A stretch of 64,000 bases of DNA. Origin: Apiospora phragmitis (lineage: Eukaryota; Ascomycota; Sordariomycetes; Amphisphaeriales; Apiosporaceae). Below the pieces are notes generated by a model that did no database searches, was not told where the DNA came from, and worked only from the letters and a program-made list of their open reading frames with translations. Below, one piece after another: positions 1 to 64,000 of this stretch. How positions within the stretch are numbered: the first letter of the stretch is position 1; each line of letters opens with the position of its first letter. The translations under genes and the position numbers were made by a program. The DNA lies in contig JAQQWL010000015.1 of assembly GCA_038363925.1 (NCBI GenBank), forward strand, positions 248,001 through 312,000. Reading direction: 5' to 3'.

Positions 1-1459
1 CGATGTAGTTTGTAGTAGCATGTTGTCACTGTGAGATCGATAGCATGTATCGTTTCTTCACGATGTCCTTTTTCTTGCCTCTTTTTGGCTGCTGCCACAC
101 CACCGAAGTACGCCAAACGCCTGCATGTTGATAGCTCGCCTGTGCGCGCATGATCGCCCACTGCCCTCCTTTGGGTTGCAGCCCCCTTCTCCTATCTCAC
201 CCTCCAGCAAGGTAGATGTACTCGCCGTGTTTGAAATGCAGTAATGCAACCCTGGAGATTACCTTGTCAGCTTTGCGACTGCTCGGAAATGATGCTACGG
301 TATTTATTTTTTATTGCATACGCGTCGATGTAGAGCAGGTCTCTTTAAATTTCCACCACATGTGCCTGCTCGTGCTCCGGCCAATCAGCAGCCTTCGACC
401 AAGACTCCGGCGCAAGCAATAAAAATGCTGTGAGACGCCATGCTACATATGTATATGCGTGCTTCCTGCACCTCAGCCTGGTTGCCTCTTTCTGTCCGCC
501 TTGCCGGACCGCTCTCTGGTTGGTCTACAGTATGCCCTCCCCCCCTCGCTCGCGCCCTCTAGCAACTTGCCCGCCTGCCCGCTGGCACCCCCTTGCATAT
601 ATTTCATGCATACATACGCGAGGTCTGTGTGCGTCTATTCCCCGGAACAGTATAGGCGTAGGTCCCTTCTTTTCTTTTTCCCGCCTCTTTCTCTGCATCT
701 CAGAAGAGATGGGGAAGGAGACTCAACTTGGACGGAGTGGAAGGCGATGGGCCGTGGTGGATGCACACGAATCGTAGACGCAGAGAGCAAGAAAGGGCCG
801 TGCCGGCCGTGAAAAGCCGTCTGGCCGCCCGCCCGCCCGCTGAAGCTGCCCTGGGTCTGTGGTACCATGCAACGTCACGACTCCGTCACCATTTTGGCAG
901 TGAGGCACTTCGGTAGCTGGACCCAGCCCGAGCTCGATTATGGTTCTGATACTTACGATAAAAGGCGGGGGGCAACAGATGAGAATGCTACCATGGTAAT
1001 TTTTTTTTTTACCCCTGAAGTTGGCCGCGGCCAATCACGGGATGGTGTATGATATATCTCGTCTCTGTTCCCGTTGCATGTAGGTATGCTCCGTTTGCGG
1101 TGGTCCACGTGCCATAGCCGTCTAGTTGCTACAGTCTTAACCTGGTGTTCCCTGTGACCCTGTCGTGGAATAATTGATGCTGTGGGATGACTTTGGCTCC
1201 ATGACTGATGAGACGATCGGCTTGATAGACCAGGATGCGGTAGTACAAGGCGTGATAAGGCAGAGACAGATTTAGTTTCCCTTGCAGATTGTCTCGGATG
1301 ACGCGATCGACACGGATGTTTGTCTTTCCTCTAATTTCTTTTTTCTTTTCCTCGCTCTGTATATGGCCGTACGTAGGTGCTTGACAGGCACTGCTAGCTG
1401 CTGTCACCGTGGAGAAAGTGAGACATCGTGGCCCTCGACCCGTGTAACCTCCGCCCTTT

Positions 1460-1490
1460 CATTCATTCATTCATTCATTCATTCATTCAT
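1460..1490. repeat. (CATT)n microsatellite
   Basis: About seven perfect tandem copies of the tetranucleotide CATT lie in non-coding sequence. They keep several short frames open by chance, which explains the Phe-Ile-His-Ser runs in translations here. Confidence 0.9.
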
Positions 1491-2309
1491 ACCATGACAC
1501 AATCGCATGTTTCGGAAGCCGCCGTCTCTGCCAAAAGGCGTCGAGATCCGGCTTGGGAAACCCTGAGTGACTGCCTCTCCACTTGTTTGCTTGCTCCCTG
1601 CACAAGCCACGAGAGGCGACTAACGCGCCAGAGTACTTTCAGGCCCCAAACCACCAAGTCAAGGGTGAGGGGGCGGCCGCGACCACACCATAGATAGATA
1701 TACACATTTGGCTGCGGATGGGGAAGGAGACCGAGCCCCGCCGCTGCAAAGATATGGTTCAATTGTCCGATTGCTTGGATTACCGGTCCCAGCAGTCCGA
1801 GAACCCCTTGGCGCTGTGGTTCCGAGTATGTCTGTCTCTACCCTGCCAGTAACTGGCTGCCCTCTACGAGCCTGTCTTACGGGGCACACGCAATAATGGT
1901 AGCTGCAGCATCGGATCAGCGGGTCATGCCATCGCCTCATCAGAGATAGAGACACAACGTCGTTGGACACACCGGAACTATTTCTTCTGGGCCCTTGACT
2001 AGAGGGGGATGTCGTTGGGTATGTTCTCTTCATGAGCTGCGTAAGGCGAGGGCGGCGTGCCCCTGCCGCTCGCAAACACGTGTCCATGCTATCCCTCATC
2101 CATCGTATGGACAGACAAATGAAAACGATCGAGTTTTAAACAGGACCCTATGAGAGAGCGATTGAAACCCCTCCCGCGGTCCCGGGGTGAATCGCCTAGA
2201 CTTGGTGGGTTGGGCCGGCAGAGAGAAGGGATGTTTTTCTGCTTCGAGAAACACATGCGTGCAGGGCCCATGACACGATCGACCCAATGACGTGGTCAGG
2301 TTGAGCCGT

Positions 2310-2333
2310 ACACACACACACACACACACACAC
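2310..2333. repeat. (AC)12 microsatellite
   Basis: A perfect AC/CA dinucleotide run of about 24 bases in non-coding sequence. Confidence 0.9.
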
Positions 2334-3792
2334 CATAACCACCCCCTAAGGCGCACCCCTTGCTCCCTGCGGTATGGTATACACTATCTTGATCGAGGGC
2401 GGCTTCTACCGTCGCGAAGCGCAGTCTTGGCTAGATAAGGGTTCCCGGCACGGTTGACACTATGTACATGGATGGCACTCTCGTAGGAGATTGTGGATAT
2501 TCTGCTTTATGGTTTGGCCATGTACCCAGTTGTATAATGGAAATTCTAGGGACATCCCCTTTGATAATTTTCCCCCATGCCCCCCTTGTGGCCGTCGCGG
2601 GTCTGCAAGCTGCAGCTTTTGACAGGGTCGAGTGCGGTGGGTGGTCCCCTGGAAGGGACAGAGCAAGTCCATTCCCCAAACCCATACGTTTAGAGAATGG
2701 GGAAAGGAAGCACTGTGCTGCCAAGCGAGGTCGTAATCGGGAGTGCTGTGCCTGACTGGGAGGCAAACTTCGGGGGGAACAGATTCTACTCAGTGGTAGG
2801 CCTCGATACTTGCCAGGTCAGACTTCAAAAAATGTACCTTATGCTTTGTTCGTCTCGGTTCTAACTCAAGGGTCAGCTGAGTGCGAAGGTATGACAGGAG
2901 TAGACCGGGCAGCTTCCATTTTGCTACTATTCCGAGATCAGTCTCACCATCCCGCAACAGCTAGTCTGCGTCGAGCTTTCGTTATCCATCAGTCGTAACG
3001 AACCTGAGCTGAATTCTTTGCACAGTACCTTCAATATCGATGATATTGGATTACACGAGAATATGCTGTGTTGCGCCTCCCATATATAGGACACAGAATG
3101 GTCTAAGTCGGGGTGAGAACCACACTCATCGAGGCGTCGTTGCCGTGAACGTAAACATGTTTGGTTTGGTATGCCATTGGCACGCAACTTGGGAGGTTTC
3201 GCCATGCTGTATTTTCAAGGACAGCAACGCAGAGTCCGCCATCAACAATATCAACCCCTGACCATGGAGTGGCCAGCAAGGCTAGGCTATAGGCTACATT
3301 ATTACCGCATAGAACATGTGACTCTTCATGAGATCTTTGTAAAGTGTTGGCCTGACCACCTTTCCGCAGATGGGGAAGTATAATACTATGATGGCTTCGA
3401 ATAGCAAGCAATGTTGCGTGGCATCCTAGTCTCGAGTAGCACTTCTTGTACGTAAGGTCTCCTGCATCATGGCGCATGCAGTCCAGGAGTGGTCTGGAGG
3501 CCGAAGTTAGGATCATTGGGCTACGGCATCGTAGCATCGCAGATAGCAAGTAAGCAATCTGTCACTTATTCAAATATGAGAGATAACAATGCTCCGGATC
3601 TGTCTACCGCGCTTGCGAGCTTCCCTTTTCGGGCACTCCAGTTCGTGCCTACAATGATATCAATCATGTCTCTTCATAACTCTTGTCTCGTTCGTCATCC
3701 ACAGTGCCCCCTCTAAACCCAACTCTAAAGCTATCTTCTACCAACGCCAGAAAGTACCATGAAGCCTGTGTCTCCTTCCTCGGAAGTTAGTA

Positions 3793-6582
3793 TTAGAGCC
3801 CATTCTCGGCCTTGAACTTGTCCCAGGCTTCGTTCAAGGTGGCAAAAACGGTGGCGGCGATAAGTTTTACCTCGGTAGAGGCGTCCTGTGGGAGCTGTTG
3901 TTCGAGAAAATAGTCAGTGTCACCGTCGCCAGCCACAAAATGAAGAAAAAAGGGGAGAATGCCTACCTTGTCAGGGTGCGTCTTTCCGATGGCCTTCATG
4001 TAGTTGATCTTGACCTTGTTGGCCATGACCAGCTCATGTAGACCGACCTTCTTCCAGCCGCTGCCCTCCCACAGAACCTGGTCCATGCTGCCAAGCAACG
4101 CACGCAGGTTATCCCGCTTGCCGTCTCGCCACATCGAAATGCGGGCGTCTACCTTCTCACTCAAAGCGAACTTCTCGTCGTCGGCCGCCTCGGCGGCTTG
4201 GTTGGCAGCCCGTAGCCTCTGGACCGCCTCGTAGCTCTTCTGTGGCGCCATATCAGACAATGCTGAAGGCTTGGGCCGCGGTTTGGCTGCTACCGCAGTG
4301 GGTTTCGGCTTCGGTGCCAGAGCCTTCTGACAGCGTTGACGGCCAGCGGTGGCGGTAGGACCACCCAGGCCGGCCTCGACGCATAGCTGCCACACATTGG
4401 CGGCCTCGCTCCACTTCTCCATCTGTTCGAGCGCCTCGGCTTTGCGACTCAATGCCTTACCGTACAGCTCCTTCATATCCCGACTTTCGCCGTCCCCTAG
4501 CGCGACCTTCTCGCCTTCACCGCGAGAGGGCCCGATGATCTTCATCGCATTGTCTGCGTCTTCGACCGCCTGTTTAGGGCTACCGGTCTTGAGAGCAGTA
4601 AGGGATCGGTTCGTGAGTAGTACGATGCAGATCGGGTGAGCCTGCGGGATTCCTTGCAGAGAGTTTGTGTAGGAAGTATGCGCCGCGTCAAAGTCGCCGC
4701 GTTTGAAGTGCGCGGTGCCGTCCGTTCGATGTTTCGTAGACGCCTGCAGGACAGCTGGCGAGACGGGTGGGATCTGCCGCGTAGGTGCCGCGGGTCTGGG
4801 CGTGATGGCACGGGAAACTGGCGCTGCCGGTTTCGCGGGAGCCGGAGAAGGCTGTGCCCGAGACGGCGGGGCGGTCGAATTGAATAACAGGTCCGGTTCG
4901 GGTTCCGCCGCTGCTTGTGGTTGCGGTTGCGGCGTCGCCTTCTTCCGCCGAGCCGGGCTCACATATGCCTGGGCACTTTCTTTTTCAATGGCCTGTTTGC
5001 TAATACGGGACCGAGGATCTATCGAAGGTTTCGCTGCCTGTTGCCATTTGGGGGCGCTGGATGATGAACTAGCAGAACGCATAGGCAAGGCAGGAGACCG
5101 ATCCCGAGGCGAGTCGAATCTCGATGCGCCAGGTTGGGGTTCCTTTGAGCGCGAAGTCCGTTCAGGTCGCATGCCCGGCTCCAGCATCATGGCCTCATCC
5201 GTCGCCGATGGGCGCTGTTTTTCCGGCGCGGATTGCCTCTCCTGCTGAGCTGACCGCATCCATTTCGGCTGATTCGGGTCACCACCGCCCTCGTGATTGA
5301 ACTCGGCCACGGCTTTTTGGACCTGTTTCTGGCCCGTCTTCCAGAGGGTATTGGCGGTTTTGAAGAAGCTTGTTCCCATGGCGGCGGCGCGCTGCTGAAT
5401 ATCGCTTGATCCTTCGGCCGGTGACGTGGTGTCGGGCTGATCTTCCCTCATCCAGGCTGGGCTGCCGTTGTTCCTGGACCGCCCGGTCTCATCGCGTGTT
5501 CTGCTTTGCTCGCTGCGGGTGCCCCTCGTTCCCGGCTTCTCTCTAGACTTCTTGTGCGCATCATCCAGGAGCCAGCTCACAGCTGCTTGGATGTTAAGCC
5601 CTGCGCCATTCTCCGTAAGCCCGCGTCGAGCATTTTCAGGGGTAAAGCCCATGTCAACTAATTCTGCCACCGCTTTGTCAAATGGATCATTACCGCCGCG
5701 ACCGCCGCGAGGCTGACGGGATTCTGGTTCGGCGTCGGAGCTGGAGTCGGAGCTGGAGTCCTCGATAGGCTTGCCGGGCTGGGCTGTAGGCTGAGCTGCT
5801 TGTGCTTTCCGGCGCACCTCTTCCACTGGTTTTGCCAGGTCGCCCAAGAAGTCATCATCATCGCTCACAGGTGGAGCAGCGGGCTGCTGCTGGGATTGAT
5901 TGGGCCGAACTTGGTTCAGACCGAATGGGTCGTCGTCGTCGTCGCCGAAGCCCCCAGAAGGGGATGCTGAGGGCTGGGACCATGCGCTCGGATTGCCAAG
6001 GTCCAGTGTAGCCGCATTCGCCGGCGTGCTCTTGCCAGAAGATGGCTGAAGCGGCGGCGGGTAATGGCTCGCGTTGTCTACTTTGGTATTCCTGTTGAAG
6101 GCCGCAAATAAGTCGTCGTCGTCGCCGCCGGTCTTGGCCTGGCCGTTCTGGGGGAAAGCTGCTGGCGATGCGGTTCGGGAGGCATTGGCGGAACCCTGGG
6201 CCAGGCTATCCCAGAACTGACCATTCCCATACTGGGACTGCATTTGCTGTTTCTGCTCTTCCGCCTTCCTCCTCGTTTCCGCTTCCATCTGCTCCTGCCG
6301 TTCCCGTAGGCTGAGATTGGCGTTGCTCTTCGCCCCGCCGAAGTTGACTAGGTTGCTGAAGCTGTCGGTCGCGGGTTTGGCAGTGGCCGGTTTGGGGGCA
6401 CCCAGTCCCGAGCCTTGAGCTGACATGGGCGTGTTTCTGCCGGATAGCTGAGGGGTTGGACTCGGCCGTAGCGATGGGTAGAAGTTGCTGCTGCCCTGGC
6501 TATTCATCGTCATTAGGTTTGGCTTGTTGGTGCCTTGCGCCGACTTGGTCGACGACCAATCGAGCCCTGAAAGATCGTCCAT
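3793..6582 (-). CDS. SWA2: Auxilin-like clathrin uncoating factor (UBA-TPR-J domain)
   Basis: Cofactor that recruits Hsp70 to strip clathrin from vesicles; cytosolic. Domains in order: a long disordered N-terminus with acidic DPF-type and DLLF-type motifs expected to bind clathrin or adaptors; a UBA domain at about residues 297-342; a TPR segment at about 618-682; a C-terminal auxilin-type J domain from about 785 with the HPD tripeptide near residue 869. This order is that of yeast Swa2. The frame is open throughout, but it contains a 72-nt intron (3895..3966) with GTAGGC donor, CTGAC branch site and CAG acceptor. Removing it joins HPDK directly to LPQDASTEVK, as expected for the family, and gives 905 residues. 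The start is the first ATG of the frame; nothing coding lies upstream. Domain identity is confident; partners are inferred from the family. Confidence 0.92.
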   Translation of the reverse strand: MDDLSGLDWSSTKSAQGTNKPNLMTMNSQGSSNFYPSLRPSPTPQLSGRNTPMSAQGSGLGAPKPATAKPATDSFSNLVNFGGAKSNANLSLRERQEQMEAETRRKAEEQKQQMQSQYGNGQFWDSLAQGSANASRTASPAAFPQNGQAKTGGDDDDLFAAFNRNTKVDNASHYPPPLQPSSGKSTPANAATLDLGNPSAWSQPSASPSGGFGDDDDDPFGLNQVRPNQSQQQPAAPPVSDDDDFLGDLAKPVEEVRRKAQAAQPTAQPGKPIEDSSSDSSSDAEPESRQPRGGRGGNDPFDKAVAELVDMGFTPENARRGLTENGAGLNIQAAVSWLLDDAHKKSREKPGTRGTRSEQSRTRDETGRSRNNGSPAWMREDQPDTTSPAEGSSDIQQRAAAMGTSFFKTANTLWKTGQKQVQKAVAEFNHEGGGDPNQPKWMRSAQQERQSAPEKQRPSATDEAMMLEPGMRPERTSRSKEPQPGASRFDSPRDRSPALPMRSASSSSSAPKWQQAAKPSIDPRSRISKQAIEKESAQAYVSPARRKKATPQPQPQAAAEPEPDLLFNSTAPPSRAQPSPAPAKPAAPVSRAITPRPAAPTRQIPPVSPAVLQASTKHRTDGTAHFKRGDFDAAHTSYTNSLQGIPQAHPICIVLLTNRSLTALKTGSPKQAVEDADNAMKIIGPSRGEGEKVALGDGESRDMKELYGKALSRKAEALEQMEKWSEAANVWQLCVEAGLGGPTATAGRQRCQKALAPKPKPTAVAAKPRPKPSALSDMAPQKSYEAVQRLRAANQAAEAADDEKFALSEKVDARISMWRDGKRDNLRALLGSMDQVLWEGSGWKKVGLHELVMANKVKINYMKAIGKTHPDKVGILPFFLHFVAGDGDTDYFLEQQLPQDASTEVKLIAATVFATLNEAWDKFKAENGL
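3895..3966 (-). other. In-frame 72-nt intron of the SWA2-like gene
   Basis: The intron starts GTAGGC and ends CAACAG on the minus strand, with CACTGAC shortly before the acceptor. It is a multiple of three and has no stop, so unspliced RNA would encode 24 extra residues directly after the HPD-K of the J domain. Confidence 0.85.
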
Positions 6583-9500
6583 GATTGCACAAATATCAAA
6601 TTCTTCATATCATCATAAGGGTCGTAGGAACGTCGTCGTAGGGGGGGTTGAGTTGCAAAGTGGGCTGTCTTTGCGCTGGCGACCCGATGAAAGTCACACG
6701 CGACAATGCATCTCCTTAAAGTGGCTTGAACTCTGAGGTCGGCTGTGGCGCCGCCGATCCGTATTAGGTAAGCGGGCGTTTGGAAGGGGCGGCCAGAGCT
6801 GCCAATGCCAGGAACGTGACATGCGCATCAGCAATCACTGCCTTTAGTGTCAATATGAAGATGGGCTACGGACTGCTACGATGCATCGTCAAAGGCTGCA
6901 CCATCGCTTTTCTTTTTTCTAGACGCGGCATGCGCTCCCCAAGATACCATGCCTATTATAGATCCTCGAACGCTCAATTTTCGGAAGAATCTGAAGGGCG
7001 TGCATTCTATCTTGAGGAACAATCGGAAATTGACACCAGTTGATCAAAACACACAAATACTTGTTGGTGGTCGTCCAGAGGACTGATAATGTATTTACCA
7101 AGTAACGATATCCATACAACCTGATAGACGATGGGTAGGCACGGCAGGAGAGTGACTGGAACTCGTGATTCCTGCCATTACAATTGGACTTGAAAATAGC
7201 ATGGCCTAATATCGCCAGCGGTTCGAGGCAAGAATCGCCCTAGAGACCAGTACTACATACAAATGACCGACTGCCGAAATTTGATATGCGGCTCTCGGGT
7301 AACAACATAAGCTGAAGCAGCATCCTCTTCCGATGGGCAATACAATTGAATATATAGAAAGGGTGGAGGTGGCGATGATACAGGAACAGTTTGAGCCCCC
7401 TGGAAATACATACTATGCAACTTGACCTGTCATCTAAAAACCCCAAGGGGACGATACTACTCCAGACAGGGATGGCAAGCATGAAAGAATAACTCTAAAG
7501 GATGGTCCCCTAACGGTTTATTGAAACATGACGAGCGAGCCTGCGAGCTGGCCAGCTGATGATGAAATATCTGTTTGCTGCCCGCCTCGTTCTGGGCGCC
7601 AATGTGATGACAATAAACAAAAGACGGTCCAGTCGATCGCTATAGAAGCACGAACTCGGAATTGTGGGACGCATACGGAGTAGAGATGATTAAAAGAGAT
7701 AGACCCGTCTCTGACCCGTCCTCTGCCCGCTGTGGGCCTGTCGGGCTGGTGACAAAAAAGGAGCTTACGGCGAATGGGCTTGTATCGAAGTAGTCGGTAT
7801 GATGACTCCTATTTCAACGAATTTATCAGGACAACAGAGAGCCCCTCATATTCCAAGAAAATAACGGAAATATCCATTCCCATCAGGGGGAATATACTGC
7901 TATTTTCATTTTTGTTATACAGCTCTTTGCGCAATAGCTTTGCCTTGTTCATTTTCTCACCCGCTTGCCAGTGAGGCCAGTTACCTACAATTCCAATTAC
8001 TGACTTCTCGTTCTTATGACATGACAGGATCCTGAGAGACGATTGGGACGATCGGCAGTCGCTGTCATTGTGATCTGCAGAGTTGCCTTCTTGGGTGGAT
8101 AAGCCCGGTCTGATGCTGGTGGTGTGACGTAGCTGGAAATGGGCGGGCAATCTTGTCAGACCCCCCTAATAATTGTTGAATAACAAGATGAGTCGTGCTT
8201 CGTTGCTCTGTGTGCTCCAACCGTCAATTTTGAATCAGCAAATGAAGAAGAAGCGGATTTCGTGAACGAACTGCTGGTCAGGCACGTCATGGCGAGAGAT
8301 GCAAGCAAGGTGAAAGCCATGCACCATATCATGCATCAACTCGGTCTTTGTCACAGAAAGGGGTAATGACCCGCTAGCGAAGGACAGTCTAAGACTTTGA
8401 ATATCATCGTGACTGATCTAAATAGAAACACTCCAGAAATTTAGGTCTGGGTCTGTTAGTCAACAGTGAATGGCTCGACTTGCGCCACAGATTAGGGATG
8501 CACAATGCAACGAATGCCCTCTTCCAATATGTATGTCACGTTTGACGCCAGCTCGACCAGAGTCGCACGCGCCGGTGGCCGGCAGCGCCAGCACCCCGGC
8601 TGGGACGGCAAACGAGGGCGGGCTTGCCGGTACCTGCTAAGTCGCATCGAATCGATAAAGGGATACCCCTGAGTTAACTTCCCGAGATAGAAATAATCCA
8701 ACCGGATAGTCCATCTGATTGGCTGCTCATACCCTGGCCAGGAGGCTGCCGAAACACGTTTCAAGGGCTTGGCCATGGCACCCCTGAATGTCCTTCCCAT
8801 TTCAGGCTGCCCCACCCCAGGATGGTGGGCAGATCTTGGTTACCACTCACCCCCCTCCTTTCTATCCTATCTGGCCCCTTTCTGCAGGACTGCCAGCCTG
8901 CCAGGAGCAACAACTGTATATGGCACATGAGCAATGCAGCCATATCGTGAAGCTACATAGTGGCGGGCTACGTGCAGGCTGCGCCGTGCAGCATGAGATG
9001 CGCACCAATACTGACTGCACGGCACCACGCGATATCTTACAGACGCCAGCATCCGCCCGGCAGCGTTTTATCGACAAGCGACTGTGACACCTTGCTCGGC
9101 CCGGCGCAAGACTCAGCTCACAGGCGGACCAGAAGCATAGGGCACAGCACAGACGTGAGATAAGCAGATAGGCAGAGAAGCTCTGCGCCACCGCCGTTTG
9201 AGTTGTTCGTTGAAATCAGGATCCGCGCCGGCAGGCCTGAGCCAGCTAGGCATTGGGGGACACAACTACCTGATACCGGCCAGTTGGTTGCGATGCTGAC
9301 TTAGTCCCATTGTGCACACATGGTCATCTATCACCCGAAATAGAGATACATAGTAGTACATATACATAGTTCCTTCTGCTTATGCGCCATCAATCAGTAA
9401 GTAATATATGGAGAGTGAGCAATAAAGTCGTCGGGGTACGGGTGGCTAGGTGGTGTCCGGCGTTGGAGGTTAGTGCTGGCTAGGTAAACGGGACCATCCA

Positions 9501-11365
9501 TCCCTGGCCCCTGGCACAAATTAGCTCGCCATCGCTGGCCCCCTCTGCTGACACCAGACGCTGTGACTGGACACAGAGTGTTGGGACAAACATAGCAAAC
9601 ATCTTCTTCCACAGAAGGATGCGTTGGCATGATGGGTGTGTCGTACGTTTTTCTAGAGAACAGACTACAAAATGTATGACCACTGATTTCCATCTGCCTC
9701 TTTTATCGGCTCCATGCAGTTTGGGGGGTAGCTGGATTCCGGCCGGTGGTATTTTACATTTGAACTAAGGCAGGTACAGAACGAGATGGCGCAGCCCACG
9801 CAAAAGTCCAGCCAACGGCAGCGCCAGGACGCCTCTGCCATTCCGTACCTGAAAGGCTGACTCAATCTCGCCATACAGAGTGTGGTTGATAATATGAGGA
9901 AGATACGTCATTTCTGTATCCTGGAAACGTACCGGCATTGTTCGTTTTGAAAGGGGACGAAATAAGAAAAACGGCAAACCCTCCAAAATTTGCAAGACCT
10001 TGTGATTACGGAGCCCGTTTCCCCCCCAAGTCCAGAGACACCAGACGAACCCTGAAAGAATGCCCAATTGCTTGGGCCCTTGGGGGGGCAGGCCTTAATT
10101 AACTTCGTGTGCCAAGATGAGGATCCCCCAGGGTAAGTGACATGGGGTTGAGATCCATGCCGGCCAATACCCTGCCAACCTGCCTGTAACCCTTTTTTGC
10201 CTCTTGCCTCGGGTGTCCCCTTAGCCTACGCTTTGCGTCCTTGTGGATCGTTGACAGCGGATGTCAGCACAGCGCCGCAGCCTGGCAGCAGCAGCAAGAA
10301 ACGAACTTGTTTTGTACGGAGTACAGGCTGACAGGCAAAGGAGATTATCACTGTGGATCGAATCAGATTGATGTGCATAGGAAGCGCCAATTGGGTGGTG
10401 ACCCCCATGTCTCTCGCTTGCCCAACCTTCTCCTGGTGTGTGTGTGTCCCGCTCTTGGGGGTGGCCGACTGCTGACTGGTAGTCCTAGTCGTCCCGTGTC
10501 CAACGGGCGGGGCCTCGTACCGCAGTCCTTTTGTTCGACCACCTCCTCCTCCGCCCAGGTACCGATTGAATTACACTACACTTCTTCTGTCCTCCCGCCC
10601 ATCCTTTCCCCCAACCCTACCCACGCATTCGTTCATTTTTCACCTCACCTCCTCACGACTCTCTGTGTAGCCACCAGTCCTTCTCGATAGCGCGCCCAGT
10701 TGACTGGACCCTCATATCTAGAACGCGGGCATCCACATTCATTTCTTTCAACCTGTGTTGATCGCACTCGCGTTGACGCTTTCTTTACCTAACCCCCCTC
10801 ACCCGCCCTGCCATAGAGCACGACAAGCCTTTTTCTGGCATTCTTCCCTCCTTTGTCTGCGTGGTTGGTATCCGCTACTACAAGTGATCGCATCCCAGGA
10901 AAGTCTTCGGGCCTCCTAGACAATCGTTGGCGTCTCTCACTTAAAAGTCGTTCGCATCTTCTTACGGTCTGAGGACTCGGTCGCATACTACCCGCACCAT
11001 CGGACACAGAACCGGAAGGTGGGCAACGACATTGTGGAAGTTGGCATCTGCGAATCTCTCTTTCCAAACTTGCGACAAGAACCAAAAGAGGGAAAGCGCA
11101 ACATCGGGTGTCTCCCACGGAACCTCGAAATAACCTCCTCGACCAATCTTGCGTTGGTCTTCCACTCCTTTTGAGATAACTCCCACAACACTCTTTCTCC
11201 CGGTTTTGGCCCCATAAACCAAAACTGTTCATCTGACTCGACGTGACGTCCTTGGATTCACATCATCCATAACTCAACCCGTCACATATTTACCAAGGCG
11301 ACCTCTCCCCGTCGCCTTTCTTCGTTGATTGAACTCACTCTCCAATCAACAACCCAACCGCCAAG
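6583..11365. other. Long intergenic region, no gene recognised
   Basis: About 4.8 kb between two divergent genes. Only short frames without recognisable domains are present. The right 700 bases are pyrimidine-rich and resemble the promoter and leader of the downstream secreted-protein gene. Nothing else is supported. Confidence 0.5.
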
Positions 11366-13224
11366 ATGACCAAATCCCTGGTCCTTCTTGTCGCCTGCCT
11401 TGACGCCATTGCTGGCGTCTCGGCCTTCTTCCGCATGGAATGCCGAGGCAGACTGGCCATGGCCCGCCTGGACCCTTTGGTTGATACCGGCGAGATTGGT
11501 TCTCACGTTCATGCCATTCACGGCTCTAGCGGTAAGTTCGATCGAACTAGATGGCGTTCTCGTCTCCAATCTTATGCACACTTTTGCTATCGACATCGAA
11601 GACTTGATACTGATGGTTGTGGTGTCCGTTAGGTTTCTCCGAGACCTCGGGCTTCGGCGAGCTTCGCGGCGGAGACTGCACCTCTTGCGCTGCCAAGGAG
11701 GACATGTCAGCCTATTGGACTCCTTCCATGTACTTCATGAATGATGATGGCACTTTCGAGGCCGTCGAGCAGGTTGGAGGCATGCTCTCGTAAGTAATTC
11801 CCCGGTCGTCAACCCGTAGTATAGCAAACCTTGTGGATATGTCTATCGGACGGCACTAGCTAGAGACTAGACTCGCTAACATGACACCAGCTACTACCTG
11901 TTCCGCGATCCCAAGAACAACGTCAAGGCTTTCCCCGAGGGCTTCCAGATGATCGCTGGAAGCAACTACCGCCGAAACTACCCTCTCGGAAACCCCGCCC
12001 AGCCCGATCCGCCTCAGTCCAACTGGAAAGCCTTGGGTCAGACAACCCAAGAGGCCCTGGAGCAGCGTGCGGTTGGCTTCAACTGCCTGGATTACTCCAA
12101 GGCCCCTGAGGCTTCTCTGTTCCGCCACTTTATGCCCACCAAGGACTACCTCGATGCCAACTGCCCCGACGGTATTCGTCTCGAGCTGGCTTTCCCGTCC
12201 TGCTGGAACGGCCAGGACGTCGACTCCAAGGATCACAAGTCGCACATGGCCTACCCCGATCTCGTGCAGGACGGCAACTGCCCCGAGGGTTTCGAAACTC
12301 GCCTGGTCACTCTCTTCTACGAGGTCATTTGGGCCACCAACGCATTCAAGGGCAAGCCTGGCAAGTTCGTCGTGTCCAACGGCGATCCTACCGGTGTGTA
12401 CTATATGACCACTTGTGTGAAGATGGCGTCATGCTAACCGTTTCATAGGATTTGGATTCCACGGTGACTTCATCAATGGCTGGAAGTCGGATTTCCTGCA
12501 GGACGTTATTGGCAACTGCACCAACCCCTCCGGTGAGGTTTCGGACTGCCATCTCCTGACTCTTCAGAGCGAACAGGAGCAGAACCAGTGCAAGATCAAG
12601 CCCCCTATGGCCATTGCGAAGGAGAACGTGCTCGGTGGTGCGGTTGGTAATGTGCTCAAGGCTCTGCCCGGAAATGTCCCTATCCAGGCCGGCCCCGAGT
12701 CTGCTACTCCTTACAAGGGCGGAGCTGGCGGTTTCTTCACGAGCCTCTTCGGCGGCGGAAAGCCCGACAAGACCGCCTCCAGCACGTTCAGCGCACCCAC
12801 CCTCACCTACCAGCCCGGCACGTCCTCCTCGTATCCCGGCGGTGGCATCTTCCTTGAGGAGACGAGCACTCCTTCAGCCACACCCAGCTCTGCGCCGGCG
12901 CCAGCCCCTGTCCAGCCTACTTTCAAGGAAGCCCTCGCCGCCCCCGCCCCTGGCACCACTTCATCCGTGCCGTCGCCAGCACCCGCACCCGCTACTACAC
13001 CCGCCCCTGCTGTTTCGTCCGATCCCAATGTCTCGTACGAGGCTGTGAGCACCCAGACTGTCACCAACGGTGGCCAAGTCCAGGAGGTCGTGTGGGAGGA
13101 GGCCGTCAAGTACGTGACGGAGGATGTCGTGACGACGACGACCGTCTATTCTGGCATCGCTGGCCGATCGGAGCACCATCGCAGCCACCTGCGCCGCCAC
13201 GGCCACGGTAGCCACCGTGCCTAA
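11366..13224 (+). CDS. Secreted DUF1996-domain protein
   Basis: Four exons (11366..11531, 11633..11789, 11891..12393, 12449..13224) join in frame to 533 residues. Introns are GTAAGT-TAG, GTAAGT-CAG and GTGTGT-TAG. The first 20 residues are a classic signal peptide ending in GVSA. A DUF1996 domain (PF09362) follows, seen from HVHAIHGSSG, WTPSMYF, a conserved FPSCWNG segment with HMAYP, and several Cys. After about residue 330 comes a Ser/Pro/Ala/Thr-rich tail, probably O-glycosylated, ending in a His/Arg-rich segment. The family is common in ascomycete secretomes and its biochemical function is unknown. The ATG lies directly before the signal peptide. Splice joins are well supported by frame and by family sequence. 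Confidence 0.9.
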
Positions 13225-14267
13225 AGGCTTGCGGATTTGCCATTTCGATTCGATGAAGATACTAGGGAGCGGCCGTACAGGGCGGATATTGCATTGTGAT
13301 GTTTGGGCTTGTTTCAATCGCCCGCATACTATGACTTCTTTTTTTTGTGCTGCTCTTGGAACAAAGCATATTTGATTCAGCTGAATGGAACAGCAACTGC
13401 ATGGATGGAGGGGAGGCAGAGAAAACGACAAAAACAACGGTGTAGCGGACAATGGCATTGCATAAGAGGAAATTCCCGTGAGGCGTTACAAGGACAAGAG
13501 GACACCCTTATCCATAGGAGGGAGTTGCATTTTGGGCCAGCATACATCTCTTCTGGTAAGAGGTGGTCTACCCTTTCAATTTCTCTGCAAAGATTTGGTC
13601 TATGATGACTACATCATTCATATTCACCACCACCCCAGTGCAATCAATCCATCAATCAATCTGATCTTGATACACCGAATCTTTTGTGTCATCCTCGTGC
13701 GTGCGTACCGTGATGTTTGCCTATGTGTTTTTGTGCGAAAGAAAAAAAGAAGAAATGAATGCGACGCTTCTAACCTGAAGGCTATGTTCTAGAATATGGT
13801 GGCCCCAGGATCTAGTGCTCAATAGTTGCGTGTTGGTCCCTATTTTAGTCGCTACATCCAGTGGCGATTGGTCATTTGCACCGCCACAGGCCCCCCTACT
13901 CCCTGGAAGGTTACGTTCCCCCAGGCCTCCTCGTAGTGCCGCCCAGGCTAACCCGAGCCGGATTGCAAACCATCGATCCAACACGCCCACCTCGCTGTCG
14001 ATACTGTCTGTCCTACTTGTTCTGTTTGTTTTTTTCGTGCTTGTTTTCATCTTTCGCTGCGCAACCTACCACTTTGTCGTTGGAACTCGACCAACCTGAC
14101 TTGCTCGCTGTAGATTCCAGAACATGCGGTGAACCAACGCGCGGCCCTCTCTGTCCCTCCCTACAGCCTACATTCTTTTGAGCCCCAGCAGTTCTCCCAG
14201 CCCGTTCCCGGCCTGTCCGTACCTCATGGATACGAGGAGCCTATCACCTACGTTTGCATCCACCAAC
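13225..14267. other. Intergenic region between tandem genes
   Basis: The 3' flank of the DUF1996 gene and the promoter and leader of the DHHC gene, about 1 kb. Pyrimidine-rich tracts near 14000-14060 and 14120-14220 fit a leader. No further gene seen. Confidence 0.5.
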
Positions 14268-16036
14268 ATGGCGCGTCGATGGGCTCGCCGGGTTGAGCGG
14301 TATTGCTGCAGTTGCATTACTTATTTCCCCTTGGCTTTCGTCTATGGTGTCACGACTTGGGCGGTATGGGTTGTCGTCAACATCGGAAGCAGTACCTCCA
14401 AATCGTCGACCGCCTGGACGGGTAAGTTGCACCTCCACGGCCCCCTTGGGCGCCTGCCTCCTTCCATCCAGACTGATCGCAGCGAACCCCAGGCACGGCA
14501 TCATCGATCGGCGGCGTTATCCTCTACACCCTCCTGAACTGGTCCTACACCACCGCGGTCTTCACGCCTCCCGGCAGCACCACCAACGATTATGGCTACT
14601 CGACTCTCCCGACGACGGCCCCTCCCTCAGCGACCTCATTTACCGTCAAGTCGAACGGCGAACTACGCTTCTGCAAGAAATGCCAGGCTCGCAAGCCCGA
14701 CCGTGCCCACCACTGCAGCACCTGCAGGAGGTGTGTTCTGAAGATGGACCACCACTGTCCCTGGCTTGCGACTTGTATCGGCCTGCGGAATCACAAGGCC
14801 TTCCTACTCTTTTTGGTGTACACGACGCTCTTCTGCTTCTTCAGCTTCGCCGTTTCCGGATCCTGGGTCTGGGCCGAGCTCGTCAAACAGACACAATACG
14901 TCGATACGCTCATGCCGGTCAACTACATCATGCTGGCGGTGATCTCGGGTATCATTGGCTTGGTGGTGGGCGTATTCACGGGATGGCACATCCTGCTCGC
15001 GAGCAAGGGCCAGACGACCATCGAGTGCTTGGAGAAGACGCGCTATCTGTCGCCTCTGCGCAAATCGATGCAGAACCAATACAATGCACAACACAACGGC
15101 GAAGGCATGGCGCTCCCCAAATATGGGCAGCAGCTTCTCGACATCCACGCGAATGCGCTGCCGGGGATCACGCGCCCAGAAGAGGGGGAGGTCCGTGTGA
15201 GCCTGGATGGAAACGATGGTGTGCGTCCGGCGCACATGTCGTACGAGGAAATGGAGCGGATGCGGTCTCGGAAACGGTACGAGGAATACTTGGATGAGCA
15301 GGACTCGGAGAAGCTGCCCAACGCCTTCGACCTCGGCGCGAAACGAAACCTGTTGCATCTCTTCGGCCCGTCTCCGCTGCTCTGGTTCCTCCCCATCATC
15401 AATACGACCGGTGATGGGTGGGCGTGGGAGGCCAGTCCCAAGTGGGTGGCGGCTCGAGAGCGACTCTCGAACGAACGGGAGGAGCAACGACGACGAGAGG
15501 AAGCCGCCGGCTGGGGAGTCGAAACGCCCAACTTCATTCAGAGCCAGCCCTACGATCCCGAGCAGAACGGAACGACGCGGCACTACCTCAATACCCCTGC
15601 AGCGCCTCCCCGTCCAAGCGCTGGCCGGCGGGCAACCTCCAAGGCGGATCGTGTGCTCGGACGTGATCCCGACCTGTACGTCGACGAGCCGGCGAACTCG
15701 GTTTCTATGCGAAAACTGAGCTCCCAAGGCATCGACATCGAGCATGAGGACTACGATACGGGCAGTGACGACGACGACGACGCGAGCGCAGAGAATACGG
15801 CGATGAATCTGGTGACAAACGGGGCCTGGGCCAGAAGCGGTGCCAATGGGCTATTACGAAAGCCATCACCAAGGACGGAGTCGACTCCGTCGAACGCCGC
15901 GGCGAAAGAAGACGAGGGGGGTAGACTAACCAACGTATTATATCTCGGGGAATTGGGTTACCAACCGGGTTGTTCTTTGGCATACAGGACACGGTTACGG
16001 GCAAATGGGATGGGTGTGTGTGTGAGTCTGTCATGA
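14268..16036 (+). CDS. PFA3: DHHC palmitoyltransferase, PFA3-like
   Basis: Transfers palmitate to cysteines of membrane-associated proteins; Pfa3 acts at the vacuole in yeast. Exon 1 (14268..14421) encodes MARRWARR followed by the first membrane segment. A 71-nt intron (GTAAGT to AG, 14422..14492) leads to exon 2 (14493..16036), giving 565 residues. The Cys-rich domain CxxC-x9-HCxxCxxC is followed by DHHC at about residues 137-140, then CPW, two more membrane segments and the TTIE motif. The tail is polar and acidic. Upstream ATGs in the same frame at 14178 and 14226 add a Ser/Pro-rich stretch unlike the family, so 14268 is preferred. The last ~40 residues are uncertain: an intron at 15921..15987 (GTAGAC to CATACAG) would give a different, shorter C-terminus. 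Confidence 0.87.
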
Positions 16037-16834
16037 GCGGGCATGGCCTTTTCTGCTTTTGCCTCTTTGGTGGGCAAAACCACTGTACAAAGTCGGGCTT
16101 TGGCGGTGTTCGATTAAACGTATGATGCATACTTGCTTTGGGGGTTCTGGGCGAGCGTTTGCAACTTGTATGATGTTGTATTTAGTCGCCCGTATGGCAA
16201 TACTTGGAATATAGAAAGCGCATCGTCCTTAGCGAGAAGCAGAAGCCCGTGGGCTGTAGACCTGTAGCCGCACTGTGGAACCACGCCTCTAGGCGATGGG
16301 AGATCATTAAAGGGGCTTTTATACACTTTGGCTTCGAGGCTCGAGGCACCAGGAAGGGTACTTATGGAAGTTCACTTCTTGAATCTTTGCCTATGTTTAG
16401 CCTGATACCAGGGATATGCCCGCTTTAGTACATAGCGCCCTACATATTATTCGTTACCCAGTACCACAGAATACCCCACGACTATTGCACAACTATCCCA
16501 GTAGCTTTCTCGTGGTTTCACAGTTTACGATTATGTACTCAGCGGTTGTCTGGTAGTCACTCCGGTGGCTATCCAGAGCTATGCACATGTGACCCAGTGA
16601 TTACCCTGCGTTTATAACAGGGGCCATGGGACGATGTGCGATGTATACGATTTTCGAGAACAGCCTTATTCTTCAAGGTTAAAAGTACGAAATCCGTTTG
16701 GTCCACATTGAATATTTATTAGTATTCTCGGCAATACTAAACCGCTTCTATTTGAATAAGTGTAATGTGAATCGAATTCTGATTCCGGTCTATATTATAT
16801 CCATTGCTTGTTCAATTTGTATTATGTCTATCGT
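16037..16834. other. Convergent intergenic region, AT-rich
   Basis: 3' flanks of two convergent genes. The sequence becomes AT-rich from about 16680, as is usual for fungal terminator regions. No gene seen. Confidence 0.5.
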
Positions 16835-19462
16835 CTATACCATTTCGTGTCGGTCGTTACTGCGGTTGCTGTTGCGGTCCATGCTTTGCCTGAGAGTCAT
16901 GGTTCGATGGAACAGGCCGCCGCGGCTGCTGGGAGCCTTACTAGCCTTACTAGCCGTCTTCTCGAGGTTGGCGCCGCTCGCGATCGCCTCCTCGGGGATG
17001 CGTGGGGGATGTACAAAGGTCGGGTTCTGCTTGCGAGCAGCGAAGACATCCTGGTAGAAGTCCATGTCGTTGTTGTTATTAAATCGCGACGAGTTCGAGC
17101 GCTGTCGACGAGTCGCAGTCATCTTGGAGTGGTCGACGGATTGCTGGCCGTAAGAGTCGGTCCTCTGTGGGGGCTGGATATTTGTCTGATAGACAGGGAA
17201 GTCCTGGCCGGCAATTTGCAGCTGCCTTCGTGGTTGCTGGATTCCGATAGCAGCCGTCTGCTTGGAGAGCTCGAGGGCGAATTTGTTGTGACGCGTGAGA
17301 CGAATCAGCTCGTTCTGGAAGCTTGATTTGTGGAAGGTGATGAAGTTGAGTGATATGGCGTAGGTGTCTTCGATCGTCGTCAACTCGGTAATGATCTTGC
17401 CGGTGTAGTCGCGTCGATTCGCAAGAACGAACTCGGTCATACGCGCCTGCAGCTCTTCGATCATCTCCTTGGGTGTGCCGAAGGACATGCGCAGCTTGAA
17501 CACGTCAGCCAGACTGCCGGATCGTCGGTGGTTGAGAATGAAGAGGGTGTTCAAGACCGAGTTGGGCGCCTGGACGATATGGCCCTCCATCTTCTTGAAT
17601 TCGGTGTACAGGAGGGAGATCTCCGTAACGTAATAGTCGTCGCCGGTTCCGGTGGCACCCGTGTTTCCGTAGACCGTGATACGGTCGCCGACGTCGAACG
17701 GATGCTTGACGAAAACAAAGATGATGGACTGCAGGAATTCCTGGGCAGTCGCTTGGAGGACCCAGGCCAGACCCAAGACGGCGGTACCGGCAGACGCCAA
17801 AGCGGCGCTGGCGGACGCCGAAATGATCGAGATGAAGACTATGACGGTGATGATGATGACGATGACAACAAACGTCTGGTCCAGCTTCTGAATGACGGAA
17901 TCCAGATCTTTCAGTGACGCCGTGATCGCTTTCTTCTCGCGGTGAACCTCGTCGCAGAATGCCTCAAGCTCTTCCAGAGATACATCGCCATTTAGGTCGC
18001 GGTCGAAGATAGAGAATGCGGCCTCGGCATCCTCCTCGGTCGGGAACGCAGGGCTTAGATCATCCGGCGTTAGTACATCTGCGCCGTCCTTGGCGTACGT
18101 GCGGAACAAACGACGGGCCAGGACTTGGGCCGAGCTCGAGTTGCGGAGGAGTTCCGACACGACCTTGCGGGGATGGTTGCTGAGCCGTACCTCACGGCCG
18201 GTGAAGTCGCCAGCCACACGGTTGGCCACGTCACCGACCTTGTTGAACGTTTTCCCCACTGTTTGCTGAAACTGTCGCAAGGGCGTCTTTGTCCCCGAAG
18301 CGTTGTACCCAGAGACCGATTCTTCGGTGGCCAGACGGTCTCCCGAGTACTGAAACAAGTGGACGAGGTAGGCAATGTACTGCTTGTTGGTGTCGATTCG
18401 GATCATGTAGGTGCGTTTGTGGAAGGTGTTGGCGATCCACTGGATGATCATCTTCTCCACGAAGTTCAGAGCAGCCAGGACGAACAAGGCGATGATCACT
18501 TTCTGCACAATCTCGATCCACGTGATATGGGGGAACCGATCCGGTTCAGGCGCAGCAACCTTGTGGTTGTTGACGATGGGTTTGAAGGAGATCAACACGG
18601 CCAACATCCAGAGGAACAGGGCGGTGTGCAGTTCCATCTGCTCGCCGATGGCCTTCCATTTCTTGGGGTTTCCCGAACCAAGTATCTTGGCGAAGAATCG
18701 GACAAGGAACGGCAGGATTGCCGTACAAATTCGTGCCGCCCATAGAGTCAGCCAGACGATCTCGAGCCAGATGCCAAACCACAATAGTTGCACGCCTCCG
18801 GGCCCGCCAATCACGGGCTGCTGGTCCTGAGGTAAGAAAATGCCGAGGAACACGGGGGTGAGCAGAATCAAGAAGATGGGCAACAGATAGAAGATGTATC
18901 GTGCGGCGCGAGGCAGCTTCTTGATCCGCTTGAGGGCGTTGAAGATCTTGCTGGGCTCCTCCTCGCCTTCTGGCGTCGGCAGTGCGTTGGGCAGGTTGTT
19001 GGGATTGGTCGGCGCATTGAATACGTCCTCCTTGATGATCTCCGAACGCTCTGATCGCCTCGATTGGGACTTGTTCAGGTATTCCTCCTGGTTGCTGATC
19101 TTGCGCTCGATGCCGAGCAGCGTCAAGTCGTCGTTAAGCCGAGCCGCATGGTCCCGACGATCCTGCGTTTCCCGGTCCTGTTGCGTCTCTCTGTCGCTTT
19201 CCGAAAGGACATCAGAGGTCACAGTAGGGGCCCGGGTCAATGTGTTCGAGGAGCCATCGTACTGTTGTGGTTGCTTCCCCGAATCGCCAGAGGCGTTGTG
19301 GTTGTGGTTCTGGTTGTAGCTATGGCTGTGGTTTTGGTTGTAGTTCTGGTGGTGATTCTGGTTGTAGTACTGATTTTGTGATGATGATGTTTCGGCCATC
19401 TCGAATGATGATTGGTGATGGAGATGGGGAGGCCCCGTCTCGAACGACTGCCGGGAAGCCAT
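16835..19462 (-). CDS. MscS-family mechanosensitive channel with EF-hand
   Basis: A single exon of 875 residues. Fungal MscS-like channels of this type (S. pombe Msy1/Msy2) lie in the ER and help control calcium during hypo-osmotic shock. The N-terminus is rich in His/Asn/Gln repeats (disordered). Membrane segments start at about residue 183 (YIFYLLPIFLILL) and continue in pairs to about 350. An EF-hand loop (DRDLNGDVSLEE) lies at about 483-496. The MscS pore helix is Ala/Gly/Ser-rich, at about 545-575, followed by the beta domain (HPFDVGDRITVYG). The order matches the fungal family and the length is typical. No intron is needed. Downstream of the beta domain is the alpha-beta region, then a polar tail. 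Assignment is confident; organelle location is inferred from homologues. Confidence 0.93.
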   Translation of the reverse strand: MASRQSFETGPPHLHHQSSFEMAETSSSQNQYYNQNHHQNYNQNHSHSYNQNHNHNASGDSGKQPQQYDGSSNTLTRAPTVTSDVLSESDRETQQDRETQDRRDHAARLNDDLTLLGIERKISNQEEYLNKSQSRRSERSEIIKEDVFNAPTNPNNLPNALPTPEGEEEPSKIFNALKRIKKLPRAARYIFYLLPIFLILLTPVFLGIFLPQDQQPVIGGPGGVQLLWFGIWLEIVWLTLWAARICTAILPFLVRFFAKILGSGNPKKWKAIGEQMELHTALFLWMLAVLISFKPIVNNHKVAAPEPDRFPHITWIEIVQKVIIALFVLAALNFVEKMIIQWIANTFHKRTYMIRIDTNKQYIAYLVHLFQYSGDRLATEESVSGYNASGTKTPLRQFQQTVGKTFNKVGDVANRVAGDFTGREVRLSNHPRKVVSELLRNSSSAQVLARRLFRTYAKDGADVLTPDDLSPAFPTEEDAEAAFSIFDRDLNGDVSLEELEAFCDEVHREKKAITASLKDLDSVIQKLDQTFVVIVIIITVIVFISIISASASAALASAGTAVLGLAWVLQATAQEFLQSIIFVFVKHPFDVGDRITVYGNTGATGTGDDYYVTEISLLYTEFKKMEGHIVQAPNSVLNTLFILNHRRSGSLADVFKLRMSFGTPKEMIEELQARMTEFVLANRRDYTGKIITELTTIEDTYAISLNFITFHKSSFQNELIRLTRHNKFALELSKQTAAIGIQQPRRQLQIAGQDFPVYQTNIQPPQRTDSYGQQSVDHSKMTATRRQRSNSSRFNNNNDMDFYQDVFAARKQNPTFVHPPRIPEEAIASGANLEKTASKASKAPSSRGGLFHRTMTLRQSMDRNSNRSNDRHEMV

Positions 19463-22400
19463 CCACGCAGTTGTATTATGGAAGAAATGCCAGAAACACG
19501 TAAGTCCCCTCTAGTATCAGTTATCCCCTAGATATTGCCAGTACGATGAGGCCAGTCAGTCATCCATGGACTAAATCCGGCCAGAGATGGTATGGTGACT
19601 CCAGTGGCAGCGAGGACACTGTTGTCGAAGGAATAGTCGGATGCCTCCAGCAAGGTTCTTTTTCTTCTTTCTCAATGGGATGTTGTTTATTCCGAGGGGA
19701 AGCAGCAACTTTTGTCGAGTGAAGAGGGCGCAAGTAGGAATGTGCTTGATAGCTGGGGAAGAAACAATGGGGAGGGGGATGCTTGGTACTGCAATTGCGT
19801 GCTGGAAACGAGTGTGATAAACCCCCAAAGAACCAGAGATCCGAAAGCACGAGAAGCCCGATGAGGAGACTGCTTAAACGATGGAGAAAAAGATGGAGAA
19901 CAAGGTCTCGATTCTTGTGAAATATGTATGAATAGACAATCAGCCAGTCTCCTTCCTTCTTTGGCGAGCGGGCGCTGGAGGTGTTTTTTTGCTACTGCGG
20001 CGTGCGCAACCACCAGGCGATGGCAATGGAGTATTCACAAAACACCCTCAATCCTCAATCCCTGCAGCCCCTACACGTATTTTTATGAGTGACATACCTA
20101 TCCCTGCCCAGGTCGCAGTTGGCCGGTAGGGGAACCAGAATCAGATATGACGCGGCAGGGCCTCCTGGCCTGTCGGGTCCACAGCTTGCTCAATTTTCTG
20201 ATAGGCTTGTGGATAGGCGATCGCATCAAGAGCAGTGCGATCCACTGATGCAGTCCACCAAGCCACCAGCCGATCTTGGCGGCGGGACCTGAACGCCACG
20301 CCTGGAATTAGCATGCCCCATGCTGCCAGTGAAGCAAAAGCAAAAGCAAGCAAGACGAATCCATGTGAGCGCGCCCTTCACCCTTCATTCCCGGGAGTCT
20401 GTACTGTGCCATGCGTGCGCAGCGAAACGCGGGATAAACCATCAATCAATCACTCAATGCCTAATTGTGCTTGTTTTGCATGTGCCAGTGTGCTCTGGGA
20501 ATTCTGCCTAGACGTCATATCGCATCTATGTCCCAAGCGGGTGCCGTCCATCATGGACGAAGTTACTAAGCACAGTCTTGGATAAAGCCGTTAAGCAGCC
20601 ATCGTGATTTGTGATCAATGGCCTGACACTGTGAGAGGGACCATGGTTGAATGCAGGGGCTGCTAAGAACTCGACACAGCACGGCGGTCGATACCGAACC
20701 ACCCTCCCTGCTCAGGGGGGAAAAGCAGGTGGCCCGTTCGTGGGGGGCAGTACCACGGACAGGTTTGGTACCGTCTCACATCCCAACTGCCATCGTTGAT
20801 ACTTACATATAAACAAACAAACAGCGTGTTCTAGACCATCTGATTATCTTGCCATGCCATTGACGGCTCTCACCGTACCAACACAATGCGAAAGAGATTG
20901 ATCGATCGGTGATAACACTTCGGAACTTTTCAATTTTCTCTCTCTCCGTTCTGTCCTGACACGAACCTCGGACGATAAGGGGGCCTCAACTGCACACTAC
21001 TGCAAGCCATTCAAGCCACCACCATACCGGCGCACCCTTCCCTTCCCTTCGCTTGACTGATAAGGGAAACCTTAAGCAATCGCAGGACACCATTCGATTC
21101 CGTTCAATCCCCGGGTATACATAAAAGCCCAACCGTGGAAATACTGGACAACGTCGGAACTATTGAGCGGTGAATTCTATTAGTCTAGCGCACCGTTGAT
21201 CCGGCGGGTTTCCCTCTTCAGCTTGCTTCTGTAGACGGAAGTTTGGTGGTTGGAAATGCTTTCGGGCGTGGAAAGCCACTCCACGGGAAGATGGATCACC
21301 ACGAGCGTTGCGCGCCACCACCCACCACCGAAAGCCAGAATCTCAAGACACGTTATTTCAGCTGAGCTAGGCTGACGTCACATCCCCTCGCTGGCTTGCG
21401 TTTTCCTGTCGTCAACTAATCCCGCAAACAACCTCTTTGCTACTAGCCACTGACGAAATCGCTGAACGGAATTTGGAAGTTCAGAGTTTAGGGGCTGTTC
21501 TACGCTTCGATGAGCCAACATGGGTGCCTAAAGTCATGTTTGCGAACAGAACATTATAGATAGGAGGTCCAGTAAATTGATCCGCATAGAAGAAAACCCC
21601 CTGATACATACCCGCGCATCTAACGAACCCGGTCTGGGTCACTTCGTGTTGGCGAAAGGCTCTGCAGTGCTCTGCCATGTGCCGTTCTTCCCGACCCGAC
21701 CCCACGAAAAATATCTCCGGATCACCGCAGATATCTGGGATGAAAGAAAGGGTCTTAGAGTTCACGGGGTACAGGTGGTATGGGAAACTGCAATCCTGAC
21801 GGGAATCCTCCACTTCTTCTGCACGAGATCACAGATGCGATGTGTAAGCTGCTGCAACCCGACCCGACCGGCCGGTAAGAATTGGCCGAGAAGGAAGAGC
21901 AGTTCTCATTTCTCACGATGCTGTATGCTGGCAAGACCACCGGCTCCATCACGTTCACAGCAAGCCTACCCACCATGAAGAAGTTTTTCCCACCGCCTCT
22001 ATGGGCCGGTCGCGAAAATTCTCTGTTTCCTTTGGTAGAAGCTCGGCTGGAGGAGGAGATTGCTGTCCTCGAATCATCAAGAACCGATCACACTATTTCT
22101 TCTCCCAAGTGCATCAGTGTGCCACCCGCTCGAGCCGTCTGTCCGTCTCGGCGCCGGCTCACCCACCCATCCTTGGTAGTTCGTCACAAGCGTGGGGGCC
22201 AAAGCAAATCCATTATGCATAAACCGCCTTGTGCAATTGATGAGGGAAGGGCGAGAAGAACTCGTTTCACAAAGAAGAGAGAAGATGGCAAATGAGTGGG
22301 CTGGGTGGATCGGCCAGCACAGCGATTCGGTTTGCCGCTTATAGCCCGTAACACCTAGACCTAGTAAGTACGTATATTTGGCTTTGATATAGCACCATCT

Positions 22401-23408
22401 TCATTTCCTAGGTTTCCACGCTGCTGTAACATGTGCGACCAGGCGGCTGTGACCATTGGGTGGCAGCACGCCCCTTTTCAATCCAGACGAGCTAGACCAC
22501 CACTTCGGATTTCCCATCACGAAAATAAAATTGGAGAGAAGTTTCCCAAAGTTGCCAATGTATCCATCCGCTGGCCTGGGTCTACATAGGCGACTTGGCG
22601 ACCGTCTGTTTGACTCATGGGCACGCACGCACGCGTCCGTAACACGAGGATAATGAATCGCGAGCCAACAACCCGGCTGCCTGCTCGCCTACATACCTAG
22701 GTGTGGTTTCGAGATGAGAAGCGCAGCCAACAACTGGGTCTTTCCAGGGTTGAAAGCAAGCTCGATTGGTATTGGTCTCGGAGCAGAAACTTGGTCGTCA
22801 CAGAACTCGAGACGGAGATGAGAATTGATTGGCTCTGATGCTATGGGTTTGCTAGAACGGCGCCACCTCCGACAGGCAAACCGCCGTGTCTGTCTGTTAT
22901 TGACAATCATCACCTGCATATCCCGCAGATTTTGCTGTCCCTACGAATGCCCAAAACGCGTTCATATCAGGAGTTACGCTTGGTGATTGCAGCAGTCCTA
23001 CCGAGCAATAACATCACTCCCTAGGCCGGCCAATATGACCACGTGCTTGGTTGAAGACATAGTCTGAACACCAAATATATAAAATTGGTGAAAATAGGGA
23101 TTAATTGCCGATGGGTAGGTAGACCACAAATTTCCTCGATATGCTTCCCATGACTATACGTGATTTGGCGGTCTCATGCAAGTGTGGTAGATCGTTGCAT
23201 AGTACCGCCTTTCTTATCACAATATCTTCCGAATGCGATTATTCTGGGTATCTGCAAACTACATGTAGTCATGGGCTGTTATGTAGTGGAACAACGGGCG
23301 GCGTCACGGGCAGTCAATTACGCAGACATTTGACTTTTCGAACCAACGATGAATTGCATAAGGAAAATTTGAATTCCTCAAATAACATATATACAGCTAA
23401 TTGAACTA
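19463..23408. other. Long intergenic region, no gene recognised
   Basis: About 3.9 kb between two minus-strand genes. It includes the promoter of the channel gene. Open frames are short and show no motifs or plausible splice chains. Small direct repeats and AT-rich patches occur near 22300-22400 and 23050-23110. Nothing further is supported. Confidence 0.5.
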
Positions 23409-26400
23409 CTACTCGTCGTGTTTGACCATTCCATCCGCACCACGCATCTCCAACCGTTCGTTCAAGACGGACGCCGTGTCATCGTCATCATCGTCGTCAT
23501 CTTCATCCCCATCCTCGGACTGTATGTCATCCACCTCACCGGACTGACGGACGTCAGCGGTACTTGCGCCCGCCGCGGGTCGGCGTTTCTTTTCGAAGTC
23601 CTGCCGATGAGCCTCGGCCATGATACGGCGGATGCTCTCGCCCCCGGGCCGGACGTCGGACCTCCGGCGCCGGCGCAGCCCAGCCTCATCGGCTGCGCGT
23701 GCGCCTGAAGCCGTCGTTTCGGCAGTAGCGACAGGCACGAGCTCGCCCGGTGCGGTACTGCTTGCTTGCTGTGCCGGGAGAGGAGCCTCGACACGGACTT
23801 GCCGGTCGCTCACGCTTTCGTCGGAGCTGGGGCGCTCGACCAGAGGCTCGTGGTCGATGTGGTACGGAAGGGGGACATCCCTGCTCGCTTTGTACTGGGC
23901 TACGTTGCCGCAGTGTTCGTTCTCGACACGAAGAAGAGCCCCACATGCCGCGGCGGGTGACCTCGGCGAAGCCCAGAAGAAAGGAGACAGCCGTGCTGTG
24001 TTGGGTGTCGTGTGTGAAGATGGCGTAGAAGATCCAGGCGAAGCGCAGGATCGGATCAACCACCATGATGAAGTAGTAAGGCCATCGGCGCTTGAGCGCA
24101 AGTATGTCACGCAGTAGGTTGTGCCGTGCGTCGGGCTGTAGGAGCGAGAAATCCATCAACAGATCCCAGATGGAGCAGTAGATGGCGTTGACGGTGCTGA
24201 ACGTCACGAACAGCGCCAGGTTGGAATGGGTGTCGTGCATGCGGTAGATGGAAAGCATCACAGCCGCTAGGATCGTCATGCCGTATTTCCCGCAGTTGAC
24301 CAGATGCGGGAACATATTCTTGGTATCGGCGTAGCGTCGGATACACTGGAACGCTCGCCAGATGGCCGGAACGGCGTTGAAGAAACCCAGCAGCCTGGAG
24401 TGGCTGGAATTGCACTGTGACGGATCGTTCCAAGAACGCGCGTAGAGGCAAAAGAACAGTTCAACGTTCTGGGGACGGTTAGTGAGGAAGTGCAGGGGGC
24501 GGATGGACGACTTACGCAGGTGGCGTACGTCAGAGAGCAGTACATATCGCCCAGGAAGAAATCGCGAAATTCGACTGGGAAAAGCCCGGCAAAGAGTAAA
24601 CGGTACTGGATAACCGGTCAGCACATATGTAGTAACGGTACAATCGGGCCACAGCCTGGACTTGCATGAGAATAGGCGAACCATTTCCGGCTCCGATGGC
24701 CCAGAACCGGCGCCGGTAATAGGATAAGCACGAGGGTGAAGAATATCAGGAGGACTGGGTAATATAGGAACATGTCGGGCGATCCGTATCGCGTAAAGTT
24801 GAGCCATATGAAGATGCCCAGGAGCAAAAGGCAGAAACTCGGGAATTCGGCCAGCTCTCGCCAGTCAAGGTGGTGCCGGGGGTCGAACTCGAAGATGAAA
24901 GGGTAGTTGACCTTATTTTTGTTCCAGAGGTAGCAGTCGCCGCAGAACAGGGCGAAAAGATACAGCATCAAGAAGTAGCCGCCGTATAACTGCATCAGGT
25001 ACGTGGTCTGCTCACGTACAAGCGGATCCGGGTCGAACAGGAGCTCCACGCCGTATACGAGACCCTGCAGCGTGAAGACCGCACCGGTGCCGATGAAGAG
25101 GCCGTTGAGGAAAGTGCTCCCGGACACGTCTTTCGGCCGTCGGGTCAGTCTTCGTAGCTTCCCGGCAGCGAGCTTGTGGTTTCCCTTTTCGAAGTATCTC
25201 GCGTACAAGTCCTCGACGGCAATGATGTGGCCGTCGAGTACATCGCTGTTCACGAACCAGGCCTTGTTGACCTTTTCGTTCATGTACTTGTACGGCGGCC
25301 TGGCGTTGACGGCCTTGTCGTACTTCTTGTTGAGCTTCCGGAAGGCTGTTCGGTTCAGTAGCGTGTACGACTTGAGGAGCTCAAGACCTCGGTAGAACTC
25401 CTGGAGAGCCAGCTTCAGCTTGCGCTTTGCCGTGCGGTAGGGCACATCGTCGTCGTGCGGCTTCTTCACGTAGTCGCGCCCAGACTCGGCTGACCTGCCA
25501 CTGAAGACCGGCGTCCTAGGCATCTTCATCAAGGCCTTGGAGTTTGGGCCAGGCTTGAAGATCTTGGACTTGATCGGATCCATCCAACATTGTGCACTCT
25601 CACCGTTGGATTTCGTATGGCCATGACCGTTTCCTACTTCGCCCTTGTTCCGTCGTTTTACGTCGGCAAGCTCACTAGCTCGTCTGTTGCGCATCTCGTG
25701 CAGCTGTTCACGGAGAATAGCCAGTCTCTGTCCCGCCTGTTCCTCTTTCTGCTTGTAGAAAGTCTCGACCTTGTCGAGTTCCCCATCTAGGAAGTCGAAG
25801 AACTCCTGCTCTCTCTGCCGCACCGTGTCCAGAGCATACAGCCCCATACCGCTTCTCTCGCCTTCGTTTCCGGCAAGGTCACTGGCACCAGATGAGAAGA
25901 GGCGTCTCGGGCGCATCGAGGAAGTCCGGTTCATCATGGGAGAAGGGTCTGGTACGGTCGCCGTCCTGTTATTTGTTGGAACCGGGGGATCCATCGACAA
26001 GCTCCTCTGGAGGGTTAGGCGACTCGAACCCGCAGCAGGCTCATCCATCGCCGGTCCGGGTAATGCGAACGCATTCTTATTGCTGCCAGTCGCGGCCAAG
26101 GCCAGCGGAGACTGAGATGGTGGTGTAGGTACGAAGCTCCCATAGTTCCCGGCGTTACCAGGCGACTTGGTCAGAGATTGGCTCTCGTTCCTTGTCATGG
26201 CCACGGGCCTGGTAGTCGCAGCGCGTCCCACGTGGCCTGGGCCTTCATTTCCTTGCCGAGACTCAGGCCCATCCTCGGGCTTTGGGGTGACTCGGTTCTG
26301 GAAAGAGGTCGGCGTCCTCCGCGGACGCAATTCACCCCTCCGGCCTAACGGGGTAGCATTCGCCTTGGCGATGGCGCGGGTGACGGACTTGACATATTTC

Positions 26401-26732
26401 TTGCCGGCCTTGTAGTTGAGATACTTGATTCTCCATTCTAGTTACTGAGGTTAGCTGAGACGGGCGGATGAGTAACGGGGTCGACCCCGCAAACCAGCGG
26501 TAACAAGCAGCCGAGAGAAGCGAGTTAACGAGGGAATGAGGGAACAGGTAGCAAGACGATGATGATATGTGATAGCGCCGATGCGACAAGACCGCGCAGG
26601 TTTCGAAACAAATCCTTGCTTGTTGTGATTGTGGGTATACCTGCAGCCAGCCTAAGATCCAGCATACAGACAGGCAAGGCAGTAAAACTCACCTGGCACC
26701 AAGTCCTGCTCAAGCTCCTTTGCGAATTTCAT
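23409..26732 (-). CDS. SYG1: SPX-EXS protein (SYG1/XPR1 family), frame broken once
   Basis: Membrane protein whose SPX domain senses inositol pyrophosphates and whose EXS domain exports phosphate in animals (XPR1). Exons: 26693..26732 (MKFAKELEQDLVP), 24666..26437, 24516..24605, 23409..24468. The SPX core is seen at the N-terminus (WRIKYLNYKAGKKYV), at about 227-250 and at about 353-390. Membrane helices start near 450, and the EXS core includes WFAYS and VENEHCGNVAQYKASRDVPLPY. The second intron has a GC donor (see its own entry). In the last exon the frame shifts by one base at the C4 run 23939..23942: removing one base restores RGMW-ALLRVENEHC and an acidic tail, 986 residues in all. Total length minus one base is divisible by three, consistent with a single extra base. 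As written, translation would leave frame and stop at 23686. Confidence 0.88.
24606..24665 (-). other. GC-AG intron in SYG1
   Basis: A 60-nt intron with donor GCAAGT (24665 downwards), GCTGACC branch site and CCAG acceptor. Only this join links WFAYSH to YRLLFAGLFPVEFRDFF, which is continuous in the EXS family. No GT donor nearby keeps the frame. Confidence 0.8.
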
Positions 26733-27556
26733 GACGTCAAACGCATGTTCAAATAACAACCACCACCAAAAGAAGGTTCTCTCGCGGCTGTGGCGTTGGA
26801 TGCTTTCGAGGAACAACAGAGGGAGAATGGGAATTGGTTTCGTACAGAGGTGGTTAAATTAAAGACGTACAGGTACCTGACTATAGGTTCCGTGCCAATC
26901 GAACCCAATGGCTTGTGAAAATAAAGCTGGAAGGAAACCTTACTGTAGGAAATGCGACGGTTATGTAGCACAGGGCCCCCTTTCCGGGTCCTGATTGGCC
27001 AGTGCCTACGCCTGATCGGACATGACTAAGACCAACCAAGCCTAGGAGTCAGAATAGTGTCGATTCTACCATCTACCTGGTAGCCTCGCGATAACAAGAA
27101 CTCGTCGCTGCTTGGTACGACAACGGAATCAGCAGTGCCCGGACCAAGTGGAACAACCAGTGAAACCCTCGAGGCGTCCAACATTAGTCAATCGGTGTAT
27201 AGTCGACTGTTTGTTCCAGCTCGCTTTTACTAGACGACTTTCCCGGCGGTGCAATTGAGGGTCCGTCCTCCAGGCAGCCTGGCCGTCTTCCCGACTGGTG
27301 TACCTGGCCCAGCAACGCCATCCATCCCTGCCCGATGCTCAATTTCCCGACATAGGCCTGTATCGCGCCGGCCTAAGGACTCAGTAGCTGTTGGGCCTTT
27401 GTTTCACTGGCACGTACATACTCGGGAGTCTTGGTAGGTCATGTATTTGAAATGTCGCAGCTGACGCCGACCGACCTGTTGCTGATGTGGCACTATCAGA
27501 TCCGCATCAGCCTGTCAGCCGGGTCTCACCGTTGAGCCTATCGATCTCCGCCTGCT
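26733..27556. promoter_or_regulatory. Divergent intergenic region SYG1 / GH18
   Basis: 824 bases between two divergently transcribed start codons, so it must hold both promoters. I recognise no specific binding site with confidence. Confidence 0.4.
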
Positions 27557-28615
27557 ATGGCATCTTCATCCAGAGGCGCCCTACCAAGGATAGTCATATA
27601 CCACCAAACCATCCATGACCCCAATGGAAGACACATATCCATACTGCCTTTGATAAGCCAACCGGGGGTTGCCGTAACGCACATCATAGTAGCGGCCCTC
27701 CACATCAACGATGATCCAAATGGCCTGACCCTCAACGACCACGCGCCTGCAGACCCCAGATACATCAATCTCTGGGCGGAACTTCGCATTGCGCAAGCAA
27801 GCGGCGTCAAAGTGCTTGGCATGCTGGGCGGGGCCGCCAAAGGTTCCTATACCCGACTCGACCAGGACCACTCATCCTTCGAGGCATATTATGCCCCCGT
27901 TTACAACGTCATCAAAGAAAGGGGCCTCGACGGCATTGACCTGGACATCGAAGAGGCCATGTCACTGGGCGGCGTCATCCGTCTGATTGACCGCGTACGC
28001 TCCGACTTTGGCCCGGACTTCTTGATCACGCTGGCCCCCGTCGCCGCCGCCCTCCTGGATGTTCGCCGCAACCTGAGCGGCTTCGACTACGAGGCCCTCG
28101 AGGTGATGCGTGGCAGCCAGATTGCTTGGTACAACACGCAATTCTACTGCGGCTGGGGCGACGCCAGCACCCCCATCATGTACGAGATGATCGTCGCCCG
28201 AGGATGGGCGCCCGAGAAGGTCGTCATCGGTCTCGTGACGACCGCCGAGAACGGTGCTGGGTTCGTACCGTGGGAGCTTCTGAGGGCGAACCTGACGCTC
28301 TTGAACTTTCAATTTAGTCGCTTTGGCGGCGTCATGGGCTGGGAGTATTTCAATAGCTTGCCGGGTGGTAAAGACAAGCCGTGGGAATGGGCTCAGCGTA
28401 TGACCTCATTGTTGAGGCCCGGCGATGCTGCCGGACTCGGCGAGCCATTTGCCACAGAAAGTACGAGAACGGCCGGAGCAGAGACGACTGATATGTCCAA
28501 GACACTAAGCTTAGGCGTTCAGGTGGCCGATCCGGATCTTGGCACATCGGCAGATGTGCCCGTACCTGCGGATTTCGACTACTTCTCAGACTTCTCAGCC
28601 GGAACTGACGATTGA
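27557..28615 (+). CDS. GH18 glycoside hydrolase, chitinase/ENGase-like, no signal peptide
   Basis: A single-exon protein of 352 residues. The GH18 catalytic motif DxxDxDxE is intact: DGIDLDIEE at 125-133 with Glu132 as the predicted acid/base. Other family features are the beta-strand VKVLGMLGG near 85, a Trp/Tyr-rich region (QIAWYNTQFYCGWGD), and GGVMGWEYFNSLPGG near the barrel end. There is no hydrophobic N-terminus (it begins MASSSRGALPRIVIYHQT), so the protein is probably cytosolic or unconventionally exported. Similar short fungal GH18 proteins act on chitin oligomers or, as ENGases, on N-glycans; the sequence alone does not separate these. The last ~50 residues after the barrel are polar and acidic. 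Confidence 0.85.
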   Translation: MASSSRGALPRIVIYHQTIHDPNGRHISILPLISQPGVAVTHIIVAALHINDDPNGLTLNDHAPADPRYINLWAELRIAQASGVKVLGMLGGAAKGSYTRLDQDHSSFEAYYAPVYNVIKERGLDGIDLDIEEAMSLGGVIRLIDRVRSDFGPDFLITLAPVAAALLDVRRNLSGFDYEALEVMRGSQIAWYNTQFYCGWGDASTPIMYEMIVARGWAPEKVVIGLVTTAENGAGFVPWELLRANLTLLNFQFSRFGGVMGWEYFNSLPGGKDKPWEWAQRMTSLLRPGDAAGLGEPFATESTRTAGAETTDMSKTLSLGVQVADPDLGTSADVPVPADFDYFSDFSAGTDD

Positions 28616-29139
28616 AACTATAGGTTTTAGGAGCGGATTAGCTACAAACCTCAGTTTTACGTCGAGTTATCTGGCCCTTCTTGCGACTAAAATGTGTTTG
28701 AATATATGCCAGTAGAGTGGACCTGTTGCGGCCGGTCTCTGTCGATTCCGGGTCCGTTTCGATTCTCGTCTTCTTCATCGACACCCTCATCCTCAGGCGT
28801 CCTGGGCTTCGTGGTGGTTGTCCCCATATTCCGGTCTTTGTTGCGCACTTGGCCATGGACTCAGATGCTGTACATGTCCTTACATAGAGCTATTAGTATC
28901 GCCAGCCAACGTATTAAAGCCTGCGATCACTATCGTGATCCGTATAAGCCAGGTGTTACTATGGGGCAAAGTCAATTGGTCTACTCTCGTACTGAGTAAA
29001 TACACACAACACGTAACTCCAAATAGCCTCTATGCAGAACGCCATGCATGCAAAACGCCGACACCCCCGACTCCTTAGTTATGAAAATGTACAAACCCCC
29101 AACTCAATATAATCAATGGTTCTCTCGTACGTGCCCGTG
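28616..29139. other. Convergent intergenic region
   Basis: 3' flanks of the GH18 gene and of the minus-strand small protein gene. No gene seen. Confidence 0.5.
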
Positions 29140-29808
29140 TCACCTCATGCCTCCGAATGCCCTGTCCATCTCCTCGCCCTGATCCACCGCCATCTCGCTC
29201 GCCCCCTGCCGGTCCGCCAGGCTCATCTCCGCGAACTGCCCGGCCACCGACAGCGGTGTCCCGGCACCACTGATGCCGTGCTGCTGGTGAGGGTGAGGCG
29301 GCGTCACCATGCCCACGCCCGCCTCCGACATGCTCGTCTTCTTCTCGGGCTCCAGCAGCCGCGCCTCGCTGTCGAGCCAGCCGGGCGCGACGCGGCGCTT
29401 CTCGGCCAGCTCGCGCGCCGCGATGCGCTCCTCGAGCGCCCGCAGCTCCCGCCCGGCCTCCTCCTGCATCTGGGCGACGTGCGCCTGGAGCGCCCGGCAG
29501 CTCGCCACGATGTCGTCCGGGTGCGCCGCGTGGCCCGATGCCGAGACCACGTACTTGGGCTTCGCATCGGCCGAGGCGTTCGCCATGCCGGTCGTCGAGG
29601 ACGGCGGCAGCGTTGATGGCATGCTCTTGTAGGTGTAGGGCAGGGTCGCGGCGACGGGGAGCGTGACGAAGGGCGATACGGTCAGGGGCACCTGGGCCAG
29701 GAGCGGATGCGTGCCTAGAAACAAGATGTAAGGGTTAGAAGTCCGTCTGGTCGATCCCACAAGGTGCAGCAGAGGTAGGAAGCGGCAGTACATACGAGTG
29801 TTGTGCAT
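29140..29808 (-). CDS. Conserved small coiled-coil protein, function unknown
   Basis: Two exons: a 13-nt first exon (29796..29808, MHNT plus one base) and 29140..29714. The intron of 81 nt (29715..29795, GTATGT to CTAG) is in frame. The product is 195 residues. After a hydrophobic Pro/Thr/Val-rich stretch comes a charged helix at about residues 75-115 (HVAQMQEEAGRELRALEER), then APGWLDSEARLLEPEKK and a polar tail. It looks like a conserved ascomycete hypothetical rather than a random frame: strong codon bias and a compact helical core. No domain name can be given. The reading without splicing stays open and would add 27 residues, so either form is possible. Confidence 0.6.
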   Translation of the reverse strand: MHNTRMYCRFLPLLHLVGSTRRTSNPYILFLGTHPLLAQVPLTVSPFVTLPVAATLPYTYKSMPSTLPPSSTTGMANASADAKPKYVVSASGHAAHPDDIVASCRALQAHVAQMQEEAGRELRALEERIAARELAEKRRVAPGWLDSEARLLEPEKKTSMSEAGVGMVTPPHPHQQHGISGAGTPLSVAGQFAEMSLADRQGASEMAVDQGEEMDRAFGGMR

Positions 29809-30238
29809 GGTTGCAGTTGCGCCCTGCGCAGTTGTGTGGCTAACTGTAAGCTGTATTGGTTGAGGTCGAAAGGGGGAGACTTTCAATAGGGCAACGGGTC
29901 ATATGAAAATGGGATGGAGGTTGAAGAGGCGCATTTAAACGACCGAGAGATTCGAATGTGAGGATGTCGGATGGAAAGTATTGATGTACGTAACACCCGC
30001 ACGGTTGCGACAACCCGCCTGTAAATGGACCTTGCCAGTGGGCTGGTTGGTTGATAACCGATAAGCCCCACCATTCAACATTCAAGCTCACTTTCTGGGG
30101 AAGCTCGCAAAGGTCAGTCGAGCCTTGCCCGTCTCAGCAACCGCTTTCTTATACTTGTGCCAATACAGATAGCACGAGGAAGTGTGTGATAATTACTGTC
30201 ATATTCTAGACTCTCTATCATCGACAAACTCATCAGAT
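29809..30238. promoter_or_regulatory. Divergent promoter region
   Basis: 430 bases between divergent start codons of the small coiled-coil protein and the ICln-like gene. It must carry both promoters. No specific site recognised. Confidence 0.4.
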
Positions 30239-31256
30239 ATGCTTCCTACTGTCATAAAGACCTGCCCTTCGGCCGAAAACGACTTTGAGCCTCTGAGTGA
30301 GTATCAGGCCCAGACGCCCGAAACCTTCTTCGACGGGAAGCCCGTGCTTTACGTTCATGACGAGAATGTAAAGGCCTGGTGCTCAACCGAGCACTACAAA
30401 CGACTTTACTTCTTCTCCGGGGATGACTCCGCCCCGAAGCATCCTACCGCACCCGAGAACCTGGCGCTGGAGAACGATGGTGGAAAGCACATGAGAGAGG
30501 AAGCTCAGGTTCAAGTGTTTGTCGGGTCAAGGTAAGAGACTTAACGGCATACAAGCAAATGGCCATCTGACTAAGCGTTCGTATAGCAAATTTATTCTGT
30601 TCTCCCCCAGCAGCGGCACCGGCATTGAGATCCCTTATCCTGCCATCACTCTGCATGCGACCAAGAACTTCCGGAGCCTGCAATCCCCAGACAATGCAGA
30701 CCTCAAGTTCGTAGGCGTCTACATGCAGCTGGAGTTCTCGGGCGACGGCGGTGGCGATGATGACGACGCGTTCGACCCCATCGAGCTCACGTTGATCCCG
30801 TCACAGAACCCCCAGAACTTGTCCGATTCTCGGGTCGATCCGCTCAACGCCGAGCGCAATGCTGCCCTGTTCAACCAGATCTCGGCCTGCTCGAACTTGC
30901 ATCCTGATCCGCAAGACGAAGACGACGACGAGGAAGATGAATCGGACCGGATCATCTTCGAAGGTGAGGCTCTGGAGGGTCTTCCTGGCGCTTTTCAAGG
31001 CCATGCGGACGGTGGCCTGCCTCCGCCTATGCCCGGCAGCTCGGGCTGGATTACTGCTGAAAACGTGAACGAGTATTTCGATGCCGAGGGGAATTGGATT
31101 GGCGGTGGTGGTGACGAAGACGGCGAGGAGGGTGTCAGTGGAGAACTAGGCGAAGGCGCCGGCCGAGTCCGCGTACGAGATGAGGTGGATGGCGAGGGTA
31201 CCAATGGACACAGCAACGAAGACGCAGCCGATTCCAAGCGATCGCGGACTGAGTAG
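30239..31256 (+). CDS. ICln-like (Lot5/CLNS1A family) PH-fold protein
   Basis: Exons 30239..30531 and 30587..31256 are separated by a 55-nt intron (GTAAGA, CTGACTAA branch, TAG), giving 320 residues. In animals ICln chaperones Sm proteins during snRNP assembly; yeast Lot5 is related. Seen in sequence: the early FFDGKPVLYVHDENVKAW strand region, KFILFSPSSGTGIEIPYPAITLHA across the splice join, and YMQLEFS followed by an acidic insert, as in the family's split PH fold. A second acidic stretch (about residues 218-232) and an acidic Gly-rich tail follow. A more upstream ATG at 30182 is in frame but adds an unconserved Ser/Asn-rich stretch, so 30239 is chosen. Family assignment is good; the snRNP role here is inferred. 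Confidence 0.82.
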
Positions 31257-32054
31257 GTTGCCAAAGCATGGCGCAATGGCGAGGAAGAATTGGGACAGCT
31301 TGCCCACGAAGAAGAATGGCGGATTACTTTCTCAATAGGATAGGTATGTGGCCGCTACCCCCTCTCGGACCGTCGCAATGCTTAACATAGTACGTGGTGC
31401 AGATGATACCCAATGAAAAACCACAGAAGGACTACATGACAGTACGAAATGTGCAAAAGCCCCTTTTCGATCTATTTGTGCCTCGTACACTCTCGCGGGG
31501 GACCCGGGCATGGTGCCGGGCGCTGAGACTTGGTGTTAGGTCAGGTCTCGCTCGTTGAGTCCGAGAGCGAGACGAGGTCCAACAACTCGGCACCGAAAAG
31601 CATGATGCTGTGGGTGTGTGAAAACCAAGGCTGGCGAGTCGTGCAACATCCCCTGTGTTTACCGCCCGAAACACGTTGTTATTGATTCTTCCACCGTTGT
31701 CTGGCGCATAAGGTTCAAAGTCGCAGTAGTTGGCAGTCAAACAACATGCCTATTCACACAGAAAACACACTCCAGCTTATCGTGACAAGTCACTGGCACC
31801 AGCCTCTTGTCTCAGAGACGTGGGGTTGGCTGGAATGTACTTTGGTCCAGCGACGCATTCCACAAGATCAATTACCCCTGACTCTACTCGCCTTTTCACA
31901 AGGGCAATCTGTTGTTTGTTTCGCTGCCCTTGACCACCTTCTACGTTCAATCCGCAAACTGTTTACACGGCGGACGACGAGATCGCAGCTTCTGGCCAGC
32001 GAGCTTCAACCTGATTGTTACGCACAAACACTTCCCCCTTCTAGCTAATCCAGA
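31257..32054. other. Intergenic region
   Basis: About 800 bases: 3' flank of the ICln-like gene and promoter plus leader of the one-TM protein gene. A short upstream frame at 31746..32048 has no recognisable motif and ends just before the ATG. No gene called. Confidence 0.5.
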
Positions 32055-34906
32055 ATGCCCAGCCTTGTTCGCGGCTTTGCTTCGATAGAGGCACGGGACG
32101 GAGATTCTGGCTCTTCGACTCTGTCAACGGGCGGCATCGTCGGCGTTGCCATCTCCGGCGCCTTGGTTGTTTTCGTAGTTCTATCACTGCTTCTTGTTTG
32201 TGTCGCGAGACGTCAAGCACGGCGGCGGCGGCTCGTCGAACAAGCAGGATCGGCCACCATAGGATCGCCTTCACAGGATGGCTGGGAAGACAAGTCCCCA
32301 TTCCCCGGCGTTTGCGCAAAAAGTCCATATTCGACAACGAAGGCGACCTGGAGTCAATCCAACAAAGGCATCGCATCTCTCTGCCCGTCATCCCTCCTGT
32401 CTTCTCCAGGCGCCCGAGTCTCAACCTAGCCCCCTTTAGGGATGATGTCCACAGCAGCGGCGGGCAGTCCCAGCGCAGGGAGAAGGAACGTGGCCGAGAA
32501 CTTCGCGAACTCCGACGCAAGAGCTCATGGATCGACGAGGACGCATTGCACGGGCCACGCATATCGAAACCCAAGAGCAAGCACAGCCTGTTGTCGCTTC
32601 GCCGGAAGCTGAGTGCCAGACAAATCTCGAGCAATCCCGCCTTGCTGGGGAGCCCAACCTTGCCCCATGCCGAGCGCAAAGCCCATCCCGGTCCAAACGA
32701 AAGCAACGGCGAAGCTCTGCCTGTTGGGGGAGACATATGCTTGTCTTTTGGAACTGTCCTATACGAGCCCCGTCCGGCGCCGCAGACGGTGAGCGCACCC
32801 CAAGCAAGCCCTACGCGCACCCAGCAGCCTTTAGCGGCGGCGGAAACGACGAGGAACACATACACCATCGCTTTTGAAGCAGCACAGCAACTCGCCGGCA
32901 AATCGCGCCTGCCAGACTCTCAACGGCCACCCCGGCCCTGCACGTCGGCCACAGACTTGTCCGCTATCCTCCAACTGACGGCTGCGAGACTTCAAGACGG
33001 CAACAGAAGCGCGAGACGGCAGACAATGTTTGCGAGAAGCCAGCAGCTTGTCCGGTTCGGAGATGTTCAATACGCAGATGGTGGGCCAGTAAGTCCGGCA
33101 CGAAAAAAGAGTGCACCGGAAGTTATGGTTGCCGAGCTCGAGGCAGCGGAGATGACGAGTTTCCCCAAGGGGCCAACTCCCAGCACGATACAGAAATCCA
33201 GCCACGATCGCCACGTCTCCCACATGTCGCACGTATCGCAGTTTTCGATTGTGTCTGAGGCTGATAGCATGCTCGCTTGCAGGCGAGGTTCGCAGCCCGA
33301 CGTGCAGACTGCATTGTCTAGTCCCAGCCGACATGAGCGGGCCAAAGAGTTGGCGCAAGCCGAGCAGAACCAAGAACTGCGACCTACTACTAGCGGATCT
33401 GAGTCGTTGGCGTTCTCAACACTATATAGTGTAGACGAGGAAACAGACCTCTCGCCAACGAAGAGCCCCGGCACTGAACGTACATATGTTGCTCGTACGA
33501 CGCACCAGCCGTATGAAAGGTACGACACGAGCCCAAAGCTTCCTTTTGACAACGGCGGCAGTCCTCGGGTAAGCAAACTACGCCGGGGAACGTTGGGTCA
33601 GTTTCATGGACCCAGACCCATGCCTCGCCCCGAATGTCCGGCCATGCACGTCAGTCCCCGGTGTAGGGCCGACAAGCCATTGGAGCCTTCATCGCACTTT
33701 TCTATTTACGCTGTAGACGACGATCCGTTTACCGCGGACCTGTCGCCATCCCAGAACTCGCCGCGGCTCTCACAGGTCTTCAAAGTCTTGCCGGCCAACG
33801 TGAACCGCCCCGAGACTGGCCCTAAATCTAGGGACTCGACTCGAGCTACGAGCTCCAAGCCACTAGTGCGGTTCACCAAGGCAACGGCGACGCCCACGCC
33901 GTCGCCCAAGAGCCTGCAGATCACGCTGCCGCCGCCATATGTCACTCAGGGCATCATTGACCGGCTCCCCAGCCCTACGCTTTCGTCGCGCAGTAGCGGG
34001 TCATCAATCCATGAGAGCTCTAGCAACGGGAACAGGACGTCCATCGCCACGACCATCGGCTACAGCACCACGACACTGCTGACCATGCCGAGCCCCGAGG
34101 GCTCCCCGACAAAATTAGATCAAAGGCCGAGGTCGCAAGCTGGATTTCACCGTGACCCCTCAAAGGCTACAGACGACGAAGAAGATGAGCGGCGGGACAT
34201 GGTTCACAACGATATGCCGCGACCCAGTTTCGTCAACCAGTCCAGGTCGCCCTCGGACGGTTCCGTATACTCCTCACAAGCGGAGGGCGAAGAAGAAGTA
34301 GAAGAAGAAGATCGGCTGCCGCCACTCCGTAATGAGGCGACCAACAACGTCGATAATCGAGACAGCACCCAGATAGCCAGCCTGGTGGCCGAGCTCCGCC
34401 GCATGAACAGCCAGGTCAGCCAGGCGAGCGGGTACAGCAGAGCGTCTACGTCGTCGTCGACTACGCTGGGTGCTGTCGCTGAAGTTGGCAGCCCCACGCT
34501 GCCGGCTCTCCGCGGCGGAGGGTTCAGCCCCGGGAAGCGGGGTGGCACTTCGGGGGCCTCCCGAAACTATCTGGCGGTAGGCAGTCCGGAGAAAAAGCCG
34601 TACGAGGAAGGAGATAAGGGGGTTTCGGGCGGTGCTCCGGCGGCACGTCGTTGGGGCAACGAGGGCAGTGCTGGTATAAGTGCTAGAAGAGGTCGGCGTG
34701 GGACTGTAGGTGCCGGTATGGGTTCTGGGACAGGGTTGGCGAGTCGGCTGAAGGAGCTGGATAGACACATGACTGGAGTGTCCAAGCAGGTGGTTGCGAA
34801 ATCACCGGGCCGGAGCAGTTCGATGCGAGTCCGAGTGGAGGCCAGTTCGGAGAGCTTATATGATGAATATGGGTTCCTGAAGAGCTCTCCGGTCGGACGA
34901 GATTGA
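32055..34906 (+). CDS. Single-pass membrane protein with long disordered tail, frame broken once
   Basis: Starts with a short polar lumenal segment, then a membrane helix at about residues 26-50 (GGIVGVAISGALVVFVV). A basic stop-transfer cluster (ARRQARRRR) and a very long Ser/Pro/Arg-rich tail follow, with acidic patches (EEEVEEEDRLPP) and a C-terminal GFLKSSPVGRD. It resembles fungal one-TM hypothetical proteins with phospho-site-rich tails; no function is recognised. The first frame runs only to about residue 83 before the coding signal moves to another frame. One missing C at the C4 run 32303..32306 would join WEDKSPFP to RRLRKKSIFDNEGDLES and give 950 residues. An intron at 32212..32276 would also fix the frame, but it has a weak donor and no branch site. 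Gene certain, exact join uncertain. Confidence 0.7.
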
Positions 34907-36663
34907 CGGATGATGACCTGATGCAGCGTTACGTTTTCGTTTTGTACGTATTCACGATTGATGGGTTGTCATGTTCATGAAATCACTATGCGAGAAACCT
35001 GGACTACGGAGTTATGTATTCCGATGTGGGGGGAATACGTCCAAGAACAACTCTCCATATCTAAAGAAACGAGTAAGTATCTAAGCTATCAATACAAGAC
35101 TTCATCAATGGTAACCGAGAATGTCCTCAATTCATATGCAGGGGCGGACGCCCCAAGCACCAAGTGTCACATTTCATGAAGCAATCCACTCGTAATCGCA
35201 GAGCACAGTAGACCTCGAAATCGATCTGCCTTGGCAATTGTGATCGGAGGACATCGAATTCCATGGTGCCGATGTTTTCCGATGTCCCGCATACTTTTTC
35301 CTCGGCAACGACAACAAAAGGCCCAGCAGCAGAACATGGCAATGTCACCTCTCGTTTCGAATTGAAATCCCACGTTCGAGTCGGTGAACCATGCCAGCGG
35401 GCAGAAGTACGACTCGAGCACCGCACGCGATCCAAGGCGTGAAGCGGGTCGCGTGTGGGCTCCATATCTAGACCCCATATTTTCAATCCGGGGAGAGCCT
35501 GGGGAGACCGACGTAGCGCCGGAGCGGTCGCCTTTTACAGTTCGACCTTTTGTACGGTATAGGTGAAGGGCGCAAGAAGAGGAGGGATAGAGGCAGCCGG
35601 AGCCGTCGTGAATTTCGCAATTCCCCTTAGCACCCGACGCCTCCCGACTAACCCGCCGTTTGATTCTCGCACATCGCCGAATGCTTGAGAACTCACCATT
35701 TTGGCCAACAGCCAGGCCGCTTGTACATGTACAGGTGCCGTAAAAAGCGTTACTGCACACCAAGCGGAACCGTGACGTCACAGGATCTTTTCTCCGCGCT
35801 CGGAGTGGACACCTCGAGGCTGGGTGCGGCAGATGATCGGGACGAGGCAAGAACTCCTATCGGGTTGCCTAAAGAGGCAATCCGACAGCGAACGGCTATT
35901 CTTTCTTCCTCCAACGCTCTGTGTGCGACGACCCCAAGAAGAAGGGACCTCAACCGTATGGATTACCCATTTACTGGAGAGCGCGGCAACATGAGGCTCT
36001 TGCTGGGACGTCACGCATTCTCACCACCAAGGAAACTCGACTAGATTATGAGGCTCATAGCAGAAGTGCATCATCGTCTTGTCCAGCCAGCAAGAATGAA
36101 GACATGTAAGCATACGAGCTTGCTCCTCGAACTAGCGTCATCCCTAACGAATCTTATCCCCCCAGTCTCCCTCCCTCTCCCCCCACACACTAGGGAAGTG
36201 TCATCATCGTTGCTTGATCGTGCTAACGTCAGACTAGCGGGTCTTGCTCAGCACCGCATATTTTGCTGCCATCCCCCTGCATTCTGGACTGCAAAGCATG
36301 GGGCCGAGATGGGTTTTCTGCTTTCTCTGACATGGTGGATCTGGTTGGCCGGCCTTGTCTATTCCAGGCAAGACGGGGTCCGGAAAGCAAGAGAGATCGG
36401 CAATTATTCCCAGTCTACAGTGATCCTAGTCTTGTGCATCCCTACTCAAATAACCATCTGACATCCAAACACTCTTGTCCCGTTGCAAGTGTACAAATAC
36501 CACCCTCGCCCCCCGTTGCACGTCTCCCGAAACCCGTGTCTTGCTAATCCGAACCTCCATCGTGTCTGTTTACCGGTTCCTATAGATGTCTTCTGCATGG
36601 CTCGGCGCTCTTGAGGGGTACTAGTATCATTAAAAACAACCTCGCCGTTCAACAATCTCCAGC
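34907..36663. other. Intergenic region, no gene recognised
   Basis: About 1.75 kb. A minus-strand frame of 227 codons at 35167..35850 is Cys/Arg-rich without any motif and was not called. The last ~500 bases are CT-rich and probably form the promoter and leader of the sugar transporter. Confidence 0.45.
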
Positions 36664-38682
36664 ATGAAGCCCTACTTCGGCCTTCGTGGCAAACAGCTCA
36701 ACTATGCCATCGGCATCATCGCAGGATGCGACTTTCTGCTCTTTGGTTATGGTAACGGCTCTTCCTTTTTCCACAAGTACTCTGGCAATGGGCCACTAAC
36801 ACAGAAGCAGACCAAGGTGTCATGGGAGGCATCCTGACGATGCGCAACTTCCTCGACGACTTCCCTGACATCGACCCTGACGGAGCGACTACTCGGGCGC
36901 TTAAGAAAACGCGCTCCGAGACCCAGGGCATCTCTGTGGCGGCCTACAACCTTGGCTGCTTCTTGGGCGCCGTCATCACCATCTGGATCGGAAACCCGCT
37001 GGGCCGCAGGCGCATGATCCTGCTTGGCACCGCCATCATGGTCATTGGCGCCATCCTGCAGGCGTCGGCGACCACCTTACCGCACTTCATCATCGGCAGG
37101 ATCATCACCGGCATCGGCAACGGCGGCAACACGTCGACCGTGCCGACGTGGCAGTCCGAGACCTCGCGGTCGCACAAGCGTGGCAAGCTCGTCATGATCG
37201 AGGGTGCGCTCATCACCTGTGGTATCATGATCAGCTACTGGATCGACCTGGGTTTTAGTTTTGTTCCCGGCAGTGTAGCCTGGCGTTTCCCGCTGGCATT
37301 CCAGATTGTCTTCTGTCTGTTCATCTTATCAACCATCTGGTGCGTCCTCCCCTGTTGGACTGTTGTCTGGTCCCAGAACAGAGTTACTAACCCCCAAAAA
37401 GGAACCTGCCCGAGTCGCCGCGATGGCTCGTTCTTAAGGACCGAGAGGATGAAGCTCTTGACGTGCTTGCTGCCCTCGCAGACACGACTATAGATGACAA
37501 GGATGTCCGGAATGAGTTCATCGCTATCAAGGATACCGTACTGGAGATGAAAAAGGGCCGTTTCCGAGATCTATTCACGCAAGGAAAAGACAGGTTTGTC
37601 CCGGCCCCCGTCATCGTCCACTCCAGGCGCTGACATTGCTACAGGAACTTTCACCGCACCTTGCTTGGCTATACCAACCAGATGTTCCGGTAAGTTACCT
37701 CCTCGCCCCACGAAATGCATGTGTGCTCATACTGACCTGCGTCTAGTGAGTCAAACACCTGCGCTGCCGATGCGCTGCCGATGCGCTGCCGATGCGCTGC
37801 CGATGCGCTGCCTCAGTCTGCCCTTGCTCTGGACCACTTACTGACACGACCGACAGAACAAATCTCGGGTATCAATCTCATCACCTACTACGCCCCTGTG
37901 ATCTACTCCGGTCTCGGGATGAGCAGCTTCATGGCACGTCTTCTGGCAGCCATCAACGGGACGGAGTACTTCATCGCTTCATGGCCTTCCGTGTACTTGG
38001 TAGAGCGGGTCGGGCGTAGAAAGCTCATGCTGTTCGGCGCGGCCGGCCAGGCTGCCAGTATGGCAGTCCTTGCGGGTGTCAATTCGCGGCCTGACAGCGC
38101 CCCCTGCCAGATCGCCGCCGTCGTCTTTCTCTTTGTCTTCAACACCTTCTTCGCCATCGGCTGGCTCGGTATGACCTGGCTGTACCCCGCCGAGATCGTC
38201 CCTCTACGGATCAGAGCCCCTGCCAACGCCCTGTCCACTTCAGGTCAGTATCACCGGTGGAGACTCTGAAGAGATGAATACTGACGTGCAATAATCGTAT
38301 AGCCAACTGGATCTTCAACTTCATGGTCGTCATGATTACCCCGGTTGCCTTCGACAGTATTGGGTACCAGACGTACATCATCTTCGCCGTCATCAACGCT
38401 TTCATGGTCCCGAGCGTCTACTTCTTCTACCCGGAGACGGCCTACCGGTCCCTCGAGGAGATGGACGCCATCTTCCACAAGGTGGACGGCGCCGCGGCGT
38501 ACTTCCAGGTCGTCGGCGTGGCGCGTAACGAGCCCCGCCGCTACGGCAAGAACGGCGAGTTGCTCATCGCGTACGAGGAGACCGAGGAGCACAAGGCGCA
38601 CGTACACCACGGGGAGTTCAAGGGGGCATCGGCTTCGCACAGCGAGGGGGATGCGGAGAATGGTCGCGGGGGAGTGATGTAG
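36664..38682 (+). CDS. MFS sugar transporter with a nested twin intron
   Basis: Plasma-membrane proton-sugar symporter type. Exons: 36664..36751, 36811..37339, 37402..37593, 37645..37688, 37857..38243, 38303..38682; 539 residues, 12 membrane helices expected. Family signatures: GYDQGVMGG across the first splice, GNPLGRRRM (loop 2-3), PESPRWLVLKDRE (central loop), QMFQQISGINLITYY (helix 7), NWIFNFMVV and PETAYRSLEEMD (end of helix 12). All simple introns are GT-AG, and three have CTAAC or TGAC branch motifs. Between exons 4 and 5 the helix-7 signature is restored only if two nested introns are removed in sequence (see separate entry). The C-terminal tail is acidic, His-rich and cytosolic. Substrate cannot be told from the sequence. 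Confidence 0.9.
37689..37856 (+). other. Spliceosomal twin intron (stwintron), donor interrupted between bases 1 and 2
   Basis: An internal intron 37690..37746 (57 nt; GTAAGT, ACTGACC, CTAG) lies inside the donor of an external intron. Its removal brings G37689 next to TGAGT (37747 on), creating a perfect GTGAGT donor. The external intron then runs to CGACAG at 37856 with a TACTGACAC branch region; it is 111 nt without the internal one. Joining C37688 to A37857 gives Gln-Gln-Ile-Ser-Gly, the family consensus. Removing only the internal intron leaves a 37-codon low-complexity insert in frame. Confidence 0.85.
37761..37812 (+). repeat. 11-bp tandem repeat inside the external intron
   Basis: About 4.7 perfect copies of GCGCTGCCGAT lie within the external part of the twin intron. 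It lies in intron if the splicing model is right. Confidence 0.9.
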
Positions 38683-41600
38683 AAGGGGCAGGGGTCGGAG
38701 GGGTAAGAAGACATATGCATAGGCCTTGTGTACAGTGGCGTGTCGGATTCGACTCATGTCTTCCGATATCTCGACTTAAAATCAGGACTAGGAAACAAAT
38801 ACTGGATAATGCAAAAGTAAATACATAACCGTAATCAAGTCCATCAGACTACTTCACCTTGGAGTTCATTGGCACCCAGATCAGGGCTAGCACGTCAGCG
38901 GCGTAGTGATAACGAGCAGCCGAGTTCAAATATCATGCTAGACATATAGAGGCTGTTTCGGTAAGCAAACAAGTTTCGTGACAATATCTGCTGTTACAGG
39001 GCGCACCGTATGAATTGGTATTCATCCTACAACCTCAATGTTTTGCTGGCCCTTTCTTTGCCTGATGCTTTTCTGACGCCAGAAATGATTTGATCACAGG
39101 TGCTGCCATCTGGAGTGTTGGCCTGACATAATCTTCTCATACTTGGGAGGCGGGCCGAACAGGTTGCCTTCGAGACGGTAATGAGGGGGGTGAACCTGGT
39201 ATAGGACCGCAGAGCATAACATCACAATATCGTCTCGACTCCGGGCGTGATAGTTTGGCAGTGTGTAGATCTCTTGAGTTATTGCTCTATTACCAATGTC
39301 CTCGGCCGTGGTGGGGCTGGTAAGGGGCCGACGGCGCTCGGGGTCTGAGTCTGAAGAAGCCCCTGTCTGTGAAGAAGCCCTTGTCTGTGAAGAAGCCCCT
39401 GCGTCTGCTGCTAGATCACGGGTAATAAGATGCCTTCTCTAGCCAAGCGCCGTTCATGCGGCGTCTGCGGCGGCGAGCCACGCCCCAAGGTGAATACAGT
39501 TGGCGGGACAACAGCGCTCAAGACTGGTTCGTTTGCTCAGGTCTGGATTGTCGACTTGCTCGCGCGGTCGTGGTGATGCTCGGCCTGCTAGCCCGGGTGA
39601 GGCTTCTTCTTTGTTTGTATCTAGTCCTTCTGCATATTCTCATTCGAATACTTTCTCGTTGCCTTTGTATGCCTACCGGTCCAACGAATCTTCTCCGATG
39701 ATTTCTACCGCAGGGTCCAAAGTAAAAGGGGCTATGCTTTACTTTTGTCAAACTTACCAAGTGTATAGCTATGTTGTTCAACGTCTTCGCGCGCGTATCT
39801 TCTTCATGCGCCTCTTCCTCCGCGTATGAAGACACTTCCCACCGGCCATTCTTCCGGTTCCGTCGAAGCTGCCTCGGCCATACTACCGTCGGTCTGCTTT
39901 TTCAGATGACAAATAATCGAGCACCGCCTGGTCTCCAACCTGCTACATATCCGTACCTTCGATTCCGAGATGTCACAGTGCTCAGATGGATGATAGCCAC
40001 CGGCCAAACCGAACCTCCAGCACGACATGGACATCGACGGTTGATCCGTTTCACTCAGTCAGTCACCGAATGCCGGAAAAGCACATATTGTTGGCTCCTA
40101 CAGAATAGGGAACGTTCATGGTGTGATAGTTGAGAAAGTTTCCATGGCGTCAGAGGTTCCGGATCCCACAAATGCTTTCGACGCCGATGTTCCAGGACAA
40201 GAACATCCGAGATGGATGCTCATTCATCGCGCCACTGACTAGGGCTCGGTGCGCTCTGCTTTTGCCAATATACTCATCTCCGCACTCAGCTATTAAAATG
40301 CAGAGCATATAGCCATCCTTCCCATTATTGTAATTACATTCCTTATTATGGATTTGGTCTCATAATTGTCGTCGGCAACGAGGTGGGTATACGAAGGGTT
40401 TTTCCCGCAGCATCCATGCATACATGCTACTGACAGAACGAGACACAGGGCCGGTAACTCGCACTGCCTTTCTTTAGCTTCTAGTAATCGATTCTCGGCG
40501 AAGTCGAACAATCTTCTTTGTGGGGGCTCCAGGTTTGTGGTATCTGCAGGACAAAAGGGGAATGTTAGCAAGGTGGTCATCGGGATATCCTTAAGATATT
40601 TATTTTGCCTTCCTGGACTAGCCGAGGGCCATCAGGAAGACCGACAGGCCCAGGGGCGTAACGATCGCGGCCAGCTGGCGGTTGTCCAGCAGCTTTATCA
40701 TCCAGGAAGTTCGAATCGCCGTTATCGGTTTATGATTGGTCCATGGTAGGTGGCGTCGACGTTGAGCTAGTGACACCAGGGGCAGGGGGCTTAGTTTCGT
40801 CTAAAGGGGTTGATGTCCTACCCGGTCTGATCATACAACAGAAAGCGCGCCTGATCTAGCCAAGATCCTTGATTAGGGGAGCTAACAGATACATGCTGTG
40901 TCGTACTCGCATCAATTCAACATCACAGATGGGACAGTGTGTAAGTGTTTGAAGCGTTTTCACTAGAACGTCCTGGAAAGGGTGTGATGTCAGTCATATT
41001 TGTAGCTCCAGCCGAGCCATCATTTTCATCGTATCTTTCATAACTCTATCCAAATTACTATGCGATAATTTCACTTGTATTTCACTTCCGAGAAGCGGAT
41101 AGATCTGGGCCCCTGGAAATGGACTGTCAGTTAGGATTTCAAGACATGATTTAGGCGCCAAGCTCGATATGAAGCAGATCTAGCTACCTACAAAAGTCTT
41201 AACAAGACCATTCCTCGTAAAGTGTGTGTCACAGGGAGTGTTGCTCTGTGAGAAAGAAAGATGGCCATTTCTTGAAAGAATCTGGCCGCCTGCCAAAGCA
41301 TTGTGGAGGGACCTCTTCATGTCGAGGTTTGATTTGGGAGAGGAAGGGGATCTTCTAACGAGGGGACGATGTCAGAGGCTCGCCGGTATGGGTGGAGGTG
41401 GAAGATGAATGTGGTGTCCCCAAGTGTGGAAATGGTGATGGCGAGTATGGTGGGTTATTCCCCTGTAGATCTGTATCCTCCTTACGAATTAAAAAATCAT
41501 ACTGCAGAGCCTTAACACAATCGATGAGAATGACATATGTGCTACATACAAAGAAGGATCTAAAGGCCTGACCTCGTGGACTTGTATGGGACATGGATTG

Positions 41601-41856
41601 CAGTGCTTTGGGAGCCCAAGTGACAGGAGAAAGTCACCAACCTACTGGTCTTTCAGGGGGGCAGACCCTATCCACGATGGCCTCACAGGGGGCTGGCTGG
41701 GGTATGTAGGTCTTGGTTCACCGATTCCAGTCAATGTAATTTGGGCCCAGCAACAGGTACCCTACCTACCCATAGCACCTCAGGTATCCAGTTAGAAGGG
41801 TCAAAACGATAGGCAGTTGCCATCCAAATGAGGTAATGAGGTACGTATCTACGCGA
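38683..41856. other. Gene-poor region, start of accessory stretch
   Basis: About 3.2 kb with only short frames and no recognisable motif. Short direct repeats of GAAGAAGCCC type occur near 39350-39400. It marks the change from housekeeping genes to the stretch with the zinc-knuckle genes. Confidence 0.45.
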
Positions 41857-41876
41857 GTGGGCCCCACCGCATGTTT
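41857..41876 (+). promoter_or_regulatory. Shared 20-base upstream element, copy A
   Basis: GTGGGCCCCACCGCATGTTT, identical to 51421..51440, lies 107 bases before the ATG of zinc-knuckle gene A. GTGGGCCCCAC is a near-palindrome. Surrounding bases are diverged (a GTACGTA-like motif nearby is partly kept), so the block stands out as conserved. Promoter or leader function is inferred from position. Confidence 0.6.
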
Positions 41877-41963
41877 ACAAAATTGATCATTTGATGTTGA
41901 ACTTCGTTCCTCTTCCTTTCTCCATCATCACTGCAGAAAAACTTTGGAAAATTTTCTGCTCTG

Positions 41964-43528
41964 ATGGCGCCCGGAAGATTCCCTTCGCGCGTTGGCCGCA
42001 ACCATCGTGGCGGCGGTCAGCAAGACCAGCAAAGTCACGCTGGTCAATACGCACAACCTCAAGCTCAGTCTCAGTCTCACCCTCAGTCTCAACCTCAGCC
42101 TCAGCCTCAATATCAACCTCAAGGTCAGTACACAGGTCCCTACCAAGCCCCGCCAACATATGGCAATGCTGGTCAGTTACAGCCGATCTATGGCAGTGCT
42201 GGATACAACCAGCCAAATTATTGTAATGCGGGTCAGTCACCGCCGATGTATGGCGGTGCTGCTTTTTACAATCCCCCGTCCCCAGCCTACCAGCAAAGTC
42301 CCTATCTGCAGGCTCCGTTTTATTATGGTGGTGGTTTCCCATATGCCCAGACACCTTGGGCTCCTCCTCTGCTGATGGCTCCTCCGCCGATGGCTCCTCC
42401 GATGGCCCCCCTTCTGCCAATGGCTGCTCTGTCGATGGCTCCTACTGCTCCTCCTGCCCCTCTTCCTGCACCTAATTACTGTACAGCCGAATTCCCTTCT
42501 CTCAGGGAGACAGGCGTCATGCAAAGTGGGAAAGTCGGCGCGATTTCAAATTTGGATACGGTCAAGACAGTAGTTTTGAACCTAGTATTCCCCCCTCTGT
42601 CACCGACAACCCTTTGGGGGTCTCCAAGAGTGCTTGGATTTGGCCTCCGAATGGCGGCGCGCGAAGACACATTTTCTGTGGAAATTGTCAAACGCAGCAT
42701 CCTCCCGAGTTATGCCGTGGTCCTCTGGGTTCCAGAGGCCGACTTAATAATTGTGGGTTCTGTGGCAAGAAAGGTCATCTTGTTGAGGGTTGCTATAGCC
42801 TGGAAGGTAACAAGGATAGAGACCGATGGTTGGTCTACGTTGTTTGGGAGTTTAGACAGGGTCTGGCTCCGATGATCACAAAACTGGACTATTCGACCAA
42901 GGTGCCTGGCGATGAAACCAAAGGATTTATTCGGAAACCGGTGCTCAATCCTACCCTGGCAAAAGCGTGGGAGAGAGAAGTTATCTCTCTCGACAGAGCT
43001 GCCGGACGTGGGGCCTACTGGAAGCGGTTCAGGTGGACGAGTAGGTTCAAAAGACGGATCAAGGCTGTTCTGGACGAGTTGCCGGACGATCCGACTGTCC
43101 CGCAGGATTTCAAGAACCGAGGCCCGCTGCCGTCGAAGGTTTCCAACCAGGGTGATTATGGATTTGCGAGTGTCGATCCTCTGAGTATTCCGTTGATGTA
43201 CAACCAGAAATGGGTCCTATTTGAGAATGCCCCACGAGATCCACCTGAAACCAATCCCTTTTTCAAGCTTGTAAATGGCTGGGAGGAATCCAAAGAATCT
43301 CAGACGAGTGACCAAGAGGAGCGCGATCAAGTTATGGGCCTGGATAAGAACCGCCGGGCGACCCGTCAGCCTCGTCAACAGGAGGCAGCGATGTCGGCTT
43401 CTAACCCTGATGAGATGGGAGCGGACGACATCAAGGAAGAGTATGGTTCACCTCAGGCAGTAGATGTAACAGCTCTGCATTCTTTGGTAGAAACAAGTTC
43501 CATCAAATCTGAGCCCAAGTCACCTTAA
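41964..43528 (+). CDS. Paired zinc-knuckle protein, copy A (family unrecognised)
   Basis: N-terminus: RGG-like and Gln/Pro/Ser repeats, then Tyr/Asn/Gly and Met-Ala-Pro-Pro repeats (low complexity, typical of RNA-binding or condensate-forming proteins). A W-x-WPPN motif near 42640 leads into two zinc knuckles at about 42676..42798: CxxC-x3-H-x4-C and CxxC-x4-H-x4-C (NCGFCGKKGH). A folded-looking half follows (RKPVLNPTLAKAWEREV, GAYWKRFRW, QKWVLFENAP), then a polar tail. The frame of the N-terminal part and that of the rest differ by one base; the change lies between 42476 and 42515, probably a missing base near the GG at 42513. Repaired length is 521 residues. Copy B aligns over most of the length, which proves both frames are coding. 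Nucleic-acid binding is inferred from the knuckles. Confidence 0.65.
42055..42125 (+). repeat. Hexamer-type CCTCAG/TCTCAG repeat in gene A
   Basis: Imperfect six-base repeats encode alternating Gln with Pro or Ser. This is coding low-complexity sequence, not a transposon end. Confidence 0.7.
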
Positions 43529-44606
43529 AACTCAACAGGGGTTTTCCTTCAGGAAGAAGTTTTAACGCTCTAGGTAGAAGAATACTACAGAGTAACCCGT
43601 CACCGCCACCTGCCTTATCGTTTTTGTGTGAGATGCTGTGTTTCGATTTGTATTTGATGCAATGTCAAATGTGACGTACCTACGCGTCAAGTGAACTAAA
43701 GTCATCTGAATTCTGCACGCTTCTATTCTCACCCATGCTCCTTGGCCATAAGTATTTGAGTCAAGGACAGTTCTTCTGCTGGCGATTTCTTACCGCGATA
43801 TCTGTAACTGGATTTAAATGTCCATAATGTTAAAGTTATGAGCCCATCGATAGTTGGAAAGGCCTGATTGGACTTCCTTTTCTACCCAGAGAGGCCGATA
43901 GACGAGCGGATGATTGCATTGAGCGTGCGGCGTTTGACAAGCTGAAGCTATTCGCAGAAGGGACCACGGATTTCGTGAGCTTGTATGCAGCTTTATGCAA
44001 TGCTTCGTTGTCAACAATCGCCATCCAGTCAGTTCACAACCCCTAATACGCATTATAATGGCATCCGTTGCACTATAGCGACCGTCTTCAGTACTGTCTC
44101 GGCATCCTCTTCAATACTAAATGAGAAAGCTTGCTTGCTTCACCGCACTTGTAATTGGGCTTCTGTGACATTCGTGCTTTCGTGACTCCCTATCAAATCA
44201 GGTAATCATGGCTACCATATGGGGTTTGAAGCTGCAATTACTCATCCGTCTGCAAATGTAATGTCAGATACTCACTGAAACTCCAACCTGGCGCGACGCT
44301 CATGCTGGTGTGCTCGGACTCCTTGCTGCCTTCTCCTTGGAAGATCGATCGTATCTGCACGCATTAACAATAGGACAAGTAGGAATAAAGTTGATTCAGG
44401 ATTCAACCCAGAAGTGCAGACACCTCAAATAGGCTGACGAGTTCAATGGATAAGATAGTACCAAACACTGAACATTGTAGTATGAGCTGTCAGAACCAAC
44501 CTTTCGCCTTTTCAAGTGCATCCTATCATGTTTTCCTATATGCCCGAGAGGCCACACACAGTGATTTGGCTTCTGTTCAGTCACCTTCCTGCCGTTGTCT
44601 GTTCTC
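43529..44606. other. Intergenic region, no gene recognised
   Basis: About 1.1 kb: 3' flanks of gene A and of the minus-strand pseudogene. No supported gene. Confidence 0.45.
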
Positions 44607-45438
44607 CTATGCTGGGACAGTCTCCTCACACCCTTCGCGGTTGAAAGCATCGGGCCAGCCATTGTCACGATATATCTGACGTACTTCCTACATTCCATGT
44701 GAGAAGGTATGCCCAACCACTAAGGGGTGATTGCCGGAGCGGCTCAACCGAGCGAAACTTACATCAGTACTGACATCGTGCCGAAACATAATACCGTCAT
44801 CTACGCTCTCAACCACGGCGGCCCAATCCAGGGTGCGATACTTCTCCTTCCACTCCTCAAAAAAATCTGCCACAGGGCGAGTGTGGTAGGCGCGCCATGC
44901 GTCAGGGTTATCCCGCGCAGGCTCCGACCTCTCAGGACGCTCCTGTTAGATGAAATTCGTGACAGTGCCTGATTCTTACAATCAGGTTGTATTATCAATG
45001 ATTTGGTAATGCATTGGCTTGATCTAATGACTTGCCAGTCTCAGTGTCCAACAACAGCCAGCTTCCGTACCTGCTCCCGGACGTCAGAACCGCCAAGTGT
45101 GGAGGTACAGTACCTGCTCCGTACGGAGCCAGGTTGCCGTCGACAAGGCCCCGATCGAACGTCCAACGCGTGGCAGAATCGTAATAGTTTGTAGCACGTG
45201 TCATTAGAACCACTTGATCGTTGCCTTGACCGTTGGACCGGATATACGGTAGGTGTCGCAGAAGGTCGCATACAGCGGCATTCTTGCCCAATGGAGCAAT
45301 GTATGCGTCGGTCAGATCCGGCCATCCCTCATTCAGTGGATTGACTATGTCCTCAGTCGAGAGGCGCGGCAGGGTTGCCAGGAAGTGGTAGAAAGAACGC
45401 ACTGCGGTTATCGAGTTGTTATGGGTGTAGCCAATCAT
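44607..45438 (-). pseudogene. Conserved fungal hypothetical protein with one in-frame stop
   Basis: Three exons: 45036..45438 (MIGYTHNNSITAVRSFYHFL, then GAGTVPPHLAVLTSGSRYGSWLLLDTETG), 44763..44968 (QERPERSEPARDNPDAWRAY, FFEEWKEKYRTLDW), 44607..44687 (VRQIYRDNGWPDAFNREGC). This order matches, from memory, a multi-copy family of ascomycete proteins possibly related to SMI1/KNR4; the superfamily is uncertain. Intron 1 (44969..45035) has a GC donor, GCAAGT; intron 2 (44688..44762) is GTAAGT to TAG. Codon 142 is TAA (44946..44948) where CAA, Gln, is expected (the next codon is CAG). All else is intact. Loss of function is likely unless readthrough occurs or the stop is a sequence error. The C-terminus also ends a little early. 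Confidence 0.65.
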
Positions 45439-45808
45439 TCTGGATGGAGTGGCCCAGCGGAAGATTGGGCGGGTTAAGAAAACATTACAGAACCGGAGAG
45501 AGAGAGAGCCCGAAAGAGGTAGATATGGAGGTAAAATATGTACCTAAAGTACTAACATAAATAAATATAAAGTATATAATAAATGCGTGATCATTGCTTG
45601 AGGGATTACGAACGCTGTATCAATTTTGATGTAAGTCAGCTGAAGAAGGTACGTACCGATCCCACCTTCCCAATTCGGAAGGCGGACAGATACTGCCCCC
45701 ACACTTCCCAATGTTTTGTGATGCAGCCAACTTTGCGATTTGGATTTCCTCTTTTTTTCCTTTCCTCTTCATCCCGTCTTTGCGCAAAGTGACAATGCCA
45801 ACATCAAC

Positions 45809-47569
45809 ATGTCGACACCAGAACAAGACTATTTTCTCAGTATCTGGCAAAAGGCCCTTGAATCGCTCGTACAAAAAGCAGGAGGCAATGAGCCTCTGAT
45901 TAAAATAACGAAAACCATCATTCGCCAGTATGAAACATAGTTATCCGGCGACAGGACACCCAGGTTAGATTTCCTGTGGTTTGTCATTGCAACACTCTGG
46001 TCCACCTGTAAGTTGTTGCCCTTCAGTTTTCCTTTCATTCGCTTTGCTTCTGGCCTGATGCTGACATGGTCTACAGTCTGTGAAGGGGACGACCAACTAG
46101 AAGAACGCAGGCCTCCACCGCAAGGAATTGCACCAGAGGCCGATATGTTAACATGTTCTGTTATAAGGGAAGTCACGATAGAGAAGTATTCAAAGGTCGA
46201 TGATTGGATCCAAACTTTCCTGCGAGTCCCTTCAAGTAGGCAACCCACAGCTTCATTTCCCCGGCCACGCGGAGGTATGGCTGAGTCTCAATGGGCGAAG
46301 CCCAACCCAACCACATCCGGATTACTAGCCACGCAGACAAGCGTCGCGAACCACCCTCAGAGATCCCTAGCCGCACAGACAAGCGTCGCGACCCTTCCTC
46401 AGAGAGCCCAAGCCGCGCAGACAGGCGTGGCGATCCCCCGTCAGCGAGCCCAAGCCGCGCAGACAAGCGCAGCGATCCCCACTCAGCGACCCCTAGCCGC
46501 ACAGATCAGCGTGGCGATACCCCCTCAGCGAGCCCAAGCCGCGCAGACGAGCGTTGCGAAACGAGCTATTCAATCAAGCAGTGGTCCAGGATCGGACCTC
46601 ACAGTGGTCGAGCCAAAGACCAAGAAACCTCGGGTAACCGAGCCGGTTGGGAGTATTAACCTGCCGTCTTTGGGCCTTCCACCCGTGCACCCTGGCGCCT
46701 GCGTTAGCTGTGAAGTCAAGCTGCCATGCGACGTCAAGGTGTCAGAATGTGTTGCGCCATATATGGTAATCCTGGGCAAGTTCCTGGGAGTATTTATCCA
46801 TGTCTCCGAGGGCCAGAACTCGGTCCAGATCAAGGCCCACCAACTCAGGGGCGATCAGGGTATGGGAAAGGAAATCCTGGACTTGAACAATGAGTTCAGG
46901 GTACGCCGCGCGTACAACATCTTTCTGGGGTGGACAGCCGACATGTATCAGAACGGAAAGGCTAAAAACTTGGCCAAATTTGTTCAGGACGTATTGGCCG
47001 CTGATGCCAGTGACATGGTTACCCAAAGCAAAAGGTTGTCCGAATCTATCAATTGCAAGGTAAATATGCAATCGCAAGTGGCGCCTCCGGACGAATACCC
47101 GGAGAACTCTCATTTCTTCACTCCAAGGCACGGAAGCGCTGCGGAGCAGAGGCAGAATCAAGCAGCGCGGCAGCCCGTCGAGGAAGTGGCTCCAGTGAGA
47201 CCCAACCCTCCGGCGGGCCAAACGCTGTTGCCCCATCAGAGGAAACAGCTGCCAGCTATGACGCAAGACGCGCGGCACGGCATATCAAGAAGATATTCTA
47301 TCGTGTCGGGATTGCCATTCATCCGATCCCTCGATGACGAAGATGAGTCCAACAAGACCAAGCCTGCCAAGGATGATTTGATAACGGCTATAGAAGAGGC
47401 CAAGAAGGAGTCTATGGGGGCTAAAGTCACCTGGGGCAAGCCTACCAAGGGCGAGGGCGAAGAGGCTACGGAGGAGGCCGAGTCCACGGATGTCACGCCT
47501 GCCAAGGGCGAGGGCGAGGAGGCCACGGAGGAGGTCTCGATAAGCGAGGTGGGTGTGAAGAGTGGCTAG
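45809..47569 (+). pseudogene. Companion protein downstream of copy A, 42-bp repeats, in-frame TAG
   Basis: Exon 1 45809..46007 begins MSTPEQDYFLSIWQKALESL. A clean 69-nt intron (46008..46076; GTAAGT, GCTGACA, CTACAG) leads to exon 2, 46077..47569. The frame is consistent across the join but codon 44 is TAG (45938..45940), after RQYET; CAG to TAG is one possibility. After the stop: LDFLWFVIATLW, CEGDDQLEE, a segment with IREVTIEKYSKVDDWIQTFL, six 14-residue repeats, a basic patch (KTKKPR), a core of about 150 residues (VKLPCDVKVSEC, APYMVILGKFLGVF) and an acidic Glu-Ala-Thr tail. No family is recognised. If translation starts later, or if exon 1 is spliced differently, the gene may be intact; for that reason the pseudogene label is tentative. 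Confidence 0.45.
46325..46560 (+). repeat. 42-bp coding tandem repeat
   Basis: About six copies of a 42-bp unit encode a 14-residue motif close to AAQTSVAIPPQRAQ. Because 42 is a multiple of three the frame is kept, and all other frames stay open too, which produces false opposite-strand frames. Units differ by a few bases, so the array is not very recent. Confidence 0.85.
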
Positions 47570-50500
47570 TGGTTGGCGGGGTGGTGAGAGCCACCCTGCC
47601 GAGGACCCTTCCCTATGGTGTACTCGAGGACTCGAGTGCACACACCTAGAGGTGTGTTGATATTAGACAGAACACTAATGAGCCATCTTGCCCAATCTGA
47701 CATGACTTTAGCTGCTGCCTGTGACTGATGTGTATGCCGCCAACCTAGTAGTTCTTCGCAAAATGGCCATGGGTTTAATAATGATTGCATGATTAAATTG
47801 CGCTATGATTGATGTACTGTACGCTCCTCAATTTGGTATGTCTTTTGGTTTGGGTGAGGAAGATGCTTCCATAGCTGACATTCACGCCAGGCCCCAAGTA
47901 CCACGATCTGGCAAGACTTTCAAACCGACATCCTTCCCGTCAGAATCCTGCGCCAAAGCGAAGCTACAAAGCAGCAAACGGCCCCGTTTTCCAAATCAAA
48001 TCTAAAGCACAGGTGATTGGAAGAACCCATCCATCCTCCGGAGACAAATACGGTGTTCCCAAGGGGGCTAGCTGTCGAAGCTTTCGATCTATCGTTCAAA
48101 TCAAAATACACATCAAGATTGCCTCCTAAGATGACAGCAAGAGAGTTACGAGATCTGGAACGAAACAACCAAGTTCAGCAATGGGAATCTCCCTTATGGA
48201 CTGCAAATTGCCTACGCTTGTGGTATTTGAGATCAGCATCAGTTATATATGTTTCCAGACCTCGATGTACCATCATCTAGAGTACATCCCTTCTCAGACC
48301 TCTTTCATTTGATCATATTCACGGTTATCCCACGGAAGCGTCTTGGTACAACACAGAATTGCCAAACCCGTTTCGAAGCAGACATGCAGACATAGTCATG
48401 TGTGATATCGATGAATCTGGCCAACTGTGGAGGCGTATCTGGGGGGATTCCTGCTCTTGAAGGAAAGCATCCAAACTTTTATAGTCTGCAGAATCACACC
48501 ATGCCGTTCTCGAATAGTATGAATTTATTGTGTTCGAATTTACTGCCATAACCATGAGTAGACGATCAAGGGGAGAGTGGAAGGCTAAATGAAACCATGT
48601 TAACCAGGACCCAAAGAGGCCTGCCAAAGATTTCAGCATGCCAATTCTTGTGGTGGCAGCCCGATGAACAGGTCAGAATATTAGCTGAACGTCTCGGCGT
48701 CAGAAGGATCATGGTGGGTATAGCATCAGTTCTTGCTTAAGGATCTAAAAACCATATCGAAGAGCATTACCAACACAGCCCTTCAGAGCCAGAAAGTGTC
48801 CGAACGCAACAAAAGATTAACCTGGTTTTCACAATAGGTAGAACGAGTGGCAACTCGAAGTTGAGATAGCATACGGGGGGTCAGGAGGTACTAGAACGGA
48901 TCTTGCAACAGTTGAGCGGTAATACAATGAGACTTAAGCTTGATCTAAAGGAGATAGCACAATAACAATGAATTCACTTTCGCTTGAACTCGAAGATCCT
49001 TGGAAGCATAATGAAGATAGGAGCCCACTCTCTAGTTAGGTGCATCTAGGGATTCAAAGTGAATGGTCTCGGTCAATATTTGAGATTTGACACGTTTCTG
49101 CCTACACTCCTGCAAGACAAGCGGTCATGGGGGACAATAAGACGAGAGTTCATAATCTGCTGTGTTCTCCATGAGGTAGCACCTGCTGTACCACTCTTCC
49201 AGAACTTGAGCCATTTCCCCTGTTTTGGAATCTTCAATTACTATCTTCCCGGTATGGAATGACTCCCCGGAATCCAACAAGGACATTTGTAGCCATGGAA
49301 ACTGGCAGGCTAGACAGCTGGAGCTTGGAAAAGGTAAGTCGCCTCTATGTGTGTATTGCCTGTTCAAAACAAAATGGGTTACCTACTTTTTACCTAAGGC
49401 AGGTCCATCCATATATTAATGTAGATGCTGTTTGTAATGGATGGGGCACTTGCTTTAATTTTCACTCTCCAACTTAAGTGCACCATTCAATTTCTGCATT
49501 CCTCTCTAAATTCTTCCACTTTCAACTCATCATACAACAACAACTTCCATCCAACACGCCTTCCCACGCAACGTCTCCTCCATTTCACCACTCCATCCCA
49601 TCCCTTCCACTACACGCAATGCTTTCCATCACGGGGGACGAACTAGGTTGTCCTCGATAGAGAGCAAGTTACCAGTCACAGCTGATTCGATTTCGTCCGA
49701 ACAAACACTGACTTTGTTCACTCACTACGCAGGAAACTAGCAGAACCGAGCCCTTAACACAAGGCACAAGTCGATCTCACCTCAAACAGACGCGCCTTCC
49801 AGAGCGAAGGCAACGATCAGCTGCCGCCAACCCCCCCAAGGTATCGTTTCCTTCTTCCCATCACATCACCCAAGCCAATGTCGATTGGCATGGGACCTTC
49901 CTGGTTACCCGTAAGTCTGAGTTGGAGAGACAGTCCCATCTTCTCGTCCTCGGCTCGGGCCCTGATGCGGCGTCGGAATGCTACATACATATGGACCTAC
50001 CCGCCATAAGATGTATGTAGTTATGTGATCGGTCTGCTCCCGTGATCTCCGTTGGGTCCTCTGGACCTTCGTCGGCCTTGCTGGGAATCTGGCAGGGACT
50101 GGCGGGATGACGCCCCGGTTCAGTGTGGCCGCTGCCTCCATTTGGACAGGCCTGGAAGCACATGTGCTAATGGTGCCGAGCACGCTTCTGTAAGAGCTAG
50201 ACGCCGCTAGCAACACGTTTGAGACTCCTGGAGGGCGTGTTGGGAGTTGACGGCGAGCCGAGCCGCACTCCACCAAGCTGATTCGTGTGTTGCCCATCAC
50301 ACGGCATTACTCGGTCTAGTGGAGCGTCAACAGCGCGCAGCGTCATCTTTCTCCTAATTGATGTTTAGCCATGGCCAGATCAAAGGAACTCCTCCCTGGC
50401 AAGGGTGTTGTGAAATATCTGGAAGGTTGCAGTCATGAATCGGTGGTGGGTATGGACAAGCACTCGAGCTCTGACTGCACAGCATTGAGATAGAGACTGA

Positions 50501-51420
50501 CTTCAAAATTTTTGTTCTTTCATCAGGCTTGACCGTGGCCTTGGACCCCGATATTACACTGACTTCGGTGGGACTAAAGACGGTCACTCATATTTTTTCG
50601 TTGCATTTGCTAGGTCGCTGGCGGTGTGAAGAAGAAATGGAGATATTTCTGTATCACAAGAAAGACAGTAGATATAATTATGCAGTCGTAGAAAGCCTGA
50701 TTATACGAAGTAACCTTTCATATTTGAATCCTACTGATCCGCAAACAGCTGCTGCTGGCTCCTCGAAAGAGGCCAAACAGTTTAGCCACCATATCAGCTA
50801 ACAGGAAAACATGCGAATGCTTCGAGAAGGTGACCTTACACTGTGTTTCGTCTGGTGATTTCGTCTGGTGACTGCCAGGTTCCAGCAGATTCTTGAGACA
50901 CTAGAAAATCCACGACGAAAGGTAAGGCCAGCAAAACAGATCCTGAAGTTTTCAACATGTTAGGGTGAGGCCAACGTGAGACAAAACAGTAGACTGACTC
51001 GGCACCTTTACGGTTTACATTGACGTAGAACTGAGAAGCCGGCCATCTATTCCCAGTCGTTGGTTCACCATATCACAGATAAGTCCTACATGGCCACGAG
51101 AACAAGGCAGAGGATGGGTCGCCCTTTGGGGCCTTGCTGAGTAGAAGAGTGCAACACTTGTAGCCAGAGATATTTAGGCAAGTACACAGGGAAAATTACA
51201 CCTACTTGCTCAACGTATCTGTTCATACTGGCCTCGGATGGGCTGCTATAGGTATTGGTGCACCCCAATACAGCGGATTTCAGGTGCAACGGCTCCCCAG
51301 CGGTCCCCTATCAAAACACCTTAGGTGTCCAGATAGCACAATCGTTGGAAAACATTACATAAGGCAGCTACATGTAGGTACCATCCCAGAGGAGTAATAG
51401 GTTACGTACCTGTGCAATGT
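47570..51420. other. Gene-poor region between the two zinc-knuckle copies
   Basis: About 3.9 kb. Short frames only. A frame at 48017..48280 has a charged helix (MTARELRDLERNNQVQQW) and could be a gene remnant, but nothing supports it further. A pyrimidine-rich tract at 49480-49620 resembles a leader without a gene behind it. Confidence 0.4.
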
Positions 51421-51440
51421 GTGGGCCCCACCGCATGTTT
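51421..51440 (+). promoter_or_regulatory. Shared 20-base upstream element, copy B
   Basis: Identical to 41857..41876 over 20 bases, and located 129 bases before the ATG of zinc-knuckle gene B. A TACGTA motif lies shortly upstream in both copies and a CT-rich leader follows in both. Confidence 0.6.
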
Positions 51441-51549
51441 GATTCTTGGTCAAAAATAAAATTCTGCTGTTGACTTTGCTCCCTCTCCTTCTTCCTCCCA
51501 ACAACCTCGTCATCAGCCAGCCCAGAAACGTCAAAACTTCTGTATTGCG

Positions 51550-53073
51550 ATGCCACCAAGAGGAACCTATCGCAGCGGTCGCCGGCCATCAAGAGGCGGC
51601 CGCCAAGGCCAACAAAGAAATAGAAACCCCAATGACAACAACGATGGTGTGCAAAACAGTGCGGCCTGTCAGGCCGTAGCACAACCACAAAAACCAGGTC
51701 AGTACTATGGCTATCCTCCATATCCCCATGGGTACGGTCCTTATGGACATCCCTACGACGGTGGATATGGATATGGATATGCCCAACCACCTTGGGGATA
51801 CGGACAGCCTCCGCCCCCGGCGATGCAGGAGAACCCTAACGGGCAGGCGCTGGTATTCGCACCCCCTCCACCCCCAGCAATGCAGATGCACCCTTACGGA
51901 CAGGCACCAGCATATGCACACTCTCCACAATCAGCTGCTGAAGTGACGAACCCGTATAAAGATACGGATCCTCGCTATGCAGAGTGGGAGCAGAATCGAC
52001 CCTTCAGCTTCGGTCAAGGACAGTCGACTGGTTCCAAGCCAGCTCTGTCCAAGACCAAACCCAAGACCGCTAAGAACAAGCCCAGGGCCGATCGAGATGA
52101 TATTGGAGATTATGACATGAACAAGCTGCCTGCAGCATGTTGGACGTGGCCTCCAAATCTCAAGGAAAGGCGGGCAATCTTATGTCGAAACTGCGGTGTT
52201 AAGCACCCCCTGAACTGTGTCGTGGTCCACTCGATCCAATCGGTAGACTACCAGGATGCACGTTTTGCGGGAGCCAAAAGCACATCATCGATGTCTGCAC
52301 CCGTCTCAAGCAACAGCGCGAGCGTTCACAATGGATTTTATACTTGGCATGGAAATCTCGACAAGGTCTAGCTCCTCTTCGTATCCTGCAAGACTACTCA
52401 GGCGAAGTGGCCGGCGACGACGTCAAGAGACCAGTGCTAAACCCCGTGCTGGCTAAGGTCTGGGAGCGAGAAGTCGTATGTCTCGACCAGGCAGCCAAGC
52501 GTGATCCATATTGGAAGCGGTTCGAATGGAACATCAACACCACCATGCCGCTCGGCAACGTGGAAGTCGATTTGTTGCCAGTTGGCCCAACCATCCCTCC
52601 GAATGTGGTGAACAAGGGGCCACCCAGTTGGTATCAGGCCTACAGGAAGGATCCAATGCCGGACCACGGGTATTTTGCAGTTGACCCCTTGGATAAGTAT
52701 CACAAATACGACGAGAGATGGGTCGTGTTTGAGAACTCAGAGAGGGTGCCAGCAGATACCGAGAAGTCCTGTGCAAAGTCCTTTCCAATGTTCCAAGACT
52801 CGGTTCTTACGTCTGTTGTTGTTAAGGCTGAGAAAAGGAGAGACCGAGACGACGATCAAGAGATGCCTGACAGACAGGATTTGGCAGCTAAAAAGCACCG
52901 TGGGGACCATTATAAGGACGTCTTAGCTGAAATAAAAAAAGGCTCAACCCCTTAGCCAAGCCTTCGAGGGTACCATCCCCTTTGACGGGGCTATCGAAGT
53001 AGACGACAAGACCCTGGCGGATGTTGTTGCCAAGGCGGATGCAATTCAGAATCCACTGAGCCAGTGCAACTAA
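51550..53073 (+). CDS. Paired zinc-knuckle protein, copy B (frame broken twice)
   Basis: Paralogue of the gene at 41964. N-terminus MPPRGTYRSGRRPSRGGRQGQ, then Tyr/Gly/Pro-rich repeats, RYAEWEQNRPFSFGQGQ, a Lys-rich stretch, and WTWPPNLKERR. Zinc knuckles at 52183..52220 (CRNCGVKHP...LC) and 52257..52300 (CTFCGSQKHIIDVC). Then VKRPVLNPVLAKVWEREVVCLDQAAKRDPYWKRF-type sequence shared with A, and a C-terminal VDDKTLADVV motif echoing VDVTALHSLV in A. Two breaks: one C missing from the run 52206..52210 (restores HPPELC), and one A too many in the run 52934..52940. With both corrected the length is divisible by three (507 residues) and the frame ends in TAA at 53071. As written, the first frame stops at 52371. 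Function unknown; RNA or DNA binding inferred. Confidence 0.62.
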
Positions 53074-53771
53074 GCCGTCAGCCGTAGTATTCAGCCGTGC
53101 CCCAGTTACAACGAGTGTCACCCACCAGACCAGATGGCATGTGACGAAGACTGTGGCAAATGCTGCGACACCAGACTTCGTCCTTCTCGTGATATTCTGG
53201 CGCGATGGTTTCGAGTGGGCTGTTGACAGGCTGGTCCGAGATCAGATCAACGCGAATCAGTGCAAAAGTGAACTGCAGGATCTCTTCTTAAGCAGATACA
53301 TCGAGATGGGTGAGCTTGATGAAGACTTCAAGGTATCGATGTCACTGCTTCAGGCCCTCGTCACCCGAACCTTCAAACTCATTGCCCTGGACGAGGATCG
53401 GATCGTCCAGGAGATGAAGTAATGACTGAAGGGATTGATTTGGATGCGGAGAAGGTTAAAGACCTCGTCTTGTCGAGCAGGCCGAGAAAGCCATTGCTAA
53501 GAAGGGCAAGAAGGACCAGGAGCCACCCCGTCCTGCGGAAGAACAACTTTTCAAGTACGAGACATCTCCCGAGAACGAGGACTCTCACACGGAAGGAAAC
53601 CCTTCCAAGGACGAGAAACCTGACGTGGTCGAAGAAGCTGGTGAGACTGCACAGCCTGCAGCGACCAACGAATCTCCAGAGGCTAGTGGTGCTCCTACGA
53701 GTACAGAGGACACATCTGGAGATACGCAACGCGAGGGGGGTGAAGACAGCAACGAGGCTGTAAACACCTAG
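53060..53771 (+). pseudogene. Companion fragment downstream of copy B
   Basis: A continuous frame 53060..53422 (SAVVFSRAPVTTSVTHQ, TPDFVLLVIFWRDGFEW, CKSELQDLFLSRYIEMG, EDFKVSMSLLQALV) has no ATG start and overlaps the end of copy B. Downstream, two more one-base frame changes join IDLDAEKVKDLV to VEQAEKAIAKKGKKDQEPP and an acidic Glu/Ser/Thr tail ending TAG at 53769. The layout (about 100-residue core with APxxMV/TPxFVLL, then acidic tail) recalls the companion of copy A, but the similarity is weak. It is a decayed or 5'-truncated gene; no family recognised. Confidence 0.4.
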
Positions 53772-56700
53772 ATATAGTTTTGGATTAGATACCACAGTCC
53801 GAGAATAAACTATTTCGACCCAGAATTAACCTGACTTTACTTTTGCAGCTGCTCGTGACGTGATGTATTTATGCGAATCTCATTTTGATTCCCGGAGAAA
53901 TTGCTACACTGTAGTAATACTGTCTTGTGCTGCTTGACCTGTGATCGATTCTCTTTGCGCTACGCCACGCCACTCCAACTTGGTCCGTCTCCTGACCCAG
54001 ATAACTGCGAGCATTTACTGACACTCACTTTAGGCCATGCCCCGAAATCGATCTGACGACGACATCCCCGGCTCCCGAGATGATGCCACGACCGGAAGCC
54101 TAGACAAGGCGAGAATCCCGATACGCTGCGTAGACACAGCAGTATCTAGTGCTTACATCGGCTGCCGCCCGAGATTGCCAATTTATCGTGGAAGCAAGGC
54201 CCCTTGGATTAACATGCGCCTGATATCTCTATCGAGGACACAACGATGGATGCATGGCTAGCGGGACAGTTCACCTGGTCGGGAGGCAAGGTACACATGC
54301 TGCGAGATGTGATGTACTACGACAGGAATCGATGCCATGGGCTACAGCTATTGGTCCGCAATGAGCATTCGAAATACCAGAAAGGAAGAGAGACGAAGGG
54401 TCTAGTGGAAGCAAGCATACCATCCTTCATCGGCTTATCTTGTTCCCCTCGGCGCAGCACTCGAACAGAGCCTCGAGATACCATCACTGTAGGTGTTCCA
54501 GGTTCGAGACGCCCAGAAATGGGCGAATACCATGAAACTACATATCGGTACGTGCCAAGAAGATGTGGATGAATATATGATCATTAGGAAAGGGCAGACA
54601 GTTTGGGCAACATGGACTCTTCATATAAAAACAGATAAGACATAGGAGAAAGGCTTTGTCGATTAGACGATCATGAGAAATACTGCCGTTCCTCAGGGTT
54701 GTGTCCACTGCTAATTATTCTTCGTGTAGAAGCACGCCCAGCACAACCCTCTGTTGCAGACTGTTTCTTGTCTTCGGTGACGGCTTCGGTGGGTGTCTGC
54801 CTGTGTTAAATAGCGAGCACGAAGTCATACGATGGAGTGTCTCTTTTCGTTGTAATATGCGGTATCTGACCGAAGCTTTTGCATTCCAAGATCACACAGG
54901 CAGTCCTTCCTTCTACCAAAGGCCACGAGGCCGCCACGAATAAGCTCTCCTCGTTGAATGGCCCCGACGTTCTTGGGCTTCTCGGCTGTCAGAATTGCTT
55001 TCTTCAATGCTGTATGCGCGTAGTTGAAGAAATCCCACGACACCCTAAGCTGCCGTGTCGAACGCACTCACGAACAAATCCAAGACCGACGTACAACGAC
55101 CAGGGCAACTATGACATGAGAACCTTCATCGATATGGGTCCTAAGCCCATCAGTCCCGAAACCTCGACTCAATCTATTTGTACGGCCTAACCTCTACGCG
55201 ATGGGTGTCGATAGCAGCAGCCGAGAAGAATGGCTCTGCTTGGGACGACTCCGCCGTCTTTGATGTCGTCCGTATCCGCTCAAAGCCAAGAAGTTATAAC
55301 CAATGGAGGCTGACCACCTGCCTTGGATGCGCGGGTCCTCGAGATGAGTAAAAACTAGACTGCTTCTTCATAGATCGACTGTCGGCTGGGAAAGCATTGG
55401 TTGGATAGCAAGTGCCTTGTCGCTGGCCGTCGTTGAACGAGCCACTAGATCCCATGAGATCGAGAATGCCGTAGTTTTGGATAGCAATATAGAGAAAAGG
55501 GTGAAGAAACGACCATGACTGCGTTGAATGTATTGTAAAGGTCTCACAACGATGAAGTATTTATCAAGCGAACGGAAATCAACGGTAGGGTAGGTTAGAC
55601 TAAGGCAAAACACCAAGATTGCCAGAATCGTTGGCAATGAAAAGGCCCTAATATAGGACGACTTGTACATAGATGATTTAATCGTTTTAAGCCGATTGGA
55701 AATGTTCTTCTTACATAGCGGAGCGCTCTATCTTGGTAACTGGATATGAAGTAGAACTGTGAAGCGGGAATCGGCATGTTGGAGAGGTGAAGACTTGCTC
55801 CCCCTGTAATCGTGAGCAGAGTACGGAAACTGGTGCACCAAGATGGAAAGCATTGGCGAACATGTCTCGCGCAGCTGAGTGCACTCGGGGCTTTGAATAT
55901 AGGAAGTAATATGCAAGTGTCTCCAGCACGGATGGGAAGTTGTTGGCTTCAATTGAGGAATCGATGCTAGACACGCAATAAGGACACTGCCCGCATCACG
56001 ACCGCGGTCGGCAATAACCTGCACCCCGGAGAAAGACCAAGGTCAGCTTTTGAGCTGAGAAAAGGTCATCCACATAGTAGCACGGTTATAGCTCAGATAT
56101 TGCCAAACTCCACAGGATCAACCTCGCCGACGCACTCCGTTTGGGAAGTGATGCGGGCTGAGCAGCTCGGATTACCAGAAAGTACAGTATCATCACGGCC
56201 ATGAGCGACAAAAGAGCATATTGACTTACATACTTACAACACCACCCACGTCTTTATACGCTGCTGAAGCGAGGCGAGGGGTGTTGGCTACAGAGTTCTT
56301 CAGAATAGAATGTCCGGTTTTGCAGTAGGTCATCACCGCATCATGGAAGCCGCCCGAAGGGGCCCTCGTGATGATGGTTTTAAGCAATGGCTCGGAGGTC
56401 AATCTTGACACACTCATCGGAATTGCCAGCCGCGTGGAAAAATAACAAGGCAGGCTGGCAATGATTTGAGTTGGTGGTCTTGCATAATGAAGAAAGGGAA
56501 AGGAAGAAAAAAGAAGGGCCGGCCAGAAAACATTTTGTAGGCCGTGATGGGGACACGGTGGGGATTAGCCACAGATTTGCCGGCTAGTAGATTTTTTTTC
56601 CTGATAGAGGGTCTGGTTGGAGGGGCTACATGATACGAGCAAGAAGAGGGAAAAAACAAGACAGAAAAAGTTGTCAATTGGCCAGCTCTCCAGTGTCAGC

Positions 56701-57682
56701 CTCGTGATGACACACAGCGGCTGCTGCAGGCAAAGCCAGGTTTCCAGGGACCACAGGTGGGCTGTTTACCCCCACACGGGCAAAAGCAAGGAGGCTGATA
56801 TGAGCCGTGAGTCTCGTTCTCTTTTGGTTAAGGTTAGGCTCTTAGTGGAGGGTAACAGTGCTCTGTGCCTGCAAACTGGGCCGGGCTGGTTACGTCTTCG
56901 GCTCAGCTGTAGTGTAATTGTAAGCCCGATAAGATAATGTAGGTACCGTAGTAGGTGACTTCACGCTACATGTACACAGCTTTGAGGCGAAATGCAGCCC
57001 AATCGATATTCGCTCTGTCTAGGTCTGCAGTAGGGAAGTCCCCGGTAAAATCGCAAGAGGATCATTGGTCTTTGGGCGACGGAGAGAGAACGTTTCCAGC
57101 AGTTTTGGGCTGGCCGGTACTTGCCAGCCAAAGGCTGTAACCGGCAAAGTACATCCCTAACCTGCCACACTAACCACCTGCCCTCCTAACGTTCCTCGAG
57201 CAAAATCTCCAGATCGAACCATCACTTTTTCTCCAGAGCTAAAGAAAGCATTCACAACCACCAGAAGACACCACACAACTGCACGATTCCGACTACATCG
57301 CCTCTTGATACCCAACAGCCTCATATACCCAGTCAACATTCTCATTGAATTCCGTCCAGGTCCCTCGCATCTCCCACTGCAACTGACATCATCCACCTAC
57401 GCGACGCACACACACACATTCGTACACACCGTCACCACCACCCTTGCATACCCCCAGGGCTCTTGGCGAAAAACGCCATTTGCGAACGAGACTATCGTCA
57501 CGGACACAGCCAGCCAGCCACGAGCTACCGAGTTGCATCTCGCTCTCCGACCGGCGATACCCTTGCTCAGAATTGCGAAGTTAGAATAGTTCGAAAGAGA
57601 GGTTTTCATGCTTTGGGGGACGAGTTGGATTCACTATTAAATCAAACCGCTTTTACAAACCCGCCATCGCCACTTTTTCCCC
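53772..57682. other. Gene-poor region, no supported gene
   Basis: About 3.9 kb. Frames such as 54037..54261 (+, beginning MPRNRSDDDIPGSRDD), 55711..55974 (-) and 56226..56417 (-, followed by GTAAGT) have some protein-like composition and could be gene relics, but I cannot build a model. The last ~500 bases are C/A-rich and fit the leader of the eIF4E gene. Confidence 0.4.
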
Positions 57683-58830
57683 ATGGATAACAAGAACTCC
57701 TCTTCCATCTGGAACCGCCGCCCCAAGTAAGTTCTGTCTTCCCGCGAGATTCGATCCCGGCGCTTTGTTTGGCTAACACGTCAATTTTGTGCGTTTAGTA
57801 CTAGTAATCTTTCTCTATCGACGCCCCAGACCGACCCCTCCACCGCCGCTAGGGACTTCTCATCTCTATCTTCCGCCCGCCGCAATGGCGGGCCGACCTC
57901 ATCCCACGGAAAGCCCAACCCCTTCTCGGCAACAACCTCGGGCAGCGGGCTAGCCTCTCCGACCGGCGGAGGCTCTAGTGCGTTCGGCTTGGGATCCGGT
58001 GCCTTTGCGTCGTTCGGCGCTGCTGGCAAGGGGCCTAAGACGCCTGGCAATCCCTTCGAGATGGCCATGGGCTCGGTTGGGGGTGGTAAGAAAACCCCCG
58101 CCACCGAGAAAACCTCGTCCGAAGCACTGAGATCTGTCTCCGGCAAAGCGGGCTCCGGACCGTCCCACCCTCTACGATACACCTGGTTCTTCTGGACGAG
58201 GCCGCCGATAAGCAAAGCCAATGGCCGAGTGGACTACGACAAGACCCTGCACCCCATGGCCAGGGTGACGACAGTGGAGGAGTTCTGGACCGTCCACCGA
58301 CACCTAAAGCGACCCTCGGAGCTGCCCGTCGTAACGGATTACCACTTCTTCAAGGAGGGCATTCGCCCGATATGGGAGGACGATGAGAACAAGGAGGGTG
58401 GTAAGTGGACACTGCGGATGAAGAAGGGTGTCGCGGACCTATACTGGACGGAAACCATGATGGCCCTGATTGGGAACGCACTCTCGGACGGAAGCGAGGA
58501 GATGAACAATGCTATCAACGGAATGGTCCTGAGTGTGCGCAACGGCGAAGACATACTCAGCATCTGGACGTCTGGCACCGGTAGCATTGTTCTCAAGGTT
58601 CGGTATGTGTATACTACTCCATGCCCTTGCCACAACCTGGCTTCTAACTATGGGACTACAGGGACATGCTCAAGGCGTGGCTGAAGTGCCCCCAGAACAC
58701 GATTATCGAATTCAAGAGCCACACGGACAGCATGACGCAGCGCGCGCAGATCGACGAGCAACGCCGCGAGAAAGCTGCCAACAACTATAGCAACGACAAC
58801 AAGCGTGCTGGGGCTAGCAGGCAAGCCTAG
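57683..58830 (+). CDS. Class II eIF4E (4EHP-like) cap-binding protein
   Basis: Exons 57683..57726, 57799..58602 and 58662..58830; introns of 72 and 59 nt (GTAAGT to TAG, GTATGT to CAG). 338 residues. A Ser/Gly/Thr-rich N-terminus of about 120 residues precedes the eIF4E fold: HPLRYTWFFWTRPP, VEEFWTVHRHL, FFKEGIRPIWEDDENKEGGKW, MNNAINGMVLSVR, DILSIWTSGTGS, CPQNTIIEFKSHTDSM. At the position of the first cap-stacking Trp of class I eIF4E there is VDYDK, that is Tyr, as in 4EHP/eIF4E2; the second stacking Trp (PIWEDD) is kept. Class II members bind cap more weakly and often repress translation; the role here is inferred. Cytosolic. Confidence 0.92.
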
Positions 58831-60083
58831 GACGTTTTGCAGCTACACCCCTCCGCCGCGGTCAGCAAGATGACGTGGCGAAGTGCCCTGGACAACGGGG
58901 AAGACGACCTTGAATGGGCGAACGAACCCCTTGATGATGTTGAGTCATGACTTTTGACGACGATGATGGATTGCATGGTTGGATGTCGAGTCTAGCGTTG
59001 AGCAGCAGGGTTTAATTGTCGCTTGGTCCTTATTGTATGCCTTATCTGTACACTATGAAGCATTTGACCCTTGAAAGAAGGGAAGGGCATATGGGTTGGG
59101 CGTTGTCCGGGCCGAAAGAACCGTCTTCGCACCACGCTCGCAAATGAAGCGGGCGGCGGGAAACCGCTACCGACTATCTAGCACCAATCTGAAAAATATT
59201 GGCTGCGAAGATTAGCTGAATAACAGTCAATAGGCCCAAAATGTTCGCTTATTTATTCATGGTCGGGATGAGTGGCGATAGGAGACTAGGCAGACGAGGA
59301 ATAGCTAGGGATAGGATAGCTCCACTAGCTACGGATGGAACTGCCTACGACGGCAGTTATAGTTACTACGACGCCTGTAGGACGTCCCATAGAGGCATCT
59401 GGAACTGCGAATCCGCAGGGTATTGCTAGTAGTTGTAAATAGGAACCAACGAGCCATTATGATGCATTCGCCTCGAGGTTATCTACAATACACCATTCTT
59501 ATGCTCAGAGTAGGTCACATGCACAAAGTACACCATCTTGCAGGAAACGCCAAAATGGGTATCGTACATTATTCTGGGTTGGTGGACTAAGCCACACGAA
59601 ACGTCATCTATGTCCATGATCATCAATGCCTGCAATGAACCCACGCAGAAGGTAGGAGTAGCCAGCGAAAACATTTCGCCTTCAATTTTGATCGGACAGG
59701 CTCTTTTCCCCCAATGCCCTCAAAACTCCACCAACGCCGGTTCTCAAAACCCCCTGACCAGTTCGCCCCACTCAGAACGAAAGGCGGCGGCTGCTGTTGT
59801 GGACTTATCCCGAACCGCTACAGAGCAGCAAGCCGTGACTGGGCTCGTGTGAGGCCACTGATGATGTATGATCTATAAAGTGACTGAACTCCGGTTCCGA
59901 CTCTAAACAGGTGATTCTCCGATATGTCGGCGAAGGAGCAGATGGAATTTGACTGTGGTGATGCGTGTTCCACACAAGAATCTTGGCGTTAAGCTCGGTT
60001 CTGATCGCCATTCATCGTCAGATAGCTGTCGGGTATGCCAATGTTCTATACATCGATTGTTGTCAGGTGACGGACGACCGCTC
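58831..60083. other. Convergent intergenic region
   Basis: 3' flanks of the eIF4E-like gene and the CAF-1 gene, about 1.25 kb. No gene seen. Confidence 0.5.
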
Positions 60084-62114
60084 TCACAGAGCATGTTCCG
60101 GTAGCAATGACCAATATCGCTCGGATTTCTTGCCGCCAGGCTTCGGGACGCGATGAGCCACTATCTCCAACGTAGCCCGGACCTGTGCTTTCGTACAAGA
60201 CTTGAAGCGCTTTGACAACATGTCGATCATAGAGACTTTGGTCAGCATGCTGATGTCGTCACTAACGATGGCACGCTTGAAGTTGGCCAGCTCCGCAGCC
60301 GGGACCATGTCTTTGGGATCGACAGCGGCCGGGTTCGGAGGCGGAGGCATCGCCTTGCCTGCTGCGCCTGCCGAGTTCTTGTCGAAGGGAGACGACCGCA
60401 CTGCAACAGAGGACGAAGTGGTCTCGATTTTGGCCGACTTGGGCTGTTCCCAATAGTCGGTCGCGAAGGGATCGATGCTGTGATGGTGGGGGAGGGAATC
60501 TAGTGGGGATTAGCGAGTGCGCTGCGGAACAGAAGGTTTCATTCACACGCTTACCGAGCAGAAACTCCATCCGGTACTTGTACACAGTTGGACATGGACC
60601 GGCTCGTTGCCGGTTCTCGAAGCAGATACCTGTGCTCTTTGGTTCTTCCTCGGGCAGGTGGGCTGTCCGTACAGCGACAGCATCCTCGGCGTCGTCAAGG
60701 AAGTCGGCCATCTCGTCATCGCCCTCATTGTCCTCCTCCTCCTCGTCGGCGTCATCTAGGTCTTCTCCTTCCTCCTCTTCCCATTCAGCTTCCGAGTCGT
60801 ACTCATAGTTGAGCTTTGTGAGGACTCGGTGCGCCGGCTGCCGTGCAAGTTTGTGTAGCTCTTCGGGGTTGAAGGAGGTGACAGTTCCGACATATGCCGG
60901 CCGGACATCTTCGTAGAACGACACCAATTTGACAGGAATGCTACTGAGCTGCTTTTGTACATCGCTGAACCGGGCTTGTTGCGACTCCGTACGATCAGAG
61001 CTCTCAATTGGGTCACCGAGAAGTTCCGCCATGATCTTCCTGACACTTGGATGGATGACGCCACGCCCCAATGAAAGGCCGCTTAGGTGGAATGTTCGGA
61101 CGGCGTCAAAGGGCTTGACGCTCTCTTCACCTCGCTGGCCGTAAATGTACTCGTCGAGTATCTTGGACTTGGCCGAGGCGGTCTCACTCGTCATCTGCGC
61201 AAAGCTCGGTTGCGCAAGGGTCATGCCGGATTTGACGAAGAAAGGCTGGAATAATCGCTCGTAGGGCAGCTTTTCGGGTTTTGCTTGTGTGACGGCCGGG
61301 CTTGGGTGTGCTGAGGGAGAAGGCTCCGGTTTGGCGACTGGTTGCTTAACAGGAGTGGATGGTCCATCAGCTTTCGGCTTGTTCTTGGCGAACATCATCG
61401 ATAGGGTGGGTTGCTGGCGCCTCTTCTTTTCCTCCTCGGTCTTCTTCTTATCCTCCTCCTCCTGCTTCTTCTTACGCTGTGCCTCCTTCTCCGCTTCCTT
61501 TTCTTTCCGGGCGGCCTCTCTGGCGAATCTTGCCTTCTCCTTCTCGGCCTTCTCTTCCTCCCTCAGCCTGTCCTTCTCGGCTTTCTCCTCTTCCTTTTTC
61601 TGGCGCTTGGCGGCCCGTTCTTGCTCTTCGCGAACTTTGTCGGCTTGTACCTCGGCAGGTGTCCTCTTCTTCTTGGCAGGGGCACCAGTCGAAGCTGGAG
61701 CTTTCGTCGTCGATGGCGACTGAGCGTCGCTGACACCTTTTGTGGGGGGCGCCATAGTAGTGGGCGCGGGGGTGTGTTTGGGGGAAGGGGAATTGTGTGG
61801 CGAGGTATTGGATCCTCCGTCAGTGTTAGCTGAAGAGCTACTACTCATGGGCGGAGATGACAGCGGGCTTGACAAAGCAGTGTTGGGAGGTTCTGTAGAT
61901 GAGGGGGTTAGGCATTAAAAGGGACGGTAGGGGTTTCTGCAGACGACTTACGGTCAAGCTCATTGACTGAGGCAGAAACTATAGGTTCCTTGACAGGTGT
62001 AGTTGCGGCATGGACGTCGACCTCGACGGCCCCCTCAGCATACTCGTCGTGACTACGCTTTCTGGAGGCAGCTTCCGACTCCTGGATGTTGGGTGACATA
62101 TCAAATAGTGGCAT
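60084..62114 (-). CDS. RLF2: Chromatin assembly factor 1 large subunit (p150/Cac1)
   Basis: Histone chaperone subunit that deposits H3-H4 behind replication forks with PCNA; nuclear. Exons 61952..62114, 60555..61892, 60084..60499; introns 59 nt (61893..61951, GTAAGT to CTACAG) and 55 nt (60500..60554, GTAAGC to ACTAG). The sum gives 638 residues. Features: a Ser/Pro-rich N-terminus, a long Lys/Glu/Arg-rich KER coiled coil at about 130-210, a short LSMMFAKN segment that may be PIP-like, YERLFQPFFVKSGMTLA, a linker with SFYEDVRPAYVGT, the acidic histone-binding region (EEEEGEDLDDADEEEED), YKYRMEFLLDSLPHHHSIDPF, and a C-terminal winged-helix-like segment (LTKVSMIDMLSKRFKSCTK). All joins preserve family sequence. 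Very confident. Confidence 0.94.
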
Positions 62115-62721
62115 TGAAGAAGCCCGTACAATGGAGCGCGAATATCCGCCTCCAGAGTGAACTGAAAATCGTGGGCATCAAGTCAGACCATTTAGGCAAG
62201 TAAGGATTGGATGGTGGGATGTTGAAGTTGGCGGAGATCGGGGGGCAAGGTATTCACAGCGAATTGGTGGTGTAGGTTCGATCTCGTTGCGTCGACAGCC
62301 ACGGTTGGTGTAATGTGCCTTCAAACAAGTGGAAGCTTACAAGTCGATTATTCGGATTTGGGCAATTCGAAATATGGACGGAGAGTCAGGCGGGAACGAA
62401 CGCGTTTCAATCAGGATGGATTCGAGGAAGTTGCTCCTGCGGCGGGCACATCACAGTGTCCAGACTTGGATTGATTGATTGATTGATTACAGGGAACGCA
62501 GGACTGAACGCGAAATAAAGTAGGGAAGGGCGCGTCGTTATGGCGTGGGTCGCGTTCAATGCGGGCGTGCATGGTCCGAGCTCGGTGCAAGGCGGGATAA
62601 TGGGATAATAACTGGATAATTGCTCTGCATAAAACACATATAGGTCTGCGGACATAAAGACGACTTCGCGTGCCAAGACTTGCTATACAAGTTCTTACTG
62701 CACCTACCAATAGTACCAACC
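62115..62721. promoter_or_regulatory. Upstream region of CAF-1 gene
   Basis: About 600 bases upstream of the CAF-1 start, possibly shared with a divergent short frame at 62722. It holds a (ATTG)n microsatellite at about 62470..62488. No specific binding site recognised. Confidence 0.4.
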
Positions 62722-63075
62722 ATGTCCCTCGTCGATTTCTGCGCTCACCAAATCGAACATAAATATGTCACAACGGGCTATAAGAATCAGCCAGTTGCGG
62801 AGCTCTACGGCAACTCAAGGACTCATGCCATACGGGTCGAAGGGCCAGTGGAGTCCGGCCTCTTGGATTATGCAAGAGAGGCCTTGCTTACCGGCATCGC
62901 CCAGGTAGCCCGGATCCGTGACAAGTACAAGGTCGAAGGTCACATACGGAAGCCTCTGTGCGGGTCAGTTCCGGACCACAGCACTTTGAAGGCGCTTTTG
63001 GCCCGTCTAGTTTGCCAGGTCGGGATTCATGACCATGCCGTGGATGATTCCTCGGACCGGCGGCAGAGCCTTTGA
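62722..63075 (+). CDS. Possible small protein, unrecognised
   Basis: A frame of 117 codons starting MSLVDFCAHQIEHKYVTTGY and containing AIRVEGPVESGLLDYAREAL, which looks like a real amphipathic helix. No family recognised and no intron model. The end, with Ser/Asp/Arg, is not obviously a natural C-terminus, so it may be one exon of a longer gene or a relic. Confidence 0.3.
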   Translation: MSLVDFCAHQIEHKYVTTGYKNQPVAELYGNSRTHAIRVEGPVESGLLDYAREALLTGIAQVARIRDKYKVEGHIRKPLCGSVPDHSTLKALLARLVCQVGIHDHAVDDSSDRRQSL

Positions 63076-63814
63076 CTCCTCCAAAACGAACTATGTATTA
63101 GTGTCTTCAATGAGCTTCGCAGCCTCTCGGTGTTGCAGTGTCTTCGCCAAGTACCCTAGCCCATGAAGAATGCCGTGTTTGTCATGATTATCTTCTTCGA
63201 GTCAACCGACACGCCGTACCAATTTGTTCGTCCAACCTGGACTGGTCCCACGAATCGAGAATGGTTATATTCTGCAATGTACCGAGGCTTTCTCGCCAGT
63301 TGAGACCATCTCTCATTTGCCCATCTGCACGTTGCGCATAGAGGCTTGCTGCGCTTGATGTGTATATGAGACCTGGAAGTTTCCCAGACTTCCGCACCTA
63401 TTCAATTTTGCAGTATCTCACCCATTCTTGCCACATATCTGTCCAACTGGAAACCTGGTGGTACAGCACGACTGTCCGTACAGTCCGGTGAATGCCCATG
63501 CTACCCTCAGTTCGACCCTATCGATCACATCCTTCGGCTTGTAATGCACCCACTTCAGTAACAAAAAGCAGAAAGTGCAGCAGAACATGTCGGTTAACCC
63601 ACCAAGCTAGATATACGAGGAAGGGCTGCAGCGTCGGCGGGATTTGTGGCTATCTGAGGGCACGGAAAACCCCGCAAGGCGATACAACGCCGCTTGACGA
63701 CACCAACGACGACACCGAATTCACCCATGAAATCGAACTGTTTTCCGCTGTGACACCGAACGAACTCCGCTGTAGACACCCCGGCCGGGTCGACATTGAT
63801 GCCACCAGCTCGGC
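63076..63814. other. Region without supported gene
   Basis: About 740 bases with short frames on both strands and no motif. Confidence 0.4.
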
Positions 63815-64000
63815 ATGCAAGTCGAGTCAGGCGGCGACGGATACCGGCATGGTGATGTGGAGCATCGGCGGAACTCCGACTCGGGATCGCCCAGCCGAGC
63901 CTTCTCCACTCTCGCCGGAGACTTTGACGGCGCCGTGTTTGCGGTGATCAGCGTTCTGTTGCTGCCCATCAACGATTGGAGCTTTGGCAGGCAGCTATCC
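63815..64000 (+). CDS. Open frame running off the right edge, unrecognised
   Basis: From the ATG at 63815 the frame is open to the window end (62 codons). It begins MQVESGGDGYRHGDVEHRR and has a hydrophobic stretch AVFAVISVLLLPIND near the edge, possibly a membrane segment. It may be the start of a larger gene. Weak support. Confidence 0.25.
   Translation, partial: MQVESGGDGYRHGDVEHRRNSDSGSPSRAFSTLAGDFDGAVFAVISVLLLPINDWSFGRQLS

Follow-up and report, generated by a model that had tools for sequence, protein, structure and literature searches.

Spliceosomal twin introns (stwintrons) of the [D1,2] type, in which the donor of an external intron is split between its first and second bases by an internal intron, make up almost all stwintrons described to date according to the abstract of PMC12403724. 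This is the commonest stwintron type, with more than 1500 reported from the Hypoxylaceae in section 3.3 of PMC9024468, and these figures do not bear out the preliminary description of the locus presented here where it calls stwintrons with an interrupted donor rare. One [D1,2] stwintron spans three classes, as stated in the abstract of PMC5639578. According to the introduction of PMC12403724, splicing of the internal and then of the external intron has been validated in other [D1,2] stwintrons, and the same article describes the detection in RNA, again for other stwintrons, of distal-site missplicing that leaves one G behind. The locus that we describe below is a further example of this arrangement, already well known in fungi.

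From the protein matches we take the source of the DNA to be an Apiospora or a near relative; the genus belongs to the Apiosporaceae, Amphisphaeriales, Xylariomycetidae. Within the window, by which we mean the whole 64-kb stretch of DNA analysed, a sugar transporter gene begins with an ATG at 36664 and its stop codon finishes at 38682, the gene model containing five intervening sequences. With both nested introns excised the mature product has 539 amino acids (a 1620-nt open frame), matches Pfam Sugar_tr over residues 25-471 (8.7e-117) and is 91% identical over its full length to the STL1-named records of Apiospora rasikravindrae, A. saccharicola and Apiospora sp. TS-2023a. The parts of the gene that matter here are the following.

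36664..38682, + strand: sugar transporter gene, MFS, STL1-like, start to stop codon (Pfam Sugar_tr, full-length Apiospora records and gene model)
36752..36810, + strand: intron 1, 59 nt, restores FGYDQGVMGG
37340..37401, + strand: intron 2, 62 nt, restores IWNLPESPR
37594..37644, + strand: intron 3, 51 nt, restores KDRNFHRT
37689..37856, + strand: almost certain [D1,2] stwintron, 168 nt in total, phase 1, dividing the first Gln codon of MFQQISG into C and AA
37689..37689, + strand: first base, G, of the split external donor, which would stay behind upon one-step use of the distal sites
37690..37746, + strand: internal intron, 57 nt, GTAAGT...ACTGAC...CTAG
37747..37856, + strand: remainder of the external intron, TGAGT...ACTGAC...CAG, with the next exon opening with AA
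37760..37812, + strand: 11-bp minisatellite TGCGCTGCCGA, 4.8 copies, 100% matches, inside the external intron
38244..38302, + strand: intron 5, 59 nt, restores LSTSANWIF

Exon 4 finishes with CAG ATG TTC C and is followed by G37689, and the exon after 37856 reads AA CAA ATC TCG GGT, opening with AACAAATC. Between them lies a full U2 internal intron, with the G before it and the remaining donor bases, TGAGT, after it. Excision of 37690..37746 joins G37689 to TGAGT and so makes a GTGAGT donor, exactly as first described, right to the base. The external intron that results (G37689 plus 37747..37856, 111 nt) has its own branch-like ACTGAC and its own acceptor, the CAG at 37856, and donor, branch-like site and acceptor are present in both introns. 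At 57 nt the internal intron falls within the 51-62 nt spanned by the four remaining introns of the gene, and the external intron exceeds these in length. The likeness between the internal and external introns is weak (local score 9) and we therefore do not claim a duplication. Rfam gave no match in the window. The 168 nt fold no better than shuffled sequences (z 0.51), and because 133 of the 200 shuffles fold at least equally well we do not count as evidence the predicted pairing of the first 7 nt with a stretch close to the external branch site. Exactly complementary stretches of at least 7 nt are absent from the 168 nt, the only pair found being GTAAGT/ACTTAC.

The open frame left by removal of both introns includes GYTNQMFQQISGINL. 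The restored MFQQISG stretch aligns with FQQFIGIN in GlcP and FQQITGIN in STP10, both solved transporters, and we take it to be helix 7 of the family. To list the splice paths we allowed one or two successive GTNNGN...AG excisions within 37645..37950, each of at least 40 nt and with a YTRAY branch-like site, keeping intron 3 fixed. Three of the nine products were open and only nested removal, through CAG37856 after the internal excision, yielded MFQQISG, in the 539-residue frame; among the listed paths both introns have to be gone and a single canonical intron is insufficient, in agreement with the earlier claims that nested removal restores the motif and that no single GT-AG intron can reach it. 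The outcomes foreseen for the simpler paths were also obtained. Excised as one intron from first donor to last acceptor, 37690..37856 shifts the frame, which then runs into a stop after residue 338, and excision of 37690..37746 alone retains 37 additional codons in an open product of 576 amino acids. With nothing excised at 37689..37856 a stop follows residue 285. Under looser criteria we further enumerated single introns of the GC-AG and AT-AC kinds. A GC donor at 37656 used with 37856 places QQISG in frame but loses eleven residues (RTLLGYTNQMF), and a GC donor at 37668 gives LLEQISG; neither product is family sequence.

The split of the donor between bases 1 and 2, another feature of the preliminary description, is also recognised by the published 'model A' search expression for [D1,2] stwintrons (PMC9024468, section 2.1). 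Applied unaltered to both strands of the window, the expression matched once, exactly at 37689..37856, with 0.09 matches expected per window from 100 first-order Markov simulations, and elsewhere in that genome it had no match in the 99,582 bases of 26 further loci, two of which overlap. In Hypoxylon 90 of 282 matches to the [D1,2] expression were authentic, as given in section 3.1 of that article, and for this reason a bare motif match stands at about one in three. The frame test and the orthologues add to the match at 37689..37856.

Taken with the orthologues described below, we conclude that 37689..37856 is almost certainly a [D1,2] spliceosomal twin intron, from which two ordered rounds of U2 splicing would restore the transporter. 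The basis for this is what we observe in the sequence elements, in the frames that the paths leave and in the matching anomalies of the Apiospora models; from these we infer in what order splicing proceeds and that the nested structure is conserved across the genus. Because fungal splice sites pair across introns, the internal intron would be spliced first and would build the external donor. The U2 spliceosome, acting by intron definition, would thus remove 37690..37746, bringing G37689 to TGAGT, and in a second round would remove everything from the new GTGAGT donor through CAG37856. ATG TTC C would then be joined to AA CAA ATC, restoring helix 7. One-step use of the distal sites would leave G37689 in the message and shift the frame, and the transporter pre-mRNA must very probably undergo the two splicings in order. 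It is very unlikely that the intermediate lacking only the internal intron leaves the nucleus and is translated into a minor isoform 37 residues longer, a switch in which the length of the output would vary with minisatellite copy number.

Protein models from related fungi bear on the same codon. Each record stands for a 90% cluster, and the comparison covers these representatives. A first protein search (E up to 0.001) returned 5221 proteins, and among the best 120 of these all 114 records not named as Apiospora, some of them nameless, are intact at the junction (QQ[IV][SCT]G), following the pattern [NS]Q-x-[FYA]-QQ[IV][SCT]G[IC]N with no insert or gap. All six Apiospora-named records (P0001-P0006) in the same 120 are faulty there. 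A second search with exons 1-4 as the query added, among the best 120 of 2920 matches, the Apiospora-named records P0241, P0242 and P0244, which are faulty too. Among the matches listed, none of the nine Apiospora-named records shows the correct junction, and all nine deviate from the family at one codon, in five different forms. At the junction P0004 and P0005, from A. kogelbergensis, have KDRCSEQISG, and the window yields exactly these letters when exon 3 is joined to ATGTTCCG and then to the distal acceptor; in these models the extra G would have been kept and the frame rescued by omitting most of exon 4. P0001 (A. rasikravindrae) terminates in AIPTRCSEQISG, and the same sequence is obtained from the window by reading exon 4 one frame off across the distal junction. 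At the same position P0002 (A. saccharicola), P0003 (A. sp. TS-2023a) and P0006 (A. marii) have MFR-ES..., and P0241 and P0242 (A. arundinis) have MFR-EF... and terminate at 295 residues. The R-E-[SF] form would fit CG joined to TGAGT(C/T), as expected from removal of the internal intron only. P0244 (A. hydei) reads MFRPNTDASTIEQISG at the junction, and we give it little weight because the same model contains further frame faults. P0006, like P0244, looks wrong elsewhere too.

A nested intron with its extra G, common to the genus, would account for these patterns together, and the nested arrangement itself, judging by the protein models, seems to be common to Apiospora. Occurrence at one position in orthologous genes is the comparative criterion of section 3.2 of PMC9024468. 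Since all nine Apiospora records are anomalous, all 114 others are intact and KDRCSEQISG can be reproduced from the window, the stwintron has probably been conserved, and mis-annotated, within Apiospora, and it is probably this nested intron that explains the faulty public gene models of close relatives at the 37689..37856 junction. The Apiospora models cannot be treated as independent of how they were annotated, as five of the nine have one style of locus name (PG9xx); this suggests a single project, and the errors may share a pipeline. Neoarthrinium moseri, from the same family, has an intact junction in both of its listed records (P0007 and P0080), and nothing therefore points to conservation beyond Apiospora. 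Two nameless fragments at 90-91% identity (P0334 and P0339, among the best 120 of 2920) stop short of the junction. Transcript-derived fragments were searched across the junction with a 200-aa query, and none of the best 120 of 1217 is Apiospora-like; within the same 120 the best full-coverage match has 73% identity and the highest identity is 80%, in P0127, at 83% coverage and with the junction intact.

These models also allow other readings of the locus to be weighed. Were 37690..37746 the sole, ordinary intron, 37747..37856 would be coding and would place 37 Cys/Ala/Asp-rich residues in helix 7. The frame of this insert is open in this genome, making a long in-frame product compatible with the DNA, and three of the Apiospora models have a shorter insert that likewise begins R-E-S. 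However, the 37 residues would interrupt a conserved stretch, between F and QQ, where none of the 114 non-Apiospora-named records among the best 120 of 5221 has such an insert. A branch-like site lies within the insert itself, and a CAG falls precisely on the conserved codon. The 11-bp unit of the tandem array in the insert, a length that three does not divide, speaks against a coding role. In A. arundinis both models stop after MFREFPSRPLCAA, and the openness of the insert is for that reason probably not kept. We regard this reading as extremely unlikely. Alternatively, one long intron, 37690..37856, might be removed through the distal sites, in which case the gene would be a pseudogene or the G an error of sequencing. 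PMC12403724 documents distal missplicing of [D1,2] stwintrons with retention of one G, and P0001, P0004 and P0005 fit a distal-site junction. Against this, the frame shifts to a stop after residue 338 while the remainder of the transporter gene is intact, and this reading does not account for the further set of intron signals lying between those sites; an error private to this sequence is disfavoured because models from other Apiospora genomes imply the extra G as well. It is, in our judgement, extremely improbable. Two serial, non-nested introns with a microexon between them, as P0002, P0003 and P0006 appear to be annotated (MFR-ESHAALPMRCFSHA-QQISG or close variants), have practically no chance of being correct, as the lone open two-step serial product from the window depends on a TGAG acceptor and on an intron of 41 nt, and a long insert persists in it.

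The stwintron, as we take 37689..37856 to be, appears to stand by itself in the genome. A 301-bp query found only itself in the assembly (52.67 Mb, 19 contigs) in a search that skips simple repeats and very common words, and similar copies of the kind that mark sister (propagating) stwintrons were not found elsewhere in that genome. Among the genome's sugar-transporter genes two paralogue edges were compared base by base. In one paralogue (L015) a single GTAAGT...CTAG intron breaks the coding sequence 4 nt further on, between CAG CA and G, and in the other (L019) the break made by a single intron lies 10 nt further on. An exact 22-mer of two TGCGCTGCCGA units is confined in the genome to the array at 37760..37812, where it has 3 overlapping matches. 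Three relatives' models have ALPMRC at the position of the array, which would fit a shorter array of the TGCGCTGCCGA unit, and on this account the array has probably grown within this lineage.

The rest of the window resembles an ordinary fungal chromosome region. Ten other frames were scanned against Pfam, with the following matches.

3793..6606, - strand: UBA-like
14477..16033: DHHC palmitoyltransferase
16838..19510, - strand: mechanosensitive channel
24621..26441, - strand: SPX/EXS
27536..28612: GH18
57731..58681: eIF4E
60265..61914, - strand: CAF-1 subunit A

Two related stop-to-stop frames on the + strand, 42476..43525 and 52203..52952, lie about 9.7 kb apart and share 45% identity over 190 residues, having the appearance of a divergent local duplicate. 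Upstream of each lies a Q/P/Y/G-rich frame, each has a C..C..H..C-like stretch, and Pfam matched nothing in either. A 42-bp repeat at 46327..46560 (5.6 copies, 81% matches) lies within a 542-aa stop-to-stop frame (45941..47569, + strand), in which Pfam also matched nothing, and is possibly a 14-residue protein repeat. Downstream of the transporter gene an 18-bp unit is tandemly repeated 2.8 times at 39352..39401.

This locus adds a probable position-conserved [D1,2] stwintron for Apiospora. It also illustrates a practical cost of such introns, all nine Apiospora transporter records found being off at the junction, and models that disagree with one another at a single codon could be a cheap stwintron screen for annotated proteomes. 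The external intron, with its minisatellite, offers a natural case for the limit that two-step splicing may place on the length of the second intron. A literature search for 'twin intron' with 'Apiospora' returned no match. The main texts of PMC9024468, PMC12403724 and PMC8469720 make no mention of 'sugar transporter', 'Apiospora' or 'Arthrinium', and those of PMC5639578, PMC6616335 and PMC7138796 contain none of 'sugar', 'transporter', 'Apiospora' and 'Arthrinium'.

Comparison with the described systems places the locus among them. The alternatively spliced [D1,2]/[A2,3] stwintrons in the Background of PMC5639578 begin with GG, as does 37689..37856. The [A2,3] route set out there requires a G as the first base of the downstream exon, and as the exon here begins with A (AACAAATC) that path is closed. 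With the sister [D1,2] stwintrons that have near-terminal inverted repeats, as PMC12403724 presents them, our locus shares the splice logic and the predicted misspliced product retaining one G; in contrast to them, no second copy of it was found in the genome and it has no exactly complementary stretches of at least 7 nt. Since it is without a similar genome copy we group it with the 'uniquely occurring' stwintrons and not with the sister ones. The uniquely occurring [D1,2] stwintrons of the Hypoxylaceae described in PMC9024468 are mostly conserved in position. Our locus differs from them in occurring in Apiospora (Amphisphaeriales), in carrying a minisatellite in its external intron and in being predicted from the sequence. 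In the same account they have the same layout of G, internal U2 intron and rest of donor, and branch-like sites of the same motif; their lengths run from 114 to 313 nt, a range that includes the 168 nt found here, and like them 37689..37856 is without a similar copy in its genome and is apparently common to related species.
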